DNA from: Modestobacter sp. L9-4
Lineage (GTDB): Bacteria; Actinomycetota; Actinomycetes; Mycobacteriales; Geodermatophilaceae
DNA length: 64,000 bases
Assembly (NCBI RefSeq): GCF_019112525.1
Contig: NZ_CP077800.1
Span: 2,604,001-2,668,000 of the forward strand
Reading direction: 5' to 3'
The notes under the pieces were generated by a model. That model had not been told where the DNA came from. It saw nothing but the letters and a program-made list of their open reading frames with translations, and did no database searches. Shown here piece by piece: positions 1 to 64,000 of this stretch. The translations under genes were made by a program, and so were the position numbers. Within the stretch, counting starts at the first letter, position 1. Every line of letters starts with the position of its first letter.

Positions 1-2
1 CC

Positions 3-833
3 GGCATGGACGTCGTGCACGGCACCAAGCAGATCCTGCCCCGCGGGCTGCCCGGCACCGGCGTGCTCACCGTCCACGACATGCTCGCGCTGGACCGGCC
101 CTGGGACTTCGGCACGGCCAAGCGCTGGCTGCTGCGCACGCCCTACCTGGCCTCGCTGCGCCAGGCCGACGTGCTGCTGTGCGTCAGCGAGGCCACCCGC
201 GCCCGGCTGACCAGCTACCTGCCCTCGGTCGCCGAGCGCATCCAGGTCGTGCCGCACCCCGACGCCTCCCCGCTCACCGGCGCCCCGGCCCAGCCGGTGC
301 CCGAGCTGGCCGGCCGCACCTTCGCCCTCGTCGTCGGCGACCCCTCGCCGCGCAAGAACGTCGGCCTGGTCGTCGACGCCTGGGAGCAGGTGCACGCCCA
401 GGACCCCGACGCCGTGCTGGCCGTCGTGGGCCCCGACAGCTGGGGCCCCACCGACCGCGGCCAGGCCTTCGCCCGGCTGGTCGACGCCGGTGCCGTCGCC
501 GCGCTCGGGCACGTGCCCGACCCGCAGCTGCGCTGGCTGTACGAGAACGCCCGCGTGGTGCTCTGCCCCAGCCTCGCCGAGGGCTTCGGCCTCCCGGCCG
601 CCGAGGCGCTGGCGGTGGGCGCCACCGTGCTGACCTCGGAGGACCCGGCGCTGGCCGAGGCCTCCGCCGGGCGTGCCGAGCGGCTGCCCGCCCGCCGCCC
701 CGAGGTGTGGGCCGAGGCCGTGCTGCGGCACCTCGGCGCCCCACCCGCGCCCCGCACCCCACCGGAGCCCCGCCGTACCTGGGCCGATGTCGTCGACGAG
801 TCACTGGAGGCGGTGCGCGGTGCCAGGCGCTGA
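3..833 (+). CDS. glycosyltransferase, GT4 type (5' part outside window)
   Basis: The frame is open to the left edge, so this is the 3' part of a gene; the visible ~276 residues hold most of a GT-B fold. A Rossmann start with GDPSPRKN around residue 110 and the C-terminal nucleotide-sugar motif (PSLAEGFGLPAAEAL, an E-x7-E signature, near residue 190) are typical of GT4 enzymes. Such enzymes transfer a sugar from a nucleotide donor to a glycan or lipid-linked acceptor on the inner face of the membrane; the sugar cannot be told from the sequence. It overlaps the next gene by 14 bp, so the two are probably co-transcribed, and it lies at the edge of a polysaccharide gene group. An internal ATG at position 6 is not likely to be the true start because it would remove the N-terminal acceptor domain. 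Confidence 0.85.
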   Translation, partial: GMDVVHGTKQILPRGLPGTGVLTVHDMLALDRPWDFGTAKRWLLRTPYLASLRQADVLLCVSEATRARLTSYLPSVAERIQVVPHPDASPLTGAPAQPVPELAGRTFALVVGDPSPRKNVGLVVDAWEQVHAQDPDAVLAVVGPDSWGPTDRGQAFARLVDAGAVAALGHVPDPQLRWLYENARVVLCPSLAEGFGLPAAEALAVGATVLTSEDPALAEASAGRAERLPARRPEVWAEAVLRHLGAPPAPRTPPEPRRTWADVVDESLEAVRGARR

Positions 834-1338
834 GGGAACGCAGGACGGTCGGCTGACCGACGTCCTGTCCACGCCGGTCTACGGCGAGACGCTGACCGTG
901 CTGCACGTGGCACCGGCCGGCGGTGCCGACCAGGTGGCCGCGGTCGCGGCCACGCAGTCCGCGGCCGGCTGGTCGAGCACCGTGGTCGACGCCGCCGCGC
1001 TGGCCGCCTCCCCGCTCGAGGGCGTCGACGTCGTCGTGCTGTGGGGGCTGACCGCCGCCGAGAGCCGGGACGCCGTGGCCGGGCGGACGCCGACCGTCGT
1101 GGTGTTCGACGAGGACGACGTCCGCCGCGTGCTGCGCCGTCCCGACCGCTGGGTGCGCGAGTTCCGCCGCACCCCGCACACCAACCTGCTGCTGGTGCCG
1201 GCCGGGCTGGCCGAGCGGTACACCCGCACCGGCCCGCCCGTGCCGCTGGCGCACCGCCCGGCGGACCTGCCGGCCGCGGCAGCGGTGGAGCTGCTGTCGG
1301 GCTGGCTGGCCCGCGCCTACGCCTACGGGAGGCGCTGA
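820..1338 (+). CDS. hypothetical protein, possible truncated glycosyltransferase-like Rossmann domain
   Basis: About 172 residues, not assigned to a known family. I chose the GTG at 820 because a GGAGG lies at 806-810, nine bases upstream; the frame is open further upstream, but that part has no coding character and overlaps the glycosyltransferase. The start TVLHVAPAGGADQVAAVA resembles the first beta strand and nucleotide-facing loop of GT4 enzymes, but the protein ends before a full C-terminal domain, so it may be a degenerate or accessory glycosyltransferase domain. It overlaps the previous gene by 14 bp and converges with the beta-helix gene, the two stops being separated by one base. 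No signal peptide or membrane segment is visible. Confidence 0.6.
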   Translation: MPGAEGTQDGRLTDVLSTPVYGETLTVLHVAPAGGADQVAAVAATQSAAGWSSTVVDAAALAASPLEGVDVVVLWGLTAAESRDAVAGRTPTVVVFDEDDVRRVLRRPDRWVREFRRTPHTNLLLVPAGLAERYTRTGPPVPLAHRPADLPAAAAVELLSGWLARAYAYGRR

Positions 1339-1339
1339 C

Positions 1340-2947
1340 TCACCAGCCGCGCTGGTCGGGCACCGGGACGCCGTCGCGCAGGGTGCTCAGCAGCCGGACG
1401 GCCGGGCGGGCGTTGGTCCAGGAGGTGCTCCGCGCGCCGTTGCGCACGTCGAGGCCCTGCAGGGTCACCCGCTGCACCCCGGCGCCCGTCTCGGCCAGCA
1501 CGCCGGCGTCCCAGGGTGCGGTGCCCCGGGTGCCGGAGACGGCCAGGCCGCGCACCGTGATGTCGCTGGTCATCGTGCCGGCGTTGCCGCCGTAGACCAG
1601 CACCGCGCCGTGGTCCTTGGTGGTGTTGCGGTTCGCCCCGGTCACGGTGCCGCCGTCGACGAGCACGTTGCGCGAGGGGAAGGTCCAGTACGGGTCGCCC
1701 TCGCTGCCCAGGTAGATGCCGGCCGCGTCGGTGTCCCGCACGGTCACGTTCGTGTACGTGACGTCGTTGCCGCCGACCACCGAGATGCCGCGGCCCCAGG
1801 TCGTGCCGTTGACCGTGGGGGACTCGATGCGGATCCGCGCGCAGGGCACCCCGTCCTTCATGTAGGACACCACCGCGACGCCGTCGTCCCCGGTGTTCGT
1901 GGTGACCGGGGAGACCACCCGGCCGTCGTGCGAGCCGCCGGTGATGTGGATGCCGTCGGCCCGGCTGTCGGCCACGGTCACCCGGTCGAGCAGGAACTGC
2001 CCGGAGCCGTGCGTGACGGCCACGCCCGCGCCGCCGGTGCTCTTCACGCTGATGCCGCGCAGGGTGACCCGGTCGGCGGCGTGCACCCAGACCTTGGTGG
2101 TCTCCCACTCGTCCCAGCGCCGGGTGGTGTTGGGCGAGGTGAGCGTCAGGCCGGTCACCGTGACGTCGTCGGCGTCGATGCGCAGGGTCGACAGCCGCTC
2201 GTTGGTGGCCCGCAGCACGGCGCCGGTGCCGTCGATCAGCGTGCCGTTGCGGCGCACGAGCAGCACGTTGGAGTGCAGGTAGGTGGCGCCCGCACGGAAG
2301 GTCAACGTGGTGCCCGCCGGGACGGAGTCCAGCGCCCGCTGCAGTGCTGCGGTGTCGTCGGTGGTCGCGTTGCCCGTCGCGCCGAAGCTCTCCACGGGGA
2401 CCCGCGCGCCGGCGGGGCTGACGACGGCGGCCGGGGCGACCACGGCCAGCGGGGCGGGGGCCACCGCGACCGTCGTGCCGGTGCCGGCCGGGGCGGCGGC
2501 CCGCGCCGTCGAGCCGGCCCGCGCGGCGGCGGTGGCGGAGGCCGTCGCCGGAGCGGCGGTGGTGCCGGTCGTCGTCCGAGCGGTCGTCACCGGGGCGGCC
2601 GGGGCCACCGCCGTGGGCGCGGCGGCCGGGACGGCGGAGGTCGGGGCGGGGGTGGGGGTCGCCACCGGGGTGCCGGCCGGGACGGGCACCGACGCGGTCG
2701 GCACCGGTGCCGTGGTCGGCGCACCGGCCAGCGGCACGAACGCCGTGGTGTCCTCGGCGACGGCCGCGGTGGGCTGCCCGGTGAACAGCGAGGCGGCGGT
2801 GACGCCGGCGACGCAGACCGCGACGGCGGCGCTGACCCCGGCGAGCCGGCGACGGGCGCGGCGGGGCTGCGGCTCGCTCGTGGCGACGTCGTCGGCGAAG
2901 AAGTCGCTGCGGACGTCGTCGCGCAGGGACGGCGAGGACGGGGTCAT
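1340..2947 (-). CDS. membrane-anchored right-handed beta-helix protein (pectate-lyase superfamily)
   Basis: About 535 residues. A short cytoplasmic start with an RRARRR cluster is followed by one membrane segment (about residues 34-54), a long Ala/Pro/Thr/Val linker (about 60-180), then a parallel beta-helix domain that opens with the pectate-lyase-superfamily start VESFGATGNATTDDTAALQ (near 184) and runs to the end. The linker suggests a cell-wall-spanning stalk that presents the helix outside. The ATG at 2947 is preceded by GGAGG five bases upstream; an in-frame start 12 codons earlier has no such site. It is a close paralog of the protein at 4701-6047 (shared GDDGVAVVSYMKDG, TVNGTTWGRG, DAAG-YxGSEGDP and a PDQ-GW end). 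The likely role is binding or cleaving the polysaccharide made by neighbouring genes. That role is inferred, and no catalytic residues could be assigned. Confidence 0.85.
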   Translation of the reverse strand: MTPSSPSLRDDVRSDFFADDVATSEPQPRRARRRLAGVSAAVAVCVAGVTAASLFTGQPTAAVAEDTTAFVPLAGAPTTAPVPTASVPVPAGTPVATPTPAPTSAVPAAAPTAVAPAAPVTTARTTTGTTAAPATASATAAARAGSTARAAAPAGTGTTVAVAPAPLAVVAPAAVVSPAGARVPVESFGATGNATTDDTAALQRALDSVPAGTTLTFRAGATYLHSNVLLVRRNGTLIDGTGAVLRATNERLSTLRIDADDVTVTGLTLTSPNTTRRWDEWETTKVWVHAADRVTLRGISVKSTGGAGVAVTHGSGQFLLDRVTVADSRADGIHITGGSHDGRVVSPVTTNTGDDGVAVVSYMKDGVPCARIRIESPTVNGTTWGRGISVVGGNDVTYTNVTVRDTDAAGIYLGSEGDPYWTFPSRNVLVDGGTVTGANRNTTKDHGAVLVYGGNAGTMTSDITVRGLAVSGTRGTAPWDAGVLAETGAGVQRVTLQGLDVRNGARSTSWTNARPAVRLLSTLRDGVPVPDQRGW

Positions 2948-3455
2948 CGGGGCCTCCAGGAGGCTGTTCGCCGCACCGGGCACGGAGCAGGCGGGCAGGT
3001 CGGAGTGGTCGCGGTGCAGGGCACCGCGGACCGGCTGGCTCCGGGGACGCCCACGACGGTGTGCGTCATCCCCACGGGACCCACTATGTGGTCACCCGCG
3101 GCCGGATCCGGTGAACGGCGCGACAACGTCACCGCACACTGCACACTCGTCCCATGTGACACAGGGGTGTCACGGGGACGGTGGACGGTCCGGGTATCGG
3201 CAGCCACCGCGCCGACCGTGACCACCCGTGGCCGGACGCTGCCGAGGAGCGCACGACGCGGCGGAGAACGGACCGGACCGGCCGGTTCTCCCTCGTGCGA
3301 GGCAGATCATGGACCGATCACCGCCCCGACGTGGGAAGATCGTCATCCCAGGCCGGGCGCGGGTGAGCTCCTCACGACCCGTCGCGGCCCGGTGACCCAC
3401 GACCGACCGTGCAGGCGGGCCAGATCCGGCGCCTCATCAGCGAGCGGAGACGACT
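2948..3455. promoter_or_regulatory. 508-bp divergent intergenic region with an 18-bp palindrome
   Basis: This region separates the divergent beta-helix gene (start 2947, minus) and acyltransferase gene (start 3456, plus), so it should carry both promoters. It holds a perfect 7-bp inverted repeat, GTGACAC at 3156-3162 and GTGTCAC at 3167-3173 with a 4-base spacer, which looks like a dimer-binding operator. No convincing gene was found in it. The palindrome is seen directly; its role is inferred. Confidence 0.4.
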
Positions 3456-4688
3456 CTGACAGCGGCAACCGGCCAGGCACCCGCGCACAGCCGCGGCCTG
3501 GACGTCCTGCGGGGCGTCGCGGCCCTGCTGGTCGTGTTCGGCCACGCGCGCGGCGACGTCTTCACCGTCCGTGGTCTGGACCCCGCCGGGTCGGGCCTGC
3601 TGCGGCTGCTCCTCCTGCCGGCGTCCTTCGCCCAGGAGGCCGTCGCGGTCTTCTTCGTGCTCAGCGGCTACCTCGTCGGCGGGCAGGTGCTGCGTCAGGC
3701 GCGGGCCGACCGCTTCGACTGGCGGGTGTACCTGGCCAAGAGGCTCTCCCGGCTGTGGACGGTCCTGCTGCCCGGCCTGGTGCTCACCGCTCTCGTCGAC
3801 GCCGTCAGCCGGCAGATCGACGCCGGCCGGCTCGCCTCGCTGCAGGCCGTGCACGGCGACGGCGTCGGGCAGGGCCTGTGCAACGCCGCGTTCCTGATGC
3901 CCACGCGGTGCCTGGAGTTCGGGTCCAACGAGTCGCTGTGGTCGCTGGCCTACGAGTTCTGGTTCTACGTCCTGTTCGCCGGCCTGACCATCGGCTGGTA
4001 CGCCGCCCGCCGCGGCCGCCGGCTGATCGCGCTGGTCAACCTCGCCGTCGCCGTCGGCTCGGTCGCCCTGTTCGGTGTCCAGCTGCTCGTGCTCTTCCCC
4101 GCCTGGCTGATCGGCGTGGTGGTCGCCGAGGTGCAGTCGCGGTCGCCGCGCCGCGACGCCCCGGTGGCACCCGTCTGGCGGCAGCGGGCCGGCTGGGCGG
4201 GCGCCCTCGCCCTGCTGGGTGCGGCGTTCCTCGCCTCGAACCTGCTGAAGCTGGGCGACGGCGTCCGCGAGCTGGTGATCGGTCTGGCCACGGTGCCGCT
4301 GGTGTGGCTCTGCCTGCGCACGTCCAGCGTCCCCGACCGCGGCTGGTTCCGTGCCGGTGAGTGGCTGGGCAGCTGGTCGTACTCGCTGTACGTGTTCCAC
4401 CGGCCGCTGGTCGTGCTGGTGGTGGTGGCCTCCAGCGGGTGGTGGGGCGACGACCCGCGGGCGTCCACGCTGGCGCTCTACGTGATCGCCGCGGTGGTGG
4501 CCGTGGCCGTCTACCCGCTGTACCGGCTCACCGAGCACCACACCGACCGCATGCGGGCCCTCGCCCTGCGGCTCGTCGGGCGCGCCCCGGGTTCCGGGCC
4601 CCGGCACGCCGCCCCCCGGCACGCCGCGGGCGCACCGCCGGCGGGCAGCACGTCGGTCCGGGCGCCCTCCCCGGCCGACCCGGCCTGA
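3456..4688 (+). CDS. acyltransferase 3 family membrane protein (exopolysaccharide O-acyltransferase type)
   Basis: About 410 residues with roughly ten hydrophobic segments. The start of the acyltransferase-3 domain is visible (RGLDVLRGVAALLVVFGHARG, with the catalytic-type His in FGH), followed by FFVLSGYLVGG and a YxxRLxRLW-like KRLSRLW. The family moves acyl groups from CoA to sugars of surface glycans across the membrane. There is no ATG or GTG upstream of this motif in frame; the GTG at 3534 would cut the first helix. The CTG at 3456, preceded by GGAG at 3446-3449, gives a sensible N terminus, so a CTG start is proposed. The C terminus is a polar Ala/Pro/Arg tail. The gene sits between two paralogous beta-helix genes and probably acts on the same glycan (inference). 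Confidence 0.85.
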   Translation: MTAATGQAPAHSRGLDVLRGVAALLVVFGHARGDVFTVRGLDPAGSGLLRLLLLPASFAQEAVAVFFVLSGYLVGGQVLRQARADRFDWRVYLAKRLSRLWTVLLPGLVLTALVDAVSRQIDAGRLASLQAVHGDGVGQGLCNAAFLMPTRCLEFGSNESLWSLAYEFWFYVLFAGLTIGWYAARRGRRLIALVNLAVAVGSVALFGVQLLVLFPAWLIGVVVAEVQSRSPRRDAPVAPVWRQRAGWAGALALLGAAFLASNLLKLGDGVRELVIGLATVPLVWLCLRTSSVPDRGWFRAGEWLGSWSYSLYVFHRPLVVLVVVASSGWWGDDPRASTLALYVIAAVVAVAVYPLYRLTEHHTDRMRALALRLVGRAPGSGPRHAAPRHAAGAPPAGSTSVRAPSPADPA

Positions 4689-4700
4689 CCGGGCGGTCGG

Positions 4701-6047
4701 TCACCAGCCCGACTGGTCCGGCACCGCCGCGTCGTCGTCGGTCAGCCCGGACGTGCGCACCTGCGCGGGCTCGTTGGTCCAGAACGGCTCCTTCGCGCCG
4801 GCGCTGATCGCCAGGTCGCTGAGGTCGATCCGCTCCAGCTGCGCACCGGGGTCGGCCAGCACGCCGGCGTCCCAGGGCGAGCTGGTGCGGGTGCCGCTGA
4901 TGGTCAGGCCGCGCACGGTGACGTCGCTGGTGGTCGTGCCGGAGCTGCCGGCGTAGACCAGCACGGCGCCGTGGTCCTTCTCGGCGTTGGTGTTCGCCCC
5001 GGTCACGGTGCCGCCGTCGACGAGCACGCCCACCGAGGCGTAGGTGAAGTACGGGTCGCCCTCGCTGCCCACGTAGACGCCCGCGGCGTCGGTGTCGTGC
5101 ACGGCGACGTCCGTGTAGGTGATGTCGTTGCCGCCCACCACCGACACGCCCCGGCCCCACGTGGTGCCGTTCACGGTCGGGGACTCGACGGTCACCCGCT
5201 CGCACGGGCCGCCGTCCTTCATGTAGGACACCACCGCGACGCCGTCGTCGCCGGTGCCGGTCGTGACGGGGGAGACCACCCGGCCGTCGTGGGCCCGGCC
5301 GGTGATGTGGATGCCGTCGGCCCGGCTGTCGGTGACGGTGACGTGGTCGAGCAGGAAGCCGCCGGCGCCGTCGTTGATGCCGATGCCGGCCGCGGCGGAG
5401 CCGTTGACGTGCACGTCGCGCAGGACGGCGTCGTCGGCGGAGATCCACACCTTGGTCTGCTCGAAGCCGTCCCAGCGCTTGGTGGTGGTGGGCGTGGTGA
5501 GCGTCAGCCCGGTGACCGTGACGCCCGGGGCGGCCACGTGCAGGGCGGAGGCCTCCTCGCGGGTGGCCACCAGCGTGGCGCCGGTGCCCTCGATGGAGAG
5601 GTCGCGCGTGCCGACGGTGAGGATCGCCGAGTGCAGGTAGGTGCCCCCGTCGCGCAGCTGGAGGGTGCTGCCGGCCGGCAGGGTGTCCAGTGCCCGCTGC
5701 AGCCCGGCGGTGTCGTCGTGCACCCCGTCGCCCACGGCGCCGAACAGGGACGCCGGCACCTGCCACGCGGAGCCGCCGGCGACGGCGGCACCCACGGCGA
5801 GGGCGGCGCCGCCCACGGTCGGGGCGATCCAGCCGCGCCCCGACGGGGTGCCCGGGTCACCGGGCGCCCCGGCGACCTCCGCGCCGGCTGCCGGGCCGCT
5901 GACGGGGGAGACACCGGTGGCGCTGACGCCGGTGGCGGCCATCGCGGCCAGGGCCAGCGCGAGGGAGCCCAGGCGCAGCCGGGTGGCGGTCGAGGGGCTG
6001 GCCGGCCAGGTGAGGACGAGCGGGCCGGCGGCGGTCGATGAGGTCAT
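4701..6047 (-). CDS. membrane-anchored right-handed beta-helix protein, paralog of the 1340-2947 product
   Basis: About 448 residues: an N-terminal membrane segment (about 25-45), a Gly/Pro/Ala linker shorter than in the paralog, then a beta-helix starting with ASLFGAVGDGVHDDTAGLQ near residue 99. The body matches the protein at 1340-2947 almost motif for motif, including the PDQSGW end. The ATG at 6047 overlaps the stop of the upstream glycosyltransferase as ATGA (4 bp), which fixes the start and indicates translational coupling. It is therefore expressed with a GT4 enzyme, supporting a role on the glycan being built. Hydrolase, lyase or epimerase activity are all possible for this fold; none is shown by the sequence. 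Confidence 0.85.
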   Translation of the reverse strand: MTSSTAAGPLVLTWPASPSTATRLRLGSLALALAAMAATGVSATGVSPVSGPAAGAEVAGAPGDPGTPSGRGWIAPTVGGAALAVGAAVAGGSAWQVPASLFGAVGDGVHDDTAGLQRALDTLPAGSTLQLRDGGTYLHSAILTVGTRDLSIEGTGATLVATREEASALHVAAPGVTVTGLTLTTPTTTKRWDGFEQTKVWISADDAVLRDVHVNGSAAAGIGINDGAGGFLLDHVTVTDSRADGIHITGRAHDGRVVSPVTTGTGDDGVAVVSYMKDGGPCERVTVESPTVNGTTWGRGVSVVGGNDITYTDVAVHDTDAAGVYVGSEGDPYFTYASVGVLVDGGTVTGANTNAEKDHGAVLVYAGSSGTTTSDVTVRGLTISGTRTSSPWDAGVLADPGAQLERIDLSDLAISAGAKEPFWTNEPAQVRTSGLTDDDAAVPDQSGW

Positions 6048-7156
6048 CCGGCCTCCAGAAGGCTCAGCAGCTGTGTGGCAGTGGTCTCGTAGGACGTCGC
6101 CGCGGCGAACCGGGTGGAGGCAACGGTACGGCCGATCGCGGCCTCGTGGGCGGCGAGCGCGGGGTCGAGCAGCCGCGCGGTGAGCTCCCGGGCGAGCACC
6201 GGGACGTCGAAGGGGGCCACCGCGGTGCCCGAACCGCCCAGGTAGGTGCCGATGCCGGCCACGTCGAAGGCGACGACGCTGCGCTCGCTGGCCATCGCCT
6301 CCATGGCCACCAGCGGCAGCCCCGCCTCCCACCGGGACGGCACGGCGACGACGTCGGCGGCGGCGTACCACTCGGCGAGCCGCTCACCGGGCACGAAGGA
6401 CACCGACCCGTCGGCCCGGGCGCGCAGCTCCGCCTCGTCCGGGCCGCCGCCGACCAGCACCAGCCGGGCGTCCGGCACCTCCCGGCGCACCGCCGGCCAC
6501 GCCTCCAGCAGCAGGTCCTGCCCCTTCTGCCGCGCCAGCCGCCCGACGCAGACGACGGTCGGTGCCCCGTCGGCCTCCAGGCCGAGCGCCGCGCGGGTGG
6601 CCGCCCGGTCCCGCGGCGTCCAGGCCTGCGGGTCGACGCCGTTGGGGATGACCACGGCCCGGCCGGTGATGCCCGCGGCCGCACCGGTGGCCCGCTCGGC
6701 CTCGCTCACGTTGATCGTGAGGTCGGTCCAGCGCTGCGCCGTCCGCTCCCACAGCCGGGTGGCCGTCTGCACCGGACCGGTCACGGCCTCGAAGGACCAC
6801 GCGTGCGGCTGGAACACCGTCGGCAGGCTGCCGCGCACCGCCAGCCGGCCGGCCAGCCCGGCCTTGGCGCTGTGCAGGTGCAGCACGTGCGGCTCGGCCG
6901 CAGCCACCAGGCGCCGCAGGGCGAGCGTCTCGCCGGGCACCGAGGGCCCGGGGGAGCGGGTCGCCCGCCACGGGAGCAGCTGCGCGCCGGCGTCCCGCAC
7001 GGTGGCGGCCAGCCAGCCCTCGTCGGGGCAGGCGACCTGCACGTCCCAGCCCCGCGCGACCTGGTCGCGCACGAGGCCGCCGACGACCTTGGCCACCCCG
7101 GCCTCCACCGGTTGGCTCACGTGCAGTACCCGCGGTGCTCTCCGCTCTCCGTCCAC
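6044..7156 (-). CDS. glycosyltransferase family 4 protein
   Basis: 370 residues, normal for GT4. The N-terminal acceptor domain begins PRVLHVSQPVEAGVAKVVGG, typical of GT4 enzymes (glycine-rich loop after strand 1). The C-terminal donor domain has VGRLARQKGQDLLLEA near residue 202 and the E-x7-E motif (EAGLPLVAMEAM) near 275. No signal or membrane segment, so it is expected at the cytoplasmic membrane face. The start is a GTG at 7156. Its stop overlaps the ATG of the beta-helix gene, so the two form an operon transcribed away from the sugar transferase at 7505. Donor and acceptor are not predictable. Confidence 0.9.
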   Translation of the reverse strand: MDGERRAPRVLHVSQPVEAGVAKVVGGLVRDQVARGWDVQVACPDEGWLAATVRDAGAQLLPWRATRSPGPSVPGETLALRRLVAAAEPHVLHLHSAKAGLAGRLAVRGSLPTVFQPHAWSFEAVTGPVQTATRLWERTAQRWTDLTINVSEAERATGAAAGITGRAVVIPNGVDPQAWTPRDRAATRAALGLEADGAPTVVCVGRLARQKGQDLLLEAWPAVRREVPDARLVLVGGGPDEAELRARADGSVSFVPGERLAEWYAAADVVAVPSRWEAGLPLVAMEAMASERSVVAFDVAGIGTYLGGSGTAVAPFDVPVLARELTARLLDPALAAHEAAIGRTVASTRFAAATSYETTATQLLSLLEAG

Positions 7157-7504
7157 GGCCCCAGCATGTACGCCGTTCGGGGGAACCTGGAATCGGTTCT
7201 GGTTCCGAGACCCCGGTGACTCATCTCACCGGTGCCCGACGTGTCGCTGCGACGCCTTGCTGAGGGGCTCCTGTGCTGCGCGAGCCGTGACGCTCCGTGT
7301 GCAGGCACACCCGAAGAGGTGTAGTGAACCTCGCGGAGGGTGAGCTCCGAAGACGGGGGGACAGCCGAGGGGCGTGCGATCGACCAGGCGCGGACAGCGG
7401 GTTCTCCGCTACGTTCGTGCAGGTCGGCCGAACAACGGCGTTCCCGGCGATGCAGGACCGCGGTCCCACCGCGGTCTCCGCCGAGTTCACCGGGGGCTTA
7501 CACA
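7157..7504. promoter_or_regulatory. 348-bp divergent intergenic region with a foldable leader
   Basis: Region between the GT4 gene (minus) and the sugar transferase (plus). Two things stand out. GGAACC at 7182-7187 and GGTTCC at 7201-7206 form a 25-bp spaced palindrome that could be an operator. At 7293-7338 the plus strand can fold into a three-way junction: CTCC (7293-7296) with GGAG (7335-7338) closes two hairpins, GTGTG/CACAC (7297-7301 with 7306-7310) and GAGGT/ACCTC (7316-7320 with 7328-7332). This lies about 165 bases before the sugar transferase start and could be a structured 5' leader. No known riboswitch family was recognised. Confidence 0.35.
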
Positions 7505-9007
7505 GTGTCACTGCTCGACTCCGAACGTGAGGTCGTCACACGTCTGGCTGACGTGTCGACCCGACGTCGTTTCTGGTCCACCGCGCGGCTCCGTGGCGAG
7601 GGCACCGTCGCCCGCCGGGCCTGGCGCCGCACCTACGTGCGCCACATCGTGCTCGGCGACGCGCTCGTCGCCGTCGTCGCGGCCCTCATCGGCCGGCTGC
7701 TGCCCGACTACGGCCCGCTGGCCGTGAACGGCAGCCCGTGGCCGGTCGTCGTCATGCCGGTGGTCTGGATCGCCACCATGGCCGTCGCCCGCACCTACGA
7801 GCAGCGCTTCCTCTGGGTCGGCCCCGAGGAGTTCCGCCGGGTGTTCACCGCCTCGGTGCTGCTGCTCGCCGCGGTCGGCACCTTCTCCTGGGCCTTCAAG
7901 CTCGAGGTCGCCCGCAGCTTCGTCGTCGTCGCGCTGCCGCTGGCCGCCCTGCTGACCCTGGCCCAGCGCTACGCCCAGCGGGTGTGGCTGCACCGCCAGC
8001 GGGCGCACGGCCGCTTCCAGCAGACCGCGATCCTGGTCGGGCACCGCAACGGCACCGCCGAGCTGCACGCCCAGCTGGACCGCCAGGCCCGGCACGGCCT
8101 GCGCGTCATCGGCGTCTGCCTCCCGGCCCACGAGCCCGCCGGCACCGTCTTCGACGGCCTGCCCGTGCTCGGCGACTTCAGCGACATCGCCGAGGTCGTC
8201 CGCCGCTACGAGGTCGACACCGTCGCCGTGCTCCCCTCCCCGGAGCTCGACGGTGCCGCCCTCCGCCGCCTCGGCTGGGACCTGGAGACCACCGAGGCCG
8301 AGCTGCTGCTCGCCCCGGCCGTCACCGAGTTCGCCGGCCCCCGCGTCGCCATCCGCCCGGTCAACGGCCTGCCGCTGCTGCACTTGGAGCGCCCCGAGTT
8401 CCGCGGCCTGCGCCGCGTGACCAAGGACGTCTTCGACCGCACCACCGCGCTCCTCGCCGTGATCGTCCTGGCGCCGGTCCTGCTGGGCCTGGCCCTCGCG
8501 GTCAAGACCACCAGCCGTGGCCCGGTCTTCTTCATGCACGAGCGCATCGGCAAGGCCGGCGTCCCGTTCAAGGTCTTCAAGTTCCGCAGCATGAAGCCGG
8601 ACTCGGACAAGCTCATCGCCGAGCTCATGGCCCAGAACGAGGGCAACGCCGTCCAGTTCAAGATGAAGCGCGACCCCCGGGTCACCCGCGTGGGCGCCGT
8701 GATGCGCCGCTTCTCCCTCGACGAGCTGCCCCAGCTGTTCAACGTCCTCAACGGCACGATGTCGCTCGTGGGCCCCCGCCCGCACGTCACCCGTGAGGTC
8801 GAGCAGTACGGCTTCGACATGCGCCGCCGCCTGCTCGTCAAGCCGGGCATCACCGGTCTGTGGCAGGTCAGCGGCCGGTCGAACCTCTCCTGGGACGACT
8901 CGGTGCGCATCGACGTCCGGTACGTGGAGAACTGGTCGCTCGCCTTCGACCTGATGATCCTGGGCAAGACGCTGGGCGCGGTCGTCCGCGGTTCCGGCGC
9001 CTACTGA
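7505..9007 (+). CDS. exopolysaccharide polyprenyl-phosphate glycosylphosphotransferase (bacterial sugar transferase)
   Basis: About 500 residues. Four to five membrane helices lie in the first ~155 residues, followed by a cytoplasmic Rossmann-like domain and, from about residue 305, the catalytic sugar-transferase domain with a re-entrant hydrophobic stretch, RGPVFFMHERIGKAGVPF, KFRSM, LDELPQLFNVL, GPRPH and KPGITGLWQVSGR. This is the WcaJ/CpsE-type layout: the enzyme transfers sugar-1-phosphate from a nucleotide sugar to undecaprenyl phosphate, the first step in building a repeat unit. The GTG at 7505 is chosen because GGGGGC sits about eight bases upstream and the upstream frame lacks coding character. 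A strong hairpin at 9123-9156 ends the transcript. It is the priming enzyme for the surrounding polysaccharide genes. Confidence 0.93.
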   Translation: MSLLDSEREVVTRLADVSTRRRFWSTARLRGEGTVARRAWRRTYVRHIVLGDALVAVVAALIGRLLPDYGPLAVNGSPWPVVVMPVVWIATMAVARTYEQRFLWVGPEEFRRVFTASVLLLAAVGTFSWAFKLEVARSFVVVALPLAALLTLAQRYAQRVWLHRQRAHGRFQQTAILVGHRNGTAELHAQLDRQARHGLRVIGVCLPAHEPAGTVFDGLPVLGDFSDIAEVVRRYEVDTVAVLPSPELDGAALRRLGWDLETTEAELLLAPAVTEFAGPRVAIRPVNGLPLLHLERPEFRGLRRVTKDVFDRTTALLAVIVLAPVLLGLALAVKTTSRGPVFFMHERIGKAGVPFKVFKFRSMKPDSDKLIAELMAQNEGNAVQFKMKRDPRVTRVGAVMRRFSLDELPQLFNVLNGTMSLVGPRPHVTREVEQYGFDMRRRLLVKPGITGLWQVSGRSNLSWDDSVRIDVRYVENWSLAFDLMILGKTLGAVVRGSGAY

Positions 9008-9122
9008 CCGGTCAGCAGGTCATGCGCTCGACCGGCACCTAGCACGGGGAGCTCGGCACTACCGTGGCCGTCGGCCACGCACCCGAGGTGGCCACGACCG
9101 GCCGCCGGCACGACATGCACGA

Positions 9123-9156
9123 CCCCGGTGGTCCGGTGAGGACCGGACCACCGGGG
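9123..9156 (+). terminator. strong hairpin terminator after the sugar transferase
   Basis: A perfect 15-bp inverted repeat (9123-9137 and 9142-9156) with a GAGG loop lies about 115 bp after the sugar transferase stop. It lacks a T-tract, as is usual in high-GC actinobacteria. Confidence 0.7.
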
Positions 9157-9269
9157 GTACACACCGGCGCACCTGCCCGTGAGCGGGCGGGTGGGCCGGT
9201 GGGCGCGCTGCGCTGCACGCCGCTCTCCCGCTCCGGGTCGGCATCGCTGGTCCGCACAGGGAGAACGGC

Positions 9270-9548
9270 ATGAGCTGGTGGGCGTGGCTGGGGCTGGTGC
9301 TCCTGGCCTGGACGCTGTTGGGCGTCGGGCTCTCGCTGTTCCTCGGCCTGGGCATCGGTGAGGCCGACCGCCGCCGTCCCCGGGTCACCGACCCCACGCC
9401 GGAGGACATCACCGGTCCGGGCACCTCCCCGGGGCTCCCCGTGCCCCGCCAGCCGTCCCGCCGCCGCGGCCGACGGGCTCGGGTCGGCGGGCACGGCGGC
9501 AGCGGGCAGGACGGCCGGTCCGCGCCCCCGACCGGGGACCGGCCGTGA
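9270..9548 (+). CDS. small single-pass membrane protein
   Basis: 92 residues: one N-terminal membrane helix (about residues 4-30, MSWWAWLGLVLLAWTLLG) ending in a GLGIGEAD motif, then a basic, Pro/Arg/Gly-rich cytoplasmic tail. AGGGAG stands seven bases before the ATG. Its stop overlaps the GTG of cysQ as GTGA, so it is translated with cysQ. The W-x(n)-G-x-I-x-x-AD layout recurs in two other small proteins of this window (16401-16589 and 16647-16829), suggesting a small membrane-protein family of unknown role. Confidence 0.65.
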   Translation: MSWWAWLGLVLLAWTLLGVGLSLFLGLGIGEADRRRPRVTDPTPEDITGPGTSPGLPVPRQPSRRRGRRARVGGHGGSGQDGRSAPPTGDRP

Positions 9549-10306
9549 CCTCTCCCGACCACGACACCGCGGCCGCGCTGGCCACCGCCGCCGGTGAGCT
9601 GCTGCTGCAGGTGCGCGCCCGGCCCTTCCCCGACGCGGACGCACGGAAGGCCGCCGGGGACGCCGAGGCCCACCGCTTCCTCGTCGACCGGCTCGCCCAG
9701 CTGCAGCCCGACGACGCCGTGCTCTCCGAGGAGGGCACCGACGACCCCGTCCGGCTGGTCAGCGACCGCGTCTGGATCGTCGACCCACTCGACGGCACCC
9801 GCGAGTTCGCCGAACCAGGCCGCGACGACTGGGCCGTGCACGTGGCGCTGTGGGAGCGCGGCGAGCTGGCCGCCGGCGCGGTGGCGCTGCCGGCCGTGGG
9901 CCTGACGCTCGGCACGGCCGGGCCGCACCGGGTGCCGGCGGGCGACGGTGGGCCGCTGCGCCTGGCGGGCAGCCGCAGCCGGCCGCCGGCCCTCGTGCAG
10001 ACCCTCGCCGGCCGGCTCGGCGCCCGGCTGGTGCCGATGGGGTCGGCCGGGGTCAAGGCGATGTCGGTGGTGCGCGGGGAGACCGACGCCTACGTGCACG
10101 GCGGCGGCCAGTACGAGTGGGACTCCGCCGCGCCCGTCGCCGTCGCCCGCGCGGCCGGCCTGCACACCAGCCGGCTCGACGGCTCACCGCTGCGCTACAA
10201 CCGGCCCGACCCCTATCTGCCCGACCTGCTCGTCTGTCGCCCGGAGCTGGCCGACGAGCTGCTGTCAGCCCTGGCCGAGCAGCCGGGCGAGCACCAGCCG
10301 GGCTGA
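9545..10306 (+). CDS. cysQ: 3'(2'),5'-bisphosphate nucleotidase CysQ / inositol monophosphatase family
   Basis: 253 residues, normal length. The metal-binding motifs of the IMPase superfamily are present: the Glu of LSEEGTDD (residues ~58-65), DPLDGTREF (about 80-88) and WDSAAPVAVARAAG (about 194-207). CysQ removes the 3' phosphate from PAP or PAPS and so recycles the by-product of sulfate assimilation or sulfotransfer. The convergent neighbour is an APS kinase, which makes PAPS; this supports CysQ over inositol phosphatase. It starts at a GTG overlapping the previous stop (GTGA) and its last 42 bp overlap the end of cysC on the other strand. Confidence 0.88.
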   Translation: MTSPDHDTAAALATAAGELLLQVRARPFPDADARKAAGDAEAHRFLVDRLAQLQPDDAVLSEEGTDDPVRLVSDRVWIVDPLDGTREFAEPGRDDWAVHVALWERGELAAGAVALPAVGLTLGTAGPHRVPAGDGGPLRLAGSRSRPPALVQTLAGRLGARLVPMGSAGVKAMSVVRGETDAYVHGGGQYEWDSAAPVAVARAAGLHTSRLDGSPLRYNRPDPYLPDLLVCRPELADELLSALAEQPGEHQPG

Positions 10307-11293
10307 CTCCTCCACGCTGCTGGTGCGGGTGTCGAGGACGATCTCGGCGTCGGTGGGCTCCTCGTAGGGGTCGCTGATGCCGGTGAACTCGGGGATCTCA
10401 CCTGCCCGGGCCCGGGCGTAGAGCCCCTTGCGGTCGCGGGCCTCGCACTCGGCCAGCGGCGTGGCCACGTGCACCAGCAGGAACGACCCCGGGCCGGCCT
10501 GCTCCTCCACCAGGCGGCGGGCGTCGGCGCGGGTGGCGGCGTAGGGGGCGATCGGCGCGCAGACCGCCAGCCCGCCGTGCTTGGCGATCTGGGCGGCGAC
10601 CCAGCCGATCCGCCGCACGTTGGTGTCCCGGTCGGCCCGGGAGAACCCCAGCCCGGCCGAGAGGTGGGTGCGCACGTCGTCGCCGTCGAGCAGGGTCACC
10701 GTGCGCCCGGCCTCCAGCAGCAGCTCCACGAGCCGGCCCGCGATCGTCGACTTCCCCGCGCCGGACAGCCCGGTGAACATCACCGCTCGGCCGCCGGTCG
10801 CCGGCGCCGCCGGCTCGACCCGGCTGGCCACCGGCCCGGCGCCGTAGGCCGCGGCCAGCTCGGTCCAGCTCACCTCGGGGTCGGCGGCGCTCACCGGCAC
10901 CGGGACGACGAACAGCTCCACCTCGGGCGCGCGGGTGGCCCACGCGGCCGCGGCGAGGGAGATGACCGCCGAGTCCGGGGCGGTGCCGGCCGCCGGGAGC
11001 AGCACCAGCAGCTGGGCGGGCAGGCCGGCGGCGTCCTCCGGCGGGGCGCCCACCCAGGCGGCGGGGGTGGCCCAGCCGCGTGCGTCGAGCTCGGCCCGGA
11101 CGGCGGCCGGTGAGCGCCAGCGGGGGATCTCCCGCACCGTCAGCCCGCCGTCGTCCGCGGTCGCGACGAGTACGCCCTCGGCGTCCTCGAGGTCGGTCTG
11201 CGGCAGGTCCGGCGCGGTCGCGGACAACCCGAACGCGTGCCGGGCCAGGTCGGCGAGCTGGGTGTGCGTCAGCCGGGTGCGGTGCGGCGCCAT
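10265..11293 (-). CDS. cysC: adenylylsulfate (APS) kinase with an N-terminal extension
   Basis: 342 residues, against about 180-200 for a stand-alone CysC. The C-terminal half is a complete APS kinase: P-loop FTGLSGAGKST (near residue 170), LDGDDVR, GLGFSRADRDTNVRR, and the lid region DRKGLYARARAGEIPEFTGISDPYE. It phosphorylates APS to PAPS. The first ~160 residues are not a recognised domain; they include a hydrophobic strand pair (LLVLLPAAG and VELFVVPVPV) and may be a decayed ATP-sulfurylase-like or regulatory domain. No ATP sulfurylase subunit is encoded next to it. The gene converges on cysQ with a 42-bp coding overlap. Confidence 0.9.
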   Translation of the reverse strand: MAPHRTRLTHTQLADLARHAFGLSATAPDLPQTDLEDAEGVLVATADDGGLTVREIPRWRSPAAVRAELDARGWATPAAWVGAPPEDAAGLPAQLLVLLPAAGTAPDSAVISLAAAAWATRAPEVELFVVPVPVSAADPEVSWTELAAAYGAGPVASRVEPAAPATGGRAVMFTGLSGAGKSTIAGRLVELLLEAGRTVTLLDGDDVRTHLSAGLGFSRADRDTNVRRIGWVAAQIAKHGGLAVCAPIAPYAATRADARRLVEEQAGPGSFLLVHVATPLAECEARDRKGLYARARAGEIPEFTGISDPYEEPTDAEIVLDTRTSSVEESARLVLARLLGQG

Positions 11294-11335
11294 GTCAGCA
11301 GTCTGGCAAGCCCGTCCACCGCGCGGGAGGAGAGG

Positions 11336-11479
11336 TCAGGGGGCAGGGCGGACGACGCCGCAGCGGCAGGCGTAGAGGGTGGCGCCGCTGAACGGGTCGT
11401 CACCGGTGTGGCGGAGGCGGTGGAGGTGGACCACCGGCAGCCGGCGGCGGAGGGCCGGGGCCGTCGTCGGGTTCGGCAC
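11336..11479 (-). CDS. mini-protein with CxC motif, paralog of the 11585-11743 product
   Basis: 47 residues from a GTG at 11479. The C-terminal part reads HLHR, then TGDDPFSGATLYACRCGVVRP, and is nearly identical to the end of the next small protein upstream. Codons end almost only in G or C, as in real genes here. The His-x-His and Cys-x-Cys pairs could bind a metal such as zinc. No Shine-Dalgarno site is visible, so the exact start is uncertain. No known family recognised. It lies downstream of its paralog, with about 105 bp between them, in the same direction as cysC. Confidence 0.55.
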   Translation of the reverse strand: MPNPTTAPALRRRLPVVHLHRLRHTGDDPFSGATLYACRCGVVRPAP

Positions 11480-11584
11480 GGGACGAGCGTGCGCGCCGTC
11501 CCCACCCGGCGGGGTGACGACGAGGGGCGCCGGGATGAACACCCGGTGACGGCTCGTCCCGGGGCGCTCGGCAGATGCGGCCGG

Positions 11585-11743
11585 TCAGATGCCCGGGCGG
11601 ACGACCCCGCAGCGGCAGCGGTACAGCGACGAGCTGCTGAACGGGTCGTCGCCCGACCAGGTCCAGCGGTGCAGGTGCAGGCGGCGCCCGAGGGCGACGG
11701 CCGCACCGGTGCCGGTCGGACGCTGCGCGGTGGCTCGGGTCAC
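11585..11743 (-). CDS. mini-protein with CxC motif, paralog of the 11336-11479 product
   Basis: 52 residues from a GTG at 11743. The second half reads HLHRW, SGDDPFSSSSLYRCRCG, VVRPGI and aligns without gaps to the protein at 11336-11479, while the first halves differ. Conservation limited to the HxH...GDDPFS...LY-CRCGVVRP core, with G/C-rich third positions, argues for a real translated pair rather than a DNA repeat. A small zinc-ribbon-like or regulatory peptide is possible. Function unknown. Confidence 0.55.
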   Translation of the reverse strand: MTRATAQRPTGTGAAVALGRRLHLHRWTWSGDDPFSSSSLYRCRCGVVRPGI

Positions 11744-11884
11744 GGGCCGATTGTGCAGGTCCGGCGGCAGGCGTGGGAGGGCCAGGACGCCCGGGACGCC
11801 CCATGTGCCGCATCACTCACCTGGGTGACGCGACCCGCTCCGAGGTCCCCTCACCCCAGGTCTACCGGTTAGACACTGTGCGTG

Positions 11885-12613
11885 ATGAACAGTCAGGACC
11901 GCCGCAGCGCCCGGCGCCGGGTGCCCGTACCGACGGCGGCCGTCGTCCTCGCCGGTGTCGCGGTGACCCTCGAGTTCGTCGGGTACGTGCTGCGGGTCAG
12001 CGGCGCGCCGCGGTCGATCGCCCACCCGCTGTCGATGGACGCGCCGTTCTCCGTGGCCCGGATGTTCGTCGCCACCCTCTTCGCCGCCGCCGCGGTCGCC
12101 GCCCTCCTCGGGAGCCGGGGCATCCCCGGACGCCGCACCTGGTGGACGGCGGTCGCCGTGCTGGCCGCCGGCATCGCCTCGGTCAAGGCCGGTGGGGACG
12201 TGCACGTGCGCTTCATGCACGCCGTCGCCGGCACCGACCCGGTCCGCGGGCTGATGATCTCCGCGCCGATCGCGCTCGCCGCCGTCGCCTGGCTCTGGTG
12301 GCTGAGCCGGAACGAGCGCCGCGACCGGCGGCGCATCCTCACCGCGCTGAGCGCCTACGGTGCCGCCTCGGTGGGCCTGTCCTTCGTCTCGTCCGTGGTC
12401 GCCGCGACCTGGGGCTCCTCCGCCGGGGCCACCGCCACCTTCTTCGAGGAGAGCGGCGAGGCGCTGACCGGCGTCGCCTTCCTCTTCGCCGTCCTGCTCG
12501 GCGTCGCCCCGCGGCTGGTGCTGCGCGGGGAGCTGCCGCTGCGCCGCGAGGCCGACGCGCACACCCTCGACGTCCCGGTCGTGCTGCCGGTGCGCACCGA
12601 GCCCGGTCACTGA
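11885..12613 (+). CDS. multi-pass membrane protein of unknown function
   Basis: 242 residues with about six membrane helices (roughly 18-38, 58-78, 85-103, 122-142, 152-175 and 190-212). The N terminus is basic (RRSARRR) and the C terminus is a polar tail. No family was recognised. I use the ATG at 11885; a GTG lies immediately before it. There is no Shine-Dalgarno site, and TTAGACACT lies just upstream, so a leaderless transcript is possible. The gene stands alone and converges with the glycosyltransferase at 12627. Confidence 0.7.
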   Translation: MNSQDRRSARRRVPVPTAAVVLAGVAVTLEFVGYVLRVSGAPRSIAHPLSMDAPFSVARMFVATLFAAAAVAALLGSRGIPGRRTWWTAVAVLAAGIASVKAGGDVHVRFMHAVAGTDPVRGLMISAPIALAAVAWLWWLSRNERRDRRRILTALSAYGAASVGLSFVSSVVAATWGSSAGATATFFEESGEALTGVAFLFAVLLGVAPRLVLRGELPLRREADAHTLDVPVVLPVRTEPGH

Positions 12614-12630
12614 CCTCCCGCGGGGGTCAG
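12610..12630. terminator. short palindrome spanning two convergent stop codons
   Basis: CTGAC at one end and GTCAG at the other enclose CCCGCGGG; the arms contain the TGA stop of the membrane protein (12611-12613) and the TCA (TGA on minus) of the glycosyltransferase (12627-12629). It may serve as a compact bidirectional terminator. Confidence 0.35.
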
Positions 12631-13778
12631 TGCTGCGGGCTCACCAGCCGGCCGCCCGCCGCGGCCAGCCAGGCGTCCGTGCGGCGGTCCCAGGTGCGCG
12701 CCGACGCCCAGGCCACGCGGTCCTCGGCCCAGTCCGCGGGTTCGTCGGCGGCCGCCTGCAGGGCCTCGACCATCTCCGCGGCGCCGTCCACCACGTAGGT
12801 GTGCGGCGGCACGTCGCTGGAGTGCTCCAGGTGCCCGGCGGTCGCGACCACCGGGACGCCGCGGGAGCAGTAGTCGTAGGTCTTCATCGACGACTGGCCC
12901 AGCGCCCGGCTCGCCACGTCGGGGATCAGCCCGACGGCGGCGGCGTCCAGCACCTCGGGCAGCCGGTCGCGCGACAGCAGCCCGGCGTAGCAGAACCGGC
13001 CGGGGAACTCGCGCTCCAGACCGAGGAACTCCTCGGCCGCGGCCTGCGCGCGCAGCGGGAACACCAGCTGCCCGTGCACGGTGAGCGTCCAGTCCGGCAG
13101 GGCGGTGAGCACCGCGCGCACCAGGTCGACGTCGAACCGCTCGGCGACGCTGCCCACGTAGACCGCCGACCGCGGCACCCGCTCGACCGTGCGCGGCGCG
13201 GCCAGCAGCGCGGCGTCGGTGCCGTTGGGCACGACGACCGGCGTCCGGCCGGGGAAGAGGTCGGCCAGCACCTGGTTGACCACCACGACCTCGTCGGCCT
13301 CGTCGGCGATCCGGCGCAGCTGCTCGCGCAGCCCGCGGGCCTGCGGCAGCAGCCGCGCCCAGTCGTCGGTGCAGTCGAAGACCACCCGGCCGCCGACCCC
13401 GCGGGTGGCCCGCCACTCCCACGGGAACATGACCACGGTGAGCTCCTGCTCCCAGCCCGAGCGGCGCAGGAACCGGTTGTAGAGGGCTGCGTCGACCCGC
13501 TCGGCGACCGGCCCGCGCAGCCCGGGCAGCAGGGTGGAGCGCTCGGAGACCTCGATGCCGGGTGCCACCGGCAGGAACTGGCCGCGCCCGACGTGCCGGG
13601 TCCAGTTGCCCGGGTCGGTGGTCAGCCGGCGCCAGTCGCTGGGCGCCTGCACGAAACGCACCGGGACGCCGCGGCGCACCAGCTCACCGGCGATCATGTG
13701 CTCGCGCCGGATGGCCGGGTTCCACGGGTCCTTGGCGAGGAAGCCGACGCCGGGACGGGGGTCTGACGAGGTGTTCAG
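12627..13778 (-). CDS. glycosyltransferase, GT-B type
   Basis: About 383 residues. The N-terminal domain starts VGFLAKDPWNPAIRREHMIAG; the middle holds VVFDCTDDW and the linker VVVPNGTD; the C-terminal donor domain has SAVYVGSVAERFDVDLV and GLIPDVASRALGQSSMKTYDYCSRGVPVV, where the usual E-x7-E site is replaced by a related but divergent sequence. It probably transfers a sugar to a cell-surface glycan. The only in-frame start that keeps the N-terminal strand is a CTG at 13778, preceded by GGAGG (13785-13789) with a six-base gap; the next in-frame ATG would remove over 20 residues. It is divergent from the TupA-like gene, with 70 bp between them. Confidence 0.82.
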   Translation of the reverse strand: MNTSSDPRPGVGFLAKDPWNPAIRREHMIAGELVRRGVPVRFVQAPSDWRRLTTDPGNWTRHVGRGQFLPVAPGIEVSERSTLLPGLRGPVAERVDAALYNRFLRRSGWEQELTVVMFPWEWRATRGVGGRVVFDCTDDWARLLPQARGLREQLRRIADEADEVVVVNQVLADLFPGRTPVVVPNGTDAALLAAPRTVERVPRSAVYVGSVAERFDVDLVRAVLTALPDWTLTVHGQLVFPLRAQAAAEEFLGLEREFPGRFCYAGLLSRDRLPEVLDAAAVGLIPDVASRALGQSSMKTYDYCSRGVPVVATAGHLEHSSDVPPHTYVVDGAAEMVEALQAAADEPADWAEDRVAWASARTWDRRTDAWLAAAGGRLVSPQH

Positions 13779-13848
13779 CGCAGGCCTCCGGTGGTCACGG
13801 CTGCACCCTAGAAGGCGCCCGCTCCGCACGTCCCGGCAGACTGGTCGT

Positions 13849-14727
13849 GTGCGTCCGATCGCCGCGTCGTTGCCGGACGCCGTCGTCTCGCGGCTGCCGC
13901 TCCGGGTGAAGCGGGCCGTGCTCTTCCGGCGTGCGCACGGCCGCTGGCCGGCCCGCTGTCCGCGGACGTTCACCGAGAAGGTCAACTGGCGGGTGGTGCA
14001 CGACCGGCGGCCGTTGATCGGGCAGCTGGGCGACAAGCTGGCGATGAAGGCCTACGCGGCCGAGGCGTTCCCGGCGGTGCAGGTGCCGCGGGTGCTGTGG
14101 ACCGGCACCGACGTCGCCGACCTGCCCGGCGCCGGGCTGCCGGAGCGCTGGGTGCTGAAGTCCAACCACGGCACCATGCGCGTGCACATCGGCACCGGGG
14201 TGCCCGACGTGGCGGAGCTGCGCCGGGTCACCGCCGGCTGGCTGGACGAGCCGCTGTTCCGATCGCGTGGTGAGTGGGTCTACAGCCAGGCCCGGCGGCT
14301 GCTGCTGGTCGAGGAGTTCATCGGCGCCGACGGTGCCGTGCCCGCCGACCACAAGTTCCTCGTCTTCGGTGGCCGGGTGCGGCTGGTGCAGGTCGACACC
14401 GGGCGGTTCGGCGCGCACCGGCGGCGCCTCTACGACCCGGACTGGACGCCGGTGACGGTCGCCGAGGCGGTCGCGCCCGGCCCGGTCACCCCGCCACCGG
14501 CCGGGCTCGCGGAGATGACGAAGGTGGCCGAGGCGCTGGGCGCGGCCTTCGACTTCGTCCGGGTCGACCTGTTCGACGTCGACGGCGAGGTGTGGTTCGG
14601 CGAGCTCACGCCCTACCCCGGCGGCGGGCTGGACGCCTTCGACCCGGTGCTGGACGAGCAGCTGGGGGAGTGGTGGCAGCTGCCGGCGCGGTCAGCCGTG
14701 CGTGCGGGCCAGCAGGTCCGCCGCTGA
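13849..14727 (+). CDS. TupA-like ATP-grasp protein (surface polysaccharide/polypeptide biosynthesis)
   Basis: About 292 residues from a GTG at 13849. It has the pattern of TupA-like ATP-grasp proteins: FTEKVNWRVVHDRRPLI near the start, DKLAMKAYAAE, WVLKSNHGTMRVHI, EEFIGADGAVPADHKFLVFGG and the C-terminal DFVRVDLFDVDGEVWFGELTPYPGGG, which supplies the ATP/metal-binding acidic residues. Family members are found in teichuronopeptide and capsule gene groups and are thought to ligate amino acids or similar groups onto a glycan. The divergent glycosyltransferase supports a polysaccharide role. The last 36 bp overlap the end of the PHP gene on the opposite strand. Confidence 0.82.
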   Translation: MRPIAASLPDAVVSRLPLRVKRAVLFRRAHGRWPARCPRTFTEKVNWRVVHDRRPLIGQLGDKLAMKAYAAEAFPAVQVPRVLWTGTDVADLPGAGLPERWVLKSNHGTMRVHIGTGVPDVAELRRVTAGWLDEPLFRSRGEWVYSQARRLLLVEEFIGADGAVPADHKFLVFGGRVRLVQVDTGRFGAHRRRLYDPDWTPVTVAEAVAPGPVTPPPAGLAEMTKVAEALGAAFDFVRVDLFDVDGEVWFGELTPYPGGGLDAFDPVLDEQLGEWWQLPARSAVRAGQQVRR

Positions 14728-15744
14728 CATCGTGTTGATGACCCGCTCGGCCGGGACCCCGCACTCGACGGCGCGGGTGCAGCCGTTGTCCTGCCAGTCC
14801 AGCTGGCCGGGGGCGTGCGCGTCGGTGTCGATGGCGAAGTCGCAGCCCAGCTCGACGGCCAGCGTCAGCAGCCGCCGGGGCGGGTCCAGCCGCTCGGGGC
14901 GGGAGTTGATCTCCACCGCCGTCCCGTGCTCGACGCAGGCGCGGAAGACGGCGTCGGCGTCGAACTGGCTCTCCGGCCGGGGCTTCTGACTGCCGTTGCG
15001 CTGCCGGCGGCCGATGACCAGCCGGCCGGTGCAGTGCCCGAGGACGTCGGTGTGCGGGTTCTCGACCGCGGCGAGCATGCGCTCGGTCATCGCGGCGCTG
15101 GCGGCCCGCAGGTCGGAGTGCACGCTGGCCACGACGACGTCGAGGCGGCCGAGCAGCTCGTCGACCTGGTCGAGGGTGCCGTCGACGTTGATGTCGCACT
15201 CGATGCCGGTGAGGATCCGGAACGGCGCGAGCTCGGCGTTGAGTGCGGCGACCACGTCGAGCTGCTGCTCCAGCCGCTGCGGGGTCAGGCCGTTGGCGAC
15301 GGTGAGCCGGGGGGAGTGATCGGTGAGGGCGAGGTACTCGTGCCCGATGGAGAGCGCCGCCTCGGCCATCTCGCGGATCGGGCTGCCGCCGTCGGACCAG
15401 TCGGAGTGGGCGTGCAGGTCGCCCTTGAGGGCGGCCCGCAGCGCCGCGGCGTCGTCGGCCAGCGGGGCGAGCTCGGCGTGGGACTCCTCGAGCCCGCGGA
15501 GGTAGGCCGGCACCTCACCGCGGTGCGCCTCGACGACGACGGCGGCCGTCTTGTCGCCGATGCCCTTGAGCTCGGTGAGCGACTTCGTGCGGACGCGCCG
15601 GTCGAGCTCCGCGTCGTCCAGGCCGGCGACCACGGCTGCCGCGGTGCGGAAGGCGTTCACCCGGTACGACGGCTCGCGGGCGCGCTCCAGGAGGAAGGCG
15701 ATCCTCCGGAGCGCGCCCGCGGGCGGCAGTGGTGCAGTGCTCAG
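14692..15744 (-). CDS. PHP-domain phosphoesterase with N-terminal helix-hairpin-helix
   Basis: About 350 residues. Residues 10-85 resemble the helical DNA-binding part of DNA polymerase X (LTELKGIGDKTAAVVVEA is a helix-hairpin-helix). From residue ~107 comes a PHP domain with metal motifs DLHAHSDWSDGG (HxH at 111-113), LALTDHSPR, TGIECDIN, VVASVHSD, HTDVLGHCTGR, AVEINSRPERLD and DFAIDTDAHAPG. This matches the C-terminal half of PolX with the polymerase domain missing, so it is probably a stand-alone nuclease or phosphatase. Its start is a CTG overlapping the DoxX stop as CTGA; no ATG, GTG or TTG exists before residue 29. It is coupled to the DoxX gene. Confidence 0.85.
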   Translation of the reverse strand: MSTAPLPPAGALRRIAFLLERAREPSYRVNAFRTAAAVVAGLDDAELDRRVRTKSLTELKGIGDKTAAVVVEAHRGEVPAYLRGLEESHAELAPLADDAAALRAALKGDLHAHSDWSDGGSPIREMAEAALSIGHEYLALTDHSPRLTVANGLTPQRLEQQLDVVAALNAELAPFRILTGIECDINVDGTLDQVDELLGRLDVVVASVHSDLRAASAAMTERMLAAVENPHTDVLGHCTGRLVIGRRQRNGSQKPRPESQFDADAVFRACVEHGTAVEINSRPERLDPPRRLLTLAVELGCDFAIDTDAHAPGQLDWQDNGCTRAVECGVPAERVINTMSAADLLARTHG

Positions 15745-16289
15745 CGGCCGACCTTCTTGACCTGCTTGCTGGCCTTCTTCTGTGCCTTGGCGGCCTTCTT
15801 GGAGGCCTTGGTGTAGCTGGCCTCGGCGGCAGCGGCGGCGGCGCTGGCGCTGCGGCGGGCCCACCAGCCGACCGACGGCTTGCCCTCGGTGTCGACGGCG
15901 GCGAGCAGCAGGCCACCGAGCATCGAGGTGTTCTTCAGGAAGTTGCTGGTCTGCCCGAAGCGCTCCTTGGGGTCCGTGTGCTCCCAGAAGCGGTGACCGG
16001 CCAGCGTGGTGGGGACCAGCGAGGTGGCCAGCACGAGGGCGGAGAAGCGCGGGAAGCGGCCCAGCGCGAACAGGGAGCCGGCGCCGACCTGGGCGGCGGC
16101 GTTGATCTTCACCCACTGCTCGACATCGTGGGAGACCTGGACGGGAAGCTGCTTGTCGGCGATCTCGGTGAGCTGCTCGACGATCGGGGCAGCACCCGGC
16201 ACCCGGCTCTGCGGGTGACGGAGGGTGTCGATGCCCCCGTAGAGGAACGTGCCGGCGATCAAGGGCCGGGCGATCCGGCGGACCAACAT
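15741..16289 (-). CDS. DoxX family membrane protein
   Basis: 182 residues. The N terminus RRIARPLIAGTFLYGGIDTLRHP is the first helix of the DoxX family; three more hydrophobic segments follow, then a Lys/Ala-rich cytoplasmic tail (SKKAAKAQKKASKQVKKV) that could contact nucleic acid or anionic lipid. The ATG at 16289 has AGAGG eight bases before it; an in-frame ATG six codons upstream lacks a site. Members act in membrane redox or stress functions, with no fixed reaction. It overlaps the PHP gene by 4 bp. Confidence 0.85.
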   Translation of the reverse strand: MLVRRIARPLIAGTFLYGGIDTLRHPQSRVPGAAPIVEQLTEIADKQLPVQVSHDVEQWVKINAAAQVGAGSLFALGRFPRFSALVLATSLVPTTLAGHRFWEHTDPKERFGQTSNFLKNTSMLGGLLLAAVDTEGKPSVGWWARRSASAAAAAAEASYTKASKKAAKAQKKASKQVKKVGR

Positions 16290-16400
16290 GGAGGTACCTC
16301 TTCCCATCGGTGACGTCAGCAGTGCGGTGCCCTGGTGAGAGCCGGGGCAACCTCTGCTCAGTGACCGTAGTGAGAAGTGACGATCACCGCCGGGCGAGCC

Positions 16401-16589
16401 TCACGCGGTGCGGCGGTCGTCGATGTCGGGCCCTGTCCGCTGGGCGTCGCGGTCGAGGTCGAGCTGTCGTTCCCGTGCCAGTCGGCGTTGCTCGCCCTGG
16501 TCGGCACGGCGCATGGCAGCACCGATCACGAGGGCGGCGGCCAGGGCGGCAGCGAGCCAGACCCCGGCGATGACCAGCAGGACCGTCAC
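16401..16589 (-). CDS. small single-pass membrane protein
   Basis: 62 residues from a GTG at 16589: one helix (about 3-25, LLVIAGVWLAAALAAALVIG) ending in AAMRRAD and a charged cytoplasmic tail rich in Arg, Asp and Gln. It lies 57 bp downstream of the gene at 16647-16829 in the same direction and shares the layout (W in the helix, Gly, then RxAD). GAGG precedes the start. Function unknown; the pair and the protein at 9270-9548 appear to be members of one family. Confidence 0.55.
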   Translation of the reverse strand: MTVLLVIAGVWLAAALAAALVIGAAMRRADQGEQRRLARERQLDLDRDAQRTGPDIDDRRTA

Positions 16590-16646
16590 GTGGACCTCAT
16601 CGACTCCCGGCGGGAGTTCCTTGAGCCCCTCGGACGGCCCATCTGG

Positions 16647-16829
16647 TCAGTGGCTGACGCGGGCGCTGCTCGCGCCGAGCACGTCGGCGACCGTGAGCTC
16701 GGCCGGGAGGCCGACCAGGTGGTCGGTGTAGGGCGCGTGCTCGTCGGCCTGGCGGATGCCCCGGCCGACCACCAACGCGAGCCCAGCGGAGGCGGTGACC
16801 CAGACAGCGGAGATGACGGCGATGACCAC
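16647..16829 (-). CDS. small single-pass membrane protein
   Basis: 60 residues from a GTG at 16829: one helix (about 2-22, AVISAVWVTASAGLALVVG) followed by RGIRQAD and a short tail. It looks like a diverged copy of the adjacent gene at 16401-16589. No Shine-Dalgarno site is seen. Function unknown. Confidence 0.5.
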   Translation of the reverse strand: MVIAVISAVWVTASAGLALVVGRGIRQADEHAPYTDHLVGLPAELTVADVLGASSARVSH

Positions 16830-16979
16830 GTGTCATGTGTAGTGGTCCAGGGTTGCGCCCAGCTGGACGATCCACCGGCAAGTCCTGCCAAAGTGATGGT
16901 CATCAGCTTGGACCTGGCCGTGGTCACCTCACGGGCCGATCGTCCAGTCGCGACAGTTGTTGCTGGTGTGGCGTCCCGC

Positions 16980-17888
16980 TCAGTCGTAGGGGTTCGTGAG
17001 CACGGACCGCGCCTGGCGGACGGCGAACGTCGTGGGGGCGCCGACCGTCGTGGTCGTGCCCGGGACGTCGACCGCGGCGCCGCCGTCGACGGAGAACGTG
17101 CCGCCCCAGGTGGTGGTGAGGGAGGCGGTGTACGTGCCGGACGCGTAGTCGTGCGTGACCGTCTGGTCCGGGTAGGGCGCCCCGGGGTCGGTGGTGGTCA
17201 GCGTCGTGCCGTCGCCGGTGGTCCAGGTGAAGGACGTCGCCCGGGCGTCGATGGTCACGGCGAAGCCGCGGATGTCGACGGTGAACGTCTGGGTGGTGGG
17301 GCTGTCGGTGAAGAAGATGACCGGCAGACCGACCAGTGCCTCACCGGGCGGCTGCTGACGGGTGGTCAGCTGCGGGAGGGGGAGGGTCTGGAAGTAGCGG
17401 AACACCTCGTCGGGCGACGGCGGCGGGTTGAGATCGGTGATGTCGACACATGAACCTCCCTCATTCATGACCGGTCCGTACGTCTCGCCCACCGGGTCGC
17501 TGGCCAAAGGGGCAAGGTTGACTACCGGTCGCCTGTCCGGCTGTGCGATTCGTTCGCTGATCACAAAGTAGTAGGCAATTAGCCTGTCGGGGACTTGCTC
17601 GCATTCGTAGTCGCCAGGCTCGCAGGCGCCCTGTCGTGGATCGGTGTATTCGCAAGGGGTGACGAGGTTGTAAAGCAATTCGGGGGCGGGGTTGGCGCTT
17701 GCTGCGCGGACGGGGTCGCCCGCTGCACCGCTGAGCGCGCTAACTCGAAGGGCGCCTGGCTGGATGGTCACTGTCGGTGTCGGGTCTTCGCAGACGATGC
17801 CCTCGCACGCGAGGCCGTTAGCTTGGGGCCATAACACGAGTGCGCTGATAGTCAGAGCAGCTGCTGCTGCCCCTTGGGACGCCTTCAC
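16980..17888 (-). CDS. secreted protein with a PKD-like C-terminal domain
   Basis: 302 residues. An N-terminal signal-like segment (about 1-28) is followed by a Cys-containing region (CEGIVCEDP, CEYTDPRQGACEPGDYECE) that may form disulfides, then a PKD-type beta-sandwich near residues 205-275 (TSFTWTTGDGTTLTTTDPG, VTHDYASGTYTASLTTTWGG). Such proteins are often exported and bind surface glycans or proteins. It starts with a GTG overlapping the stop of the upstream lipoprotein gene as GTGA, so the two proteins are made together. The middle of the gene has visibly lower GC and more A/T-ending codons than its neighbours, which suggests recent acquisition. Confidence 0.75.
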   Translation of the reverse strand: MKASQGAAAAALTISALVLWPQANGLACEGIVCEDPTPTVTIQPGALRVSALSGAAGDPVRAASANPAPELLYNLVTPCEYTDPRQGACEPGDYECEQVPDRLIAYYFVISERIAQPDRRPVVNLAPLASDPVGETYGPVMNEGGSCVDITDLNPPPSPDEVFRYFQTLPLPQLTTRQQPPGEALVGLPVIFFTDSPTTQTFTVDIRGFAVTIDARATSFTWTTGDGTTLTTTDPGAPYPDQTVTHDYASGTYTASLTTTWGGTFSVDGGAAVDVPGTTTTVGAPTTFAVRQARSVLTNPYD

Positions 17889-18457
17889 TCAAACGTCAAC
17901 TGAGTCATAAGCCAGGCTTGGGTCGTGTCGTCCCACTGCATGGCCGCCGCCGCGCGCAGTCCAGAGACGGCGGCCTGCCCACGTCCTTCGACCGGCTGGC
18001 CGTCGGGGCCTACTACCTCAACTGCGCTTTGGGCAGCCGAGAAAACAAATTCTGCCGTAGCTGCACGGAGGGCCGGTTGACTGAGTTCGCTGACGGTAAT
18101 GTCGCCACCGCGGTAGTCAAGGCCAGCTGACGCATTCTCATCCGCCCGGGCGGCCAGAAATTCACAGAATGTGCATCCTGTGCTGAGCTGGCGCAATGAT
18201 TCACCACCTGTTGAGCTTTGCCGCGGAATCAGCTCAAGGTAATATGTGAGAGCGGCTGTCGCCGCTTCAGGCGTGCGCTGACGGGCTTCCTTCGGTAATG
18301 GAAAATCAGGCGGACCCAGTGGCTGCAGCGTTTCGCTGGTCGGGGCTGCCGAGGACGTGATCGGCGGCAGGGTCTCGTTCGCCGTCCCGGCGTCGGAGCA
18401 GCCTGCGAGGACCGCCATCCCCACGACCGCAGCAGCAGTCGTCCGCCCCAACCGCAT
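17885..18457 (-). CDS. lipoprotein, DUF6318-like
   Basis: 190 residues with a lipoprotein signal (VVGMAVLAGC, lipobox Cys near residue 20), a Ser/Thr/Pro linker and a domain resembling DUF6318: TPEAATAALTYYLELI, a CTFCEF cysteine pair, and a conserved tail QWDDTTQAWLMTQLTFE. Anchored outside the membrane. It is the first gene of a pair with the PKD-like protein (4-bp overlap). Base composition drops to about 55-60% GC in several 60-bp stretches here (e.g. 18181-18300), unlike the rest of the window. The molecular role is unknown. Confidence 0.75.
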   Translation of the reverse strand: MRLGRTTAAAVVGMAVLAGCSDAGTANETLPPITSSAAPTSETLQPLGPPDFPLPKEARQRTPEAATAALTYYLELIPRQSSTGGESLRQLSTGCTFCEFLAARADENASAGLDYRGGDITVSELSQPALRAATAEFVFSAAQSAVEVVGPDGQPVEGRGQAAVSGLRAAAAMQWDDTTQAWLMTQLTFE

Positions 18458-18543
18458 CCGTCGTCTCCCCGCGCGCGTCCAGAAAGTCCACAGGACCTTA
18501 CGCAGTTGATCAGCTCACCGCGTCGCCCGAAAGCCTGACTGTG

Positions 18544-18587
18544 GACGGTCGAGCCCTGCCCTCGACACGGGGCAGAGCTCGACCGTC
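18544..18587 (-). terminator. hairpin at the end of the PAP2-kinase gene
   Basis: 17-bp arms (18544-18560 and 18571-18587) with 16 of 17 matched. The inner edge overlaps the stop codon of the minus-strand gene. Confidence 0.65.
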
Positions 18588-20016
18588 AGCGCTCGCAGTA
18601 GACGGTCAGCCGCTCGCGCTTGCGGAACAGGAACTCGGTCGCCAGGTCGCCCGTCTCGCCGTCGTAGGCCACCTGCTGCGGCCCGGACAGCGACCGGACC
18701 CGGAGCTCGGGCGTCTGGAAGTGCGCATAGGAGCGGCTGTGCTCGCTCACCCCGAGCAGCGTCGCCAGCACCGCGCGGGTGCGGCCGAAGCGGAGGTCGG
18801 CGCGCAGGTACTGCACGTCCAGCAGTCCGTCCTCCAGGCGCGGTCGCCAGGCCGGGGACAGTCCGCGCGGCACGTAGCAGCCGTTGCCGATGAACAGGAT
18901 CCACGCCGAGATCCGCCGTCCGTCGACCTCCAGCTCCACCGGCGACCCGTGACGCAGCACCTGCGCGGCTGCCACGGTGAGCGCTGCCCACTTGCCCATC
19001 CGCCCGGACAGCGCGTCCCGGCGCTCGACCATCTCCGGGTACGACCCGATCGACGCGGTGTTGAGGAACGGCACCCCGTTGACCTCGGCGACGTCGACCT
19101 GCACCGCCGAGCCGTGCACCACCGCAGCCGCCGCCTCCCGGGGCGTCGCCACCCCGAGGTCGCGGGCGAAGTGGTTGAGCGTCCCGGCCGGCACGACGGC
19201 CAGCGGCAGACCGTGCTCCAGCGCCACCGCGGCGGCGGCCGCCACGCTGCCGTCACCTCCGGCCACGCCCAGCGCCCGCGCCCGGCCCGACCGCGCCGCC
19301 TCGCCCAGCAGCTCGCTCACCCCGGCGTCCTCGGTCAGCTCGAGCACCTCGGCCTTGGGCAGCAGCTCGGCGATGTCCTCGGCGGGGGAGTAGTCGTCCC
19401 GGCCCGACCGCGGGTTCACCGCGATCACCAGCCCCTCGCCTTCGGACAGCGCCGGTGCGTCCCACGCCTGCCACACCCGGGCCGGGTCGGTGGGTCGCAC
19501 CCGCCACCAGTGCTGCGTGGCCGCGGCCACCGCGCCGCCGACGGCCATCCCGGCCAGCACGTCACCGGGGTAGTGCACGCCCACGTGCACCCGGGAGTAC
19601 CCGACGCCCAGCGCCACGGGCGCGATCAGCGCACCCGCGAGCGGGCTCTCCAGGGCGACCCCGGTGGCGAACGCCGCCGCCGACGCCGAGTGCCCGCTGG
19701 GGAAGGACAGCGTGTGTGGTGCCCGCCGCAGCGAACGGTCGGACGCCACGTTCGCCAGGTCCGGCCGCACGCGGCGGAAGACCCGCTTGAGGACGACGTT
19801 GACCAGCGCGCTGGAGAACGCCAGCGACCCCAGGCCGCGGACGGCGCCCCGCCGCTGCTGGCCGCGCCGCAGGCCCAGCAGCACCCCGAGGACAAGCCAG
19901 AGCTTGCCGTGGTCGGCGAAGGTCGACAGTCGGCGCAGCCACCGGTCGACCCGCGTCGTGGGCAGCCGGCCGACGCGGGCGAGCAGGGCGGCGTCCCAGC
20001 GGCGGGGTGAGGGCAT
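18586..20016 (-). CDS. PAP2 phosphatase - diacylglycerol kinase fusion protein
   Basis: 476 residues with two enzyme domains. The first (about 1-170, with several membrane helices) is a type-2 phosphatidic acid phosphatase with the three signature motifs KRVFRRVRP, FPSGHSASA and SRVHVGVHYPGDVLAG. The second (about 190-476) is a diacylglycerol/sphingosine kinase catalytic domain with VNPRSG, GVAGGDGSVAAAA and VPAGTLNHFARDLG. One domain makes a lipid or isoprenoid alcohol by dephosphorylation and the other phosphorylates a lipid, so the protein could cycle lipid phosphate, for example undecaprenyl phosphate or phosphatidate. The fusion is known in actinobacteria. It is followed by a hairpin overlapping its stop. 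Confidence 0.92.
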   Translation of the reverse strand: MPSPRRWDAALLARVGRLPTTRVDRWLRRLSTFADHGKLWLVLGVLLGLRRGQQRRGAVRGLGSLAFSSALVNVVLKRVFRRVRPDLANVASDRSLRRAPHTLSFPSGHSASAAAFATGVALESPLAGALIAPVALGVGYSRVHVGVHYPGDVLAGMAVGGAVAAATQHWWRVRPTDPARVWQAWDAPALSEGEGLVIAVNPRSGRDDYSPAEDIAELLPKAEVLELTEDAGVSELLGEAARSGRARALGVAGGDGSVAAAAAVALEHGLPLAVVPAGTLNHFARDLGVATPREAAAAVVHGSAVQVDVAEVNGVPFLNTASIGSYPEMVERRDALSGRMGKWAALTVAAAQVLRHGSPVELEVDGRRISAWILFIGNGCYVPRGLSPAWRPRLEDGLLDVQYLRADLRFGRTRAVLATLLGVSEHSRSYAHFQTPELRVRSLSGPQQVAYDGETGDLATEFLFRKRERLTVYCER

Positions 20017-20029
20017 GTGCGGACGCTAG

Positions 20030-20069
20030 TGGAGTCCCAGCGCCACGGAATCCGAGCGCTGGGACTCCA
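20030..20069. terminator. perfect 13-bp hairpin after the CGNR gene
   Basis: Arms 20030-20042 and 20057-20069 are perfect inverted repeats (TGGAGTCCCAGCG and its complement) with a 14-base loop. It lies between two minus-strand genes and most likely ends the CGNR transcript. Its arm sequence is shared with the hairpin at 37799-37836. Confidence 0.65.
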
Positions 20070-20082
20070 TGACCCCGAGGGG

Positions 20083-20613
20083 CTATGAGCGCTGGCGGGC
20101 CCGGTAGGCCGCGACGGTCGAGCGGCTGGAGCAGGTGTTGGAGCAGTAGCGGCGGCTGGCGTTGCGCGAGGTGTCGACGTAGACGTTGCCGCAGCCCTCG
20201 GCGGAGCAGACGCCGAGCCGCTGCCAGCCGTGCTGCACGACGACCTGGGAGAGCCCCATCGCCACCGTGGTGGTCAGCTGCTCGACCGCGCCGGCGTCGG
20301 GCCGGGCGTAGTGCAGGTGCAGCTCGCCGTCGTGGTCGGTCGCGTACGGCTTGGGCGAGGCCTGGGCCAGCAGCGCGTTGAGCCGGGTCATCACCTCGGG
20401 CTGGCTGGCGGCCAGGGCGACGTCGCGCACCAGGGACGACGCCTGCTCGACCGCCTCGGCCTCGGGCCCGGTGAGGTCGGTCGCGGTCCCCTCGGTCCAC
20501 CACTCGTGGTGGGCGTCGAGGAACGTGCGCACCCAGGCCGGATCGGCGCGGTCGACGTTGGCAAGGTCGATGGCGAGCTCGACGGCGTTCGACCCGTAGG
20601 TGTCGTAGTCCAT
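20083..20613 (-). CDS. CGNR zinc-finger transcriptional regulator
   Basis: 176 residues. The N-terminal ABATE/DUF1470-type domain (stress-related ligand domain, about 1-125) starts NAVELAIDLANV; the C-terminal CGNR zinc finger contains CSAEGCGNVYVDTSRNASRRYCSNTC, with four cysteines to hold zinc and bind DNA. The ATG at 20613 has GGGAG before it; upstream frame sequence is non-coding. It is divergent from an MFS exporter, with a palindrome in the shared promoter region, so it probably represses or activates that exporter in response to a small molecule (inference). Confidence 0.9.
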   Translation of the reverse strand: MDYDTYGSNAVELAIDLANVDRADPAWVRTFLDAHHEWWTEGTATDLTGPEAEAVEQASSLVRDVALAASQPEVMTRLNALLAQASPKPYATDHDGELHLHYARPDAGAVEQLTTTVAMGLSQVVVQHGWQRLGVCSAEGCGNVYVDTSRNASRRYCSNTCSSRSTVAAYRARQRS

Positions 20614-20615
20614 TT

Positions 20616-20678
20616 GACTCCCTACCTCCGTGCTACCGTCGGGAAGCTGTAGGGGGTCAACGGCTGTTGAGCCCCTAC
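20616..20678. promoter_or_regulatory. likely operator region between the CGNR regulator and the MFS exporter
   Basis: A 30-bp palindrome at 20649-20678 has 13-base arms (GTAGGGGGTCAAC and GTTGAGCCCCTAC, 12 of 13 matched) around GGCT. A third copy of the same half-site, GACTCCCTAC, lies at 20616-20625 next to the regulator start. Three copies of a GASYCCCTAC-like box in 63 bp of a divergent promoter strongly suggest a binding site; the CGNR protein is the obvious candidate, which is inference. Confidence 0.65.
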
Positions 20679-20715
20679 GATTCCCCGTCTCGACCGTGCT
20701 GAAGTGAGTCTGTCC

Positions 20716-21924
20716 ATGCGTTCCTACCTCGCCGTGTGGCGGCTGCCGTCCGCCCCGGTGCTGCTGCTGTCCGCGTTCGCCGGCCGGCTGCCCTCGGCCA
20801 TGGTGCCCCTGGCGCTGCTGCTCATGGTGCAGGAACAGACCGGCTCCTACGCGATCGCCGGCGGGATCTCCGCCACCTTCGGCATCGCCACCGCGATGGT
20901 CGCCCCGGTGCTCGGCCGGCTCGCCGACCGGCGCAGCCCGCGCCCAGTGCTCCTGCTGCAGGCGCTGGCCTACCCGCTGCTGCTGGCCACCGTCGCGGTC
21001 GTCGTCCTCCGCGGTGCCCCGGTCCCGGCGATGTTCGCCGCGGCCGCCGCCGTGGGCGCGAGCACCCCGCTGGTGTCGGGCACCGTGCGCGCGCTCTGGT
21101 CGCGGGTCGACCCGCAGGTGCGGCCCACCGCCTACGCCCTCGACGCCACGCTCACCGAGCTGGTCTTCGTCGCCGGCCCGACCCTCGTGGCCACGCTGAC
21201 CTTCCTGATCAGCCCGGCCGTCGCGCTGGCCGTCGCCGGCGTGCTCGGCATCGCCGGTGCACTCGGCATCGCGACCAGTGCGCCGATGCGGGCCTGGCGA
21301 CCGGTGGTCGCCCCCCGCCGCCGGCTCTTCGAGACCGTCACCACGCCCGGCATGCCGCGCGTCCTGCTCAGCGGGACGGCGCTGATGCTCGCCGTCGGTG
21401 GCCTCGAGGTCGCCGTCCCGGCGTTCGCCGACGAGGCCGGGTCGCCGGGCATCTCCGGGCTGCTGCTGGCCGTCTGGGCGCTGGGGTCGACCTTCGGTGG
21501 CCTGTGGTTCGGTGCCCGCGTGCTCAGCGCCTCGCTCCCGCGCCAGTACCGCTGGGGCCTGCTCGGCGTCACCATCGGTCTCGCGCCGCTGGCCGCGGTC
21601 TCCAGCCCGTGGGTGCTGGGCGCGCTGCTGTTCCTCGGCGGCACGGCGATCGCCCCGACGCTGACCGTGCAGAGCTCGCTGGTCGGCTCCATCGCGCCGG
21701 CGTCGGCGGTCACCGAGGCGTTCACCTGGCTGTCGACGGTCGCCTTCGGCGCCTCGGCGGTGGGTGCCGCGGTGGGTGGCTCGCTCATCGAGGGCCGGGC
21801 CGGCGTCGGCGGTGCGCTGGTGATGGCCACCGGTGCCGCGGCCCTCGCCGTCGCGGTGACGCTGCTGCCCGGGCGCCGTCCGGCCGTGTCGACCGCACCC
21901 CGCCGGGACGTCGTCCACGCCTGA
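20716..21924 (+). CDS. MFS transporter
   Basis: About 402 residues and 12 hydrophobic helices. The loop after helix 2 has GRLADRRSPRPVLL, the typical MFS G-x-x-x-D-R motif, and the sequence is closest to small drug/metabolite exporters. I prefer the ATG at 20716; a GTG at 20704 in the same frame is the alternative. It is divergent from the CGNR regulator and probably controlled by it through the palindrome at 20649-20678. The substrate is unknown. A tRNA pair follows downstream. Confidence 0.88.
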   Translation: MRSYLAVWRLPSAPVLLLSAFAGRLPSAMVPLALLLMVQEQTGSYAIAGGISATFGIATAMVAPVLGRLADRRSPRPVLLLQALAYPLLLATVAVVVLRGAPVPAMFAAAAAVGASTPLVSGTVRALWSRVDPQVRPTAYALDATLTELVFVAGPTLVATLTFLISPAVALAVAGVLGIAGALGIATSAPMRAWRPVVAPRRRLFETVTTPGMPRVLLSGTALMLAVGGLEVAVPAFADEAGSPGISGLLLAVWALGSTFGGLWFGARVLSASLPRQYRWGLLGVTIGLAPLAAVSSPWVLGALLFLGGTAIAPTLTVQSSLVGSIAPASAVTEAFTWLSTVAFGASAVGAAVGGSLIEGRAGVGGALVMATGAAALAVAVTLLPGRRPAVSTAPRRDVVHA

Positions 21925-21981
21925 TCCGGCGCTCCGGCGCCCGGGTGGACCCCCCCGTGGAACCCGGGCGCTGGGCGCTGG

Positions 21982-21987
21982 TAGTCT
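21982..21987 (+). promoter_or_regulatory. -10 box for tRNA-Ser(GCU)
   Basis: TAGTCT followed by a pyrimidine run stands 35 bases before the tRNA. The same TAGTCT precedes tRNA-Ser(CGA) at 43074-43079. Confidence 0.45.
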
Positions 21988-22022
21988 TTCTCCTCGGTGG
22001 TTCCGGGGAGACTCGGGCCCCG

Positions 22023-22107
22023 GGAGGCTTCGCCTAGTGGCCTATGGCGCCGCACTGCTAATGCGGTTTGGGTAAAACCATCCCGGGTTCAAATCCCGGA
22101 GCCTCCG
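22023..22107 (+). tRNA. tRNA-Ser(GCU)
   Basis: 85 bases (no encoded CCA). Acceptor GGAGGCT pairs with AGCCTCC; the anticodon loop CTGCTAA carries GCT; a long variable arm (GGGTAAAACC) marks a class II serine tRNA; the T arm is CCGGGTTCAAATCCCGG. It shares its D-arm half with tRNA-Ser(GGA) at 46058. Confidence 0.93.
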
Positions 22108-22123
22108 CGCAACAACTGAACAC

Positions 22124-22196
22124 GCACCCGTAGCTCAACGGATAGAGCATCTGACTACGGATCAGAAGGTTAGGGGTTCGAGTCCCTTCGGGTGCA
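22124..22196 (+). tRNA. tRNA-Arg(ACG)
   Basis: 73 bases. Acceptor GCACCCG pairs with CGGGTGC; the anticodon loop CTACGGA carries ACG; the T loop TTCGAGT is standard. The A34 of this tRNA is the substrate of TadA, encoded at 42618-43076. It is 16 bp after tRNA-Ser(GCU) and is followed by a strong terminator. Confidence 0.95.
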
Positions 22197-22212
22197 CGTC
22201 TGGTTGAGACAG

Positions 22213-22253
22213 CGAACGGCCCCGTTCCTCTTCGTGAGGAGCGGGGCCGTTCG
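22213..22253 (+). terminator. terminator of the tRNA pair
   Basis: 18-bp stem (22213-22230 with 22236-22253, one G-U pair) and TTCGT loop, followed by TGTTGTC. Confidence 0.8.
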
Positions 22254-22258
22254 TGTTG

Positions 22259-22537
22259 TCAGCGGCGGAAGCCGGCCACCTGGACGTCGCCGGCCGGGAA
22301 TCGGGCCGCGGTGGTCTCGATCGAGGCCAGCGTCGCGGCGGCGCGGGAGCACGGGAAGCCCCAGCGCTCCTGCACCCGGCGGCTGGCCTCGCCCATCGCC
22401 TCGCGGGTGAGGGCCACGAACTCGCCCACCGGGTAGACGCCGCCGGCGGCGAACACGTCCTCGACCACGGTCGAGGGGGAGTAGACCCACTGCTGCGAGC
22501 CGTCGGGCCACCGGACGTCGAACTCCACCTCGGGCAT
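22259..22537 (-). CDS. MSMEG_0570 family nitrogen starvation response protein
   Basis: 92 residues, the family length. The start MPEVEFDVRWPDGSQQWVYS, the VVEDVFAAGGVYPVGEFV segment, the ERWGFPCSRAAATLA core and the AARF ending fit this small family, named for a Mycolicibacterium smegmatis protein induced in nitrogen starvation. Elsewhere it sits in a conserved group with a nitrilase, a radical-SAM enzyme and others; none of those is present here, so this is an isolated copy. Cytosolic, no known activity. Confidence 0.75.
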   Translation of the reverse strand: MPEVEFDVRWPDGSQQWVYSPSTVVEDVFAAGGVYPVGEFVALTREAMGEASRRVQERWGFPCSRAAATLASIETTAARFPAGDVQVAGFRR

Positions 22538-22560
22538 GCGCCCAGTGTGCGACAGGCGGA

Positions 22561-22594
22561 CGGCCCCGCTCCCCAGGACAGGGGAGCGGGGCCG
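22561..22594 (-). terminator. terminator of the discoidin/beta-helix gene
   Basis: Perfect 14-bp stem (22561-22574 with 22581-22594) and AGGACA loop just after the stop at 22626 (minus strand). Confidence 0.75.
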
Positions 22595-22625
22595 CCGGTG
22601 GTGCGTGCGCCCAGGTCAGGTCAGG

Positions 22626-25238
22626 TCACGGGAAGCTGACCAGGAAGCTGGGCACGGTCGCGGTCCCCGTGGCCGGGCCCCCGGTGTTGTTGATGACCCG
22701 GTTGATCGTCCCGTTGCCGCCCAGGGAGACGGTGAGCAGGTCGTGGAACCTCACGCCCGGGGTCACCGGCACCTCGAAGGCCCGGTCGGCGCTGATCGTG
22801 GGGTCGATGTTGAAGAAGCAGTAGCTGCCCACGCCCCACGCCTCGTGCGTGGTCACGGAGTCCGCGACCTTGTACGCGGCCCACCCCTTCGACGTCCCGT
22901 TCATGAAGGCCGCCTGGTTCGGCGGGTCGTAGGGCATCTCGTTCTGGAAGAAGATCGTCCGACCGTTCTGGCCGTTCCAGAGCACCTCGTACTTCTGGTA
23001 GTGCTCCACGAACAGGCCGGTGGCCAGCACGTTGTTGCCGTTGACGGTCAGCCCGTTGTCGGCGGTGTTCACCGTCCACCCGTAGGTCCCGGCGTTGCCG
23101 TGGTCGGCCCGCCACGCCCAGATGTGGTCGATGATCGTGTCGTTGCTGTTGACGGTGAGGCTGGTGGTCGCCTTGCCGGCGATGTCACCACCGATCCGGA
23201 AGAAGACGTCCTGGATGGTGGTCGGGTCGGCCGCGTGGCTCGCGGTCGAACCGGCCGTGCCCACGGTCAGCAGCGTCGGGGAGTTCGTCGTCCCGGCGTC
23301 GAAGAGCAGGCCCTTCAGGCGCACTCCGTCGACGTCGGCCACCGTCATGGCGGTCACGCCGCCGTCGGGGATGAAGGTCGGCATGCCGATCCCCAGCGCC
23401 ACGGTGCCCGGCTTGGTGACCCGCAGCGTCTGGTCCAGGTGGTAGACGCCGGGGGTGACGAAGAGGTTGCAGCCGGCGTCCAGGGCGCGGTTGATCGTCG
23501 TGGACGTGTCACCGGCCTTGACCACGTAGAACTGGCTCATCGGCAGCGAGGTGCCCGGCGTGCTGCCCGACGCCCAGCTCGGGCCGGTGGCGTTGGTGCG
23601 CAGGGAGGGCAGGAACACCCGGTACTTGCCGGTGCCGTCGACGTAGAGGTACGGGACGTCGCGGGACACCGGGGTGGTGGCCAGCGTCGTCATCGGCGGG
23701 TTCGGGAAGCTCTGCGCCGGCGCCCCGATCACGCCGGAGAAGACCATGTTCCAGTTCGACCCGCTCCAGCTGCCCAGCGAGCTGTCCCGGGTGTACCACT
23801 GCTGCTGCGAGGCGGACTCGGTCCGGCCGGACACCTTGCTGTCGGCGATGTACCCGCCGCTGGCCCAGCCGTAGCTGGCCGGGAACAGGTCCAGGTTGCC
23901 GCGGACGTCCATCCGGCGGAACGGCGCGGCCTGCGCAACGGCCCAGCGGTCGGAGCCCGACGGGTTGACGGCCAGGTTCTCCGTCGACCGCCAGAAGTTC
24001 TGCGTGGCGTTGCCGGTGCCGTCGAAGGCGTCGACGGTGACGTGGCCGTTGATCGTCACGTCACCGGGGTTCTGGCCCAGCCCCGCGATCGAGGTGTAGT
24101 AGCCGATGTTGGCCTCGACGCCGTAGGTGCCGGGCTTGAACAGCAGCGCGTCGCGCCGGGTGCCGAACTGGTTGAGCTTCTGGGCCTCGAACACGGAGTC
24201 CAGCCGCGCCTGGATCGTCGCGGCGGGCATCGAGGGGTCGAAGACGGCGACGTTCGGGCCGAGGTCGGGGGTGTCGGACTGCACCGGGCACCCGGCGGGC
24301 ACCGTCGTCCCGCCGCCGGTGGTGCCGACGCCGAGCTCCCACAGCGAGTAGCCGTAGGGCGTGGCCCGGGTCGTGCCGAGCACCCGCACGTAGCGGCCGG
24401 TGCCGCTGACGGCCAGCGTCTGGGTGCCGCCGGTGCCGGTGGTGGTCGAGTACACCGAGGTCCACGTCGTCCCGTCGGTGGAGACCTGCACCGAGAAGGC
24501 GGTGGCGTACGCGGCCTCCCAGGTCAGGTCGACCCGGCAGACCGACTGCACCGAGCCCAGGTCGACCCGCAGCCAGGAGGGGTCGACGCCCGGGGCGCTG
24601 GCCCAGCGGGTGGTCGCGACACCGTCGACGGCCGCGGACGCCGGGGTGCCGGCGTTCTCCGTGCTCGAGGCGGTGGCGGTGCGGCCCTGTGCGGCGTTCG
24701 CCGTCCCGCACGAGGTCGTCGGGGTCCCGGCGGTGCCCTGCACCTGGAACTCGTAGAGCGAGTAGCCGTAGCCGGTGGCCCGGGTCGTGCCGAGCACCCG
24801 GACGTAGCGCCCGCTGCCGGTCACGGCCAGCGTCTGGGTGCCGCCGGTCCCTGTGGTCGTGCTGTAGACCGACGTCCAGGTGGTGCCGTCGGGTGAGGTC
24901 TGCACGGAGAAGGCGCGGGCGTAGGCGGCCTCCCAGTTCAGCGTCACCGAGCTGATCGAGGCGGTGGTGCCGAGGTCCACCTGCAGCCACTGCGGGTCGA
25001 CGCCCTGGGCGCTGGCCCAGCGGGTGGTGGCGACGCCGTCGACCGCCGCGGACGCCGGGGTGCCGGCGTTCTCGGTCGAGGACGCGGTGACCGGCCTGCC
25101 CTGCGACAGCAGGACCGGCGCGGCCGACGCCGGGGTGGCGGTCGCGGCGAGGCCCCAGGAGGCGAGCAGGGCCAGCACGAGCAGGACGACGAACGAGGTG
25201 GGGCGGGATCGACGACGGGACAGGACAGCAGTGCCCAT
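22626..25238 (-). CDS. large secreted protein with two F5/8-type C (discoidin, CBM32-like) domains and a beta-helix domain
   Basis: 870 residues. A clear signal peptide (RRRSRP, a hydrophobic core about 16-32, cleavage near ATATPASAAP). Two F5/8-type C domains follow (about 42-168 and 175-305); they are near-copies of each other (ASSTENAGTPASAAVDGVATTRWAS in both, RYVRVLGTTRAT in both). The remaining ~550 residues form a right-handed parallel beta-helix resembling GH55/pectate-lyase-like proteins (GTRRDALLFKPGTYGVEANIGYYTSI, LDAGCNLFVTPGVYHLDQ). It probably binds and may cleave an extracellular glycan. GAGG precedes the ATG at 25238 by eight bases. It stands alone between its own terminator and a 406-bp upstream region. 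Confidence 0.85.
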   Translation of the reverse strand: MGTAVLSRRRSRPTSFVVLLVLALLASWGLAATATPASAAPVLLSQGRPVTASSTENAGTPASAAVDGVATTRWASAQGVDPQWLQVDLGTTASISSVTLNWEAAYARAFSVQTSPDGTTWTSVYSTTTGTGGTQTLAVTGSGRYVRVLGTTRATGYGYSLYEFQVQGTAGTPTTSCGTANAAQGRTATASSTENAGTPASAAVDGVATTRWASAPGVDPSWLRVDLGSVQSVCRVDLTWEAAYATAFSVQVSTDGTTWTSVYSTTTGTGGTQTLAVSGTGRYVRVLGTTRATPYGYSLWELGVGTTGGGTTVPAGCPVQSDTPDLGPNVAVFDPSMPAATIQARLDSVFEAQKLNQFGTRRDALLFKPGTYGVEANIGYYTSIAGLGQNPGDVTINGHVTVDAFDGTGNATQNFWRSTENLAVNPSGSDRWAVAQAAPFRRMDVRGNLDLFPASYGWASGGYIADSKVSGRTESASQQQWYTRDSSLGSWSGSNWNMVFSGVIGAPAQSFPNPPMTTLATTPVSRDVPYLYVDGTGKYRVFLPSLRTNATGPSWASGSTPGTSLPMSQFYVVKAGDTSTTINRALDAGCNLFVTPGVYHLDQTLRVTKPGTVALGIGMPTFIPDGGVTAMTVADVDGVRLKGLLFDAGTTNSPTLLTVGTAGSTASHAADPTTIQDVFFRIGGDIAGKATTSLTVNSNDTIIDHIWAWRADHGNAGTYGWTVNTADNGLTVNGNNVLATGLFVEHYQKYEVLWNGQNGRTIFFQNEMPYDPPNQAAFMNGTSKGWAAYKVADSVTTHEAWGVGSYCFFNIDPTISADRAFEVPVTPGVRFHDLLTVSLGGNGTINRVINNTGGPATGTATVPSFLVSFP

Positions 25239-25644
25239 GGGACTGCCTCTCTGGAGGACGACGGGTGCCGGGAGCTGGAGGTCAGCGGCGGGCGCACGGC
25301 TCGGTGTGCGCGGTCCAGCGCTTCTTTCGCGCCGTGGAGGAAGTGCGCACGCACTGTATGACCGTCGTCACAGGAAAGGGAAGAGCTGGGCGCCGACGAC
25401 TTCACCTTCCGTGCGGCGCCACGCGCAGACCGTGATCCCCGCAGCTCGTGCGGGGGTCGGAACGACGAGCGGCCCACCGGAGGTGAGGTCACCTCGGGTG
25501 GGCCGCTGCGTGTCACGAGTGGCGGGCGGGGGGCCGGCCCTGACGGTCTGGCCGCGTTGGTCGGTCCATCCCCAGGAGCTGGATGGCCATGTGTACCGGC
25601 GTCCCCCACCCGCACCTCACTGTGACCCCGGACACATGCTGGCG
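25239..25644. other. 406-bp intergenic region
   Basis: Lies upstream of the discoidin/beta-helix gene and downstream of the universal stress gene, both minus. It must hold the promoter of the former. The only clear structure is the long hairpin at 25468-25507. A 7-base repeat, CATGTGT at 25588-25594 and ACACATG at 25632-25638, is also present. No gene with coding character was seen. Confidence 0.4.
25468..25507 (-). terminator. long near-perfect palindrome, probable terminator
   Basis: 19-base arms (25468-25486 and 25489-25507, 18 of 19 matched) separated by only GG. It lies about 140 bp after the universal stress gene stop and could end that transcript; the almost absent loop would also allow a cruciform. 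Confidence 0.55.
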
Positions 25645-26547
25645 TCAAGGGGTCGTCGGCGTGCCGCGCGGGACGACCAGCAGCGGCACCGTCGCCGCCC
25701 GCAGGATCTTCGTCGCCGTCGACCCCACGAACACCTGCCCCGGCGGGCCCGGTCGCGCGGACCCGACCACCAGCACGTCGCCCGGTGCCCACGGTGCCTC
25801 GGCCAGCGCCCCGGCCCAGCCCGCGCCCCGGGCCTGCAGCGTCGCCGGTGCCGGGCCCGGCCCCGGCCAGTTCGCCACCGCCTCGTCCAGCGCGCCCTGC
25901 ACCTGCCCGGCCCACTCCTCGCTGACCACCTGCTCCGTCGGCCGGCCCGTCCCCGAGGGCAGCAGCGCCGCCCGCTCGGGCACGAACGTGGCCAGCCGGA
26001 CCGGCACGCCCCAGCGGTCGGCGAACCGGCGGGTGGCGGCCAGGGCCTCGGCCGACCGCTCGGCACCGGCCCACGCGCAGGTCAGCCGGGTGGGGGCGGC
26101 GTCGGCCGCCCACGCCCGCGGTGCCAGCGCCAGCGCCACCGGGGAGCTGTGCAGCAGCCGCTCGGCCACCGACCCGGCGGCGAAGCGCCCGGCCGGCGCC
26201 TCCGCGGCCGCCCCCAGCACCAGCAGTCGCGCCCGGTAGGTGGCCGCCGCCTCGACCAGCCCCGCCGGCACCGAGGACGCCGGCACCACGGCCGTGCGCA
26301 CGTCGTCCACCCCGGCGGCCCGCAGTGCGGTGAGCGCCTCCGCCTGCCGGGTGGCGGTGAGCGCCGCCCGCCACTGCAGGTACTCGCGGTCCAGTCGGGA
26401 GGCGACCGGGGTCACCGGGTCCGGCGGCACCACCGTGGTCACCACGACCGGCGACTGCTCGGCGCGCGCCAGCCGCACGGCCAGCCGCAGCGCGGCGTCG
26501 TCCCCACCGCCGTGCTCGGCGGCCTCCCAGCCCAGCAGGACGGTCAT
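25645..26547 (-). CDS. universal stress protein, two UspA domains
   Basis: 300 residues in two UspA-like halves (about 1-143 and 155-295). The second half ends with VVGSARPGPPGQVFVGSTATKILRAATVPLLVVP, the G-x(9)-G-S/T-type ATP-binding motif of the family; the first half has the weaker GAAAEAPAGRFAAGSVAERLLHSSPVALALAP. The start MTVLLGWE is normal. Cytosolic, likely ATP-binding, associated with stress or dormancy. It lies downstream of the alpha-hydroxy-acid oxidase gene (59 bp), so the two may be co-transcribed. Confidence 0.88.
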   Translation of the reverse strand: MTVLLGWEAAEHGGGDDAALRLAVRLARAEQSPVVVTTVVPPDPVTPVASRLDREYLQWRAALTATRQAEALTALRAAGVDDVRTAVVPASSVPAGLVEAAATYRARLLVLGAAAEAPAGRFAAGSVAERLLHSSPVALALAPRAWAADAAPTRLTCAWAGAERSAEALAATRRFADRWGVPVRLATFVPERAALLPSGTGRPTEQVVSEEWAGQVQGALDEAVANWPGPGPAPATLQARGAGWAGALAEAPWAPGDVLVVGSARPGPPGQVFVGSTATKILRAATVPLLVVPRGTPTTP

Positions 26548-26606
26548 CGCAGCAGCCTCCTCGGGGGCGGGGTCACGTCAGCCTCTCCTGCCGATCGGCG
26601 CGGCGC

Positions 26607-27896
26607 TCACGGACGACGCCGCAGGACCTCGCGGGAGAGCTGGTCGACCGAGGTGTGCCCGGTCAGGCCCAGGGTGAGGTCGAACTCGGCGAGCACGTCC
26701 TCCACCACCTGCCGGACGCCGTCCTCGCCGCCCAGGCCCAGGCCCCAGGCGAACGGCCGGCCCAGCAGCACCGCGCGGGCGCCGAGCGCCACGGCGACCA
26801 GCACGTCGGCGCCGCTGCGCACCCCGCTGTCGAACAGCACCGGTACCCGGTCGTCGACGGCGTCCACCACGTCGGGCAGGGCGTCGAGTGCGGCGATCGA
26901 GCGGTCGACCTGGCGCCCGCCGTGGGTGCTGACCACCAGGCCGTCGACGCCCTCGTCGACCGCGCGCCGGGCGTCGTCGGGGTGCAGGACGCCCTTGAGC
27001 ACGATCGGCAGGCGGGTGTGCTCCCGCAGGAAGGCCAGGTCGTCCCAGGTGATCGAGGGCCGGGAGTAGATGGCCAGGAACGTCTCCACCGCCGCCCGGG
27101 GGAGTGGTGAGCGCAGGTTCTCCACCAGCGGGCCCGGCCAGGCGCGGGCCATCCCCACCAGCGCGCGCACCGCCGCCGGGGTGGGCCGGGGCTGCGGGTC
27201 CCGCGGGGCGCCGTCGGCGGCCGCGGCCCGCTCGGCCACCAGCCGGCGGAACACCGGGTCGGAGGTGTACTGCGCGATCCCCTTGCCCAGGGCGAAGGGC
27301 AGGTGGCCCAGGTCCAGGTCGCGCGGCCGCCAGCCGAGCATCGTGGTGTCGAGGGTGACGACGACGGCCTCGCAGCCGCTGGCCTCCGCCCGGCCCAGCA
27401 GGCTGGCGACCAGCTCGTCGGAGCTGGACCAGTACAGCTGCATCCAGCGCGGTGCGTCGCCCATCGCCGCGGCCGTGGTCTCCATCGGCACCGACGCCTG
27501 GTTGGAGAACACCATCGGCACGCCCACCGCCGCCGCGGCCCGGGCCACGGCCAGGTCGGCCTCGGGGTGCAGCAGCTCCAGGGCGCCGACCGGGCCCAGC
27601 AGCACCGGCGCGGGCAGCCGCCGTCCGAACAGCTCGACCGAGGTGTCCCGGACGCTCACGTCGCGCAGCACCCGCGGCACCACCGACCAGCGGTCGAAGG
27701 CGGCCAGGTCGGCACGCTGGGTGTCCTCGCCGCCGGCGCCCCCGGCCACGTAGCCGTACGCGCGGGCGCCCAGTCGCGCCCGCGCCTGGCGGGCCAGTGC
27801 CCGGTAGGCGGTCGGGACGCGCGGCGTGTGCCCGTAGGCCCCGGCCCGGTACACCGCGTCCTGCCGCCGCCGCCCGGTGCCCGCCGCTGAGCTCAT
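26607..27896 (-). CDS. FMN-dependent alpha-hydroxy-acid oxidase (lactate 2-monooxygenase-like)
   Basis: 429 residues. The family signatures are present: [12 protein letters not shown] for FMN near residue 50, [20 protein letters not shown] with the FMN-contacting Lys, and the active-site [11 protein letters not shown] (His base and Arg), followed by [27 protein letters not shown]. Enzymes of this family oxidise 2-hydroxy acids such as lactate, mandelate or glycolate. The length and internal insert fit the lactate 2-monooxygenase/lactate oxidase subgroup better than quinone-dependent LldD. The ATG at 27896 is chosen over an upstream frame extension without coding character. Confidence 0.88.
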
Positions 27897-28095
27897 CGGT
27901 CCACCGTAGTGACGCGCGTCTCGCCGGCCGCCAGCACCCGTCCATCCGACACGCCCGTCGGGACACGCCGATGACACGGAAGTGACTGGAGTGACTGAGC
28001 GGCCACGCACTGCATGCTCCGGCGATGATCAGGGCAGTGCAGCCAGCGTGCCGGGGAGGTCGCCCTCCGGCTGGGCAGATCGGGGGAGCTCCACC

Positions 28096-29247
28096 GTGCC
28101 GTCGTCCTGCCCGCCCGTCCGCCTGTCCCTCGTCCTCCTGACCCTGGCCGCCGCCGGGGTCGCCCTCGCCGCCCCGGCCGCCGCGATGGAGGACACCCGC
28201 CGGCCCAGCGCCACGGTCACCCACGGGCCCAGCTGCGGGCCCGACGTCGTGCGCACCCTGGTGACCAACGGCAGCGAGCCGCACCGCGTGGCGCTGGTCC
28301 TCGACGGCGCGGGCGAGCAGGACGCCGCGCAGCTCGCCCCCGGTGAGCGGGCCGAGCTGGTCAGCGCCGGCATCGGCTGGGGCGTGACCGTCGACGTCTC
28401 GGTCAGCGTCACCGCCGCCGACGGCACCGTGGAGGCCCCGCTGGAGCTGGAGACCTACACCCGGCCCAGCGCCGAGGACTGCGCCGCGGTGACCCCGCCG
28501 CCCACCGGGACCGCCCCGCCGGTCACCCCGACCGTGCCCCCGGCCACCTCCGTGCCGCCCACCGGCCCGCTGCCGGAGACCGCTCCGCCCCCCTCGCTCG
28601 AGCCGACCCCCTCGGCGCCCGGCGTGCCCACCCCCTCGGTGCCCGGGACGACGCAGCCGGTCCCGCCGGCGACGTCCGCACCCGGGACGACGACCACGAC
28701 GACGACCCCGGGGACGACGACCCCGGGGACGACGACCCCGGAGACGACCACGCCGGGGACCACGTCCGCCGGGACGCCGGACGCCGGCAGCCCGCCGCGC
28801 ACCACCGGCCCCGGGACGCCGTCCGGAACGGCCGGGCGCAGCGGCGGCGCGGCGGCGTCCAGCTCCTCGGCCGCGGTCTCCCCGGGTGGGGTGGTGACCG
28901 TGCGGGCCACCGGCTTCAGCGCCGGGGAGCCGGTCACGGTCACCCTCCCGGGCACCGACGAGCCGCTGACCACGGTCACCGCCGCGCCCGACGGGAGCGT
29001 CGAGACCGTCGTCCAGATCCCGCGCGGTGCGGCCCTGGGGTCGACCACCGTGCAGTTCACCGGCACCGACTCCGCCACCACCGCCGGGCTCGACCTCGAC
29101 GTGGCCGCCCGCGACGGGGTGGTGCCGGAGAGCACCGGCTCACCGGCCACGGTCGCCGCCGGGCTGGCGTTGGTCGGGGCGGCGGGGACGCTCGGGGTGA
29201 TGGGCACGCGGCGCTCCCGCGGGCGGCACGCCGACGGGGGCCGCTGA
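28096..29247 (+). CDS. secreted Pro/Thr-rich protein with C-terminal membrane anchor
   Basis: About 383 residues from a GTG at 28096 preceded by GGGGGAG (seven-base gap). A signal peptide (about 1-30, SLVLLTLAAAGVALAAPAAA) leads to a small beta domain with one Cys pair (SCGPDVV and EDCAAV), then a ~120-residue Pro/Thr/Ser linker with PGTTT repeats, a second beta domain of the adhesin/IPT kind (SPGGVVTVRATGFSAGEPVTVTL) and a C-terminal PESTG, hydrophobic helix and RRSRGR tail. The tail looks like a cell-wall sorting signal but lacks a canonical LPxTG, so sorting is uncertain. A surface-displayed stalk protein; ligand unknown. Confidence 0.75.
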   Translation: MPSSCPPVRLSLVLLTLAAAGVALAAPAAAMEDTRRPSATVTHGPSCGPDVVRTLVTNGSEPHRVALVLDGAGEQDAAQLAPGERAELVSAGIGWGVTVDVSVSVTAADGTVEAPLELETYTRPSAEDCAAVTPPPTGTAPPVTPTVPPATSVPPTGPLPETAPPPSLEPTPSAPGVPTPSVPGTTQPVPPATSAPGTTTTTTTPGTTTPGTTTPETTTPGTTSAGTPDAGSPPRTTGPGTPSGTAGRSGGAAASSSSAAVSPGGVVTVRATGFSAGEPVTVTLPGTDEPLTTVTAAPDGSVETVVQIPRGAALGSTTVQFTGTDSATTAGLDLDVAARDGVVPESTGSPATVAAGLALVGAAGTLGVMGTRRSRGRHADGGR

Positions 29248-29331
29248 CCCGGCCGACCGGCCCGGCGCGCGGTGCCGCCGGTGCACCGGCGATCCTGGAC
29301 ACACACCTCGACGACAGACGTGGACCCGCTC

Positions 29332-29850
29332 ATGGACCAGCACATGGACCGCCTGCACGACGGCGCGCCGCCCCGCGGCGTGCCCCGTGACGTGCGCGGC
29401 CTGGCTGCCGCGGGCCCCAGCGCCACCGAGACCTGGCTGCGCATCGTCCAGGTGCACGACCGGATCACCCACCGCGTCGACTCGGCGCTGCACCGCCAGC
29501 ACGGGCTGTCGCTGACCGGCTTCGAGGTGCTGCGCCGGGTCGCGGAGGCACCCGAGGAGTGGGCCTCGATGGGCGACCTCGCCGAGGCGGTCGGGCTCTC
29601 CCGCCCGGGCATCACCAGCACGGTGAACCGGCTGGTGGACGACGGACTGGTCACCCGCGAGCGGCTGGGCGAGGACCGCCGTCTGCTGCACGCCCGGCTC
29701 ACCGACTCCGGCCGGGAGCGGGTGCGCGCGGCCACCGCCACCCACGACGACCTGGTCGCGCACCTGCTCACGATGCTCGGCGACGACGCCCCCGTGGTCA
29801 CCGACGCCCTGGCCCGCGTCTCCGCCGCCACCCGCCGCCCCCGCGCCTGA
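29332..29850 (+). CDS. MarR family transcriptional regulator
   Basis: 172 residues. The winged-helix MarR fold is clear: HGLSLTGFEVLRRVAEAPE, MGDLAEAVGLSRPGITSTVNRLVDDGLVTRE (recognition helix) and the wing RLGEDRRLLHARLTDSGRE. It acts as a dimeric DNA-binding repressor that usually releases on binding a phenolic ligand. The ATG at 29332 is used; earlier starts in frame lack coding character. Its target is not evident; the nearest downstream gene cluster begins 290 bp later beyond a hairpin. Confidence 0.88.
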   Translation: MDQHMDRLHDGAPPRGVPRDVRGLAAAGPSATETWLRIVQVHDRITHRVDSALHRQHGLSLTGFEVLRRVAEAPEEWASMGDLAEAVGLSRPGITSTVNRLVDDGLVTRERLGEDRRLLHARLTDSGRERVRAATATHDDLVAHLLTMLGDDAPVVTDALARVSAATRRPRA

Positions 29851-29950
29851 CCGCCCTGCGCCCGCGGCCGCTCCGCCGTCCGCCGCTGTGCGCCGGGCTC
29901 AGGCGCCGCGGTGCTGCGGTTGAGGCGCCGCGGTGCTCCGGGCTGAGGCA

Positions 29951-30001
29951 TAGGAACCAATACGTGCGTCCCAGCGCCCAGGACGCCGGTATTGGTTCCT
30001 A
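29951..30001. terminator. long compound hairpin between MarR and the heptose operon
   Basis: Outer arms TAGGAACCAATAC (29951-29963) and its exact complement (29989-30001), two mismatched pairs, then inner arms GCGTCC (29966-29971) and GGACGC (29981-29986). This is a 21-position stem with a nine-base loop. It may be a MarR terminator or part of a regulatory RNA or repeat element. Confidence 0.55.
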
Positions 30002-30141
30002 CGCCTGCCTGACTGGCGGACGGTGGCGGTTGTGGGAATCCGTGCGTGGGCGTCCCTCGAACGGGGTAGTTCTCGGCCTGCCCGGGGAAAACTTAAAGCC
30101 CGTAGTGTTTCCGGAGTGGATCTCCAGGGGATCGTGAGGGC

Positions 30142-31641
30142 ATGACGGGTGACCTGAGCGGCTGCACGGTGGTCGTGCCGACCATCGGACGCCCGTCCCT
30201 CGACGTGCTGCTCGACGCGCTCGCGACCAGCACCGGGCCGCGGCCGGCCGAACTGGTGCTCGTCGACGACCGGCCCACCGGCGAGCCGCTGCACCCCGAC
30301 CGCCCGGGTCTGCCCCCGGTGCGGGTGGTGCGCACCGGCGGCGGCGGCCCCGCCCGCGCCCGCAACCTGGGCTGGCGCACCGCGCGCACCGAGTGGATCG
30401 CCTTCCTCGACGACGACGTCGTCCCCGACCCCGACTGGTACGACCAGCTCGCCGCCGACCTCGCCGCACTGCCGGACGACGTCGCCGGCACCCAGGGCCG
30501 CGTGCGCGTGCCGCTGCCGGAGGACCGCAGGCCCACCGACTGGGAGCGCGGCACCGCGGGCCTGGCCACCAGCAGCTGGATCACCGCCGACCTCGCCTAC
30601 CGCCGCTCCGCCCTGGCCGCGGTCGGCGGGTTCGACGAGCGCTTCCCGCGCGCCTTCCGCGAGGACTCCGACCTCGCGCTGCGGGTGCTGGACACCGGCT
30701 CCTCGCTGACCCGCGGGCAGCGCTGGATCACCCACCCGGTGCGCCCGGTCGACCGCTGGGTCTCCGCCCGCGTGCAGGCCGGCAACGCCGACGACGTGCT
30801 GATGCGCCGCCTCCACGGCCCCACCTGGCGCGACCGCGCCGAGGCCGCCCTCGGCCGCCGCCCCCGCCACCTCGCCGTCACCGGTGCCGCGCTCGCCGCC
30901 GTCGGCCTGCTCGCCGCCGGGAAGCCGAAGGCCGCCGGGCTGGCCGCGCTGGGCTGGCTGGCCGGGACGGCGGAGTTCGCCTGGGCCCGCATCGCCCCCG
31001 GCCCGCGCGACCGCGCCGAGGTCACCACCATGGCCCTGACCAGTGCGGTCATCCCGCCGCTGGCCACCTGGCACTTCCTGCGCGGCGCCGTCGTGCACCG
31101 CGACGTCCCGGCCTGGCGCGGGCTGCCCGACCTGGTGCTCTTCGACCGCGACGGCACGCTCGTGCACGACGTCCCCTACAACGGCGACCCCGCGCTCGTC
31201 GCCCCGGTCGACGGCGCGCGCGAGTCGCTGGACGCGCTGCGCGCCCGCGGCGTGCGGATCGGGCTGGTCACCAACCAGTCCGGCGTCGGCCGTGGCCTGA
31301 TCACCTGCGCGCAGGCCGACGCCGTCAACGCCCGGGTCGCCGAGCTGCTGGGTCCCTTCGACACCGTGCAGGTCTGCCCGCACGCCCCCGAGGACGGCTG
31401 CGACTGCCGCAAGCCCGCGCCCGGCATGGTGCTGGCGGCCTGCGCCGAGCTGGGCGTCGAGCCGGCCCGCTGCGTGGTCATCGGCGACATCGCCGCCGAC
31501 GTCGGCGCCGCGGCCGCGGCCGGTGCGCGGGGCATCCTCGTGCCCACGCCGGTCACCCTTCCCGCTGAGGTCACCGCTGCCCGCCACCGCGCGCCCACGC
31601 TCACCGAGGCGGTCGAGGACGTGCTGGCGGGAGCCTGGTGA
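30142..31641 (+). CDS. fusion of GT2 glycosyltransferase and GmhB-like heptose bisphosphate phosphatase
   Basis: 499 residues. Residues 1-235 are a GT2 family glycosyltransferase (CTVVVPTIGRPS start, FLDDD donor motif at 89-92, FREDSDLALR for the acceptor side). Residues ~245-325 are hydrophobic and may sit in the membrane. From ~333 comes a HAD-IIIA phosphatase like GmhB: LFDRDGTLVHD (nucleophile Asp at 335), VTNQSGVGRG, and the zinc-site loop CPHAPEDGCDCRKPAPGM, then VVIGDIAADVGAAAAAG. GmhB removes the 7-phosphate from glycero-manno-heptose 1,7-bisphosphate. Fusion to a glycosyltransferase is unusual. ATG with GAGGG just upstream; first gene of a seven-gene operon and coupled to the next by GTGA. 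Confidence 0.9.
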   Translation: MTGDLSGCTVVVPTIGRPSLDVLLDALATSTGPRPAELVLVDDRPTGEPLHPDRPGLPPVRVVRTGGGGPARARNLGWRTARTEWIAFLDDDVVPDPDWYDQLAADLAALPDDVAGTQGRVRVPLPEDRRPTDWERGTAGLATSSWITADLAYRRSALAAVGGFDERFPRAFREDSDLALRVLDTGSSLTRGQRWITHPVRPVDRWVSARVQAGNADDVLMRRLHGPTWRDRAEAALGRRPRHLAVTGAALAAVGLLAAGKPKAAGLAALGWLAGTAEFAWARIAPGPRDRAEVTTMALTSAVIPPLATWHFLRGAVVHRDVPAWRGLPDLVLFDRDGTLVHDVPYNGDPALVAPVDGARESLDALRARGVRIGLVTNQSGVGRGLITCAQADAVNARVAELLGPFDTVQVCPHAPEDGCDCRKPAPGMVLAACAELGVEPARCVVIGDIAADVGAAAAAGARGILVPTPVTLPAEVTAARHRAPTLTEAVEDVLAGAW

Positions 31642-32639
31642 GCCGCACCGTCCTCGTCGCCCGGCTGGACAACGCCGGCGACGTCCTGCTGCAGGGCCCG
31701 CTGGTGCGCGCGGTCGCGCACGGCGCCGACCGCGTGGTGTTCCTGGCCAGCCCGCAGGGCACCGCCGCCGCCGAGCTGCTGCCCGGCGTGGACGAGGTGC
31801 TCACCTGGCACTGCCCGTGGATCGACGGTCACCCGCAGCCGGTCGACGCCGCCGACCTGGCGGCGCTGGCCGACCGCGTGCGAGCCGCCGGCGTCACCGA
31901 GGCGGTCATCAGCACGAGCTTCCACCAGTCGCCGCTGCCGCTCGCGCTGGTGCTGCGCACCGCGGGGGTGGGCCGGATCAGTGCGATCAGCGTCGACTAC
32001 CCCGGCTCCCTGCTCGACGTCCGGCACCGTGTGGACGACGACCAGCCCGAGCCCGAGCGCGCCCTGTCCCTGGCCCGCGCGGCCGGCTTCGAGCTGCCGG
32101 ACGGCGACGACGGCCGGCTCGCCGTCCGTCGTCCGCTGCCCGCCGTGGACCGGGAGCCGGGCTACGTCGTCCTGCACCCCGGCGCGAGCGTGCCGGCGCG
32201 GGCGTGGCCGGCCGAGCGCTGCGGCGAGGCCGTCGAGGCGCTCGCCGATGCCGGGTACCGCGTCGTCGTCACCGGTGGGCCGGGGGAGCGGGAGCTCACC
32301 GCCACCGTCGCCGGCACCCGCGGTACCGACCTCGGCGGGGCCACCACGCTGGCGGAGATGGCGGCGCTGCTCGACGGCGCCGCCGCGGTCGTGGTCGGCA
32401 ACACCGGCCCCGCGCACCTGGCCGCCGCCGTCGGCACGCCGGTCGTCTCGCTGTTCTCCCCGGTCGTGCCGGCCGTGCGGTGGGCGCCCTACGGCGTCCC
32501 GACCGTGCTGCTCGGCGACCAGTCCGCCCCCTGCCGTGACTCCCGGGCCCGCGAGTGCCCGGTGCCGGGGCACCCCTGTCTGTCCTCCGTCACCGCGGCC
32601 GACGTCGTCGCCGCCGTCGAGAAGCTGGTGGCCGCGTGA
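31638..32639 (+). CDS. heptosyltransferase-like GT9 glycosyltransferase
   Basis: 333 residues, normal for GT9. The start MSRTVLVARLDNAGDVLLQGPLV is the heptosyltransferase N-terminal strand and glycine loop; the C-terminal donor domain has VLHPGASVPARAWPAERCGEA and VVVGNTGPAHLAAAVGTPVVSLFSP, the GT9 sites that hold a nucleotide-heptose. In Gram-negative bacteria GT9 enzymes add heptose to LPS core. Here the acceptor must be a different glycan or lipid. GTG start in a GTGA overlap with the fusion gene and another GTGA overlap at its end. Confidence 0.9.
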   Translation: MSRTVLVARLDNAGDVLLQGPLVRAVAHGADRVVFLASPQGTAAAELLPGVDEVLTWHCPWIDGHPQPVDAADLAALADRVRAAGVTEAVISTSFHQSPLPLALVLRTAGVGRISAISVDYPGSLLDVRHRVDDDQPEPERALSLARAAGFELPDGDDGRLAVRRPLPAVDREPGYVVLHPGASVPARAWPAERCGEAVEALADAGYRVVVTGGPGERELTATVAGTRGTDLGGATTLAEMAALLDGAAAVVVGNTGPAHLAAAVGTPVVSLFSPVVPAVRWAPYGVPTVLLGDQSAPCRDSRARECPVPGHPCLSSVTAADVVAAVEKLVAA

Positions 32640-33601
32640 AGGTCCTGCTCTGGCACGTGCACGGCTCGTGGACGACGTCCTTCGTCCAGGGCGCCCACGA
32701 GTACCTTCTGCCGATCGTCCCGGGCCGCGGGCCCGACGGCCTGGGCCGCGCCCGCACCTGGGACTGGCCCGCCTCGGTGCGCGAGGTGACGCCGGAGCAG
32801 CTGCGCGAGGAGCAGCCCGACGTCGTCGTCCTGCAGCGCACCCGCGACCTGGAGCTCGTGCGCGAGTGGCTGGGGCGCGAGCCCGGCCGCGACCTGCCGG
32901 CGGTGTTCCTGGAGCACAACGCCCCCGACGGCTCGGTGCCCAACACCCGGCACCCGCTGGCCGACCAGGCCGAGATCCCGATCGCGCACGTCACCTACTT
33001 CAACCAGCTCTTCTACGACAACGGCTCGGCGCCCACCACGGTGATCGAGCACGGCATCGTCGACCCCGGCGAGCGCTACACCGGCGAGCTCGCCCGGGCC
33101 GGCGTCGTGGTCAACGAGCCGGTCCGCCGCGGCCGGTACACCGGCGGCGACCTGCTGCCGCTGCTGAGCTCGGCCGCCCCGCTCGACGTCTTCGGCATGG
33201 GCCTGACCGGCCTGCATGAGCGCTACGGCCTGGACCCCGAGCGGGTCGGGCTGTTCGACGACCCGCCGCAGCACGCGATGCACGGCGAGCTGGCCCGCCG
33301 CCGGGTCTACGTCCACCCGGTGCGCTGGACGTCGCTGGGCCTGTCGCTGCTGGAGGCCATGCACCTGGGCATGCCGGTCGTCGGCCTGGCCACCACCGAG
33401 GCCGTCGAGGCGGTGCCTGCCGAGGCCGGCGTGCTGTCGACGAACCCCGCGGTCCTGGCCCGGGCGCTCAAGCACTTCGTCGACGAGCCGGACGCCGCCC
33501 GGCTGGCCGGCAAGGCCGCCCGCGCCGCCGCGCTCGGGCGCTACGGCCTGGACCGCTTCCTCGCCGACTGGGACGCGCTGCTGGCGGAGGTGACCCGGTG
33601 A
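32636..33601 (+). CDS. glycosyltransferase, GT4-like
   Basis: About 321 residues from the GTG at 32636, which overlaps the preceding stop (GTGA). The start is VKVLLWHVHGSWTTSFVQG; the middle has FLEHNAPDG and VIEHGIVDPG; the C-terminal half reads SLGLSLLEAMHLGMPVVGLATTEAVE, the usual E-x7-E region of the GT-B fold. Shorter than typical GT4 proteins but complete. The sugar is unknown; its place in the operon points to a heptose-containing glycan. Ends in another GTGA overlap. Confidence 0.83.
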   Translation: MKVLLWHVHGSWTTSFVQGAHEYLLPIVPGRGPDGLGRARTWDWPASVREVTPEQLREEQPDVVVLQRTRDLELVREWLGREPGRDLPAVFLEHNAPDGSVPNTRHPLADQAEIPIAHVTYFNQLFYDNGSAPTTVIEHGIVDPGERYTGELARAGVVVNEPVRRGRYTGGDLLPLLSSAAPLDVFGMGLTGLHERYGLDPERVGLFDDPPQHAMHGELARRRVYVHPVRWTSLGLSLLEAMHLGMPVVGLATTEAVEAVPAEAGVLSTNPAVLARALKHFVDEPDAARLAGKAARAAALGRYGLDRFLADWDALLAEVTR

Positions 33602-34836
33602 CCGCCGACGTCCTGGACGCCTACCGGCTGCGGATCTCGCTGGTCAGCGAGCACGCCAGCCCGCTGGCCGCCATCGGCGGGGTCGACGCCGGCGGGCAGA
33701 ACGTGCACGTCGCCGCGCTGGCCGCCGGCCTGGCCACCCGCGGTCACGAGGTCACCGTCCACACCCGCCGGGACGACGCCGCGCTCCCCGAGCGGGTGCG
33801 CACCGCCGACGGCTACGACGTCGTGCACGTGACCGCGGGCCCGGCCACCGTGTTGCCCAAGGACGACCTGCTGCAGCACATGGGCACCTTCGCCGACGTG
33901 CTGCGCGCCGCCTGGGTGCTGCAGCCGCCGGACCTGGTGCACGCCCACTTCTGGATGAGCGGCCTGGCCTCGGTGCAGGCCGCCGCGGGTCTCGGCATCC
34001 CGGTGCTGCAGACCTTCCACGCGCTCGGCTCGGTCAAGCGCCGGCACCAGGGCGACGCCGACACCTCGCCCGAGCAGCGCCTGGACCTCGAGCGCGGCCT
34101 GTGCGCCGACGTCGAGCACGTCATCGCCACCTGCACCGACGAGGTCCTCGAGCTGTCCCGGATGGGCCTGACCGGCGACCGCGTCTCGATCGTGCCGTGC
34201 GGCGTCGACACTGCCGAGTTCACCCCGCGCGGCCCGGTCGCCGAGCGCTCCGGGCGCCCGCGGCTGCTCGTGCTGGGCCGGCTCGTCGAGCGCAAGGGCC
34301 AGGAGGACGCCGTCCGTGCCCTGCCCGCCGTCCCCGGCGCCGAGCTGGTCGTCGTCGGCGGGCCGCAGACCCACCTGCTGGACGCCGACCCCGAGGTCCA
34401 GCGGCTGCGTGCGATCGCCGCCGAGCTCGGGGTGGCCGACCGGCTGGTGTTCACCGGTGCCGTCTCGCGGGCCGACGTCCCGGGCTGGATCCGCTCGGCC
34501 GACGTCGTCCTCGCCGTGCCCTGGTACGAGCCCTTCGGCATCACCCCGCTGGAGGCGATGGCCTGCGGCCGCCCGGTCGTGGCCACCGCCGTCGGCGGGC
34601 TGGCCGACTCCGTCGCCGACGGCGTCACCGGCGACCTCGTGCCCCCGCGCGACCCAGCCGCCCTCGGCGCCGCGCTGGCATCCCTGCTCGCGGACGACGA
34701 GCGCCGGGCCGGCTACGGCGCCGCCGGCGTCAAGCGCGCCCGCACCCGTTACCGCTGGTCCCGCGTCGTGGCCGACACCGACGCCGTCTACCGCCAGGTC
34801 CTGGCCGCCCGATCCACCATGGAGGTCGCTCGATGA
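33598..34836 (+). CDS. glycosyltransferase family 4 protein
   Basis: 412 residues, GTG start. The N-terminal domain starts SLVSEHASPLAAIGGVDAGGQNVHVAALA, the GGxDxGGQN-type loop of the sucrose-phosphate synthase/GT4 group. The donor domain has LVLGRLVERKGQEDAVRAL near residue 222 and VPWYEPFGITPLEAMACGRPVVAT (E-x7-E) near 305. Member of the heptose operon; both borders overlap neighbours by 4 bp (GTGA and ATGA). The donor may be a heptose or hexose nucleotide. Confidence 0.9.
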   Translation: MTADVLDAYRLRISLVSEHASPLAAIGGVDAGGQNVHVAALAAGLATRGHEVTVHTRRDDAALPERVRTADGYDVVHVTAGPATVLPKDDLLQHMGTFADVLRAAWVLQPPDLVHAHFWMSGLASVQAAAGLGIPVLQTFHALGSVKRRHQGDADTSPEQRLDLERGLCADVEHVIATCTDEVLELSRMGLTGDRVSIVPCGVDTAEFTPRGPVAERSGRPRLLVLGRLVERKGQEDAVRALPAVPGAELVVVGGPQTHLLDADPEVQRLRAIAAELGVADRLVFTGAVSRADVPGWIRSADVVLAVPWYEPFGITPLEAMACGRPVVATAVGGLADSVADGVTGDLVPPRDPAALGAALASLLADDERRAGYGAAGVKRARTRYRWSRVVADTDAVYRQVLAARSTMEVAR

Positions 34837-35495
34837 CGCAGTCCACCGACCGTGAGGTGGTCTCGCCCGACGCCTGCACGCACCTGACCGGGCACGACCA
34901 CGTCGCCTCGCTGAGCGCGGCACTGGGCAGTCTCAGCGCGCAGGTCGACGTCCTGGACCGCTGGGGCCGGCAGCTCGCCGACGTGCTCACCGGCGAGTCC
35001 CGTGGCCGGCTGCTCGCCGCCGGCAACGGCGGCAGTGCCGCGCAGGCCCAGCACCTCACCGCCGAGCTGGTGGGCCGCTACCGCGCCGACCGCCCGCCGT
35101 TCTCCGCGATCTGCCTGACCGCGGAGACCTCCTCGCTGACCGCGATCGCCAACGACTACCCGGCCGACGAGCTGTTCGCCCGCCAGGTCGAGGCGCACGG
35201 CCGCCCCGGCGACGTGCTGGTGCTGCTGTCGACGTCGGGCCGCAGTCCCAACGCCGTCGCCGCCGCCCGCCGCGCCCGCGACTGCGGCATCACCGTGCTG
35301 GCGATGACCGGGCCGGCGCCGAACCCGCTGGCCGCGATCGCCGACGAGGCGGTGTGCATCGACTCGGAGTGGACCGCCACCGTGCAGGAGTGCCACCTGG
35401 TCGCGCTGCACCTGCTGTGCGCCGCCTTCGACGCCGCGGTGCTCGCCGAGTCGCCGCGGGTGTCCACCACCAACCACGTGGAGGTCGTGCAGTGA
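34833..35495 (+). CDS. gmhA: SIS-domain phosphoheptose isomerase, GmhA type
   Basis: 220 residues (GmhA is about 190-200; here with a ~25-residue N-terminal extension). SIS domain with GNGGSAAQAQHLTAELVGRY near residue 63, LLSTSGRSPNAVAAA, and the active-site TVQECHLVALHLLC near 183, where Glu and His match the family. GmhA converts sedoheptulose 7-phosphate to D-glycero-D-manno-heptose 7-phosphate. ATGA overlap with the upstream GT4 gene and GTGA overlap with the HldE-like gene. The next gene is a heptose kinase, which confirms the assignment. Confidence 0.9.
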   Translation: MTQSTDREVVSPDACTHLTGHDHVASLSAALGSLSAQVDVLDRWGRQLADVLTGESRGRLLAAGNGGSAAQAQHLTAELVGRYRADRPPFSAICLTAETSSLTAIANDYPADELFARQVEAHGRPGDVLVLLSTSGRSPNAVAAARRARDCGITVLAMTGPAPNPLAAIADEAVCIDSEWTATVQECHLVALHLLCAAFDAAVLAESPRVSTTNHVEVVQ

Positions 35496-36838
35496 TCGTC
35501 GTCGTCGGTGACGCCCTGCTCGACGTCGACCTGGTCGGCACCGCCTCCCGGCTCACCCCGGACGCGCCGGTGCCCGTCATCGACGACGCCGTGACCCACG
35601 AGCGCCCTGGCGGTGCCGCGCTGGCCGCCGTCCTGGCCGCGTCCTCGGGCGAGGAGGTCACGCTCGTGGCCCCGGTCGGCGATGACGAGGGTGCCGACCG
35701 GCTGCGGGCGCTGCTCGCCGGCCGGGTGCAGCTCATCGAGATCCCGGCGACCAGCCCCACCGCGGTCAAACAGCGCATCCGGGTCGGCGACCACTCCGTC
35801 GCCCGGCTCGACACCGGGGGAGCGACGACGACCTTCGGCGCCCTGCCCGCCGCGGCGGCCGAGGCCATCGCGACCGCGTCCGCCGTGCTCGTGGCCGACT
35901 ACGGCCGCGGGACGACGTCGGCTCCCGACGTGCGCGCCGCGCTGTCCGCCGCCCGCGGCCCGGTCGTCTGGGACCCGCACCCGCGCGGCGCGGACCCCGT
36001 GCCGTCGGTCCGGCTGGTCACGCCCAACGGGTCCGAGGCCGCCCGGGTGGCGCCCGAGGTCACCGGCGACGGTCTGGCCGCGGTCGGCGCGCGCGCCGAG
36101 GCGCTGATCCGGGCCTGGGGCGTCGGCGCGGTCGCCGTCACCCTCGGCGCCCGTGGCGCGCTGCTGTCCTACGGCGAGGGCGCGCCCATGGTCGTGCCGG
36201 CCACCCCGGTCACCGGCGGCGACCCGTGCGGTGCCGGTGACTCCTTCGCCGCCGCGGTCACCGTCGCGCTCGCCGGTGGTGCCGTGACCGGCGAGGCCGT
36301 CACCGCCGCCGTCGCGGCCGCCGGCGCCTTCGTCGGTCGCGGCGGGGCCACCGCGTGGGACGCCGCACCGGCCGCCGCCGAGCCCACCGCCCCCGACGTC
36401 GACGCGCTGCTCGCCCGGGTGCGCGCCGCCGGTGGAACGGTCGTGGCCACCGGTGGCTGCTTCGACCTGCTGCACGCCGGGCACGTCGCCACGCTGCGGG
36501 CCGCGCGCGGGCTGGGCGACTGCCTGGTCGTCTGCATCAACTCCGACGACTCGGTGCGCCGGCTCAAGGGCCCGACGCGCCCGCTGGTCGCCGCCGAGGA
36601 CCGGGCCCGGGTGCTCGAGGCGCTGGAGTTCGTCGACGCCGTCGTCGTCTTCGGTGAGGACACCCCGTCGGCGGTCCTGGAGCGGCTGCGGCCGGACGTG
36701 TGGGCCAAGGGCGGCGACTACGCCGGCGCCGACCTGCCCGAGTCCGCCGTGCTGCGCACCTGGGGCGGCCAGGCCGTCGTCCTGCCCTACCTGGACGGCC
36801 ACTCGACCACCGCCCTGGTCGAGCGCTCCCGAGTGTGA
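35492..36838 (+). CDS. hldE: bifunctional heptose 7-phosphate kinase / heptose 1-phosphate nucleotidyltransferase, HldE type
   Basis: 448 residues (HldE is about 475). Residues 1-~295 are a PfkB/ribokinase-like kinase with the anion hole GGDPCGAGDSFAAA (base Asp in GAGD). Residues ~310-448 are a cytidylyltransferase-fold domain: GCFDLLHAGHVATLRAAR (HxGH), NSDDSVRRLKGPTRPLV and KGGDY. The protein would make heptose 1,7-bisphosphate and later couple heptose 1-phosphate to a nucleotide, usually ATP. With the GmhA and GmhB activities in the same operon, the path to ADP-D-glycero-beta-D-manno-heptose is complete. GTG start in a GTGA overlap. Confidence 0.9.
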   Translation: MIVVVGDALLDVDLVGTASRLTPDAPVPVIDDAVTHERPGGAALAAVLAASSGEEVTLVAPVGDDEGADRLRALLAGRVQLIEIPATSPTAVKQRIRVGDHSVARLDTGGATTTFGALPAAAAEAIATASAVLVADYGRGTTSAPDVRAALSAARGPVVWDPHPRGADPVPSVRLVTPNGSEAARVAPEVTGDGLAAVGARAEALIRAWGVGAVAVTLGARGALLSYGEGAPMVVPATPVTGGDPCGAGDSFAAAVTVALAGGAVTGEAVTAAVAAAGAFVGRGGATAWDAAPAAAEPTAPDVDALLARVRAAGGTVVATGGCFDLLHAGHVATLRAARGLGDCLVVCINSDDSVRRLKGPTRPLVAAEDRARVLEALEFVDAVVVFGEDTPSAVLERLRPDVWAKGGDYAGADLPESAVLRTWGGQAVVLPYLDGHSTTALVERSRV

Positions 36839-37797
36839 CGGCCGCACCAGGAGGCCATGTTCGCGAGCATGGCCCCGACGGGCGGCCGACCGCGGTCGTC
36901 CTGCGGCCGCTGGGGCTCGGGGACCTGCTGACCGGGGTGCCGGCGATCCGGGGCATCCGGGCCGCCGTCCCCGGTCATCGGCTGGTGCTGGCGACGACGC
37001 GGGCGCTGGAGCCGCTGGCCGCGCTGATCGACGCCGTCGACGAGGTGCTGCCCGCCGTCGAGCTCGAGCCGCTGGACTGGGCCGGCCCGCCGCCGGAGCT
37101 GGCCGTCGACCTGCACGGCAAGGGCCCGGCCTCGCACGTGGTCGTCGCCGGCCTGCACCCGCAGCGGCTGCTCACCTTCGACAGCCCCGGCTACCCGGGC
37201 CCCACCTGGTACGCCGACGAGCACGAGGTGCGGCGCTGGTGCCGGCTGGTCGACGAGGGCCTGGACGTCCGCTGCGCCCCCGACGCGCTCGACCTGCGGG
37301 TCCCCGACGTCGAGCCGCCGGTGCGCGGCGTCGCCGTCGTCCACCCCGGCGCGGCGTTCCCCGGACGGCGCTGGCCGGCCGAGCGGTTCGCCGCCGTCGC
37401 CCGGCACCTGCGGGCGCAGGGCCACGACGTGCGCGTCACCGGCGGCCCGGCCGAGGTCGAGCTGGCCCGCTCGGTGGCCGCCGCTGCCGGGCTCCCCGAC
37501 GACGCGGTGCTCGCCGGGCGCACCAGCTCCCTCGGGCTGGCCGCGGTGGTCGCCGCCGCGGCCGTCGTCGTCTGCGGTGACACCGGGGTCGCCCACCTCG
37601 CCACGGCCTACCGGCGTCCCTCGGTGGTGCTGTTCGGCCCGGTGTCCCCGGCGCTGTGGGGCCCGCCGTCACGCCCGCAGCACGTCGTCCTCTGGCACGG
37701 CGACGGCACCGGCGACCCGCACGGCACCGCGCTCGACCCCGCGCTCGCCCGCATCACCGTCGACGAGGTCACCGCCGCCCTCGACGCACTGCTCTGA
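36835..37797 (+). CDS. heptosyltransferase-like GT9 glycosyltransferase (second copy)
   Basis: About 320 residues from the GTG at 36835 (GTGA overlap). The start VVLRPLGLGDLLTGVPAIRGIR, the VVHPGAAFPGRRWPAERFAAVA site and VVCGDTGVAHLATAYRRPSVVLFGPVSPALWGPP are all GT9 marks. Only loosely similar to the GT9 protein at 31638-32639, so the two probably act at different positions or acceptors. Last gene of the operon; a hairpin follows at 37799-37836. Confidence 0.9.
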   Translation: MTAAPGGHVREHGPDGRPTAVVLRPLGLGDLLTGVPAIRGIRAAVPGHRLVLATTRALEPLAALIDAVDEVLPAVELEPLDWAGPPPELAVDLHGKGPASHVVVAGLHPQRLLTFDSPGYPGPTWYADEHEVRRWCRLVDEGLDVRCAPDALDLRVPDVEPPVRGVAVVHPGAAFPGRRWPAERFAAVARHLRAQGHDVRVTGGPAEVELARSVAAAAGLPDDAVLAGRTSSLGLAAVVAAAAVVVCGDTGVAHLATAYRRPSVVLFGPVSPALWGPPSRPQHVVLWHGDGTGDPHGTALDPALARITVDEVTAALDALL

Positions 37798-37798
37798 C

Positions 37799-37836
37799 GG
37801 AGTCCCAGGGCGCCAGATGTGCACCCTGGGGACTCC
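37799..37836. terminator. bidirectional terminator between the heptose operon and the VWA gene
   Basis: GGAGTCCCAGGGCGC (37799-37813) pairs with GCACCCTGGGGACTCC (37821-37836) with one mismatch and one bulge. The two convergent stops lie directly on either side. The GGAGTCCCAG arm matches the hairpin at 20030-20069. Confidence 0.7.
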
Positions 37837-37837
37837 A

Positions 37838-39508
37838 TCAGCTGCGGCGGCGGATGGCGTCGAAGAGCACGCCCTGCAGGTCCTCGGGGTCCAGGCACGG
37901 GTAGGCCGCACCGCCGGTGGCGTCGCCGATCCGCTGCAGCGCCCCCAGGTCGGCGTCCGGGCCCAGCGCGATGCCGACGACCTTCACCGGACGCGCCGGG
38001 TCGGCCTCCGAGCGCAGCGTGTCCAGCAGCGCCGGGAGGTCGATGGCGGCCTCGTCGTCGTCGTCCTCGCCGTCGGTGATCAGGACGACGGTGTTCACCG
38101 CGTTCGGGTCGTAGGCGTCCCGGGCGGCGCGCACCGCGGCCAGGGTCGTGTCGTAGAGGCCCGTGCCGCCGGGGGAGAGCCGGTCCGGGAGGGTGTCGAA
38201 CTGCTCGTCGATCAGCTGCCGCTGCGTCTTCCCGTCGCCGGCGTCGGCGCCGAAGGTGCGCAGCGGCGCGAGCTCGACCCAGTCGCGGTCGCCGTCGAGC
38301 CGGTGGGCGAAGGCCCAGACGCCGCCGGAGTGGGAGTCGGGCAGCAGGCTCAGCGCGCTCTTGCCGGCGTCGCGCTCCAGCGTGGCCCGGGTGCCGTCGC
38401 CGGCCGGGGCCTCCATCGAGGTGGAGACGTCCATGACGGTGAGCAGCCGGGACGGCGTCGCCAGGCTGGACAGCCGGCCGAGCAGCGCCTGCACCGCAGC
38501 GGCGTCCAGTTCGACCGGCTGCGGGGCGGCCTCCTGGACGCCGGTGCCGGTGCCCGCCCCGAGCGGGGAGCCGCCCTGCTGGTCGCGGAAGCCCGCGGCG
38601 CGCGCCTGCTCGCCGACCGTGTCCGCGGTCAGTGCCTGCACCACGGCGTCCACCGCGCGGCGCTGCAGGTCGTCGTCGACGGGCAGCCGCAGCACCGGGT
38701 AGTCCAGCGACGGGGAGCCCTCGCGCGGGTAGACGGCCACCAGGGCGTCGGAGCCGGCCGCCTGGTTGGCCGCGAGCACCTCCTGCTCGCTGACCGGCAC
38801 CAGCGGGGCGTCCGCGCCGCCGGCGGTGCCGGCGGCCAGCGCGTCGGCGACGGTCGGGACGTCGCCGCGCCCGGCGGCCAGCACGGCCTCGACGACGGCG
38901 TTGTCGGCGTCGTCACCGCCACCGAGGGACTGCCGGACGGCGGCCAGCACCGACACGCCCTCGGCGCTGGCGGCGAGGTCGGGCACGGCCAGCGGGCGGT
39001 CGGTGGTGAGCGCCTCGCCCCAGCTCGGCGGGGTCGCGGTCCAGCCGAGCTGCTCGGCGGCGGCGCGGCTGGTGGCCAGCACGAGCGGGGAGGTGGCCAT
39101 CGAGCCCGCGGCCTGCAGGCGGCTGTCACCGGCGCGCGCCGCCCAGAGCGAGGAGTCGGGCACCCACACCTCGGGCTGCGCGTCCGCCCCCAGCGCGCCC
39201 AGGTCGGCCAGGGTCTGCAGCGGCTCGGTGGCGGTCACCTCGGCGACCGCGCAGGCGCCACCACCCAGGTCGAGCGGCTGGTCGAGCAGCTGCCCGGCCA
39301 GCTGCTCCAGCTCGGGGGCGACGGTGACCGGCACGGTGCGCCGGTCGGTGCAGGCAGCGGCGTCCGCGGCGGGGGGAGCGGACCGGTCACCGCTGGTCCA
39401 CCAGACCAGCCCGGCCACGACCACGGCGGCCACGATCGCGGCCAGCCCGGCCAGCAGGGCGGGGCGGCGGCGGTCGGAACGGGCACGGGTGTGGGCGTGG
39501 CGCCCCAT
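37838..39508 (-). CDS. membrane-anchored solute-binding/von Willebrand factor A protein
   Basis: About 556 residues. A basic start, one membrane helix (about 17-38), then a periplasmic-binding-protein-like domain (about 60-340, VPVTVAPELEQLAGQLLDQ and EVWVPDSSLWAARAG) and a VWA domain from ~360 with the MIDAS motif DVSTSM, then the Thr of GGTGLYD and ITDGEDDDDE. The order binding domain then VWA is seen in actinobacterial surface proteins. Probably binds a metal-dependent ligand outside the cell. The ATG at 39508 has GGAG seven bases ahead. A terminator of the upstream UXS gene lies between them, so it may have its own promoter. Confidence 0.85.
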   Translation of the reverse strand: MGRHAHTRARSDRRRPALLAGLAAIVAAVVVAGLVWWTSGDRSAPPAADAAACTDRRTVPVTVAPELEQLAGQLLDQPLDLGGGACAVAEVTATEPLQTLADLGALGADAQPEVWVPDSSLWAARAGDSRLQAAGSMATSPLVLATSRAAAEQLGWTATPPSWGEALTTDRPLAVPDLAASAEGVSVLAAVRQSLGGGDDADNAVVEAVLAAGRGDVPTVADALAAGTAGGADAPLVPVSEQEVLAANQAAGSDALVAVYPREGSPSLDYPVLRLPVDDDLQRRAVDAVVQALTADTVGEQARAAGFRDQQGGSPLGAGTGTGVQEAAPQPVELDAAAVQALLGRLSSLATPSRLLTVMDVSTSMEAPAGDGTRATLERDAGKSALSLLPDSHSGGVWAFAHRLDGDRDWVELAPLRTFGADAGDGKTQRQLIDEQFDTLPDRLSPGGTGLYDTTLAAVRAARDAYDPNAVNTVVLITDGEDDDDEAAIDLPALLDTLRSEADPARPVKVVGIALGPDADLGALQRIGDATGGAAYPCLDPEDLQGVLFDAIRRRS

Positions 39509-39619
39509 CTGGGATCTCCGTCGTGTCCCCAGGCCCCTCACGGGTGCCCGGCGCCCCCTGGGCGAGCGGCCGTCGTCGGTGGGCAACTGTACCCATCCGG
39601 ACAGGCCACGTCAGGGGCC

Positions 39620-39643
39620 GCTGACCACCGCCCGGTGGTCAGC
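39620..39643 (-). terminator. hairpin at the end of the UDP-glucuronate decarboxylase gene
   Basis: Perfect 10-bp stem (39620-39629 with 39634-39643) and GCCC loop; overlaps the stop codon at 39639-39641. Confidence 0.55.
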
Positions 39644-40628
39644 CGACCTGTGTCAGCGCCGCCTCGCGCTGGGCGGCGAACCACGCCACGGTGCGGCGCA
39701 GGCCCTCCTCGGAGGTGACCGTCGGCGCCCAGCCGAGGGCCTCGGTGGCCAGCGTGGTGTCGGGGCGGCGCACCTTCGGGTCGTCGACGGGCAGGTCGAT
39801 GAAGCCGATCTCGGACTCCGAGCCGGTGAGCTCGACGATCCAGCGGGCCAGCTCCAGCATCGACAGCTCGTCGGGGTTGCCGACGTTCATCGGGCCGGTC
39901 TCGGTGGACAGCGCCAGCGCCAGGATGCCGCGCACGGTGTCGTCGACGTAGCAGATGGAGCGGGTCTGCGACCCGTCGCCGGCCACCGTCAGCGGCCGTC
40001 CGGAGAGCGCCTGACCGACGAAGGCGGGGATGGCGCGACCGTCGTCGGCGCGCATCCGCGGGCCGTAGGTGTTGAAGATGCGCACGATCGCGGTGTCGAT
40101 GCCCTGCGAGGTGCGGTAGGCGGTGGTCAGCGCCTCGCTGAACCGCTTGGCCTCGTCGTAGACGCCGCGCGGGCCGACCGGGTTGACGTTGCCCCAGTAG
40201 TCCTCGCGCTGCGGGTGCTGCAGCGGGTCGCCGTACACCTCGGAGGTGGAGGCCAGCAAGAAGCGGGCGCCCTTCTCCTTGGCCAGGCCCAGCGCGTGCA
40301 GGGTGCCCAGGCTGCCGACCTTGAGGGTCTCGATCGGCATCTTCAGGTAGTCCAGCGGGCTGGCGGGGGAGGCGAAGTGCAGCACCAGGTCGACCGGTCC
40401 GGGCACGTGCACGTAGTCGGTGACGTCGCAGCGCACCAGCCGGAAGCCGGGGTGCTCCATCAGGTGCAGCACGTTCTCCGGCGACCCGGTGAGGAAGTTG
40501 TCCAGGCAGACGACCTCGACGCCCCGGTCGAGCAGCTGCTCGCACAGGTGGGAACCGAGGAACCCGGCCCCGCCGGTCACCACCGCGCGGCGGACCTCCC
40601 GCGGAGTGACTGCACCCTGGACTGCCAT
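39639..40628 (-). CDS. UDP-glucuronate decarboxylase (UDP-xylose synthase type SDR)
   Basis: 329 residues. Extended SDR with the NAD motif [15 protein letters not shown] near residue 19, STSEVYGDP and the catalytic YDEAK. The segment [30 protein letters not shown] is the UXS signature and separates it from GalE, RmlB and the heptose epimerase HldD. It converts UDP-glucuronate to UDP-xylose with CO2 release. GGAG precedes the ATG at 40628. It could supply a pentose for the surface glycans built by the nearby enzymes. Confidence 0.88.
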
Positions 40629-40709
40629 CGACGAGCTCCTGTCTGCCGCACCCGCGCGCCGGACCGCGCGGCCTGCGTCGTCCTGTCTACCCGGAGATCA
40701 ACTTCGCAC

Positions 40710-40729
40710 ACACTTCGGCCTTGAAGTGT
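40710..40729. promoter_or_regulatory. 20-bp palindrome upstream of the UDP-glucuronate decarboxylase gene
   Basis: ACACTTC (40710-40716) and GAAGTGT (40723-40729), a perfect 7-bp inverted repeat with a GGCCTT spacer, 80-100 bp before the start. Position and symmetry fit an operator; the regulator is unknown. Confidence 0.4.
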
Positions 40730-40758
40730 TCCGGGGGCAGCAGGTCCCACCGATCGGG

Positions 40759-40787
40759 GGACGGCGGCCGGTGCGCGGCCGCCGTCC
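40759..40787 (-). terminator. terminator of the DUF2630 gene
   Basis: Perfect 11-bp stem (40759-40769 with 40777-40787) with a seven-base loop, just past the TAG stop. Confidence 0.7.
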
Positions 40788-40794
40788 GGTCCGG

Positions 40795-41034
40795 CTACTG
40801 CAGGTAGTTCTCGACCTGCGGCTCGGGGCGGGCCTGCGCCTCGGCCGGGTCCTCGCCGTACTGGCGCTTGGCGTCGCGCTGGCGGACCAGGTCCCAGAGC
40901 TGGTCGCGCTCCTCCTCGATCTGGTGGAGGCGGGCGCGCTGCTCCGCGGTGTGCTCGGTCGCGTTGCGGAGGGCGTGCTCCTCCTCGACCAGCGCCTCGA
41001 TCTGGGCGTGGATGTCCTTGTCGTCGTCTGCCAT
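40795..41034 (-). CDS. DUF2630 family protein
   Basis: 79 residues, mostly one or two alpha helices with a heptad pattern (IHAQIEALVEEEHALRNA and ARLHQIEEERDQLWDLVRQRDAKR), then a Pro/Glu tail. The sequence fits DUF2630, a small actinobacterial family of unknown function, probably a coiled-coil dimer. The ATG at 41034 is chosen over one 11 codons upstream because conservation begins there. It has its own terminator and lies downstream of tyrA. Confidence 0.82.
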   Translation of the reverse strand: MADDDKDIHAQIEALVEEEHALRNATEHTAEQRARLHQIEEERDQLWDLVRQRDAKRQYGEDPAEAQARPEPQVENYLQ

Positions 41035-41076
41035 GCGCCCAGCTTGCCCTCTCGGCGCCGAGGTCATGCCTACGGC

Positions 41077-42024
41077 TCAGGCAGGCTCGGGGACCCAGCC
41101 CTCGACGAAGGCGGCCAGCCGCCCGGTCACCGCACCCCCGGAGCGGCCCAGCGACAGCAGTGCGGCGCGCTCCAGCGGCACCCGGACCGGACGGCGGCCG
41201 GTGGCGGCGGTGCGCACCGCGTGGCCCTCGGCGACCAGCTCGGGCCACGGCCGGTCCAGCTGGGCGCGCACCCGGTCCAGCGCGGCGGTGGTCGGTGCGG
41301 CGTTGCCCTCGACCAGCGCGGTGACGAAGGCCGGGTCGCTGCCCATCACCCGGGTCGCGTCCCGGAAGCTCCCGGCCGCCAGCGACAGCGCGAGCGGCCC
41401 GGCCTGCCCCGCGGCGGCGGCCAGCGCGGCGGCGAGCAGGTGCGGGACGGCGCTGATCGCGGCCACCGCGTCGTCGTGCTCGGCCGCGGTGACCGGCACG
41501 ACCTCCGCGCCCACGGCCAGCGCGATCTCCGCCACCCGCAGCCAGCGGCGCAGGTCGGTGCCCGGCTCCAGGCACAGCGCCCAGCGGGCGCCGGTCAACA
41601 GCGCCGGGTCGACGGCGTCCGGGCCGGACCGCTCCGTGCCGCACATCGGGTGCCCGCCGACGAACCGGTCACCGAGCGCGGCGCCCAACCCGGCCAGCAC
41701 CGGCACCTTGACCGAACCGAGGTCGGTGACCGTGGCGCCCGGGTCGACCCGCAGCCCCTCGAGCGCGGTGGACACCACCGGCAGCGGGACCGCCAGGACG
41801 ACGACGCCGGTGAGCTCCTGGGTGACCTGCACGCCGTGGTCCTCGGCGGCGGCGCGGGCCACGGGGTCCACGTCCCAGCCGGACACCGGCCGGCCGGCCG
41901 CGACCAGCGCCGCGGCGAGGGACCCGCCCAGCTGCCCGAGCCCGACCACCGACACCGGCGGGACCGGCATCGTCGGCACGGGGAAGGCCGGTGGCCTGCT
42001 GTCGCCAGGGGACGGGTCGGCCAT
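41077..42024 (-). CDS. tyrA: prephenate dehydrogenase
   Basis: 315 residues. NAD(P)-binding start VSVVGLGQLGGSLAAAL near residue 24, TDLGSVK, and GGHPMCGTERSG (residues ~123-134), the prephenate-binding motif with the catalytic His, plus AEHDDAVAAISAVPHLLAAAL in the dimerisation half. It oxidises prephenate to 4-hydroxyphenylpyruvate in tyrosine synthesis. There is no C-terminal ACT domain, so feedback control by tyrosine through ACT is not expected. It is divergent from the TadA-associated gene with only 12 bp between the start codons. Confidence 0.92.
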   Translation of the reverse strand: MADPSPGDSRPPAFPVPTMPVPPVSVVGLGQLGGSLAAALVAAGRPVSGWDVDPVARAAAEDHGVQVTQELTGVVVLAVPLPVVSTALEGLRVDPGATVTDLGSVKVPVLAGLGAALGDRFVGGHPMCGTERSGPDAVDPALLTGARWALCLEPGTDLRRWLRVAEIALAVGAEVVPVTAAEHDDAVAAISAVPHLLAAALAAAAGQAGPLALSLAAGSFRDATRVMGSDPAFVTALVEGNAAPTTAALDRVRAQLDRPWPELVAEGHAVRTAATGRRPVRVPLERAALLSLGRSGGAVTGRLAAFVEGWVPEPA

Positions 42025-42036
42025 GATCTACAGGCT

Positions 42037-42561
42037 ATGACCACCCCGCCGGACCCCGGCACCACGCTGCCGCAGAGCTTCGCCGTCCGGGTCGCCCGCA
42101 TCGACGGGCGCTGGCAGTGCGAGCTGCTGGCACCCGACGCCGACAGCGAGCTCCCGGCGCTGGAGCGGGCGCTCGGCGAGCCGGGGGCGCCCGGCTGGCC
42201 CGGCCCGTTCGTGGTCGTCGTCGACAGCCGGCTCTACTTCGTCGTGCTGCGGCACGGCCCCGGCGGGATGGTCCGCGCGCTGATCAGCGACGCGACGCTG
42301 CAGGAGTGGCTGCTGGCCGCCGAGGCGGTCGAGCGGTACGGCATCGACGTCGAGGCCGCCAGCACCGTCGAGGACGCCTTCGACCACGACGAGCAGGGCA
42401 TCCCGGGCGGTGACCTCGACGTCCTCGCCGACGCCGGCCTGCCCGCCGAGGAGCTCTCCGTGCTGCTGGACTCCGACGACCTGTGGGCCGACGAGGTCGT
42501 GCTGGCCATCGCCGCCCGGATCGGCTTCGCCGACGAGCTGGTGGCCGCGCTCGCCGGCTGA
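42037..42561 (+). CDS. tRNA adenosine deaminase-associated protein
   Basis: 174 residues, acidic, soluble. Start SFAVRVARIDGRWQCELL, and the tail rich in Asp/Glu (DSDDLWADEVVLAIAARIGFADEL) fits the family found directly before tadA across Actinobacteria. No catalytic motif is seen; it may be a TadA partner. It begins 12 bp from the tyrA start on the other strand and is followed by tadA after 56 bp. Confidence 0.85.
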   Translation: MTTPPDPGTTLPQSFAVRVARIDGRWQCELLAPDADSELPALERALGEPGAPGWPGPFVVVVDSRLYFVVLRHGPGGMVRALISDATLQEWLLAAEAVERYGIDVEAASTVEDAFDHDEQGIPGGDLDVLADAGLPAEELSVLLDSDDLWADEVVLAIAARIGFADELVAALAG

Positions 42562-42617
42562 GGGTCCGTGCGGGGGCCCGTCCGGGTGCCGGGCCCGGCG
42601 GTGCGGAGGATGTCCCC

Positions 42618-43076
42618 GTGACCGACGACGAGGCGATGCTGCGGGCGCTCGAGCTGGCCACCGCCGCGCAGGGGTGGGGCGACACGCCGATCGGCGCCGT
42701 CGTCCTGGGCCCCGACGGCGCGGTGCTGGCCGAGGCCGCCAACGAGCGGGAGCGGCGCGGTGACCCCACCGCGCACGCCGAGGTGCTGGCACTGCGCGAG
42801 GCGGCCCGGGTGCACGGTGACGGCTGGCGGCTGACCGGCGCGACGCTGGTGGTGACCCTGGAGCCGTGCACCATGTGCGCCGGCGCGAGCGTGCTGGCCC
42901 GCGTGGCCCGGGTCGTCTACGCCGCCGACGACCCCAAGGCCGGTGCCGCCGGGTCGCTGTGGGACGTCGTCCGGGACCGCCGGCTCAACCACCGCCCCGA
43001 GGTCGTGGCCGGTGTGCGGGCCGGGGAGTCCGGCGCGCTGCTACGTGCCTTCTTCGCTGCCAAGCGGGGCCTGTAG
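42618..43076 (+). CDS. tadA: tRNA-specific adenosine deaminase TadA
   Basis: 152 residues. The zinc deaminase motifs are present: HAEVLAL (about 53-59) and EPCTMCAGA (about 82-90), and the start DTPIGAVVLGPDGAVLAEAANERERR. TadA converts A34 to inosine in tRNA-Arg(ACG), which is encoded at 22124-22196. The GTG at 42618 has GGAGG eight bases upstream. The TAG stop forms part of the TAGTCT -10 box of tRNA-Ser(CGA), 10 bp downstream. Confidence 0.93.
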   Translation: MTDDEAMLRALELATAAQGWGDTPIGAVVLGPDGAVLAEAANERERRGDPTAHAEVLALREAARVHGDGWRLTGATLVVTLEPCTMCAGASVLARVARVVYAADDPKAGAAGSLWDVVRDRRLNHRPEVVAGVRAGESGALLRAFFAAKRGL

Positions 43077-43079
43077 TCT
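43074..43079 (+). promoter_or_regulatory. -10 box for tRNA-Ser(CGA), overlapping the tadA stop codon
   Basis: TAGTCT ends seven bases before the tRNA 5' end; its first three bases are the stop codon of tadA. Same hexamer as before tRNA-Ser(GCU). Confidence 0.5.
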
Positions 43080-43086
43080 CTCCGGC

Positions 43087-43172
43087 GGTGGCGTGTCCGA
43101 GCGGCCGAAGGAGCACGCCTCGAAAGCGTGTGAGGTTCATAGCCTCCGTGGGTTCAAATCCCACCGCCACCG
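43087..43172 (+). tRNA. tRNA-Ser(CGA)
   Basis: 86 bases. Acceptor GGTGGCG with CGCCACC; anticodon loop CTCGAAA carries CGA; long variable arm; T arm GTGGGTTCAAATCCCAC. A terminator follows at 43181-43215. Confidence 0.93.
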
Positions 43173-43180
43173 CACCTGAC

Positions 43181-43215
43181 GGCGGCGCCCGATCCACACC
43201 GGATCAGGCGCCGCC
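43181..43215 (+). terminator. terminator of tRNA-Ser(CGA)
   Basis: GGCGGCGCC and GATCC arms (43181-43195) with their complements (43201-43215), one mismatch, ACACC loop. It lies between the convergent tRNA and lipoprotein genes and could serve both. Confidence 0.75.
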
Positions 43216-43234
43216 GTCGTCGCGTCCGGGGTCG

Positions 43235-43777
43235 TCAGCAGTTGGCCTTGCCGTAGTCGTCGATCGCCGTGCCGGACTCGGTCAGCTCGGTCTGCAGCCG
43301 CTGCAGCTCCGGCGCCAGGCCGACGTTCGCCGAGGGGTTGGTGAGGTCCGCCCGGCCGACCAGGTCGCGCATGTCGCTGGTGGCGGTCACCAGGCGCTGC
43401 CACTGAGGGGCGGCCTCCGCCGGGGGCTCGACGGCCGACAGCTGGTCGACCACCTCGGCGAGCTTCTGCGGCGCCGTCTCCGGCGCGCCGGCGACGCTCT
43501 GCAGGTCGGTGCTGACGTCGCCCAGCAGCCCCGGCGCGTCGCGGCAGAAGGTCTCCTTGCGCTCGGCGTCCAGGTCGGCCGCGGAGGAGGCGGCTGCGGC
43601 CGCGGACGAGGCGGCCGCGGCGGACGACGCGGCCGCGGAGGAGGAGGCGGCTGCGGACGGGTCGGCCGCCGGGGCCGACCCGGCGGCCGAGGGCGTCGTC
43701 CCGGACGACGAACAGCCGACGAGCAGCAGCGCCGCGGCGAGCGTCGAACAGACGATCGGGAGTCTCTGGACGATCAT
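43235..43777 (-). CDS. lipoprotein with Ala/Ser-rich spacer
   Basis: 180 residues. Signal with lipobox ALLLVGC (lipidated Cys near residue 22), then a ~45-residue Ala/Ser repeat region (AAASSAAAASS-type), then an alpha-helical domain with two Cys (ETFCRDAPGLLG and the C-terminal YGKANC) that could pair. No family recognised. The spacer holds the helical domain away from the membrane. It is directly downstream of a Ser/Thr kinase gene (19 bp), so a sensory or envelope partnership is possible. Confidence 0.75.
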   Translation of the reverse strand: MIVQRLPIVCSTLAAALLLVGCSSSGTTPSAAGSAPAADPSAAASSSAAASSAAAASSAAAAASSAADLDAERKETFCRDAPGLLGDVSTDLQSVAGAPETAPQKLAEVVDQLSAVEPPAEAAPQWQRLVTATSDMRDLVGRADLTNPSANVGLAPELQRLQTELTESGTAIDDYGKANC

Positions 43778-43796
43778 CAGCGCACCGTAGCGGCTG

Positions 43797-45542
43797 TCAG
43801 ACCGGGACGTCGGAGTCGACCAGCAGTCGGCCGTCGTCCCCGCGGACGAGGGTGAAGCGGTGCTGCTCGGGCGACCGGCTGCCGTCCTCCACGAACGTCA
43901 CCGGCGCGGTGGCCGTCAGCGACCCGTCGGAGGCCGAGACGGGACCCAGGCTGACGGAGCTGAAGCGGTCCCAGAAGCGGATGTAGTCCGGGCGGGGCTC
44001 CGCGGCGCGCAGCGTCGGGCCCGTGCGCTCCCAGGCCGTCTCCGGGTCGCCGGGCAGCAGCGCGTAGTAGCTGGTCAGCGCCTGCCGGACCTCCTCCGCC
44101 GAGCCCTGTTCGGGCCCGGCGGGCGAGCTCGGCGCCGCGGAGGTGGTCTCCGCCGGGGTCGAGCTGGGCGCCGCCGACGACGTCTCGGGTGCCTGGGTCG
44201 TCTCCTCCGCCTCCGAGGACGACGCCTCCGACGAGCTCGGCGAGGACGACGTGCTGGTCTCCGACGGCGTGGCGGATGCCGTCGGCGTGGGCAGCCCCGT
44301 CTGGGCGGACGCCTCGGAGCCGTCGCCGTTCTGGCTGACCAGGAACAGCCCGATGCCGGCGAGCAGCAGGACGACGACGAGTGCCCCCAGCAGCACGGCG
44401 CCCCGGCGGCGGCCGGCAGGTCGGGCCGGCACCGGGGAGCGGCCGGCGGACGGCGGGTCGGCCGGCGGCTGCGCCGGGGGAGCCGCGGCCGGCTCGACGG
44501 CGGTCGCCGCCCGCTCGACGGGCTCGGCGGTGGGGGGCTCGTCGGGCGTCGCGACCAGCGGCGGCGGGGGCGTCGGGACCGGGGCGACGACCGACTGCTC
44601 GGCCCTCGGCGGCACCGCGGGCATCGCCCGGCCGCCCACCGGCCGGACGTCGGTGAGCGTCGTCGCGATGGGCGTGCGCGCGGCGAGCACGTCGGTGACG
44701 TCGCGGTCCCGGCCCGCGGCGAGCCCGGCGAGCTGGTCGCGCACCTCGGTCATCGTCGGGCGCTTCGTGGGGTCGGAGTTGAGCATCCGCATCAGCGGCC
44801 GGGTCAGCGCGCCGGCGTGCCGCGGCCGGGTGAAGTCGCCGCCGGCGACCCGGTAGAGCATCTCCAGCGGGTTCTCGGTCATGCCGAAGGGCGGGGTGCC
44901 CTCCAGGCAGGCGAAGATCGTCGCGCCCAGCGAGTACACGTCGCTGGCCTCGTCGGGGTCCTGGCCCCGGGCGACCTCGGGGGCCAGGTAGGCCGGCGTC
45001 CCCTTGACCACGCCGGTCTGGGTGAGCGAGACGTCGCCACGGGCCCGGGAGATGCCGAAGTCGGTGATCTTCACCAGGCCCTCGGCCCGGCCGCCCTCGC
45101 CGATGAGGATGTTGCCCGGCTTCACGTCGCGGTGGACGACGCCCGCGGCGTGCGTGGCCACGAGGGCGTCGGCGACCTGGGCACCGATCTGGGCGACCTG
45201 CTGCACCGCCAGCGTGCCCTGCTCGGTCAGCACCTGGGCCAGGCTCCGGGAGGGCAGGTACTCCATGACCAGCCACGGCGTCCCGCCGTCGTCGACCATG
45301 TCGTAGACCGACACCGCGTGCGGGTGGGTCAGGCGGGCGGCGATCCGGCCCTCGCGCATGGCCGCCTCGCGGTGCCCGGCGGTGGCCTCGGGGTCGCTGC
45401 CGACCGGGACGATCACCTGCTTGACCGCCACGTCGCGGCCCAGCAGCTCGTCGCGGGCCAGCCAGACCGCGCCCATCGCCCCGCCACCGAGCCGGGAGCG
45501 CACGACGTAGCGCCCGGCCACCCGGGAACCCGGCGCTGTCAC
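43797..45542 (-). CDS. serine/threonine protein kinase, PknB-like membrane kinase
   Basis: 581 residues, GTG start. Kinase domain about 12-265: GGGAMGAVWLARD, AVKQV (Lys), VVHRDVKPGNILI (catalytic Asp near 139), ITDFGISRA (DFG), KGTPAYLAPEV. A Pro-rich juxtamembrane stretch, one membrane helix (about 383-403), a Ser/Thr/Glu stalk and an extracellular domain (about 475-581, AEEVRQALTSYYALLPGDPETAWERTGP) resembling NTF2-like/SCP-type sensor domains rather than PASTA repeats. It likely phosphorylates cell-envelope or regulatory proteins. The adjacent lipoprotein gene lies 19 bp downstream. Confidence 0.93.
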   Translation of the reverse strand: MTAPGSRVAGRYVVRSRLGGGAMGAVWLARDELLGRDVAVKQVIVPVGSDPEATAGHREAAMREGRIAARLTHPHAVSVYDMVDDGGTPWLVMEYLPSRSLAQVLTEQGTLAVQQVAQIGAQVADALVATHAAGVVHRDVKPGNILIGEGGRAEGLVKITDFGISRARGDVSLTQTGVVKGTPAYLAPEVARGQDPDEASDVYSLGATIFACLEGTPPFGMTENPLEMLYRVAGGDFTRPRHAGALTRPLMRMLNSDPTKRPTMTEVRDQLAGLAAGRDRDVTDVLAARTPIATTLTDVRPVGGRAMPAVPPRAEQSVVAPVPTPPPPLVATPDEPPTAEPVERAATAVEPAAAPPAQPPADPPSAGRSPVPARPAGRRRGAVLLGALVVVLLLAGIGLFLVSQNGDGSEASAQTGLPTPTASATPSETSTSSSPSSSEASSSEAEETTQAPETSSAAPSSTPAETTSAAPSSPAGPEQGSAEEVRQALTSYYALLPGDPETAWERTGPTLRAAEPRPDYIRFWDRFSSVSLGPVSASDGSLTATAPVTFVEDGSRSPEQHRFTLVRGDDGRLLVDSDVPV

Positions 45543-45576
45543 CCCTGTCCTGCCCGCACGCCCACCGGTCCGCGGG

Positions 45577-45924
45577 TCAGGCGGAGACCGGGGCGCCGTA
45601 ACGGCGCACGTACTCCGTCTGTGCTCCCTCGGGCAGGGCGTCGTAGAGCTCGGCCAGCTCGGCCAGCGAGCTCTCCGGCAGCTCGTCGAACAGCGACTGC
45701 CAGCTCGGCGGCTCGTCGTGCCCGCGGGTCATCAGCAGCTCCCACGCGCGGGTCTGCCGGTCGCGCTGGGCCCGCTCGGCCAGCATGCCGGCGAAGTACT
45801 CGTCCCGGGCGGCGTCCTTCTCCGCGCGGGTGGCGTCGGCCGGGAGGTCGCTGGGGTCGGTGTTCTGCAGGGCCGTGACGATCGCGGCGACCACCTCGGG
45901 CCGCACCTGCTCGGTACTGCTCAT
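45577..45924 (-). CDS. hypothetical alpha-helical protein
   Basis: 115 residues, acidic and helical (PEVVAAIVTALQNTDPSDLPADATRAEKD, then ELPESSLAELAELYDAL). No known family recognised, no signal or membrane segment. GGAGGG stands seven bases before the ATG at 45924. It lies 34 bp upstream of the kinase gene in the same direction, so it may be in the same operon. Confidence 0.65.
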   Translation of the reverse strand: MSSTEQVRPEVVAAIVTALQNTDPSDLPADATRAEKDAARDEYFAGMLAERAQRDRQTRAWELLMTRGHDEPPSWQSLFDELPESSLAELAELYDALPEGAQTEYVRRYGAPVSA

Positions 45925-46038
45925 GTCCAGTCCCTCCGGTTGTCGCGGGTACACGCTGTAGGCGATCACTCAACCACCCCGGCGGTCCGTGGGCGCTCCG
46001 GACGAGGGGGAGCGGCGCGCGCCGCGGGAGCGGCCCGG

Positions 46039-46044
46039 TACAGT
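46039..46044 (+). promoter_or_regulatory. -10 box for tRNA-Ser(GGA)
   Basis: TACAGT, 13 bases before the tRNA; the same hexamer precedes the SRP RNA at 46200-46205. Confidence 0.45.
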
Positions 46045-46057
46045 TGCCGTCGCACGT

Positions 46058-46142
46058 GGAGGATTCGCCTAGTGGCCTATGGCGCTCGCTTGGAAAGCGG
46101 GTTGGGTGCAAGCCCTCGGGAGTTCGAATCTCCCATCCTCCG
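46058..46142 (+). tRNA. tRNA-Ser(GGA)
   Basis: 85 bases. Acceptor GGAGGAT with ATCCTCC; anticodon loop TTGGAAA carries GGA; long variable arm; T arm GGGAGTTCGAATCTCCC. Its 5' half is nearly the same as that of tRNA-Ser(GCU) at 22023. Confidence 0.93.
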
Positions 46143-46199
46143 CAACTGGCCGCCCCCGGCGGCCGCACACCTGGCGCACCGTTCGTCCGGCGCGTCCTC

Positions 46200-46205
46200 T
46201 ACAGT
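46200..46205 (+). promoter_or_regulatory. -10 box for the SRP RNA
   Basis: TACAGT seven bases before the RNA 5' end. Confidence 0.45.
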
Positions 46206-46212
46206 GGTCCAC

Positions 46213-46299
46213 GACCCCTCGTGCGGCGTCACCCTGTGAACCTCCCCAGGGCCGGAAGGCAGCAAGGATAAGCGGGCTCTGACGGGTGTGCGAGGGGTC
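46213..46299 (+). ncRNA. ffs: signal recognition particle RNA (bacterial small form)
   Basis: About 87 bases. GACCCCTCG at the 5' end pairs with CGAGGGGTC at the 3' end, and the apical part carries the conserved Ffh-binding loop (AGGGCCGGAAGGCAGCAAGG). It binds Ffh to target membrane proteins. Position next to tRNA-Ser and close to dnaX is usual in actinobacteria. The exact ends may differ by a few bases. Confidence 0.93.
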
Positions 46300-46372
46300 C
46301 CTTGCGTCCTCCCACAGGCTCCTCCCAGGTTCGTGCGGTTCGATCCATGAACCTTCAACCTCGGGAGTGGAC

Positions 46373-47098
46373 ATGGCCGGTCGTCGCGTCTGGTGGATCA
46401 CGGGTGGAGTGGTGGCGGTGGTCGCCGCGGGCGCCATCGGCGGGCCGCTCGTCTACGCAGCCCTCGAGGACGACGCGCCGCCCGCGCGCACCGTGCAGGT
46501 CCAGCCCGACGCCGCGGCGTCCACCACGAGCGGGTCGGCCGGTGGCTCGGCCCCGGCCAGCAGTGCGCCCGCCGCCGACCCCGCCGCGCTCGACGGCAGC
46601 TGGACCATCGCCGCGGACTCGTCGGCCGGTTACCGCGTCGACGAGGTGCTCAACGGCGCCGACGTCACCGTGGCCGGCACGACCGACCAGGTGACGGGTG
46701 GCGTGGTCATCAACGGGGGCGACCTGGCCGACGCCGACGTGACCGTCGACGTCGCCTCCATCACCACCGACACCGCCCGGCGGGACGGCTACTTCCGGGA
46801 CAACGTCATGGACGTCGCCACGCACCCGACGGCCACCTTCTCGGTGACCCAGACCGCCGACCTGCCCGAGCTCACCGGCACCCCGGTGACCGTGCCCGTG
46901 ACCGGCGAGCTGACGCTGGCCGGGGTGACCAAGCCGGTGCAGACCGAGATCTCCGTGGTCCGGACCGCCACGGGCGTCGACGTCTCCGGCGCCGTGCCGG
47001 TCACCTTCGGCGACTACGGCATCGACGCGCCGAACCTGGGGTTCGTCCGGGTGGACGACCAGGGCCAGGTCGAGTTCTTCCTGCACCTGGCGAAGTAG
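46373..47098 (+). CDS. YceI family protein with N-terminal membrane anchor
   Basis: 241 residues. One membrane helix (about 6-30, VWWITGGVVAVVAAGAIGGPLVY), an Ala/Ser linker, then a YceI lipocalin-like domain from ~75: LDGSWTIAADSSAGYRVDE, the ADVTVDVASITTDTARRDGYFRDNVMDVATHPTATF core and VPVTGELTLAGVTKPVQ. YceI proteins bind isoprenoids or other lipids in their barrel. Probably extracytoplasmic. GGGAG five bases before the ATG fixes the start. A terminator hairpin follows. Confidence 0.92.
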   Translation: MAGRRVWWITGGVVAVVAAGAIGGPLVYAALEDDAPPARTVQVQPDAAASTTSGSAGGSAPASSAPAADPAALDGSWTIAADSSAGYRVDEVLNGADVTVAGTTDQVTGGVVINGGDLADADVTVDVASITTDTARRDGYFRDNVMDVATHPTATFSVTQTADLPELTGTPVTVPVTGELTLAGVTKPVQTEISVVRTATGVDVSGAVPVTFGDYGIDAPNLGFVRVDDQGQVEFFLHLAK

Positions 47099-47106
47099 GC
47101 CGGCTG

Positions 47107-47144
47107 CCGTCGGTGCCGGGGCGGTGACGCACCGGCACCGACGG
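47107..47144 (+). terminator. terminator of the YceI gene
   Basis: Perfect 13-bp stem (47107-47119 with 47132-47144), 12-base loop, nine bases after the stop. Confidence 0.75.
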
Positions 47145-47176
47145 CGACGCGCACCGGAACCGTCGGTGCGGCCACG

Positions 47177-47182
47177 TAGATT
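47177..47182 (+). promoter_or_regulatory. -10 box of dnaX, implying a leaderless transcript
   Basis: TAGATT lies seven bases before the GTG at 47190 and there is no Shine-Dalgarno site; the transcript probably begins at the start codon. Confidence 0.5.
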
Positions 47183-47189
47183 CGCAGGC

Positions 47190-49523
47190 GTGGCTCTGGC
47201 GCTCTACCGCAAGTACCGCCCGGCGACCTTTGCCGAGGTGGTCGGTCAGGAGCACGTCACCACGCCCCTGATGAACGCCATCGACAGCGGGCGCATCAAC
47301 CACGCCTATCTCTTCAGCGGCCCCCGCGGCTGCGGCAAGACGTCCTCGGCGCGGATCCTGGCCCGCTCGCTCAACTGCGAGCAGGGCCCGACGTCCACCC
47401 CGTGCGGCGTGTGCGGCTCGTGCATCGCGCTGGCTCCCGACGGCCCCGGCTCCATCGACGTCATGGAGATCGACGCTGCCAGCCACGGTGGTGTCGACGA
47501 CGCCCGCGACCTGCGCGAGAAGGCGTTCTTCGCCCCCGTGCACAGCCGCTACAAGATCTACATCGTCGACGAGGCGCACATGGTGAGCTCGCAGGGCTTC
47601 AACGCCCTGCTGAAGGTCGTCGAGGAGCCGCCGGAGTTCCTGGTCTTCGTCTTCGCCACCACCGAGCCGGAGAAGGTCCTCCCGACCATCCGCTCGCGCA
47701 CCCACCACTACCCGTTCCGGCTGGTGCCCCCGAGCACCCTGCGCGGGCTGCTGGAGCGCACCTGCGAGGCCGAGGGCGTCACCGTCGAGCCGACGGTGTT
47801 CCCGCTGGTGGTGCGCGCCGGCGGCGGCTCGGTGCGCGACTCCCTGTCGATCCTCGACCAGCTGCTGGCAGGCGCCGGGCCCGAGGGCGTCACCTACCGC
47901 TCGGCGGTCGGGCTGCTCGGCGTCACCGACGAGGCGCTGCTCGACGAGGCCGTCGACGCGCTCGCCGCCTCCGACGCCCCCGGGGTCTTCCAGGCCGTCG
48001 ACCGGGTCGTCGAGGCCGGGCACGACCCGCGCCGCTTCGCCACCGACCTGCTCGACCGGCTGCGCGACCTGATCGTGCTGGAGGCCGTGCCCGAGGCCAG
48101 CGGCAACGGGCTGCTCGACTGCCCGCCCGACCGCCTGGACCTGATGACCCGCCAGGCGCAGGCGCTGGGCGCGGCCACGCTGTCCCGGCTCGCCGACACC
48201 GTGCACGAAGGCCTGACCGAGATGCGCGGGACGACGGCGCCCCGGTTGCTGCTCGAGCTCGTCTGCGCCCGGATGCTGCTGCCGGCCACCGACGGCTCGG
48301 CCGTGGCGACCCTCCAGCGCCTCGAGCGGCTGGAGCGGCGGATGTCGATCGCCGGCGAGCACGCGGGCCGTCCTGAGGCCGCCGCGCAGGCCCCGGCGCC
48401 GGTGCGCGAGCCGGTGCGGGAGGCCCCCCGGCCGGCTCCGGCCGCCGCCCGCGTCGCCGAGGCGGCCCCCGCAGCTCCCGCGCCCGCGGCCCCGGCCGCC
48501 CCTGCTCCCGCGGCACCGGCAGCCTCGGCGCCGGCCCGGCCCGCCTACGTCCGGCCCTCCCAGGCGCGGACGGCCGAGGCCGCCCCGGCTGCATCCACCC
48601 GGGCACCGGCCGCGCCGGCCCCGGAGGGGGACGACGGCTGGCCGGTCACCGCGCGTCCCGGCGCGATGGCGACCTCCGCCCCCGCGGCACCGGCCGCCGC
48701 CTCCCCGCCTGCCGCCTCCCCGCCCGCCGCCTCGTCGCCCGCCGCACCTGCGCCTGCCGCCCCGCAGAGCGGGCCGCCGGCTGCCGACGCCCGCACTCGA
48801 CCGGCGGCGACGGACGACGAGCCCGACGTCCCGCTGCCGCCTGAGCCCACCGACGACGAGGACTGGCCGCAGCCCACCCGCGCCGCGGCGCCCCGGCCCA
48901 CGCCCGCCCCGGTGGCCCCGGCGCCCCGCGAGCCCGCCCGCCCGGCCGCCGATCCTGCCCCGGCGCCCCGGGCCGCCGCAGAGTCCGCGCCGTCACCGCG
49001 AGGCGGGGAGCCCACCCCGCTGGTGTCGGCGACCCCGCCCGAGCCGGCTGGTGGTGACACCGCGCTCACCACCGCCGACGTGCGGCGGATCTGGCCGGAG
49101 CTGCAGGCGGTGGTCAAGCGGCACAAGCGCACGACCGAGGGCCTGATGAAGAGCGCCCAGGTCCACGACCTCGCCAACGGCACGCTCACGCTGTCCTTCA
49201 CCTCGCCGGCGCTGGCCAAGATGATGGGGGAGGACCTCAACCGCGAGGTCCTGCGGCAGTCGGTCGAGGAGCTGCTCGGCGTCCGCTGGAAGGTGGCGAC
49301 CGTCGTCGACGTGCCCGGGCAGGCCACGGCCGGCCCGCCGGCGACCCCCGAGGCGGCCCGTGCGGCCGTCCAGGCGGCCGAGAGCGCTGAGGCCGACGAG
49401 CTGATGGCCGAGCGGGCGGCCGACTCCGAGCCCGGGAGCGCCGACACCCCGGAGCAGGACCCGCACGCCGCCGCCCTGCTCCTGCTCCGCACCCAGCTCG
49501 GCGCCCGCCCGATCGAGGACTGA
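47190..49523 (+). CDS. dnaX: DNA polymerase III subunits gamma and tau
   Basis: About 777 residues. The clamp-loader ATPase core is at the start: [20 protein letters not shown], Walker [13 protein letters not shown], the zinc-binding cysteines CGVCGSC, Walker B VDEAHM, and the sensor [11 protein letters not shown] and [12 protein letters not shown]. Residues ~400-640 are a low-complexity Ala/Pro linker. The last ~130 residues ([25 protein letters not shown]) are the tau-type domain that contacts the polymerase. The linker has no slippery A-run like that of E. coli dnaX, so a frameshifted gamma form is not obvious. ybaB and recR follow, as is usual. Confidence 0.96.
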
Positions 49524-49534
49524 CGAAGGACCCC

Positions 49535-49641
49535 CTCGCCCCCCACCACCCGCTCCGCGCGCGCCGGGGCCCGGCGAGGGGGCCTGGCCTCGCCCCCCAT
49601 CACCCGCTCCGCGCGCGGCGGGGCCCTGCGAGGGGCCTGAC
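49535..49641. repeat. tandem 54-bp GC-rich hairpin repeat downstream of dnaX
   Basis: Two copies with a 54-bp period (49535-49588 and 49589-49641), each holding CTCGCCCCCC, CACCCGCTCCGCGCGCG and GCGAGGGG. Within each copy the ends pair (CCCTCGCC with GGCGAGGG), so it gives two tandem hairpins. It may end dnaX transcription. Confidence 0.6.
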
Positions 49642-49726
49642 CTCGATCCGGGCGCGGCGGGACCCGGCGGGAGGGCCGGCAGCGGTGTGGGCCGCTCCTG
49701 TCGGAGGGACCACCTACTCTCGGAGC

Positions 49727-50065
49727 ATGGGACCCGGAGGACAGCCCGACATGTCGGCCCTGCTCGCGCAGGCGCAGCAGATGCAGCAGGCGCTCGCCGC
49801 CGCGCAGGAGGAGCTGGCCGCCACCGAGGTGACCGGTTCGGCCGGCGGTGAGCTGGTCACGGTCACCATGACCGGCGACGGCGACATCACCGCGTTGACG
49901 ATCGCCCCGGCCGCCGTCGACCCCGACGACGTCGAGACGCTGCAGGACCTCGTCATCGCCGCCGTCCGTGACGCCCAGCGCGCCGTCAACGAGCTCGCCG
50001 CCAGCACCATGGGCCCGCTCGCCGGCGGCCTGGGTGGCGGCGGGCTGGGTCTGCCCGGCTTCTGA
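49727..50065 (+). CDS. ybaB: YbaB/EbfC nucleoid-associated protein
   Basis: 112 residues. Start [20 protein letters not shown], a long helix, then [21 protein letters not shown] and a C-terminal helix, with a Gly/Leu-rich tail. The family forms dimers that bind DNA without strong sequence preference. The usual actinobacterial start with a MxPGGQP sequence supports the ATG at 49727; TACTCT at 49715-49720 would make a nearly leaderless message. Position between dnaX and recR is conserved. Confidence 0.93.
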
Positions 50066-50120
50066 CCCACCGGGGTGCGCGGCAGCGCCGCTGCCCGCAC
50101 CCCACCAGACGAGGAGAACC

Positions 50121-50720
50121 GTGTACGAGGGCGCTGTCCAGGACCTGATCGACGAGCTCGGGCGGCTGCCCGGGGTCGGTCCCAAGAGCGCGCAGCGCAT
50201 CGCCTTCCACCTGCTCGCCGCCGAGTCCGCCGACGTCGTCCGGCTGGTCGCGGCGCTGCAGCGGGTGCAGGCCGAGGTCCGCTTCTGCGTGACCTGCTTC
50301 AACGTCGCCGAGGGCGAGCAGTGCCGCATCTGCCGCGACCCCCGCCGCACCCTCGACGTCATCTGCGTCGTCGAGGAGCCCAAGGACGTCGTGGCCATCG
50401 AGCGCACCCGCGAGTTCAAGGGCCGCTACCACGTGCTCGGTGGCGCGATCAGCCCGATCGAGGGCATCGGCCCCGACGACCTCAAGGTCAAGGAGCTGAT
50501 GACCCGGCTCATGGACGGCCAGGTCACCGAGCTGATCATCGCCACCGACCCGAACCTCGAGGGCGAGGCCACCGCCGCCTACCTGGCCCGGCTGGTCGGC
50601 CCGCTGGGGCTGGCGGTCTCCCGCCTGGCCAGCGGCCTGCCGGTCGGCGGCGACCTCGAGTACGCCGACGAGGTCACCCTCGGCCGGGCCTTCGAGGGCC
50701 GCCGCCGCATCGACGCCTGA
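50121..50720 (+). CDS. recR: recombination mediator RecR
   Basis: 199 residues, normal. Helix-hairpin-helix ([20 protein letters not shown]), the zinc finger C-x2-C...C-x2-C ([19 protein letters not shown]) and the Toprim domain ([30 protein letters not shown]). With RecF and RecO it loads RecA onto single-stranded DNA gaps. GTG start at 50121 with GAGGAG close upstream. Confidence 0.96.
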
Positions 50721-50954
50721 GCGGCGTCCCCGCAGGTGGTCGAGGCCACCCGCGGGGCAGGTGAACGCCCGGCGAGCGGCCCACGTCACACCGGCGAACG
50801 GGTCGTGGTCACAAGACGATCACAGCCTCCGCGACCGTTCCGTCACGCCGCAGAACCTGTGTTACTCATGGCCCACCAACGGCCACAGGCGGCCCCGGCG
50901 GCGCGCCTGCGTGCGCCTCGCGGGCCGCCTCCCCATGTAGAACGAGGTGGCGGA

Positions 50955-52610
50955 TTGAACTCCGTGTCCAGGACTGGCCGGCGCACGCTGGCCATGACGG
51001 CGGGCATCACGGCGGCGGCGCTCGTGCTGTCGGCGTGCGGCGGCAGCAACAGCGATGACAGCGGCGACAGTGGCTCGTCCGGCGGCGGCGGTGGCGAGGC
51101 CCTGACGCTCGGCACCAGCGACAAGGTCACCACGATCGACCCGGCCGGCTCGTACGACAACGGCTCGTTCGCCGTCATGAACCAGATCTACCCGTTCCTG
51201 ATGAACACCCCGCTGGGCAGCCCCGACGTCGAGCCCGACATCGCGGAGTCCGCGGAGTTCACCGCGCCCACCGAGTACACGGTGAAGCTGAAGAGCGGCC
51301 TGACGTTCGCCAACGGCCACCAGCTGACCTCCTCGGACGTCAAGTTCACGTTCGACCGCATGGTCGCGATCAACGACGAGAACGGCCCGGCGTCGCTGCT
51401 CTACAACCTCGACAGCGTCGCGGCCCCCGACGACAGCACCGTCGTGTTCACGCTGAAGAGCCCCGACGACCAGGTCTTCCCGCAGATCCTGTCGAGCCCC
51501 GCCGGTCCGATCGTCGACGAGGAGGTCTTCTCGGCCGACGCGCTGACCCCGGACCAGACGATCGTCGACGGCAAGGCCTTCGCCGGCCCGTACTCGCTCA
51601 CCGGGTACAAGCTCAACGACCTGCTCTCCTACGAGGCCAACCCCGACTACAAGGGCCTGCTGGGCGCGCCGAAGACCTCCGAGGTCAACGTCAAGTACTA
51701 CAGCGACTCCTCGAACCTCAAGCTCGACGTGCAGGAGGGCAACATCGACGTCGCCTTCCGCAGCCTGACGGCGACCGACATCGAGGACCTCCGCGGCAAC
51801 AGCGACGTCAAGGTCGTCGACGGCCCCGGCGGCGAGATCCGCTACATCACGTTCAACTTCGACACCCAGCCCTTCGGTGCGAAGACCCCCGAGGCCGACC
51901 CGGCCAAGGCCCTCGCGGTGCGCCAGTCGGTGGCCGACCTGATCAACCGCAAGGAGATCGCCGACCAGGTCTACAAGGGCACCTACACGCCCCTGTACTC
52001 CTTCGTCCCCGACGGCCTGACCGGCGCGACCACGCCGCTGAAGGACAAGTACGGCGACGGCGCCGGCGCCCCCGACGCGGACAAGGCGGCCCAGCGGCTG
52101 CAGGCGGCCGGCGTGCAGACGCCGGTCACGCTGAACCTGCAGTACTCGAACGACCACTACGGCCCGTCCTCGGGTGACGAGTACGCGCTGATCAAGGACC
52201 AGCTGGAGGCCACCGGCCTGTTCACGGTGAACCTGCAGACCACCGAGTGGGTGCAGTACTCCAAGGACCGGACCACCGACGTGTATCCGGCCTACCAGCT
52301 CGGCTGGTTCCCGGACTACTCCGACGCCGACAACTACCTGACGCCGTTCTTCCTCACGGAGAACTTCCTCAGCAACCACTACAGCAACCAGCAGGTCAAC
52401 GACCTGATCCTGAAGCAGGCCAGCACCCCCGACCCCGCCGCCCGCCAGGCCCTGATCGAGCAGATCCAGGACCTCGTGGCCGACGACCTGTCGACGGTGC
52501 CCTACCTGCAGGGGGCCCAGGTCGCCGTCACCGGCACCGACGTCTCCGGTGTCGAGGACACCCTCGACGCCTCGTTCAAGTTCCGGTACGGCGCCCTCAC
52601 CAAGGGCTGA
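50955..52610 (+). CDS. ABC transporter substrate-binding lipoprotein, family 5 (peptide/nickel type)
   Basis: About 551 residues. Signal with lipobox LVLSAC, a Ser/Asp/Gly spacer, then the SBP family 5 fold: LTLGTSDKVTTIDPAGSYD, YTVKLKSGLTFANGHQLTSSDVKFTFDRM and PYLQGAQVAVT. It captures oligopeptides or similar solutes outside the cell. TTG at 50955 is the only in-frame start well placed behind GAGGTGG (50944-50950); a GTG at 50964 is the alternative. It is the first gene of a four-gene importer and is separated from the permeases by a hairpin, which can raise its expression. Confidence 0.9.
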   Translation: MNSVSRTGRRTLAMTAGITAAALVLSACGGSNSDDSGDSGSSGGGGGEALTLGTSDKVTTIDPAGSYDNGSFAVMNQIYPFLMNTPLGSPDVEPDIAESAEFTAPTEYTVKLKSGLTFANGHQLTSSDVKFTFDRMVAINDENGPASLLYNLDSVAAPDDSTVVFTLKSPDDQVFPQILSSPAGPIVDEEVFSADALTPDQTIVDGKAFAGPYSLTGYKLNDLLSYEANPDYKGLLGAPKTSEVNVKYYSDSSNLKLDVQEGNIDVAFRSLTATDIEDLRGNSDVKVVDGPGGEIRYITFNFDTQPFGAKTPEADPAKALAVRQSVADLINRKEIADQVYKGTYTPLYSFVPDGLTGATTPLKDKYGDGAGAPDADKAAQRLQAAGVQTPVTLNLQYSNDHYGPSSGDEYALIKDQLEATGLFTVNLQTTEWVQYSKDRTTDVYPAYQLGWFPDYSDADNYLTPFFLTENFLSNHYSNQQVNDLILKQASTPDPAARQALIEQIQDLVADDLSTVPYLQGAQVAVTGTDVSGVEDTLDASFKFRYGALTKG

Positions 52611-52646
52611 TCAGCTCCCGCTGATCGAACAGACACACAGCACACG

Positions 52647-52682
52647 GCCCCGGGCGACCCGCGACAGCGGGCCGCCCGGGGC
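52647..52682 (+). terminator. internal hairpin between binding-protein and permease genes
   Basis: 16-base arms (52647-52662 and 52667-52682, 15 matched) with an ACA-type four-base loop. In ABC importer operons such a hairpin often stabilises the binding-protein mRNA or partly ends transcription. Confidence 0.65.
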
Positions 52683-52739
52683 TCCGCACGTCCGGCCCCG
52701 CCCACCTCGGGCAGGGGCGGTACTGATGGACTGGGAGAG

Positions 52740-53840
52740 ATGACCACCACCACGACGGAACCGGCCACCGAGGCCGGTGACCCCGCGGCCCCTGCGGCCC
52801 GCCGGAAGCGCGGCGGAGGTGGCGGCCTCGGCAGCTACCTGCTGGTCCGCTTCCTGCTGATCTTCCCGACGATCTTCATCCTCGTGACGACCGTCTTCTT
52901 CCTGATGCGGTCCACCGGCGACCCGATCACCGCCGCCCTCGGCGGCCGGCTGCCGGCCGACCAGCTCGCCGAGCGCATCCGCGAGGCCGGCTACGACCGC
53001 CCGCTGCTGAGCCAGTACTGGGACTACCTCACCGGCATCGCGCACGGGGACTTCGGCACCACGATCAGCGACCGGACCCCGGTCATCGACGTCCTCAAGA
53101 CCTTCGGCGCCGCCACCCTCGAGCTCAGCGTCTACGCGTTGATCGTCGCCTTCATCGTCGGCATCCCGCTGGGCATGGTCGCCGCCTACTTCCGTGACCG
53201 CGCCCCCGACGCGGTGCTGCGGGTCTTCGCGATCCTCTGCTACGCCACCCCGGTCTTCTTCGCCGGTCTGCTGCTGAAGCTGGTCTTCTCCGTCTGGCTC
53301 GACTGGCTGCCGGTCGCCGGCCGTTCCTCCACCGGCTCGGAGATCAAGATGCAGCGGCTGGACAACCCCACGAACATCGCGATCATCGACGCGCTCCGCA
53401 CCGGCGACGGCAAGGTCATCTCCGACGTCCTGCAGCACGCCGTCCTGCCCGCCGTCGCGCTGGGCCTGCTCACCGCGGGTGTCTTCCTGCGGCTGGTGCG
53501 CACCAACGTCATCGGCACCCTGGGCACCGGGTACGTCGAGGCGGCCCGGTCCCGCGGGGTCAGCGAGTCGCGGCTGCTGCGCAAGCACGCCTACCGGCCC
53601 GCGCTCATCCCGATCATCACCGTCATCGGCCTGCAGATCGCGCTCCTGCTGGTCGGCGCCGTCCTCACCGAGACGACCTTCGAGTGGAAGGGCCTGGGCT
53701 TCCAGCTGGCCGAGTACCTGCAGGCGCGCGACTTCGTCGCGGTGCAGGGGATCGTCGCCCTGCTCGCCGTCATCGTCGCCGTCACGAACTTCATCGTCGA
53801 CGTCATCGCCGCGCTCATCGACCCCCGGGTGAGGTACTGA
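52740..53840 (+). CDS. ABC transporter permease, DppB type
   Basis: 366 residues. N-terminal helix YLLVRFLLIFPTIFILVTTVFFLMR, then about five further helices and the ATPase-contact loop EAARSRGVSESRLLRKHAYRPALIP. The family start (helix 1 then a long outer loop with DPITAALGGRLPADQLAERIREAGYDRPLL) fits DppB/OppB. First of two permeases. GGGAG lies before the ATG. Confidence 0.93.
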   Translation: MTTTTTEPATEAGDPAAPAARRKRGGGGGLGSYLLVRFLLIFPTIFILVTTVFFLMRSTGDPITAALGGRLPADQLAERIREAGYDRPLLSQYWDYLTGIAHGDFGTTISDRTPVIDVLKTFGAATLELSVYALIVAFIVGIPLGMVAAYFRDRAPDAVLRVFAILCYATPVFFAGLLLKLVFSVWLDWLPVAGRSSTGSEIKMQRLDNPTNIAIIDALRTGDGKVISDVLQHAVLPAVALGLLTAGVFLRLVRTNVIGTLGTGYVEAARSRGVSESRLLRKHAYRPALIPIITVIGLQIALLLVGAVLTETTFEWKGLGFQLAEYLQARDFVAVQGIVALLAVIVAVTNFIVDVIAALIDPRVRY

Positions 53841-53841
53841 G

Positions 53842-54870
53842 ATGGCCACCGCCACCAACCCCACCACCCACCGGGCCGGACGCCGCCGCACCTGGCGCCA
53901 GCTGCCCGTCGTCAGCCAGCTCCGGCAGAGCGTGGGCCTGCAGCGCGGCATGCTCGTCGCCGGCCTGGTGCTGATGGGCGTCTTCGTGTTCACCGCGGTG
54001 TTCGCGCCGCTGCTCGCGCCCTACGAGTACGGCCAGCTGCGCGACGCCGACGGCCCGTTCGGCGCCCAGACCGCCCCCTCGGGTGACCACCTGCTCGGCA
54101 CCACCGTGGGCGGTTACGACGTGCTGTCCCGGGTGATCTGGGGCTCGCGCACCGCCCTCTACGTCATCGTCGTGGCGGTGCTGCTCTCGATCGTCCTGGG
54201 CGTGCTGCTCGGGCTGGTGTCCGGCTACTTCGGTGGCTGGCTGGACCGCGTGCTGGTGGTCATCGCCGACGCCGTCTACGCCTTCCCGACCCTGCTGCTC
54301 GCCATCGTCGTGGCCATCGTGATCAGCAAGGGGCAGTCCAGCCTGTGGGGCGGCATCCTCGCCGCGGCCATCTCGATCACCGTGGTGTTCATCCCGCAGT
54401 ACTTCCGGGTCGTGCGGGCCGAGACGGTGCGGGTCAAGTCCGAGGCGTTCGTCGAGTCCGCCCGGGTCATCGGTGCCAGCAACTGGCGGATCATGACCCG
54501 GCACGTGCTGCGCAACGCCACCCGCACGCTGCCGCTGATCCTCACCCTCAACGCCTCCGAGGCGATCCTCACCCTCGCCGGGCTGGGCTTCCTCGGGTTC
54601 GGCATCGAGCCGACCAAGGCCGCCGAGTGGGGCTTCGACCTCAACCGGTCGCTGTCCGACGTCACCAGCGGCATCTGGTGGACCTCGATGTTCCCCGGTG
54701 CGGCGATCGTGCTCACCGTGCTCGGCCTGACCCTGGTCGGCGAGAGCCTCAACGACCTCGCCGACCCCCGGCTGCGCAGCCGCCGCAAGGCCGCCGACAC
54801 CACACCCCCGCCGGCCGGCATCGTCGAGCCCGGCGGCGCCGTCGTCGCCACGGAAGGACAGCTCCAGTGA
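53842..54870 (+). CDS. ABC transporter permease, DppC type
   Basis: 342 residues. DppC/OppC-type: a single helix first (LVAGLVLMGVFVFTAVFAPLLAPY), GDHLLGTTVGGYDVLSRVIWGSRTAL, then the transmembrane core and the coupling loop ESARVIGASNWRIMTRHVLRNATRTL. It begins one base after the DppB stop and overlaps the ATPase gene by 4 bp (GTGA). The C-terminal ~25 residues are polar and unlike most family members. Confidence 0.93.
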   Translation: MATATNPTTHRAGRRRTWRQLPVVSQLRQSVGLQRGMLVAGLVLMGVFVFTAVFAPLLAPYEYGQLRDADGPFGAQTAPSGDHLLGTTVGGYDVLSRVIWGSRTALYVIVVAVLLSIVLGVLLGLVSGYFGGWLDRVLVVIADAVYAFPTLLLAIVVAIVISKGQSSLWGGILAAAISITVVFIPQYFRVVRAETVRVKSEAFVESARVIGASNWRIMTRHVLRNATRTLPLILTLNASEAILTLAGLGFLGFGIEPTKAAEWGFDLNRSLSDVTSGIWWTSMFPGAAIVLTVLGLTLVGESLNDLADPRLRSRRKAADTTPPPAGIVEPGGAVVATEGQLQ

Positions 54871-56555
54871 GCACCGTCGTCGACATCGCCGACCTGAGGA
54901 TCTCCTTCGCCACCGACTCCGGCACGGTGGACGCCGTCACCGGCGTCACCCTGCAGGTGCAGTCCGGCGAGGTGCTGGCCATCGTGGGGGAGAGCGGCAG
55001 CGGCAAGACCGTCACCGCGCGCAGCATCCTCGGGCTGCTCCCCGAGACCGCGCGCGTCCGCGGTGCGGTGGTGCTGTCCAGCAAGGACGGCGCCAGCTCG
55101 CAGGACGTCGTCCCGCTGCGGGGCGCGAAGCTGCGGGAGGTGCGCGGTGAGGACGCCGCGATGGTGTTCCAGGAGCCCTCGACCTCGCTGAACCCGGTCT
55201 ACCCCGTGGGCTGGCAGATCATCGAGGGGCTCCGCGCGCACGGGAAGCTCAGCAAGAAGGAGGCGCGGACCAAGGCGATCGACGTGCTGCGCCGGGTCGG
55301 CATCCCCAACCCCGAGGAGCGCATCGACCACTACCCGCACCAGTTCTCCGGCGGGCAGAAGCAGCGCATCGTCATCGCCCAGGCGCTGGTGCTCGACCCC
55401 GGCGTGATCATCGCCGACGAGCCCACCACCGCCCTCGACGTCACGGTCCAGGCCGAGATCCTCGAGCTGCTGCGCCGCTGCCGCGACGACTTCGGCGCCG
55501 CGATCGTGCTGATCACGCACAACATGGGCGTCGTCGCCGACCTCGCCGACCGGGTGGCGGTCATGTACCAGGGGGAGATCGTCGAGCAGGCCGACGTCCG
55601 CACGCTGTTCAGTGCGCCGAAGGACCCCTACACGCAGCGGCTGCTGGCCGCCGTCCCGCGGCTGGGTCAGGGCGTCGAGCTCACCCGGCAGCGTGCCGCG
55701 CGCCGGGCGCCGGGCTGGGCCGAGGCCGCACCCGTGGTCGAGGCGCGCGACCTGAAGATCGTCTACCCGGGCCGGTTCCGGCGTCCGGACTTCACCGCGG
55801 TGGACGGCGTCAGCTTCAGCATCCGGCCCGGTGAGGTGCTCGGCCTGGTCGGCGAGAGCGGCAGCGGGAAGACCACCATCGGCCGCGCCATGGCCGGCCT
55901 GACCAAGGTCACCGGCGGCTCGCTGCAGGTGCTGGGCGCGGAGATGAACGGGTTCAAGGAGCGCACGTTCCGCCCCGTCCGCGAGCGGATCGGGTTCGTG
56001 TTCCAGGACCCCGCGTCCAGCTTCAACCCGCTGCTCACCATCGCCGACGCGGTCGCCGAGCCACTGGTGGTGCACAAGCGGGCAGGTGACGCCCGCGACG
56101 CCCGCCCGCGGGTCGACGAGCTGCTGGAGGCCGTGCAGCTCCCGCGCGCGTTCGGCGACCGGTTCCCGCACGAGCTCTCCGGTGGGCAGCGCCAGCGGGC
56201 CAGCCTGGCCCGCGCGCTGGCGCTGCAGCCGGAACTGCTGATCGCCGACGAGCCGACCTCGGCCCTCGACGTCTCGGTGCAGGCCCGGGTGCTGGAGCTG
56301 TTCGACGAGTTGCAGCGCGACCTGGGGTTCGCGGCGCTGTTCATCAGCCACGACCTCGCCGTGGTCGACCTGCTCGCCGACCGGATCGCCGTCCTCTACC
56401 GCGGACAGCTGGTCGAGGAGGGCACGGGTGCCGAGGTGCTCGGCGCGCCGCAGCACCCGTACACGCAGCGGCTGCTCGCCTCGTTGCCGGTGCCCGACCC
56501 CGACGAGCAGGCCCGTCGCCGCACCACCTGGAACGCGCTCACCGCGCAGGGCTGA
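54867..56555 (+). CDS. ABC transporter double ATPase (DppD-DppF fusion type)
   Basis: 562 residues with two nucleotide-binding domains. First: Walker A GESGSGKTVTAR, signature FSGGQKQRIVIAQAL, Walker B VIIADEPTTALD. Second, from ~290: GESGSGKTTIGRAM, LSGGQRQRASLARAL, LLIADEPTSALD. Each ends with the oligopeptide-transporter C-terminal DPYTQRLLA or HPYTQRLLA. One protein therefore supplies both ATPases that Dpp/Opp systems usually encode as two genes. GTG start in a GTGA overlap. Confidence 0.94.
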   Translation: MSTVVDIADLRISFATDSGTVDAVTGVTLQVQSGEVLAIVGESGSGKTVTARSILGLLPETARVRGAVVLSSKDGASSQDVVPLRGAKLREVRGEDAAMVFQEPSTSLNPVYPVGWQIIEGLRAHGKLSKKEARTKAIDVLRRVGIPNPEERIDHYPHQFSGGQKQRIVIAQALVLDPGVIIADEPTTALDVTVQAEILELLRRCRDDFGAAIVLITHNMGVVADLADRVAVMYQGEIVEQADVRTLFSAPKDPYTQRLLAAVPRLGQGVELTRQRAARRAPGWAEAAPVVEARDLKIVYPGRFRRPDFTAVDGVSFSIRPGEVLGLVGESGSGKTTIGRAMAGLTKVTGGSLQVLGAEMNGFKERTFRPVRERIGFVFQDPASSFNPLLTIADAVAEPLVVHKRAGDARDARPRVDELLEAVQLPRAFGDRFPHELSGGQRQRASLARALALQPELLIADEPTSALDVSVQARVLELFDELQRDLGFAALFISHDLAVVDLLADRIAVLYRGQLVEEGTGAEVLGAPQHPYTQRLLASLPVPDPDEQARRRTTWNALTAQG

Positions 56556-56559
56556 CCGG

Positions 56560-56589
56560 CGGGGCCCCCTCCTGCGGGAGGGGACCCCG
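56560..56589. terminator. terminator between the ABC operon and the Rieske gene
   Basis: 13-base arms (56560-56572 and 56577-56589, 12 matched) and TGCG loop between two convergent stops. Confidence 0.7.
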
Positions 56590-56594
56590 TCCCG

Positions 56595-56951
56595 TCACCC
56601 GACGACGACGTCGGGCCCCTCGCGGCGCGCGCGGCGCACCCGCAGCCGCACCACCTGCCCGAGCCGCTTGACCAGGCCCGAGTAGCCCGGCGTCGGGCCG
56701 TGGTAGCCGAGGAACCCGCGCGACCCGGACACCATCTCGCCGGTGTGCAGGTCGTAGCGGGCCTGGTGCCACGGGCAGACCAAGCAGCCGTCGGCGTCCA
56801 CGCTGCCCGCCGACAGGTCGGCCAGCTGGTGCCGGCACCGGCGGGACACGGCGGCGAGCCGGCCGTCGGCGTTGGCCACCGCCCACGGGCCGGCCGGGCG
56901 CACCGCGCCGGGGGGCAGCTCGGTGGCGGGGACGCGGTGGGTCTTGGGCAC
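56595..56951 (-). CDS. Rieske [2Fe-2S] ferredoxin-like protein
   Basis: 118 residues. The two cluster-binding motifs are C-x-H in RRCRHQLADL (residues ~39-41) and CPWHQARYDLHTG (~59-62), giving the two Cys and two His of a Rieske centre. No other domain, so it is a small electron carrier or the ferredoxin part of a dioxygenase-like system, though no oxygenase gene lies near. GTG start at 56951 with GGAGG six bases before. Divergent from the TPM gene. Confidence 0.85.
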   Translation of the reverse strand: MPKTHRVPATELPPGAVRPAGPWAVANADGRLAAVSRRCRHQLADLSAGSVDADGCLVCPWHQARYDLHTGEMVSGSRGFLGYHGPTPGYSGLVKRLGQVVRLRVRRARREGPDVVVG

Positions 56952-57088
56952 GGGTGCCTCCAGGTGTGGGTCGGGGCTCCGCTCCTACCCCGCCGCGGCG
57001 CCGCCAGACCCCGATCGGTCGTGGACAACAGAAGTCGGCCGCCGGTCATGATCGCGCCCCCGGACGGCGGATCGGGAACGATGACCCC

Positions 57089-59113
57089 ATGCCCCGCCTC
57101 GCCCGACTGCTCGCCGTCCCCGCCGTGCTGGCCTCGCTGCTGCTGACGGCCGGTCCGGCGGCCGCGGTGGAGCCGTTCTCGCTGCCCGGTCAGGTCACCG
57201 ACCAGGTCGGTGCGCTCGGCGGCGACCAGGCCCGCGCGCAGCAGGCGATCGACGAGCTCCGCTCCGGGGAGGACGTCCAGCTCTTCGTCGCCTTCGTGTC
57301 CACCTTCGACGACCTCTCCGGCCCGCAGTGGGCGGAGCAGACCGCCCGGGAGTCGGGGATGGGCGGCAACGACCTGCTGCTCGCGGTGGCCACCGACCAG
57401 CGCGCGTACGGCTACTGGCGCGGCGAGACCGTGGGCCCGTCGGAGTCCGACATCACCGGGGTCCTGGACCGCGACGTCGAGCCGATGCTCTCGGCCGGCG
57501 ACTGGGCCGGCGCCGTCGTCGCGCTGTCCGACGGCCTGCAGGGCGGGTCCGGGGGTGGCGCGGCGCTGGGCGTCCTGGCCGGCGTGGCCGTGGTGGGCGG
57601 CGGCGGGTACGCACTCGTGCGCAGCCGGCAGCGGCGCAGGCAGGCCGAGGCGCAGCGCGTCGCCGAGGCCCGGGCGGCCGACCCGTTCCCCGACGAGACC
57701 ACCGAGCAGCTGCAGTTCCGGGCCAGCGGCACGCTGCTCGCCGTCGACGAGGCGGTGCAGACCTCGCAGTTGGACCTCGACTACGCCCGGCTGACCTACG
57801 GCGAGCAGTCGGTCGCGGGCTTCACCGAGGCGCTGGCCCAGGCGAAGCAGGAGCTGGGGCAGGCGTTCACGCTCCGCCAGCAGCTCGACGACGAGGTCCC
57901 CGAGGACGAGCCGACCACCCGGCGGATGCTCGCCGAGATCGTCCGGCTGACCGGCTCGGCCGACCAGCGGCTGGACGAGCAGGCCGCGGCCTTCGGTCAG
58001 CTCCGCGACCTGGAGCACAACGCACCGCAGGCCGTCGAGGCGCTCGGCCCGCGGATCGCCGCCCTGCAGGCCCGGCTGCCGCAGGTCCGGCAGCAGCTGC
58101 AGGAGCTCGCCGGCCGCTACGCCGCAGCCGCCCTGCGACCGGTCGCGGCGAACGTCGACGAGGCCGCAGCACGGCTCACCGCTGCGGAGGCGGCCTTGGC
58201 CGAGGCCCGGACCGCGGTGACCGGGGGCCGGGCCGGGGCAGCGGTCGGCCCGCTGCGCGCCGCCGAGGACGCCGCCACGCAGAGCGCGACCATGCTGGAC
58301 GCCGTCGGCCGGCTCGGTGCCGACCTCGACGGTGCCGGAGCGCGGATCGCCGCCGTGCAGGCGGAGACCGAGCGGGACCTCGCCGAGGCCCGTTCGCTCG
58401 TCACCGACGGCGACCGGACCGGGCTGACCCCGCTCATCGCCCAGGCCGAGCGCGCGGTGGCCGAGGTCGAGCCGGCGCTCCGGCCCGCGGGCGGCGAGCT
58501 GCCCGACCCCCTCGCCGTGCTGCGCCGGCTGGACGACGCCGACCAGCGGCTCGACGCGGCACTGCAGCCGGCCCGGGACGCGCAGGCGCAGGCCCGGCGG
58601 GCGACCGCGGCGCTGGAGCAGACGGTGCTCTCCGCCCGTTCCGGCATCGCGGCCGCCGGCGACTTCATCGCCACCCGCCGCGGCGCCGTGGGGGCCGCCG
58701 CACGCACCCGGCTGGCCGAGGCCCAGCGCCACCTCGACCAGGCCGGGTACCTGGCCGGCGACGACCCGCTGGGCGCCCTGCGCGAGGCCCAGCAGGCCGA
58801 CCAGCTCGCCCAGGCGGCGCTGCAGGAGGCCCAGCAGGACGTCGACCAGTGGTCGTCCGGCGGCTTCGGTGGCGGCGGGTACGGCGGTGGCTACGGCGGC
58901 GGTTACGGCGGGCCCCGGCGCGGCGGCGGCATCGACGTCGGCAGCCTGGTGCTGGGCGGCATCCTGCTCGGCGGTGCAGGCGGCGGCCGCGGGGGCGGTG
59001 GCCTCGGTGGCGGGTTCGGCGGGGGCTTCGGCGGCGGAGGTGGCGGCGGGGGCGGCGGCGGGTCGTTCGGCGGTGGCAGCTTCGGTGGCTCCAGCGGTGG
59101 CGGCCGCTTCTGA
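57089..59113 (+). CDS. TPM-domain membrane protein with coiled coil and Gly-rich tail
   Basis: About 674 residues. A signal peptide (1-26), then a TPM domain (about 35-145, VTDQVGALGGDQARAQQAI, ESGMGGNDLLLAVATDQRAYGYW), one membrane helix (about 155-172), a basic stretch, a long Ala/Glu/Arg-rich helical region (about 200-590) that could form coiled coils, and a Gly-rich tail with GGGYGGGYGGG-type repeats. TPM proteins include phosphatase-like and photosystem-repair factors. The architecture (TPM outside, helical rod inside) is common in actinobacteria but has no proven role. A weak ribosome site precedes the ATG at 57089. Confidence 0.85.
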   Translation: MPRLARLLAVPAVLASLLLTAGPAAAVEPFSLPGQVTDQVGALGGDQARAQQAIDELRSGEDVQLFVAFVSTFDDLSGPQWAEQTARESGMGGNDLLLAVATDQRAYGYWRGETVGPSESDITGVLDRDVEPMLSAGDWAGAVVALSDGLQGGSGGGAALGVLAGVAVVGGGGYALVRSRQRRRQAEAQRVAEARAADPFPDETTEQLQFRASGTLLAVDEAVQTSQLDLDYARLTYGEQSVAGFTEALAQAKQELGQAFTLRQQLDDEVPEDEPTTRRMLAEIVRLTGSADQRLDEQAAAFGQLRDLEHNAPQAVEALGPRIAALQARLPQVRQQLQELAGRYAAAALRPVAANVDEAAARLTAAEAALAEARTAVTGGRAGAAVGPLRAAEDAATQSATMLDAVGRLGADLDGAGARIAAVQAETERDLAEARSLVTDGDRTGLTPLIAQAERAVAEVEPALRPAGGELPDPLAVLRRLDDADQRLDAALQPARDAQAQARRATAALEQTVLSARSGIAAAGDFIATRRGAVGAAARTRLAEAQRHLDQAGYLAGDDPLGALREAQQADQLAQAALQEAQQDVDQWSSGGFGGGGYGGGYGGGYGGPRRGGGIDVGSLVLGGILLGGAGGGRGGGGLGGGFGGGFGGGGGGGGGGGSFGGGSFGGSSGGGRF

Positions 59114-59259
59114 GCCACGGGCCGGCGTCGGCGCCCCGCTCAGGAGCCGGTCCTGGGCACCAGTTGTGGACCGGCTGTTGCCGAAACCCCACTTTCGGGT
59201 GAAGCTGTGACTGCGACCACAACCCCCCGCTCATCTCCGGGGCCGCCGCACGGGCGGTG

Positions 59260-59273
59260 TGGGAGCGCTTCCA
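59260..59273 (+). promoter_or_regulatory. CebR-like operator upstream of the GH6 gene
   Basis: TGGGAGCGCTTCCA, 13 of 14 bases identical to the palindromic CebR consensus TGGGAGCGCTCCCA known from Streptomyces and Thermobifida cellulase genes. It is 45 bp before the GH6 start. It implies induction by cellooligosaccharides through a LacI-family repressor, which is not in this window. Confidence 0.7.
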
Positions 59274-59317
59274 CCGGAGCGACGAGGCTCCGTGGGCCCA
59301 CCGACGACAGGACGACG

Positions 59318-60694
59318 ATGTTCTCGAACTCCCGGCCCCGCAGGCGCGCGACCCTGCTGGCCCTCTCCGCGGCCGTCGCCGCCGGCGGGGTGGCGCTGAT
59401 CAGCCCTGCCTCGGCCACCCCCACGCCCGCGACCACCCCGGCTGCCGCCCCCGCGCCGGTCGTCCAGCCGCCGGCGCTGACCGCCCCTGGTGCGGCGGTC
59501 CTCCCGGCCGACACCCGGTTCTTCACCCCCGAGTCCGACCTGGGCGCACGCCGGCAGATCACCGAGGCGCGGCGGCTCAAGCACTACGCCGAGGCCGGGC
59601 TCGTCGAGGCCGAGGTGAACACCCCGCAGGCGGTGTGGCTCACCAAGGGCACGCCGGCCGAGGTGCGGTCGGAGGCGCAGCGCGCGGTGCTGATGGCCAA
59701 GGCGCAGAACACCGTCCCGACGGTGGTCGTCTACAACGTGCCCGGCCGCGACTGCTCGCAGTACTCCTCGGGCGGTGCGGCCGACGACGCCGCCTACCGC
59801 GCGTGGGCCGACGGCGTGGCACTCGGCATCGCCAAGGGCGACACGGTGACGGTCGTCATCGAGCCCGACGGCCTGGCCCTCATGCCCAGCGACTGCGCGC
59901 CCGGCACCTACCCCGCGGGCAAGGCGCCCACCGACGAGGGCCGCATCGCCGACATCACCTACGTCAGCCAGGCCATCGAGCGGGCCAACCCCAAGGCCCT
60001 GGTCTACCTCGACTCCGGCCACAGCGGCTGGCAGAACGTCGGCAAGATCTCCGAGCGGCTCGTCCGCGCGCAGGTGCAGCAGTTCCAGGGCCTGGCGCTG
60101 AACACCTCGAACTACCAGTACACGGCCAACCTGAAGCAGTACGGCACCTGGATCTCCGAGTGCATCACCTACGCCACCGTCGTCAAGCCCGGCGACTACG
60201 GCAGCTGTGGTGACCAGTACTGGAGCGGCGGCCCGGCGAACGACTTCACCGGTGTGGCCCTGGACCCGATGAAGGAGTGGAGCGACACCGCCACCGACCC
60301 GACGGCCAACACCGCCGGGGTGAACTCCCGCTACGCCGCCGCGCTGGGCACCGTGAAGCCGACCGAGCACTTCGTGCTCGACACCAGCCGCAACGGCCAG
60401 GGCCCCTGGGCCCCGGCTGCGGGCACCTCGTACCCGGACCCGCAGACCTGGTGCAACCCGCCCGGCCGCGGCCTGGGCGACACCCCGCAGGCTCAGCCCG
60501 ACAAGGCCTTCCCGCTGCTGGACGCCTACCTCTGGGTGAAGACCCCGGGGCAGTCCGACGGCTCCTGCAACCGCGGCATCGCCGGCAGCACCACCGACCC
60601 GGAGTGGGGCGGCATCACCGACCCGGCCGCCGGTGCCTGGTTCCCGCAGCAGGCGCTCGAGCTCGCGTGGCTCTCGGAGCCGCGCCTGCGCTGA
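59318..60694 (+). CDS. secreted glycoside hydrolase family 6 (cellulase)
   Basis: About 458 residues. Signal peptide with RRRAT start and cleavage near SPASATP, a short Pro/Ala linker, then a GH6 catalytic domain: TVPTVVVYNVPGRDCSQYSSGG, VTVVIEPDGLAL (catalytic-type Asp), ALVYLDSGHSGWQ, GLALNTSNYQYT and FVLDTSRNGQG. GH6 enzymes cut beta-1,4-glucan with inversion, as endoglucanase or cellobiohydrolase. No carbohydrate-binding module follows. A CebR-like box lies 45 bp before the start, which supports a cellulose role. Confidence 0.94.
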   Translation: MFSNSRPRRRATLLALSAAVAAGGVALISPASATPTPATTPAAAPAPVVQPPALTAPGAAVLPADTRFFTPESDLGARRQITEARRLKHYAEAGLVEAEVNTPQAVWLTKGTPAEVRSEAQRAVLMAKAQNTVPTVVVYNVPGRDCSQYSSGGAADDAAYRAWADGVALGIAKGDTVTVVIEPDGLALMPSDCAPGTYPAGKAPTDEGRIADITYVSQAIERANPKALVYLDSGHSGWQNVGKISERLVRAQVQQFQGLALNTSNYQYTANLKQYGTWISECITYATVVKPGDYGSCGDQYWSGGPANDFTGVALDPMKEWSDTATDPTANTAGVNSRYAAALGTVKPTEHFVLDTSRNGQGPWAPAAGTSYPDPQTWCNPPGRGLGDTPQAQPDKAFPLLDAYLWVKTPGQSDGSCNRGIAGSTTDPEWGGITDPAAGAWFPQQALELAWLSEPRLR

Positions 60695-60709
60695 GCACGC
60701 TGTCCTGAG

Positions 60710-60745
60710 CCGGGGCGCCGCGTCGAACCCGACGCGGCGCCCCGG
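60710..60745. terminator. bidirectional terminator between the GH6 and GH88/105-like genes
   Basis: Perfect 15-bp stem (60710-60724 with 60731-60745) and six-base loop. A direct repeat CCCGGTGCGTTCTG follows immediately in two copies. Confidence 0.8.
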
Positions 60746-60776
60746 TGCGTTCTGTCCCGGTGCGTTCTGCGCTCGC

Positions 60777-61757
60777 TCAGCCGGCCCGGGTCGTTCGCCA
60801 TCGCCGGGCGGCGGAGTCGGCCAGCAGCAGGAACGCCTGGGCCTCGGGGGAGTGGCCGGGGCGGTCGAAGTGCGGTGCGGCACTGGCGCCGGTGACCCGG
60901 CCCAGGGCGTCCACCCGGTCGGCGACCGATCCGAGGAGCGACTCGCCGAGCGCGCCGTCCGCCGGGGGCAGCCACCCCTCGGCGGCACCGGTGAGCGCGG
61001 CGTAGCCGAGCATGGCGGCCACGTTCGTGTCCGCAGGGCCGGCGGGGTCGTCGAGCACGTCGCCGAAGCGCCCGTCGGGACGGCGCAGCGGGCGGCAGGC
61101 GGCAAGCAGTGCACGCACCTCCGCGGCCAGCTCGGCACCGGCGGCGGCGGGCAGCAGGTGCACCGCCCGGGCCGCCCCGGCCGCCACCCAGCCGTTGCCG
61201 GTGCCCCAGGCGCGCGGGTCGGCCGGCGCCCCGGCGTCCTCGTCCCAGCGGGCGGCCCACAGCCCGGTGGCCGGGTCGCGCAGCCGCGCCCGGTGCCCGC
61301 GGAACTGGGCCAGTGCCGCGGCCGGCTCCCCGGCCCGGGCCAGGAACGGCAGGACCATGAACACGGTGTCGGCCCACACCTGTCGGGAGCTGGTCAGGTG
61401 GAACAGGGTGCCGTCGTCGGCGCGCGGCGCACCGGCCAGCAGCCAGTCGCGCTGGCGCCGGGCGGCCGCAGAGAGCCCCGCGTCGCCGGTGCGGGCGGCC
61501 AGCAGCGCCACGAGGTCGCCGACCGCCCCGCTGTTCACCGCGCACGCCGGGTCCAGCTCGGCCAGCCGGCCGTCGGGCAGCTGCCGCGCCACGGCGTCGT
61601 CGGCCAGCACGCGCAGCAGGGCCGCCTCGCCCGCGTCCTCCAGCGCGGCGGCGGTCACCCCCTGGTCCCAGGAGTGCCGCTGCACGACCAGCAGACACGA
61701 CAGCACCCGCCGCCGGACGTCGTCGTCCAGCAGCGGGTGCTGTGTGCTCGGTGCCAC
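60777..61757 (-). CDS. glycoside hydrolase family 88/105-like protein (unsaturated uronyl hydrolase type)
   Basis: About 326 residues. An (alpha/alpha)6 barrel with HSWDQGVTAAALEDAGE, VWADTVFMVLPFLARAG (the family WxDxxFM site), GNGWVAAGAARAV and SPEAQAFLLL. Members hydrolyse unsaturated galacturonyl or rhamnogalacturonyl products left by lyases. GTG at 61757 starts two bases after the SDR stop, so both are co-translated in an operon led by the GH1 gene. No signal peptide, so it acts inside the cell on imported oligosaccharides. Confidence 0.8.
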   Translation of the reverse strand: MAPSTQHPLLDDDVRRRVLSCLLVVQRHSWDQGVTAAALEDAGEAALLRVLADDAVARQLPDGRLAELDPACAVNSGAVGDLVALLAARTGDAGLSAAARRQRDWLLAGAPRADDGTLFHLTSSRQVWADTVFMVLPFLARAGEPAAALAQFRGHRARLRDPATGLWAARWDEDAGAPADPRAWGTGNGWVAAGAARAVHLLPAAAGAELAAEVRALLAACRPLRRPDGRFGDVLDDPAGPADTNVAAMLGYAALTGAAEGWLPPADGALGESLLGSVADRVDALGRVTGASAAPHFDRPGHSPEAQAFLLLADSAARRWRTTRAG

Positions 61758-61759
61758 GG

Positions 61760-62466
61760 TCAGAACGGGATCTCGGCGCCGTCCTTGAAGAACCGGCCGG
61801 TCACCGTGGCCGGCTCGGCGAGCAGGGCCATGGCGCCGGCCGCGCTCTCCTCGACGGTGCCCGGGGCCTCGTCGCCGCCGAGGGCGGTCTTGACCCAGCC
61901 CGGGTCGAGCCCGTTGACCGCGATCTCGCCGCGCAACTGCGCGGCCTGCACCAGGATCAGCCCGTTGAGCGCGTACTTGCTCACCCGGTAGCTGGCGATG
62001 CCCGGCTCGGAGGCCCCGTCGATCGTGCCGGCACCGGAGCCGACGTGCACGACCCGCGGCTCGGTGCCCGCCCGCAGCGCCGGCAGCAGCGCGATCACCA
62101 GCCGGTGCGGCGCGAGCAGGTTGACCTCGAGCGTGGCCTCCAGCGTGCCGGCCGGCTCGTCCTCGAACCGCTCGGCGTGGGACAGCATCACCCCGGCGTT
62201 GCTGAACAGGACGTCGAGGGCGCCCCACCGCCGCGCGACCTCCGCGGCCAGCAGTGCGGGGGTCGCCGGGTCGGTCAGGTCGGCCACGACCGGGGCGAAG
62301 GTGCCCGGGCCGCTGACCTCCGCGGCCACCTCGTCCAGCAGCGCCGCGTCCCGGGCGGTGCCCAGGACGTCGGCGCCGGCGGCGACCAGCCGCCGGGCCA
62401 CCGCCCGCCCGACGCCCCGGGAGGCGCCGGTGAGCAGGACCCGGCGGCCGGTCAGGTCGACGTCGG

Positions 62467-62470
<4 letters not shown>
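61760..62470 (-). CDS. short-chain dehydrogenase/reductase
   Basis: 236 residues. Classical SDR: LTGASRGVGRAVARRL (NAD(P) motif), FSNAGVM, SYRVSKYALNG (catalytic YxxxK) and a DPGWVKT motif. GTG start in a GTGA overlap with the GH1 gene and two bases before the GH88/105-like gene. The substrate is unknown; the context suggests a sugar or aldehyde from polysaccharide breakdown. Confidence 0.88.
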
Positions 62471-63870
<1,400 letters not shown>

Positions 63871-64000
63871 GGGTGGTGCTCCTCGCTGGTGGGTCGGTGG
63901 GGCGGCACGCCGTGGGTGGCCGTGCCGGAGTCGTGGGGGTGTGGTGGTCGGTGCGCGGCGGGGGCTGCGGACCGGACACCAGCAGACTGCCCTGCCGCGC

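Follow-up and report, generated by a model that had tools for sequence, protein, structure and literature searches.

Results

An operon of overlapping heptose-pathway genes in Modestobacter

What would a Gram-positive soil actinobacterium of the Geodermatophilaceae make with a set of enzymes whose families are those of lipopolysaccharide (LPS) inner-core synthesis? The question is raised by positions 30142-37797 (+ strand) of a 64,000-nucleotide stretch of a Modestobacter genome (henceforth 'the window'), which an earlier note had described as an unexpected, fully overlapping seven-gene heptose operon. The described architecture is confirmed: all seven frames run uninterrupted from start to stop with a third-position GC of 0.95-0.99, and their junctions are six 4-bp overlaps (GTGA or ATGA). 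Among 80 Geodermatophilaceae loci (window included), a stop overlapping a possible start was present at junctions 1 to 6 in 79, 80, 80, 80, 80 and 65 loci, respectively. The genes, all on the + strand, encode in order a GT2 domain fused to a HAD/GmhB-type phosphatase (G1, 30142..31641; PF00535 and PF00702), a GT9 glycosyltransferase of the heptosyltransferase family (G2 or GT9a, 31638..32639), a GT4-type enzyme (G3, 32636..33601), an MshA-like GT4 glycosyltransferase (G4, 33598..34836), a GmhA-type sedoheptulose 7-phosphate isomerase (G5, 34833..35495; PF13580, SIS), an HldE-type heptose 7-phosphate kinase/heptose 1-phosphate adenylyltransferase (G6, 35492..36838; PF00294, PfkB, and PF01467, cytidylyltransferase) and a second GT9 glycosyltransferase of the same family (G7 or GT9b, 36835..37797).

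Enzymes of the ADP-heptose route

All four activities leading to ADP-D,D-heptose had been claimed for this operon, and by homology they are indeed encoded, with catalytic motifs present in GmhA, GmhB and both domains of HldE, although the kinase site is altered. The best solved matches of G5 are phosphoheptose isomerases, and the GmhA motifs GNGGS and QExH occur in 187/187 and 185/187 of the collected homologues. The solved chains closest to G1 are D,D-heptose 1,7-bisphosphate phosphatases; its phosphatase part scores best in NCBIfam with PRK08942 (111.5 bits, cut-off 178), with the beta type well ahead of the alpha type (40.9 bits), and the GmhB zinc loop is present in the alignment. G6 aligns with PRK11316 over 444 residues (278.5 bits, under the cut-off of 521), and its nucleotidyltransferase domain passes TIGR02199 (184.2 versus 181.5 bits). 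This was the only curated cut-off reached; since GmhA, GmhB, full-length HldE and the HldE kinase domain all missed theirs, the enzyme assignments rest on homology and motifs.

Two features of HldE bear on the sugar that is made. In operon-type kinases the GGAAN motif has become GGAAL: position 44 is Leu in 180/181 operon-type sequences and Asn in 12/13 canonical ones, and the Asn four residues further on is also lost. This conserved change leaves room for another sugar. In the nucleotidyltransferase domain, the STTR5 motif of NTP-promiscuous heptose nucleotidyltransferases, given as (F/L)XXGRSTT in PMC11573728, is absent from the window protein, which reads YLDGHSTT (Arg occupies this position in 64/181 operon-type sequences); ADP-heptose rather than CDP- or UDP-heptose is therefore the expected product. 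The same source distinguishes three types of NDP-heptose synthetase in actinobacteria and other kingdoms, including a didomain kinase/nucleotidyltransferase, and the window HldE is of this didomain and not the tridomain kind. For HldD, the epimerase giving the L,D form, the best match scored 118.3 bits where 274.6 are required, so the pathway should end with the D,D form unless the epimerase/dehydratase E (see below) acts on it.

Five glycosyltransferase domains

The GT2 domain noted earlier was found again as part of G1, where the GT2-GmhB fusion is a single frame in 75/80 family loci (four could not be assessed and one has the parts in another frame); a hydrophobicity scan of G1 returned zero 19-residue windows above 1.6. 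Both proteins described as GT9 heptosyltransferase-like do belong to this family, with PF01075 scores of 93 (G2) and 99 bits (G7) against a cut-off of 22 and matches to solved GT9 and WaaC/WaaF chains for G2 and to 3tov, WaaF 1psw and WaaC 2gt1/2h1f for G7; curated NCBIfam cut-offs were missed by both. By family resemblance ADP-heptose would be their donor. The pair described as GT4-like fared unequally. G4 matches PF00534 (120 bits) and scores 224 bits with the MshA model TIGR03449, under its cut-off of 462.5. G3, in contrast, is weakly matched by sequence (PF13692, 34.6 bits; PF00534, 33 bits), and its GT-B fold, nearest to PimB', GlgM and BshA, comes from a predicted model (pLDDT 85.7). Nothing in the cluster was recognised as a transporter, a polymerase or an anchoring enzyme.

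The module is conserved in the family and has two overlooked members

The operon is real and widespread. The module was found in 88 of 96 good Geodermatophilaceae genomes and is scattered through Actinomycetota, which leaves the eight family genomes lacking it as natural controls. The seven genes also stay together in related genera, as the earlier note had asked: their order is kept in 76/79 fetched family operon loci, the other three being cut by contig edges, and in 37/52 phylum genomes with HldE.

Two further members of the module had been overlooked. A carbamoyltransferase gene lies ~0.55 Mb from the operon in the Modestobacter genome, and its presence or absence agrees with that of G3 in 96/96 good family genomes; in a raw listing of the open reading frames around this distant locus, no envelope cluster stood out. 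The other member, E, is an NAD-dependent epimerase/dehydratase encoded at 39639..40628 (- strand; PF01370, 171.6 bits), closest to dTDP-glucose 4,6-dehydratase models (137.4 bits, below cut-off). Judged by sequence, its counterpart is the first gene of the Streptomyces-type operon: among the Streptomyces loci listed, the gene upstream of the carbamoyltransferase is 60-69% identical to E. Three Modestobacter genomes that retain the operon are missing an E orthologue.

The operon probably corresponds to the cwg operon of Streptomyces

Streptomyces loci of this kind comprise ten genes in the order E, carbamoyltransferase, GT2, GmhB, GT9, G3, G4, GmhA, HldE, GT9. As read from these loci, the families and their order agree with those of the cwg operon of S. 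coelicolor (SCO6179-6190) over the stretch that begins with carbamoyltransferase/GT2 and ends at the final GT9; in cwg, SCO6186 and SCO6187 sit where the Streptomyces loci have GmhA (eighth) and HldE (ninth); PMC6767563 presents cwg as a target of sigma-E with a putative role in cell wall glycan synthesis. The divergent neighbour of the Streptomyces loci is a polysaccharide deacetylase, as is SCO6178 in the same account. The cwg sigma-E promoter recurs upstream of E in L270 (1 mismatch), L088 (2) and L284 (4), compared with 9 at best in shuffled sequence, the sites reading CATCTT. When mismatches were counted in 56 loci, such a promoter turned up in 4, weakly in one of these; no exact copy of the published sequence, with one position left free, was present in 288 loci. 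The likeness to cwg was established through the Streptomyces loci, from their gene order, their promoter and the neighbouring deacetylase.

The Modestobacter genome holds the same gene set, with the core in the window, E nearby and the carbamoyltransferase elsewhere. Unlike in cwg, GT2 and GmhB are fused, the carbamoyltransferase is distant, and E is convergent with its own copy of a 20-bp site (see below); visual inspection of the aligned upstream regions from Modestobacter revealed no sigma-E-type promoter, and these regions carry a different conserved site. With the Gram-negative LPS pathway (GmhA, HldE, GmhB, HldD; WaaC/WaaF) Modestobacter shares homologues of GmhA, HldE and GmhB and two GT9 proteins, but it differs in having no HldD over the cut-off, an altered HldE kinase motif, extra GT2/GT4-type enzymes and the carbamoyltransferase. 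In a literature search, we recognised no paper naming cwg a heptose operon or placing cwg in Geodermatophilaceae: the word 'heptose' is absent from the main text of PMC6767563, the five heptose terms sought are absent from PMC13390465 and 'cwg' from PMC9739842, and the sole heptose passage in PMC12786566 concerns gmhD in Rhodococcus.

A 20-bp site is shared by the operon and E

The conserved site upstream of the operon is near-palindromic and 20 bp long (30091..30110, + strand). It occurs with up to 3 mismatches in 73/77 family loci, whereas shuffled upstream regions reach 7 at best. At this stringency the genome's only other site (40708..40727, - strand) lies ~80 bp before E; a reversed-pattern control gave one. 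The palindromic form is found before E in 52/73 family loci with up to 4 mismatches (shuffled, 0/73). The site is a candidate operator common to the operon and E. A gene for a MarR-family protein, a candidate regulator (29272..29850, + strand; PF12802, 54.2 bits) is located directly upstream of the operon in 57/74 family loci and, judging from coordinates, ~6-8 kb upstream in three Blastococcus-side genomes (G023, G029 and G031); it is also found in operon-less genomes (e.g. G051, G099 and G100). That this protein binds the site is plausible at most. No riboswitch was matched upstream of the operon at Rfam gathering thresholds, and a hairpin at 29946-30006, considered as a repeated element, was rejected because it is present in a single copy.

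Discussion

We consider it probable that the operon represents cwg, the 'cell wall glycan' operon of actinobacteria, in the form it takes in Geodermatophilaceae, and that it builds a carbamoylated manno-heptose envelope glycan. The unexpectedness formerly attached to the locus holds only in part: it is a common family trait, it matches a little-understood cell-wall operon of Streptomyces and is not new in kind, and ADP-heptose is on record from Streptomyces strains that produce septacidin and hygromycin B. What is new is the co-occurrence of the carbamoyltransferase, the membership of E, the shared 20-bp site and the GGAAL change in HldE. In the proposed mechanism, the GT2 domain, the two GT9 and the two GT4-type enzymes would together build, probably at the membrane, an acceptor-linked oligosaccharide that contains heptose; the carbamoyltransferase would decorate it, and machinery encoded outside the cluster would export and anchor it. 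In this scheme the substrates, the order of transfer, the acceptor, the carbamoylation target, the location at the surface and the operator function are inferred. The cwg product is itself a putative cell wall glycan in the account of S. coelicolor in PMC6767563.

The altered kinase site is also what one would expect if the pathway were retuned to a different activated sugar, whether an isomeric heptose, a modified one or no heptose at all; E, given its nearest models, would then act as a dehydratase. GmhA, GmhB and the nucleotidyltransferase nevertheless retain their heptose-pathway motifs, the last scoring above a curated cut-off, and we regard this reading as unlikely while giving it some weight. 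A product of small size, either a glycolipid or a secreted metabolite bearing heptose, would fit the lack of recognised polymer export genes in the cluster, as well as the resemblance of G4 to MshA and of the G3 fold to PimB' and BshA, which use small or lipid acceptors. Moreover, heptose of this route enters septacidin in Streptomyces. Yet the near-ubiquity of the module in the family and its patchy but broad occurrence in the phylum are unlike typical metabolite clusters, and the Streptomyces counterpart is described as an envelope-stress target (PMC6767563), making such a product rather improbable.

That the GT9 enzymes instead heptosylate proteins, in the manner of the autotransporter heptosyltransferases Aah and TibC, is suggested by their family and by the resemblance of GT9a to TIGR04414; at 19.1 bits this match is weak and far under the cut-off of 200, and five glycosyltransferase domains plus a carbamoyltransferase point to an oligosaccharide, so that we attach very little credence to this idea. 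That LPS-core genes were recently acquired from a Gram-negative donor, as the enzyme families alone might suggest, is not favoured and seems scarcely credible in view of the third-position GC content, the gene order conserved across the family and in many members of the phylum, and an HldE kinase signature differing from the canonical type.

A wider proposal can be made, which we hold tentatively and with somewhat more doubt than belief: Actinomycetota may have in common a type of surface glycan that has gone unrecognised. Produced by the ten-gene cwg module, it would be a carbamoylated oligosaccharide or polymer of D-glycero-D-manno-heptose and would bring LPS-core-like chemistry to Gram-positive envelopes; in Streptomyces it would respond to envelope stress, and in Geodermatophilaceae it would be controlled by a dedicated two-site operator. 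The earlier remark that ADP-heptose might matter for host sensing through ALPK1 is speculation. The heptose-plus-carbamoyltransferase module, with its partner genes now named, yields a concrete prediction, namely carbamoylated D,D-heptose in the envelope, and Gram-positive soil actinobacteria would join the likely makers of ADP-heptose.

Gene content and packing of the operon

The earlier note had described seven overlapping genes at 30142-37797, and this description holds: on the forward strand every frame is open, third-position GC is 0.95-0.99 and the 4-bp overlaps are seen at 6/6 junctions. Among 80 Geodermatophilaceae loci (the window counted), an overlapping start is found at junctions 1 to 6 in 79, 80, 80, 80, 80 and 65 loci, respectively, and the packing of the operon is therefore conserved. 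Family searches gave, in gene order, GT2 plus GmhB (G1), GT9 (G2), a weakly matched GT4-type enzyme (G3), GT4 (G4), GmhA (G5), HldE (G6) and a second GT9 (G7). The structure model of G3 (mean pLDDT 85.7) has a predicted GT-B fold, with PimB', GlgM and BshA as its nearest relatives.

In the family, GT2 and GmhB share one frame in 75 of the 80 loci; 4 were not assessable, and in 1 the frame differs. The phylum sample comprises 60 loci, of which 33 could be assessed and 28 show the single frame. Among 52 named loci outside the family's top matches (L237-L288), 36 could be assessed; here the two are fused in 5, neighbouring genes in 23 and apart in 8. Fusion in some lineages and adjacency in others lend ordinary support to a functional link between GT2 and GmhB. 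A hydrophobicity scan of G1 detected no clear membrane helix. Its GT2 part (30142-31100, forward strand) resembles the mycofactocin glycosyltransferase MftF below cut-off (85.7 of 280 bits), and an FMN-dependent dehydrogenase at 26607-28010 on the reverse strand resembles the pre-mycofactocin synthase MftD, also below cut-off (233 of 470.85 bits).

By gene set and order, the operon is of the cwg kind

Relatives of G3 in named genomes number at least 580; of the 80 best, which were kept, 66 have six core genes within the stretch that was fetched. In Streptomyces, loci such as L284 carry ten genes in the order E (an NAD-dependent epimerase/dehydratase), carbamoyltransferase, GT2, GmhB, GT9, G3, G4, GmhA, HldE and GT9. 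In the passages of PMC5839063 that treat the Streptomyces coelicolor 'cell wall glycan' (cwg) cluster, it comprises SCO6179-6190, in which putative transferases surround the eighth gene, cwgH (SCO6186, putative phosphoheptose isomerase), and the ninth, cwgI (SCO6187, putative bifunctional synthase/transferase). An excerpt of PMC6767563 enters cwg as a sigma-E target under 'Cell wall glycan synthesis'. Upstream of E, the published cwg promoter recurs in L270 (1 mismatch), L088 (2), L284 (4) and L095 (7), against at least 8 mismatches in the other 52 of 56 loci scanned and a best of 9 in shuffled sequence. In both L284 and L270 the gene that diverges from the operon encodes a polysaccharide deacetylase, matching SCO6178 as printed in the same excerpt (PMC6767563). 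The likeness rests on the Streptomyces gene order, the promoter and the deacetylase, with SCO annotations taken from the papers. The operon is a member of this known kind, with a rearranged layout in Geodermatophilaceae.

At E ≤ 1e-30, HldE has a match in 96 of the 112 genomes of the family. If only good genomes are counted (completeness of 90% or above, contamination of 5% or below), the figure is 87 of 96. Neighbourhoods were fetched for 79 of the 95 further HldE-matching genomes; an additional locus, L072, is that of a paralogue and was excluded from later counts. As to whether the seven genes stay together, a check the earlier note had proposed, all eight domains are in order in 76 of the 79 family loci, the remaining 3 running off the end of a contig. 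The same threshold yielded HldE in 53 of 396 genomes drawn evenly from the phylum; the 52 other than the window's own were classed as 37 cwg-type (five or more of the six partners, with identity of 48% or above, within the fetched stretch), 2 partial, 6 with another HldE cluster and 7 with few partners, several of the stretches ending at contig ends. Among the 37 cwg-type genomes, the same stretch includes a carbamoyltransferase in 32 cases, a short-chain dehydrogenase in 29 and E in 13. The dehydrogenase lies between HldE and the last GT9 in many relatives (e.g. L087:11415-12107) and is absent from that position in most of the family, including the window's operon. A second, more distant type of HldE cluster in the phylum, with another gene order (L126, L129 and L131), contains GmhA, GmhB, a canonical GGAAN-type HldE, two GT9, G3-like and G4-like genes and a short-chain dehydrogenase.

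A carbamoyltransferase and an epimerase are partners of the operon

Only one gene of the Modestobacter genome (4,224,113 bases, one contig) encodes a carbamoyltransferase C-terminal domain. It lies at C1:2082616-2084298, ~0.55 Mb away from the operon, and shares 67% identity with the operon-linked copy of the Streptomyces locus L095. Across the 96 good family genomes this gene goes together with G3: 88 genomes have the pair, 8 have neither and 0 are discordant. The 8 (G051, G053, G093, G096, G099, G100, G101 and G103) fall in four genera (g3, g7, g8 and g9) and are thus not 8 independent losses. In 3/3 fetched g8 and g9 loci, the carbamoyltransferase gene is directly upstream of the operon.

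E (39639-40628, reverse strand) shares 60-69% identity with the gene that precedes the carbamoyltransferase gene in the Streptomyces loci compared, and occurs in several arrangements around the module. Its co-occurrence (E ≤ 1e-90) is less strict than that of the carbamoyltransferase: of the 8 good genomes without the operon, 7 lack it and G093 has it; G083 lacks it too; and in three operon-bearing Modestobacter genomes (G002, G016 and G021) there is just a paralogue elsewhere, 55-56% identical. Directly downstream of E, a 582-aa protein (37838-39586, reverse strand), whose place beside the operon is kept in many family members, had no match among the models of Pfam (1e-5) and NCBIfam (1e-6); it has a DxSxS-like stretch that we take to be reminiscent of a VWA domain.

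Of 77 family loci, 73 carry a 20-bp element, ACTTMAAGSCCGTAGTGTTT, with ≤3 mismatches no farther than 120 bp from the start of the operon; in the remaining 4 the mismatches number at least 9, and the best in shuffled upstreams was 7. In a genus alignment, conservation does not extend to most of the surrounding intergenic sequence. The genome's only other site at ≤3 mismatches is at 40708-40727 on the reverse strand, ~80 bp before E; this count alone means little, since a reversed-pattern control equally gave one match, but the position before E does count. Upstream of E, 52 of 73 family loci have a palindromic form, ACACTTCNNGGCCGAAGTGT (≤4 mismatches), compared to 0/73 when shuffled. Site counts are not independent, because family members are related. 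We read the two sites as a shared candidate operator. Just before the operon, 29896-30006 holds two 22-nt direct repeats and a hairpin with 26-nt arms (88% complementary); the stretch is absent from the closest relatives' upstreams, and the hairpin occurs only once in the genome.

Elsewhere in the window, a TupA-like ATP-grasp gene (13534-14727, forward strand; PF14305, 91.5 bits) is possibly another envelope-glycan gene, and a bacterial small SRP RNA (46058-46305, forward strand) lies ~70 bases after a tRNA-Ser gene.

Heptose chemistry and an altered kinase site

GmhA motifs are kept in nearly all collected homologues, the window's GmhB domain keeps its CxH...CxC loop and DxD, and the nucleotidyltransferase motifs GxFDxxHxGH and KGGDY are found in 180/180 and 172/180; these are known as catalytic motifs of the heptose pathway. 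The phosphatase scored 111.5 bits as beta-heptose bisphosphate type vs 40.9 as alpha, both below cut-off, and no HldD, the epimerase giving L,D-heptose, exceeded the cut-off in the genome (best 118.3 vs 274.6 bits). The nucleotidyltransferase reads YLDGHSTT instead of the STTR5 motif, which is tied to CTP/UTP use (PMC11573728), so that ADP-D,D-heptose would be the expected product. Arg occupies the STTR5 position in 64 of 181 operon-type HldE relatives (at least 47% identical to the window's HldE).

HldE position 44 is Leu in 180 of the 181 operon-type proteins vs Asn (GGAAN) in 12 of 13 canonical-type ones, and a further Asn, four residues later, is lost as well. By comparison with the ribokinase family, both are presumably sugar contacts; the change is the best reason for keeping another sugar as an option, and is evidence against a straightforward copy of the LPS heptose route. 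The earlier reading as an ADP-heptose route for a surface glycan stands in part: the heptose-pathway homologues and their motifs favour it, the altered kinase site counts against it, and the operon, being of the known cwg kind, is less unexpected than it had been taken to be. For the ALPK1 angle, nothing here lies behind it except the enzyme chemistry.

Overall, what is new is the definition of the module with the carbamoyltransferase and epimerase as partners, its family-wide survey, the 20-bp site shared by the operon and E, and the kinase signature of operon-type HldE; the proposed glycan would probably be assembled at the membrane.
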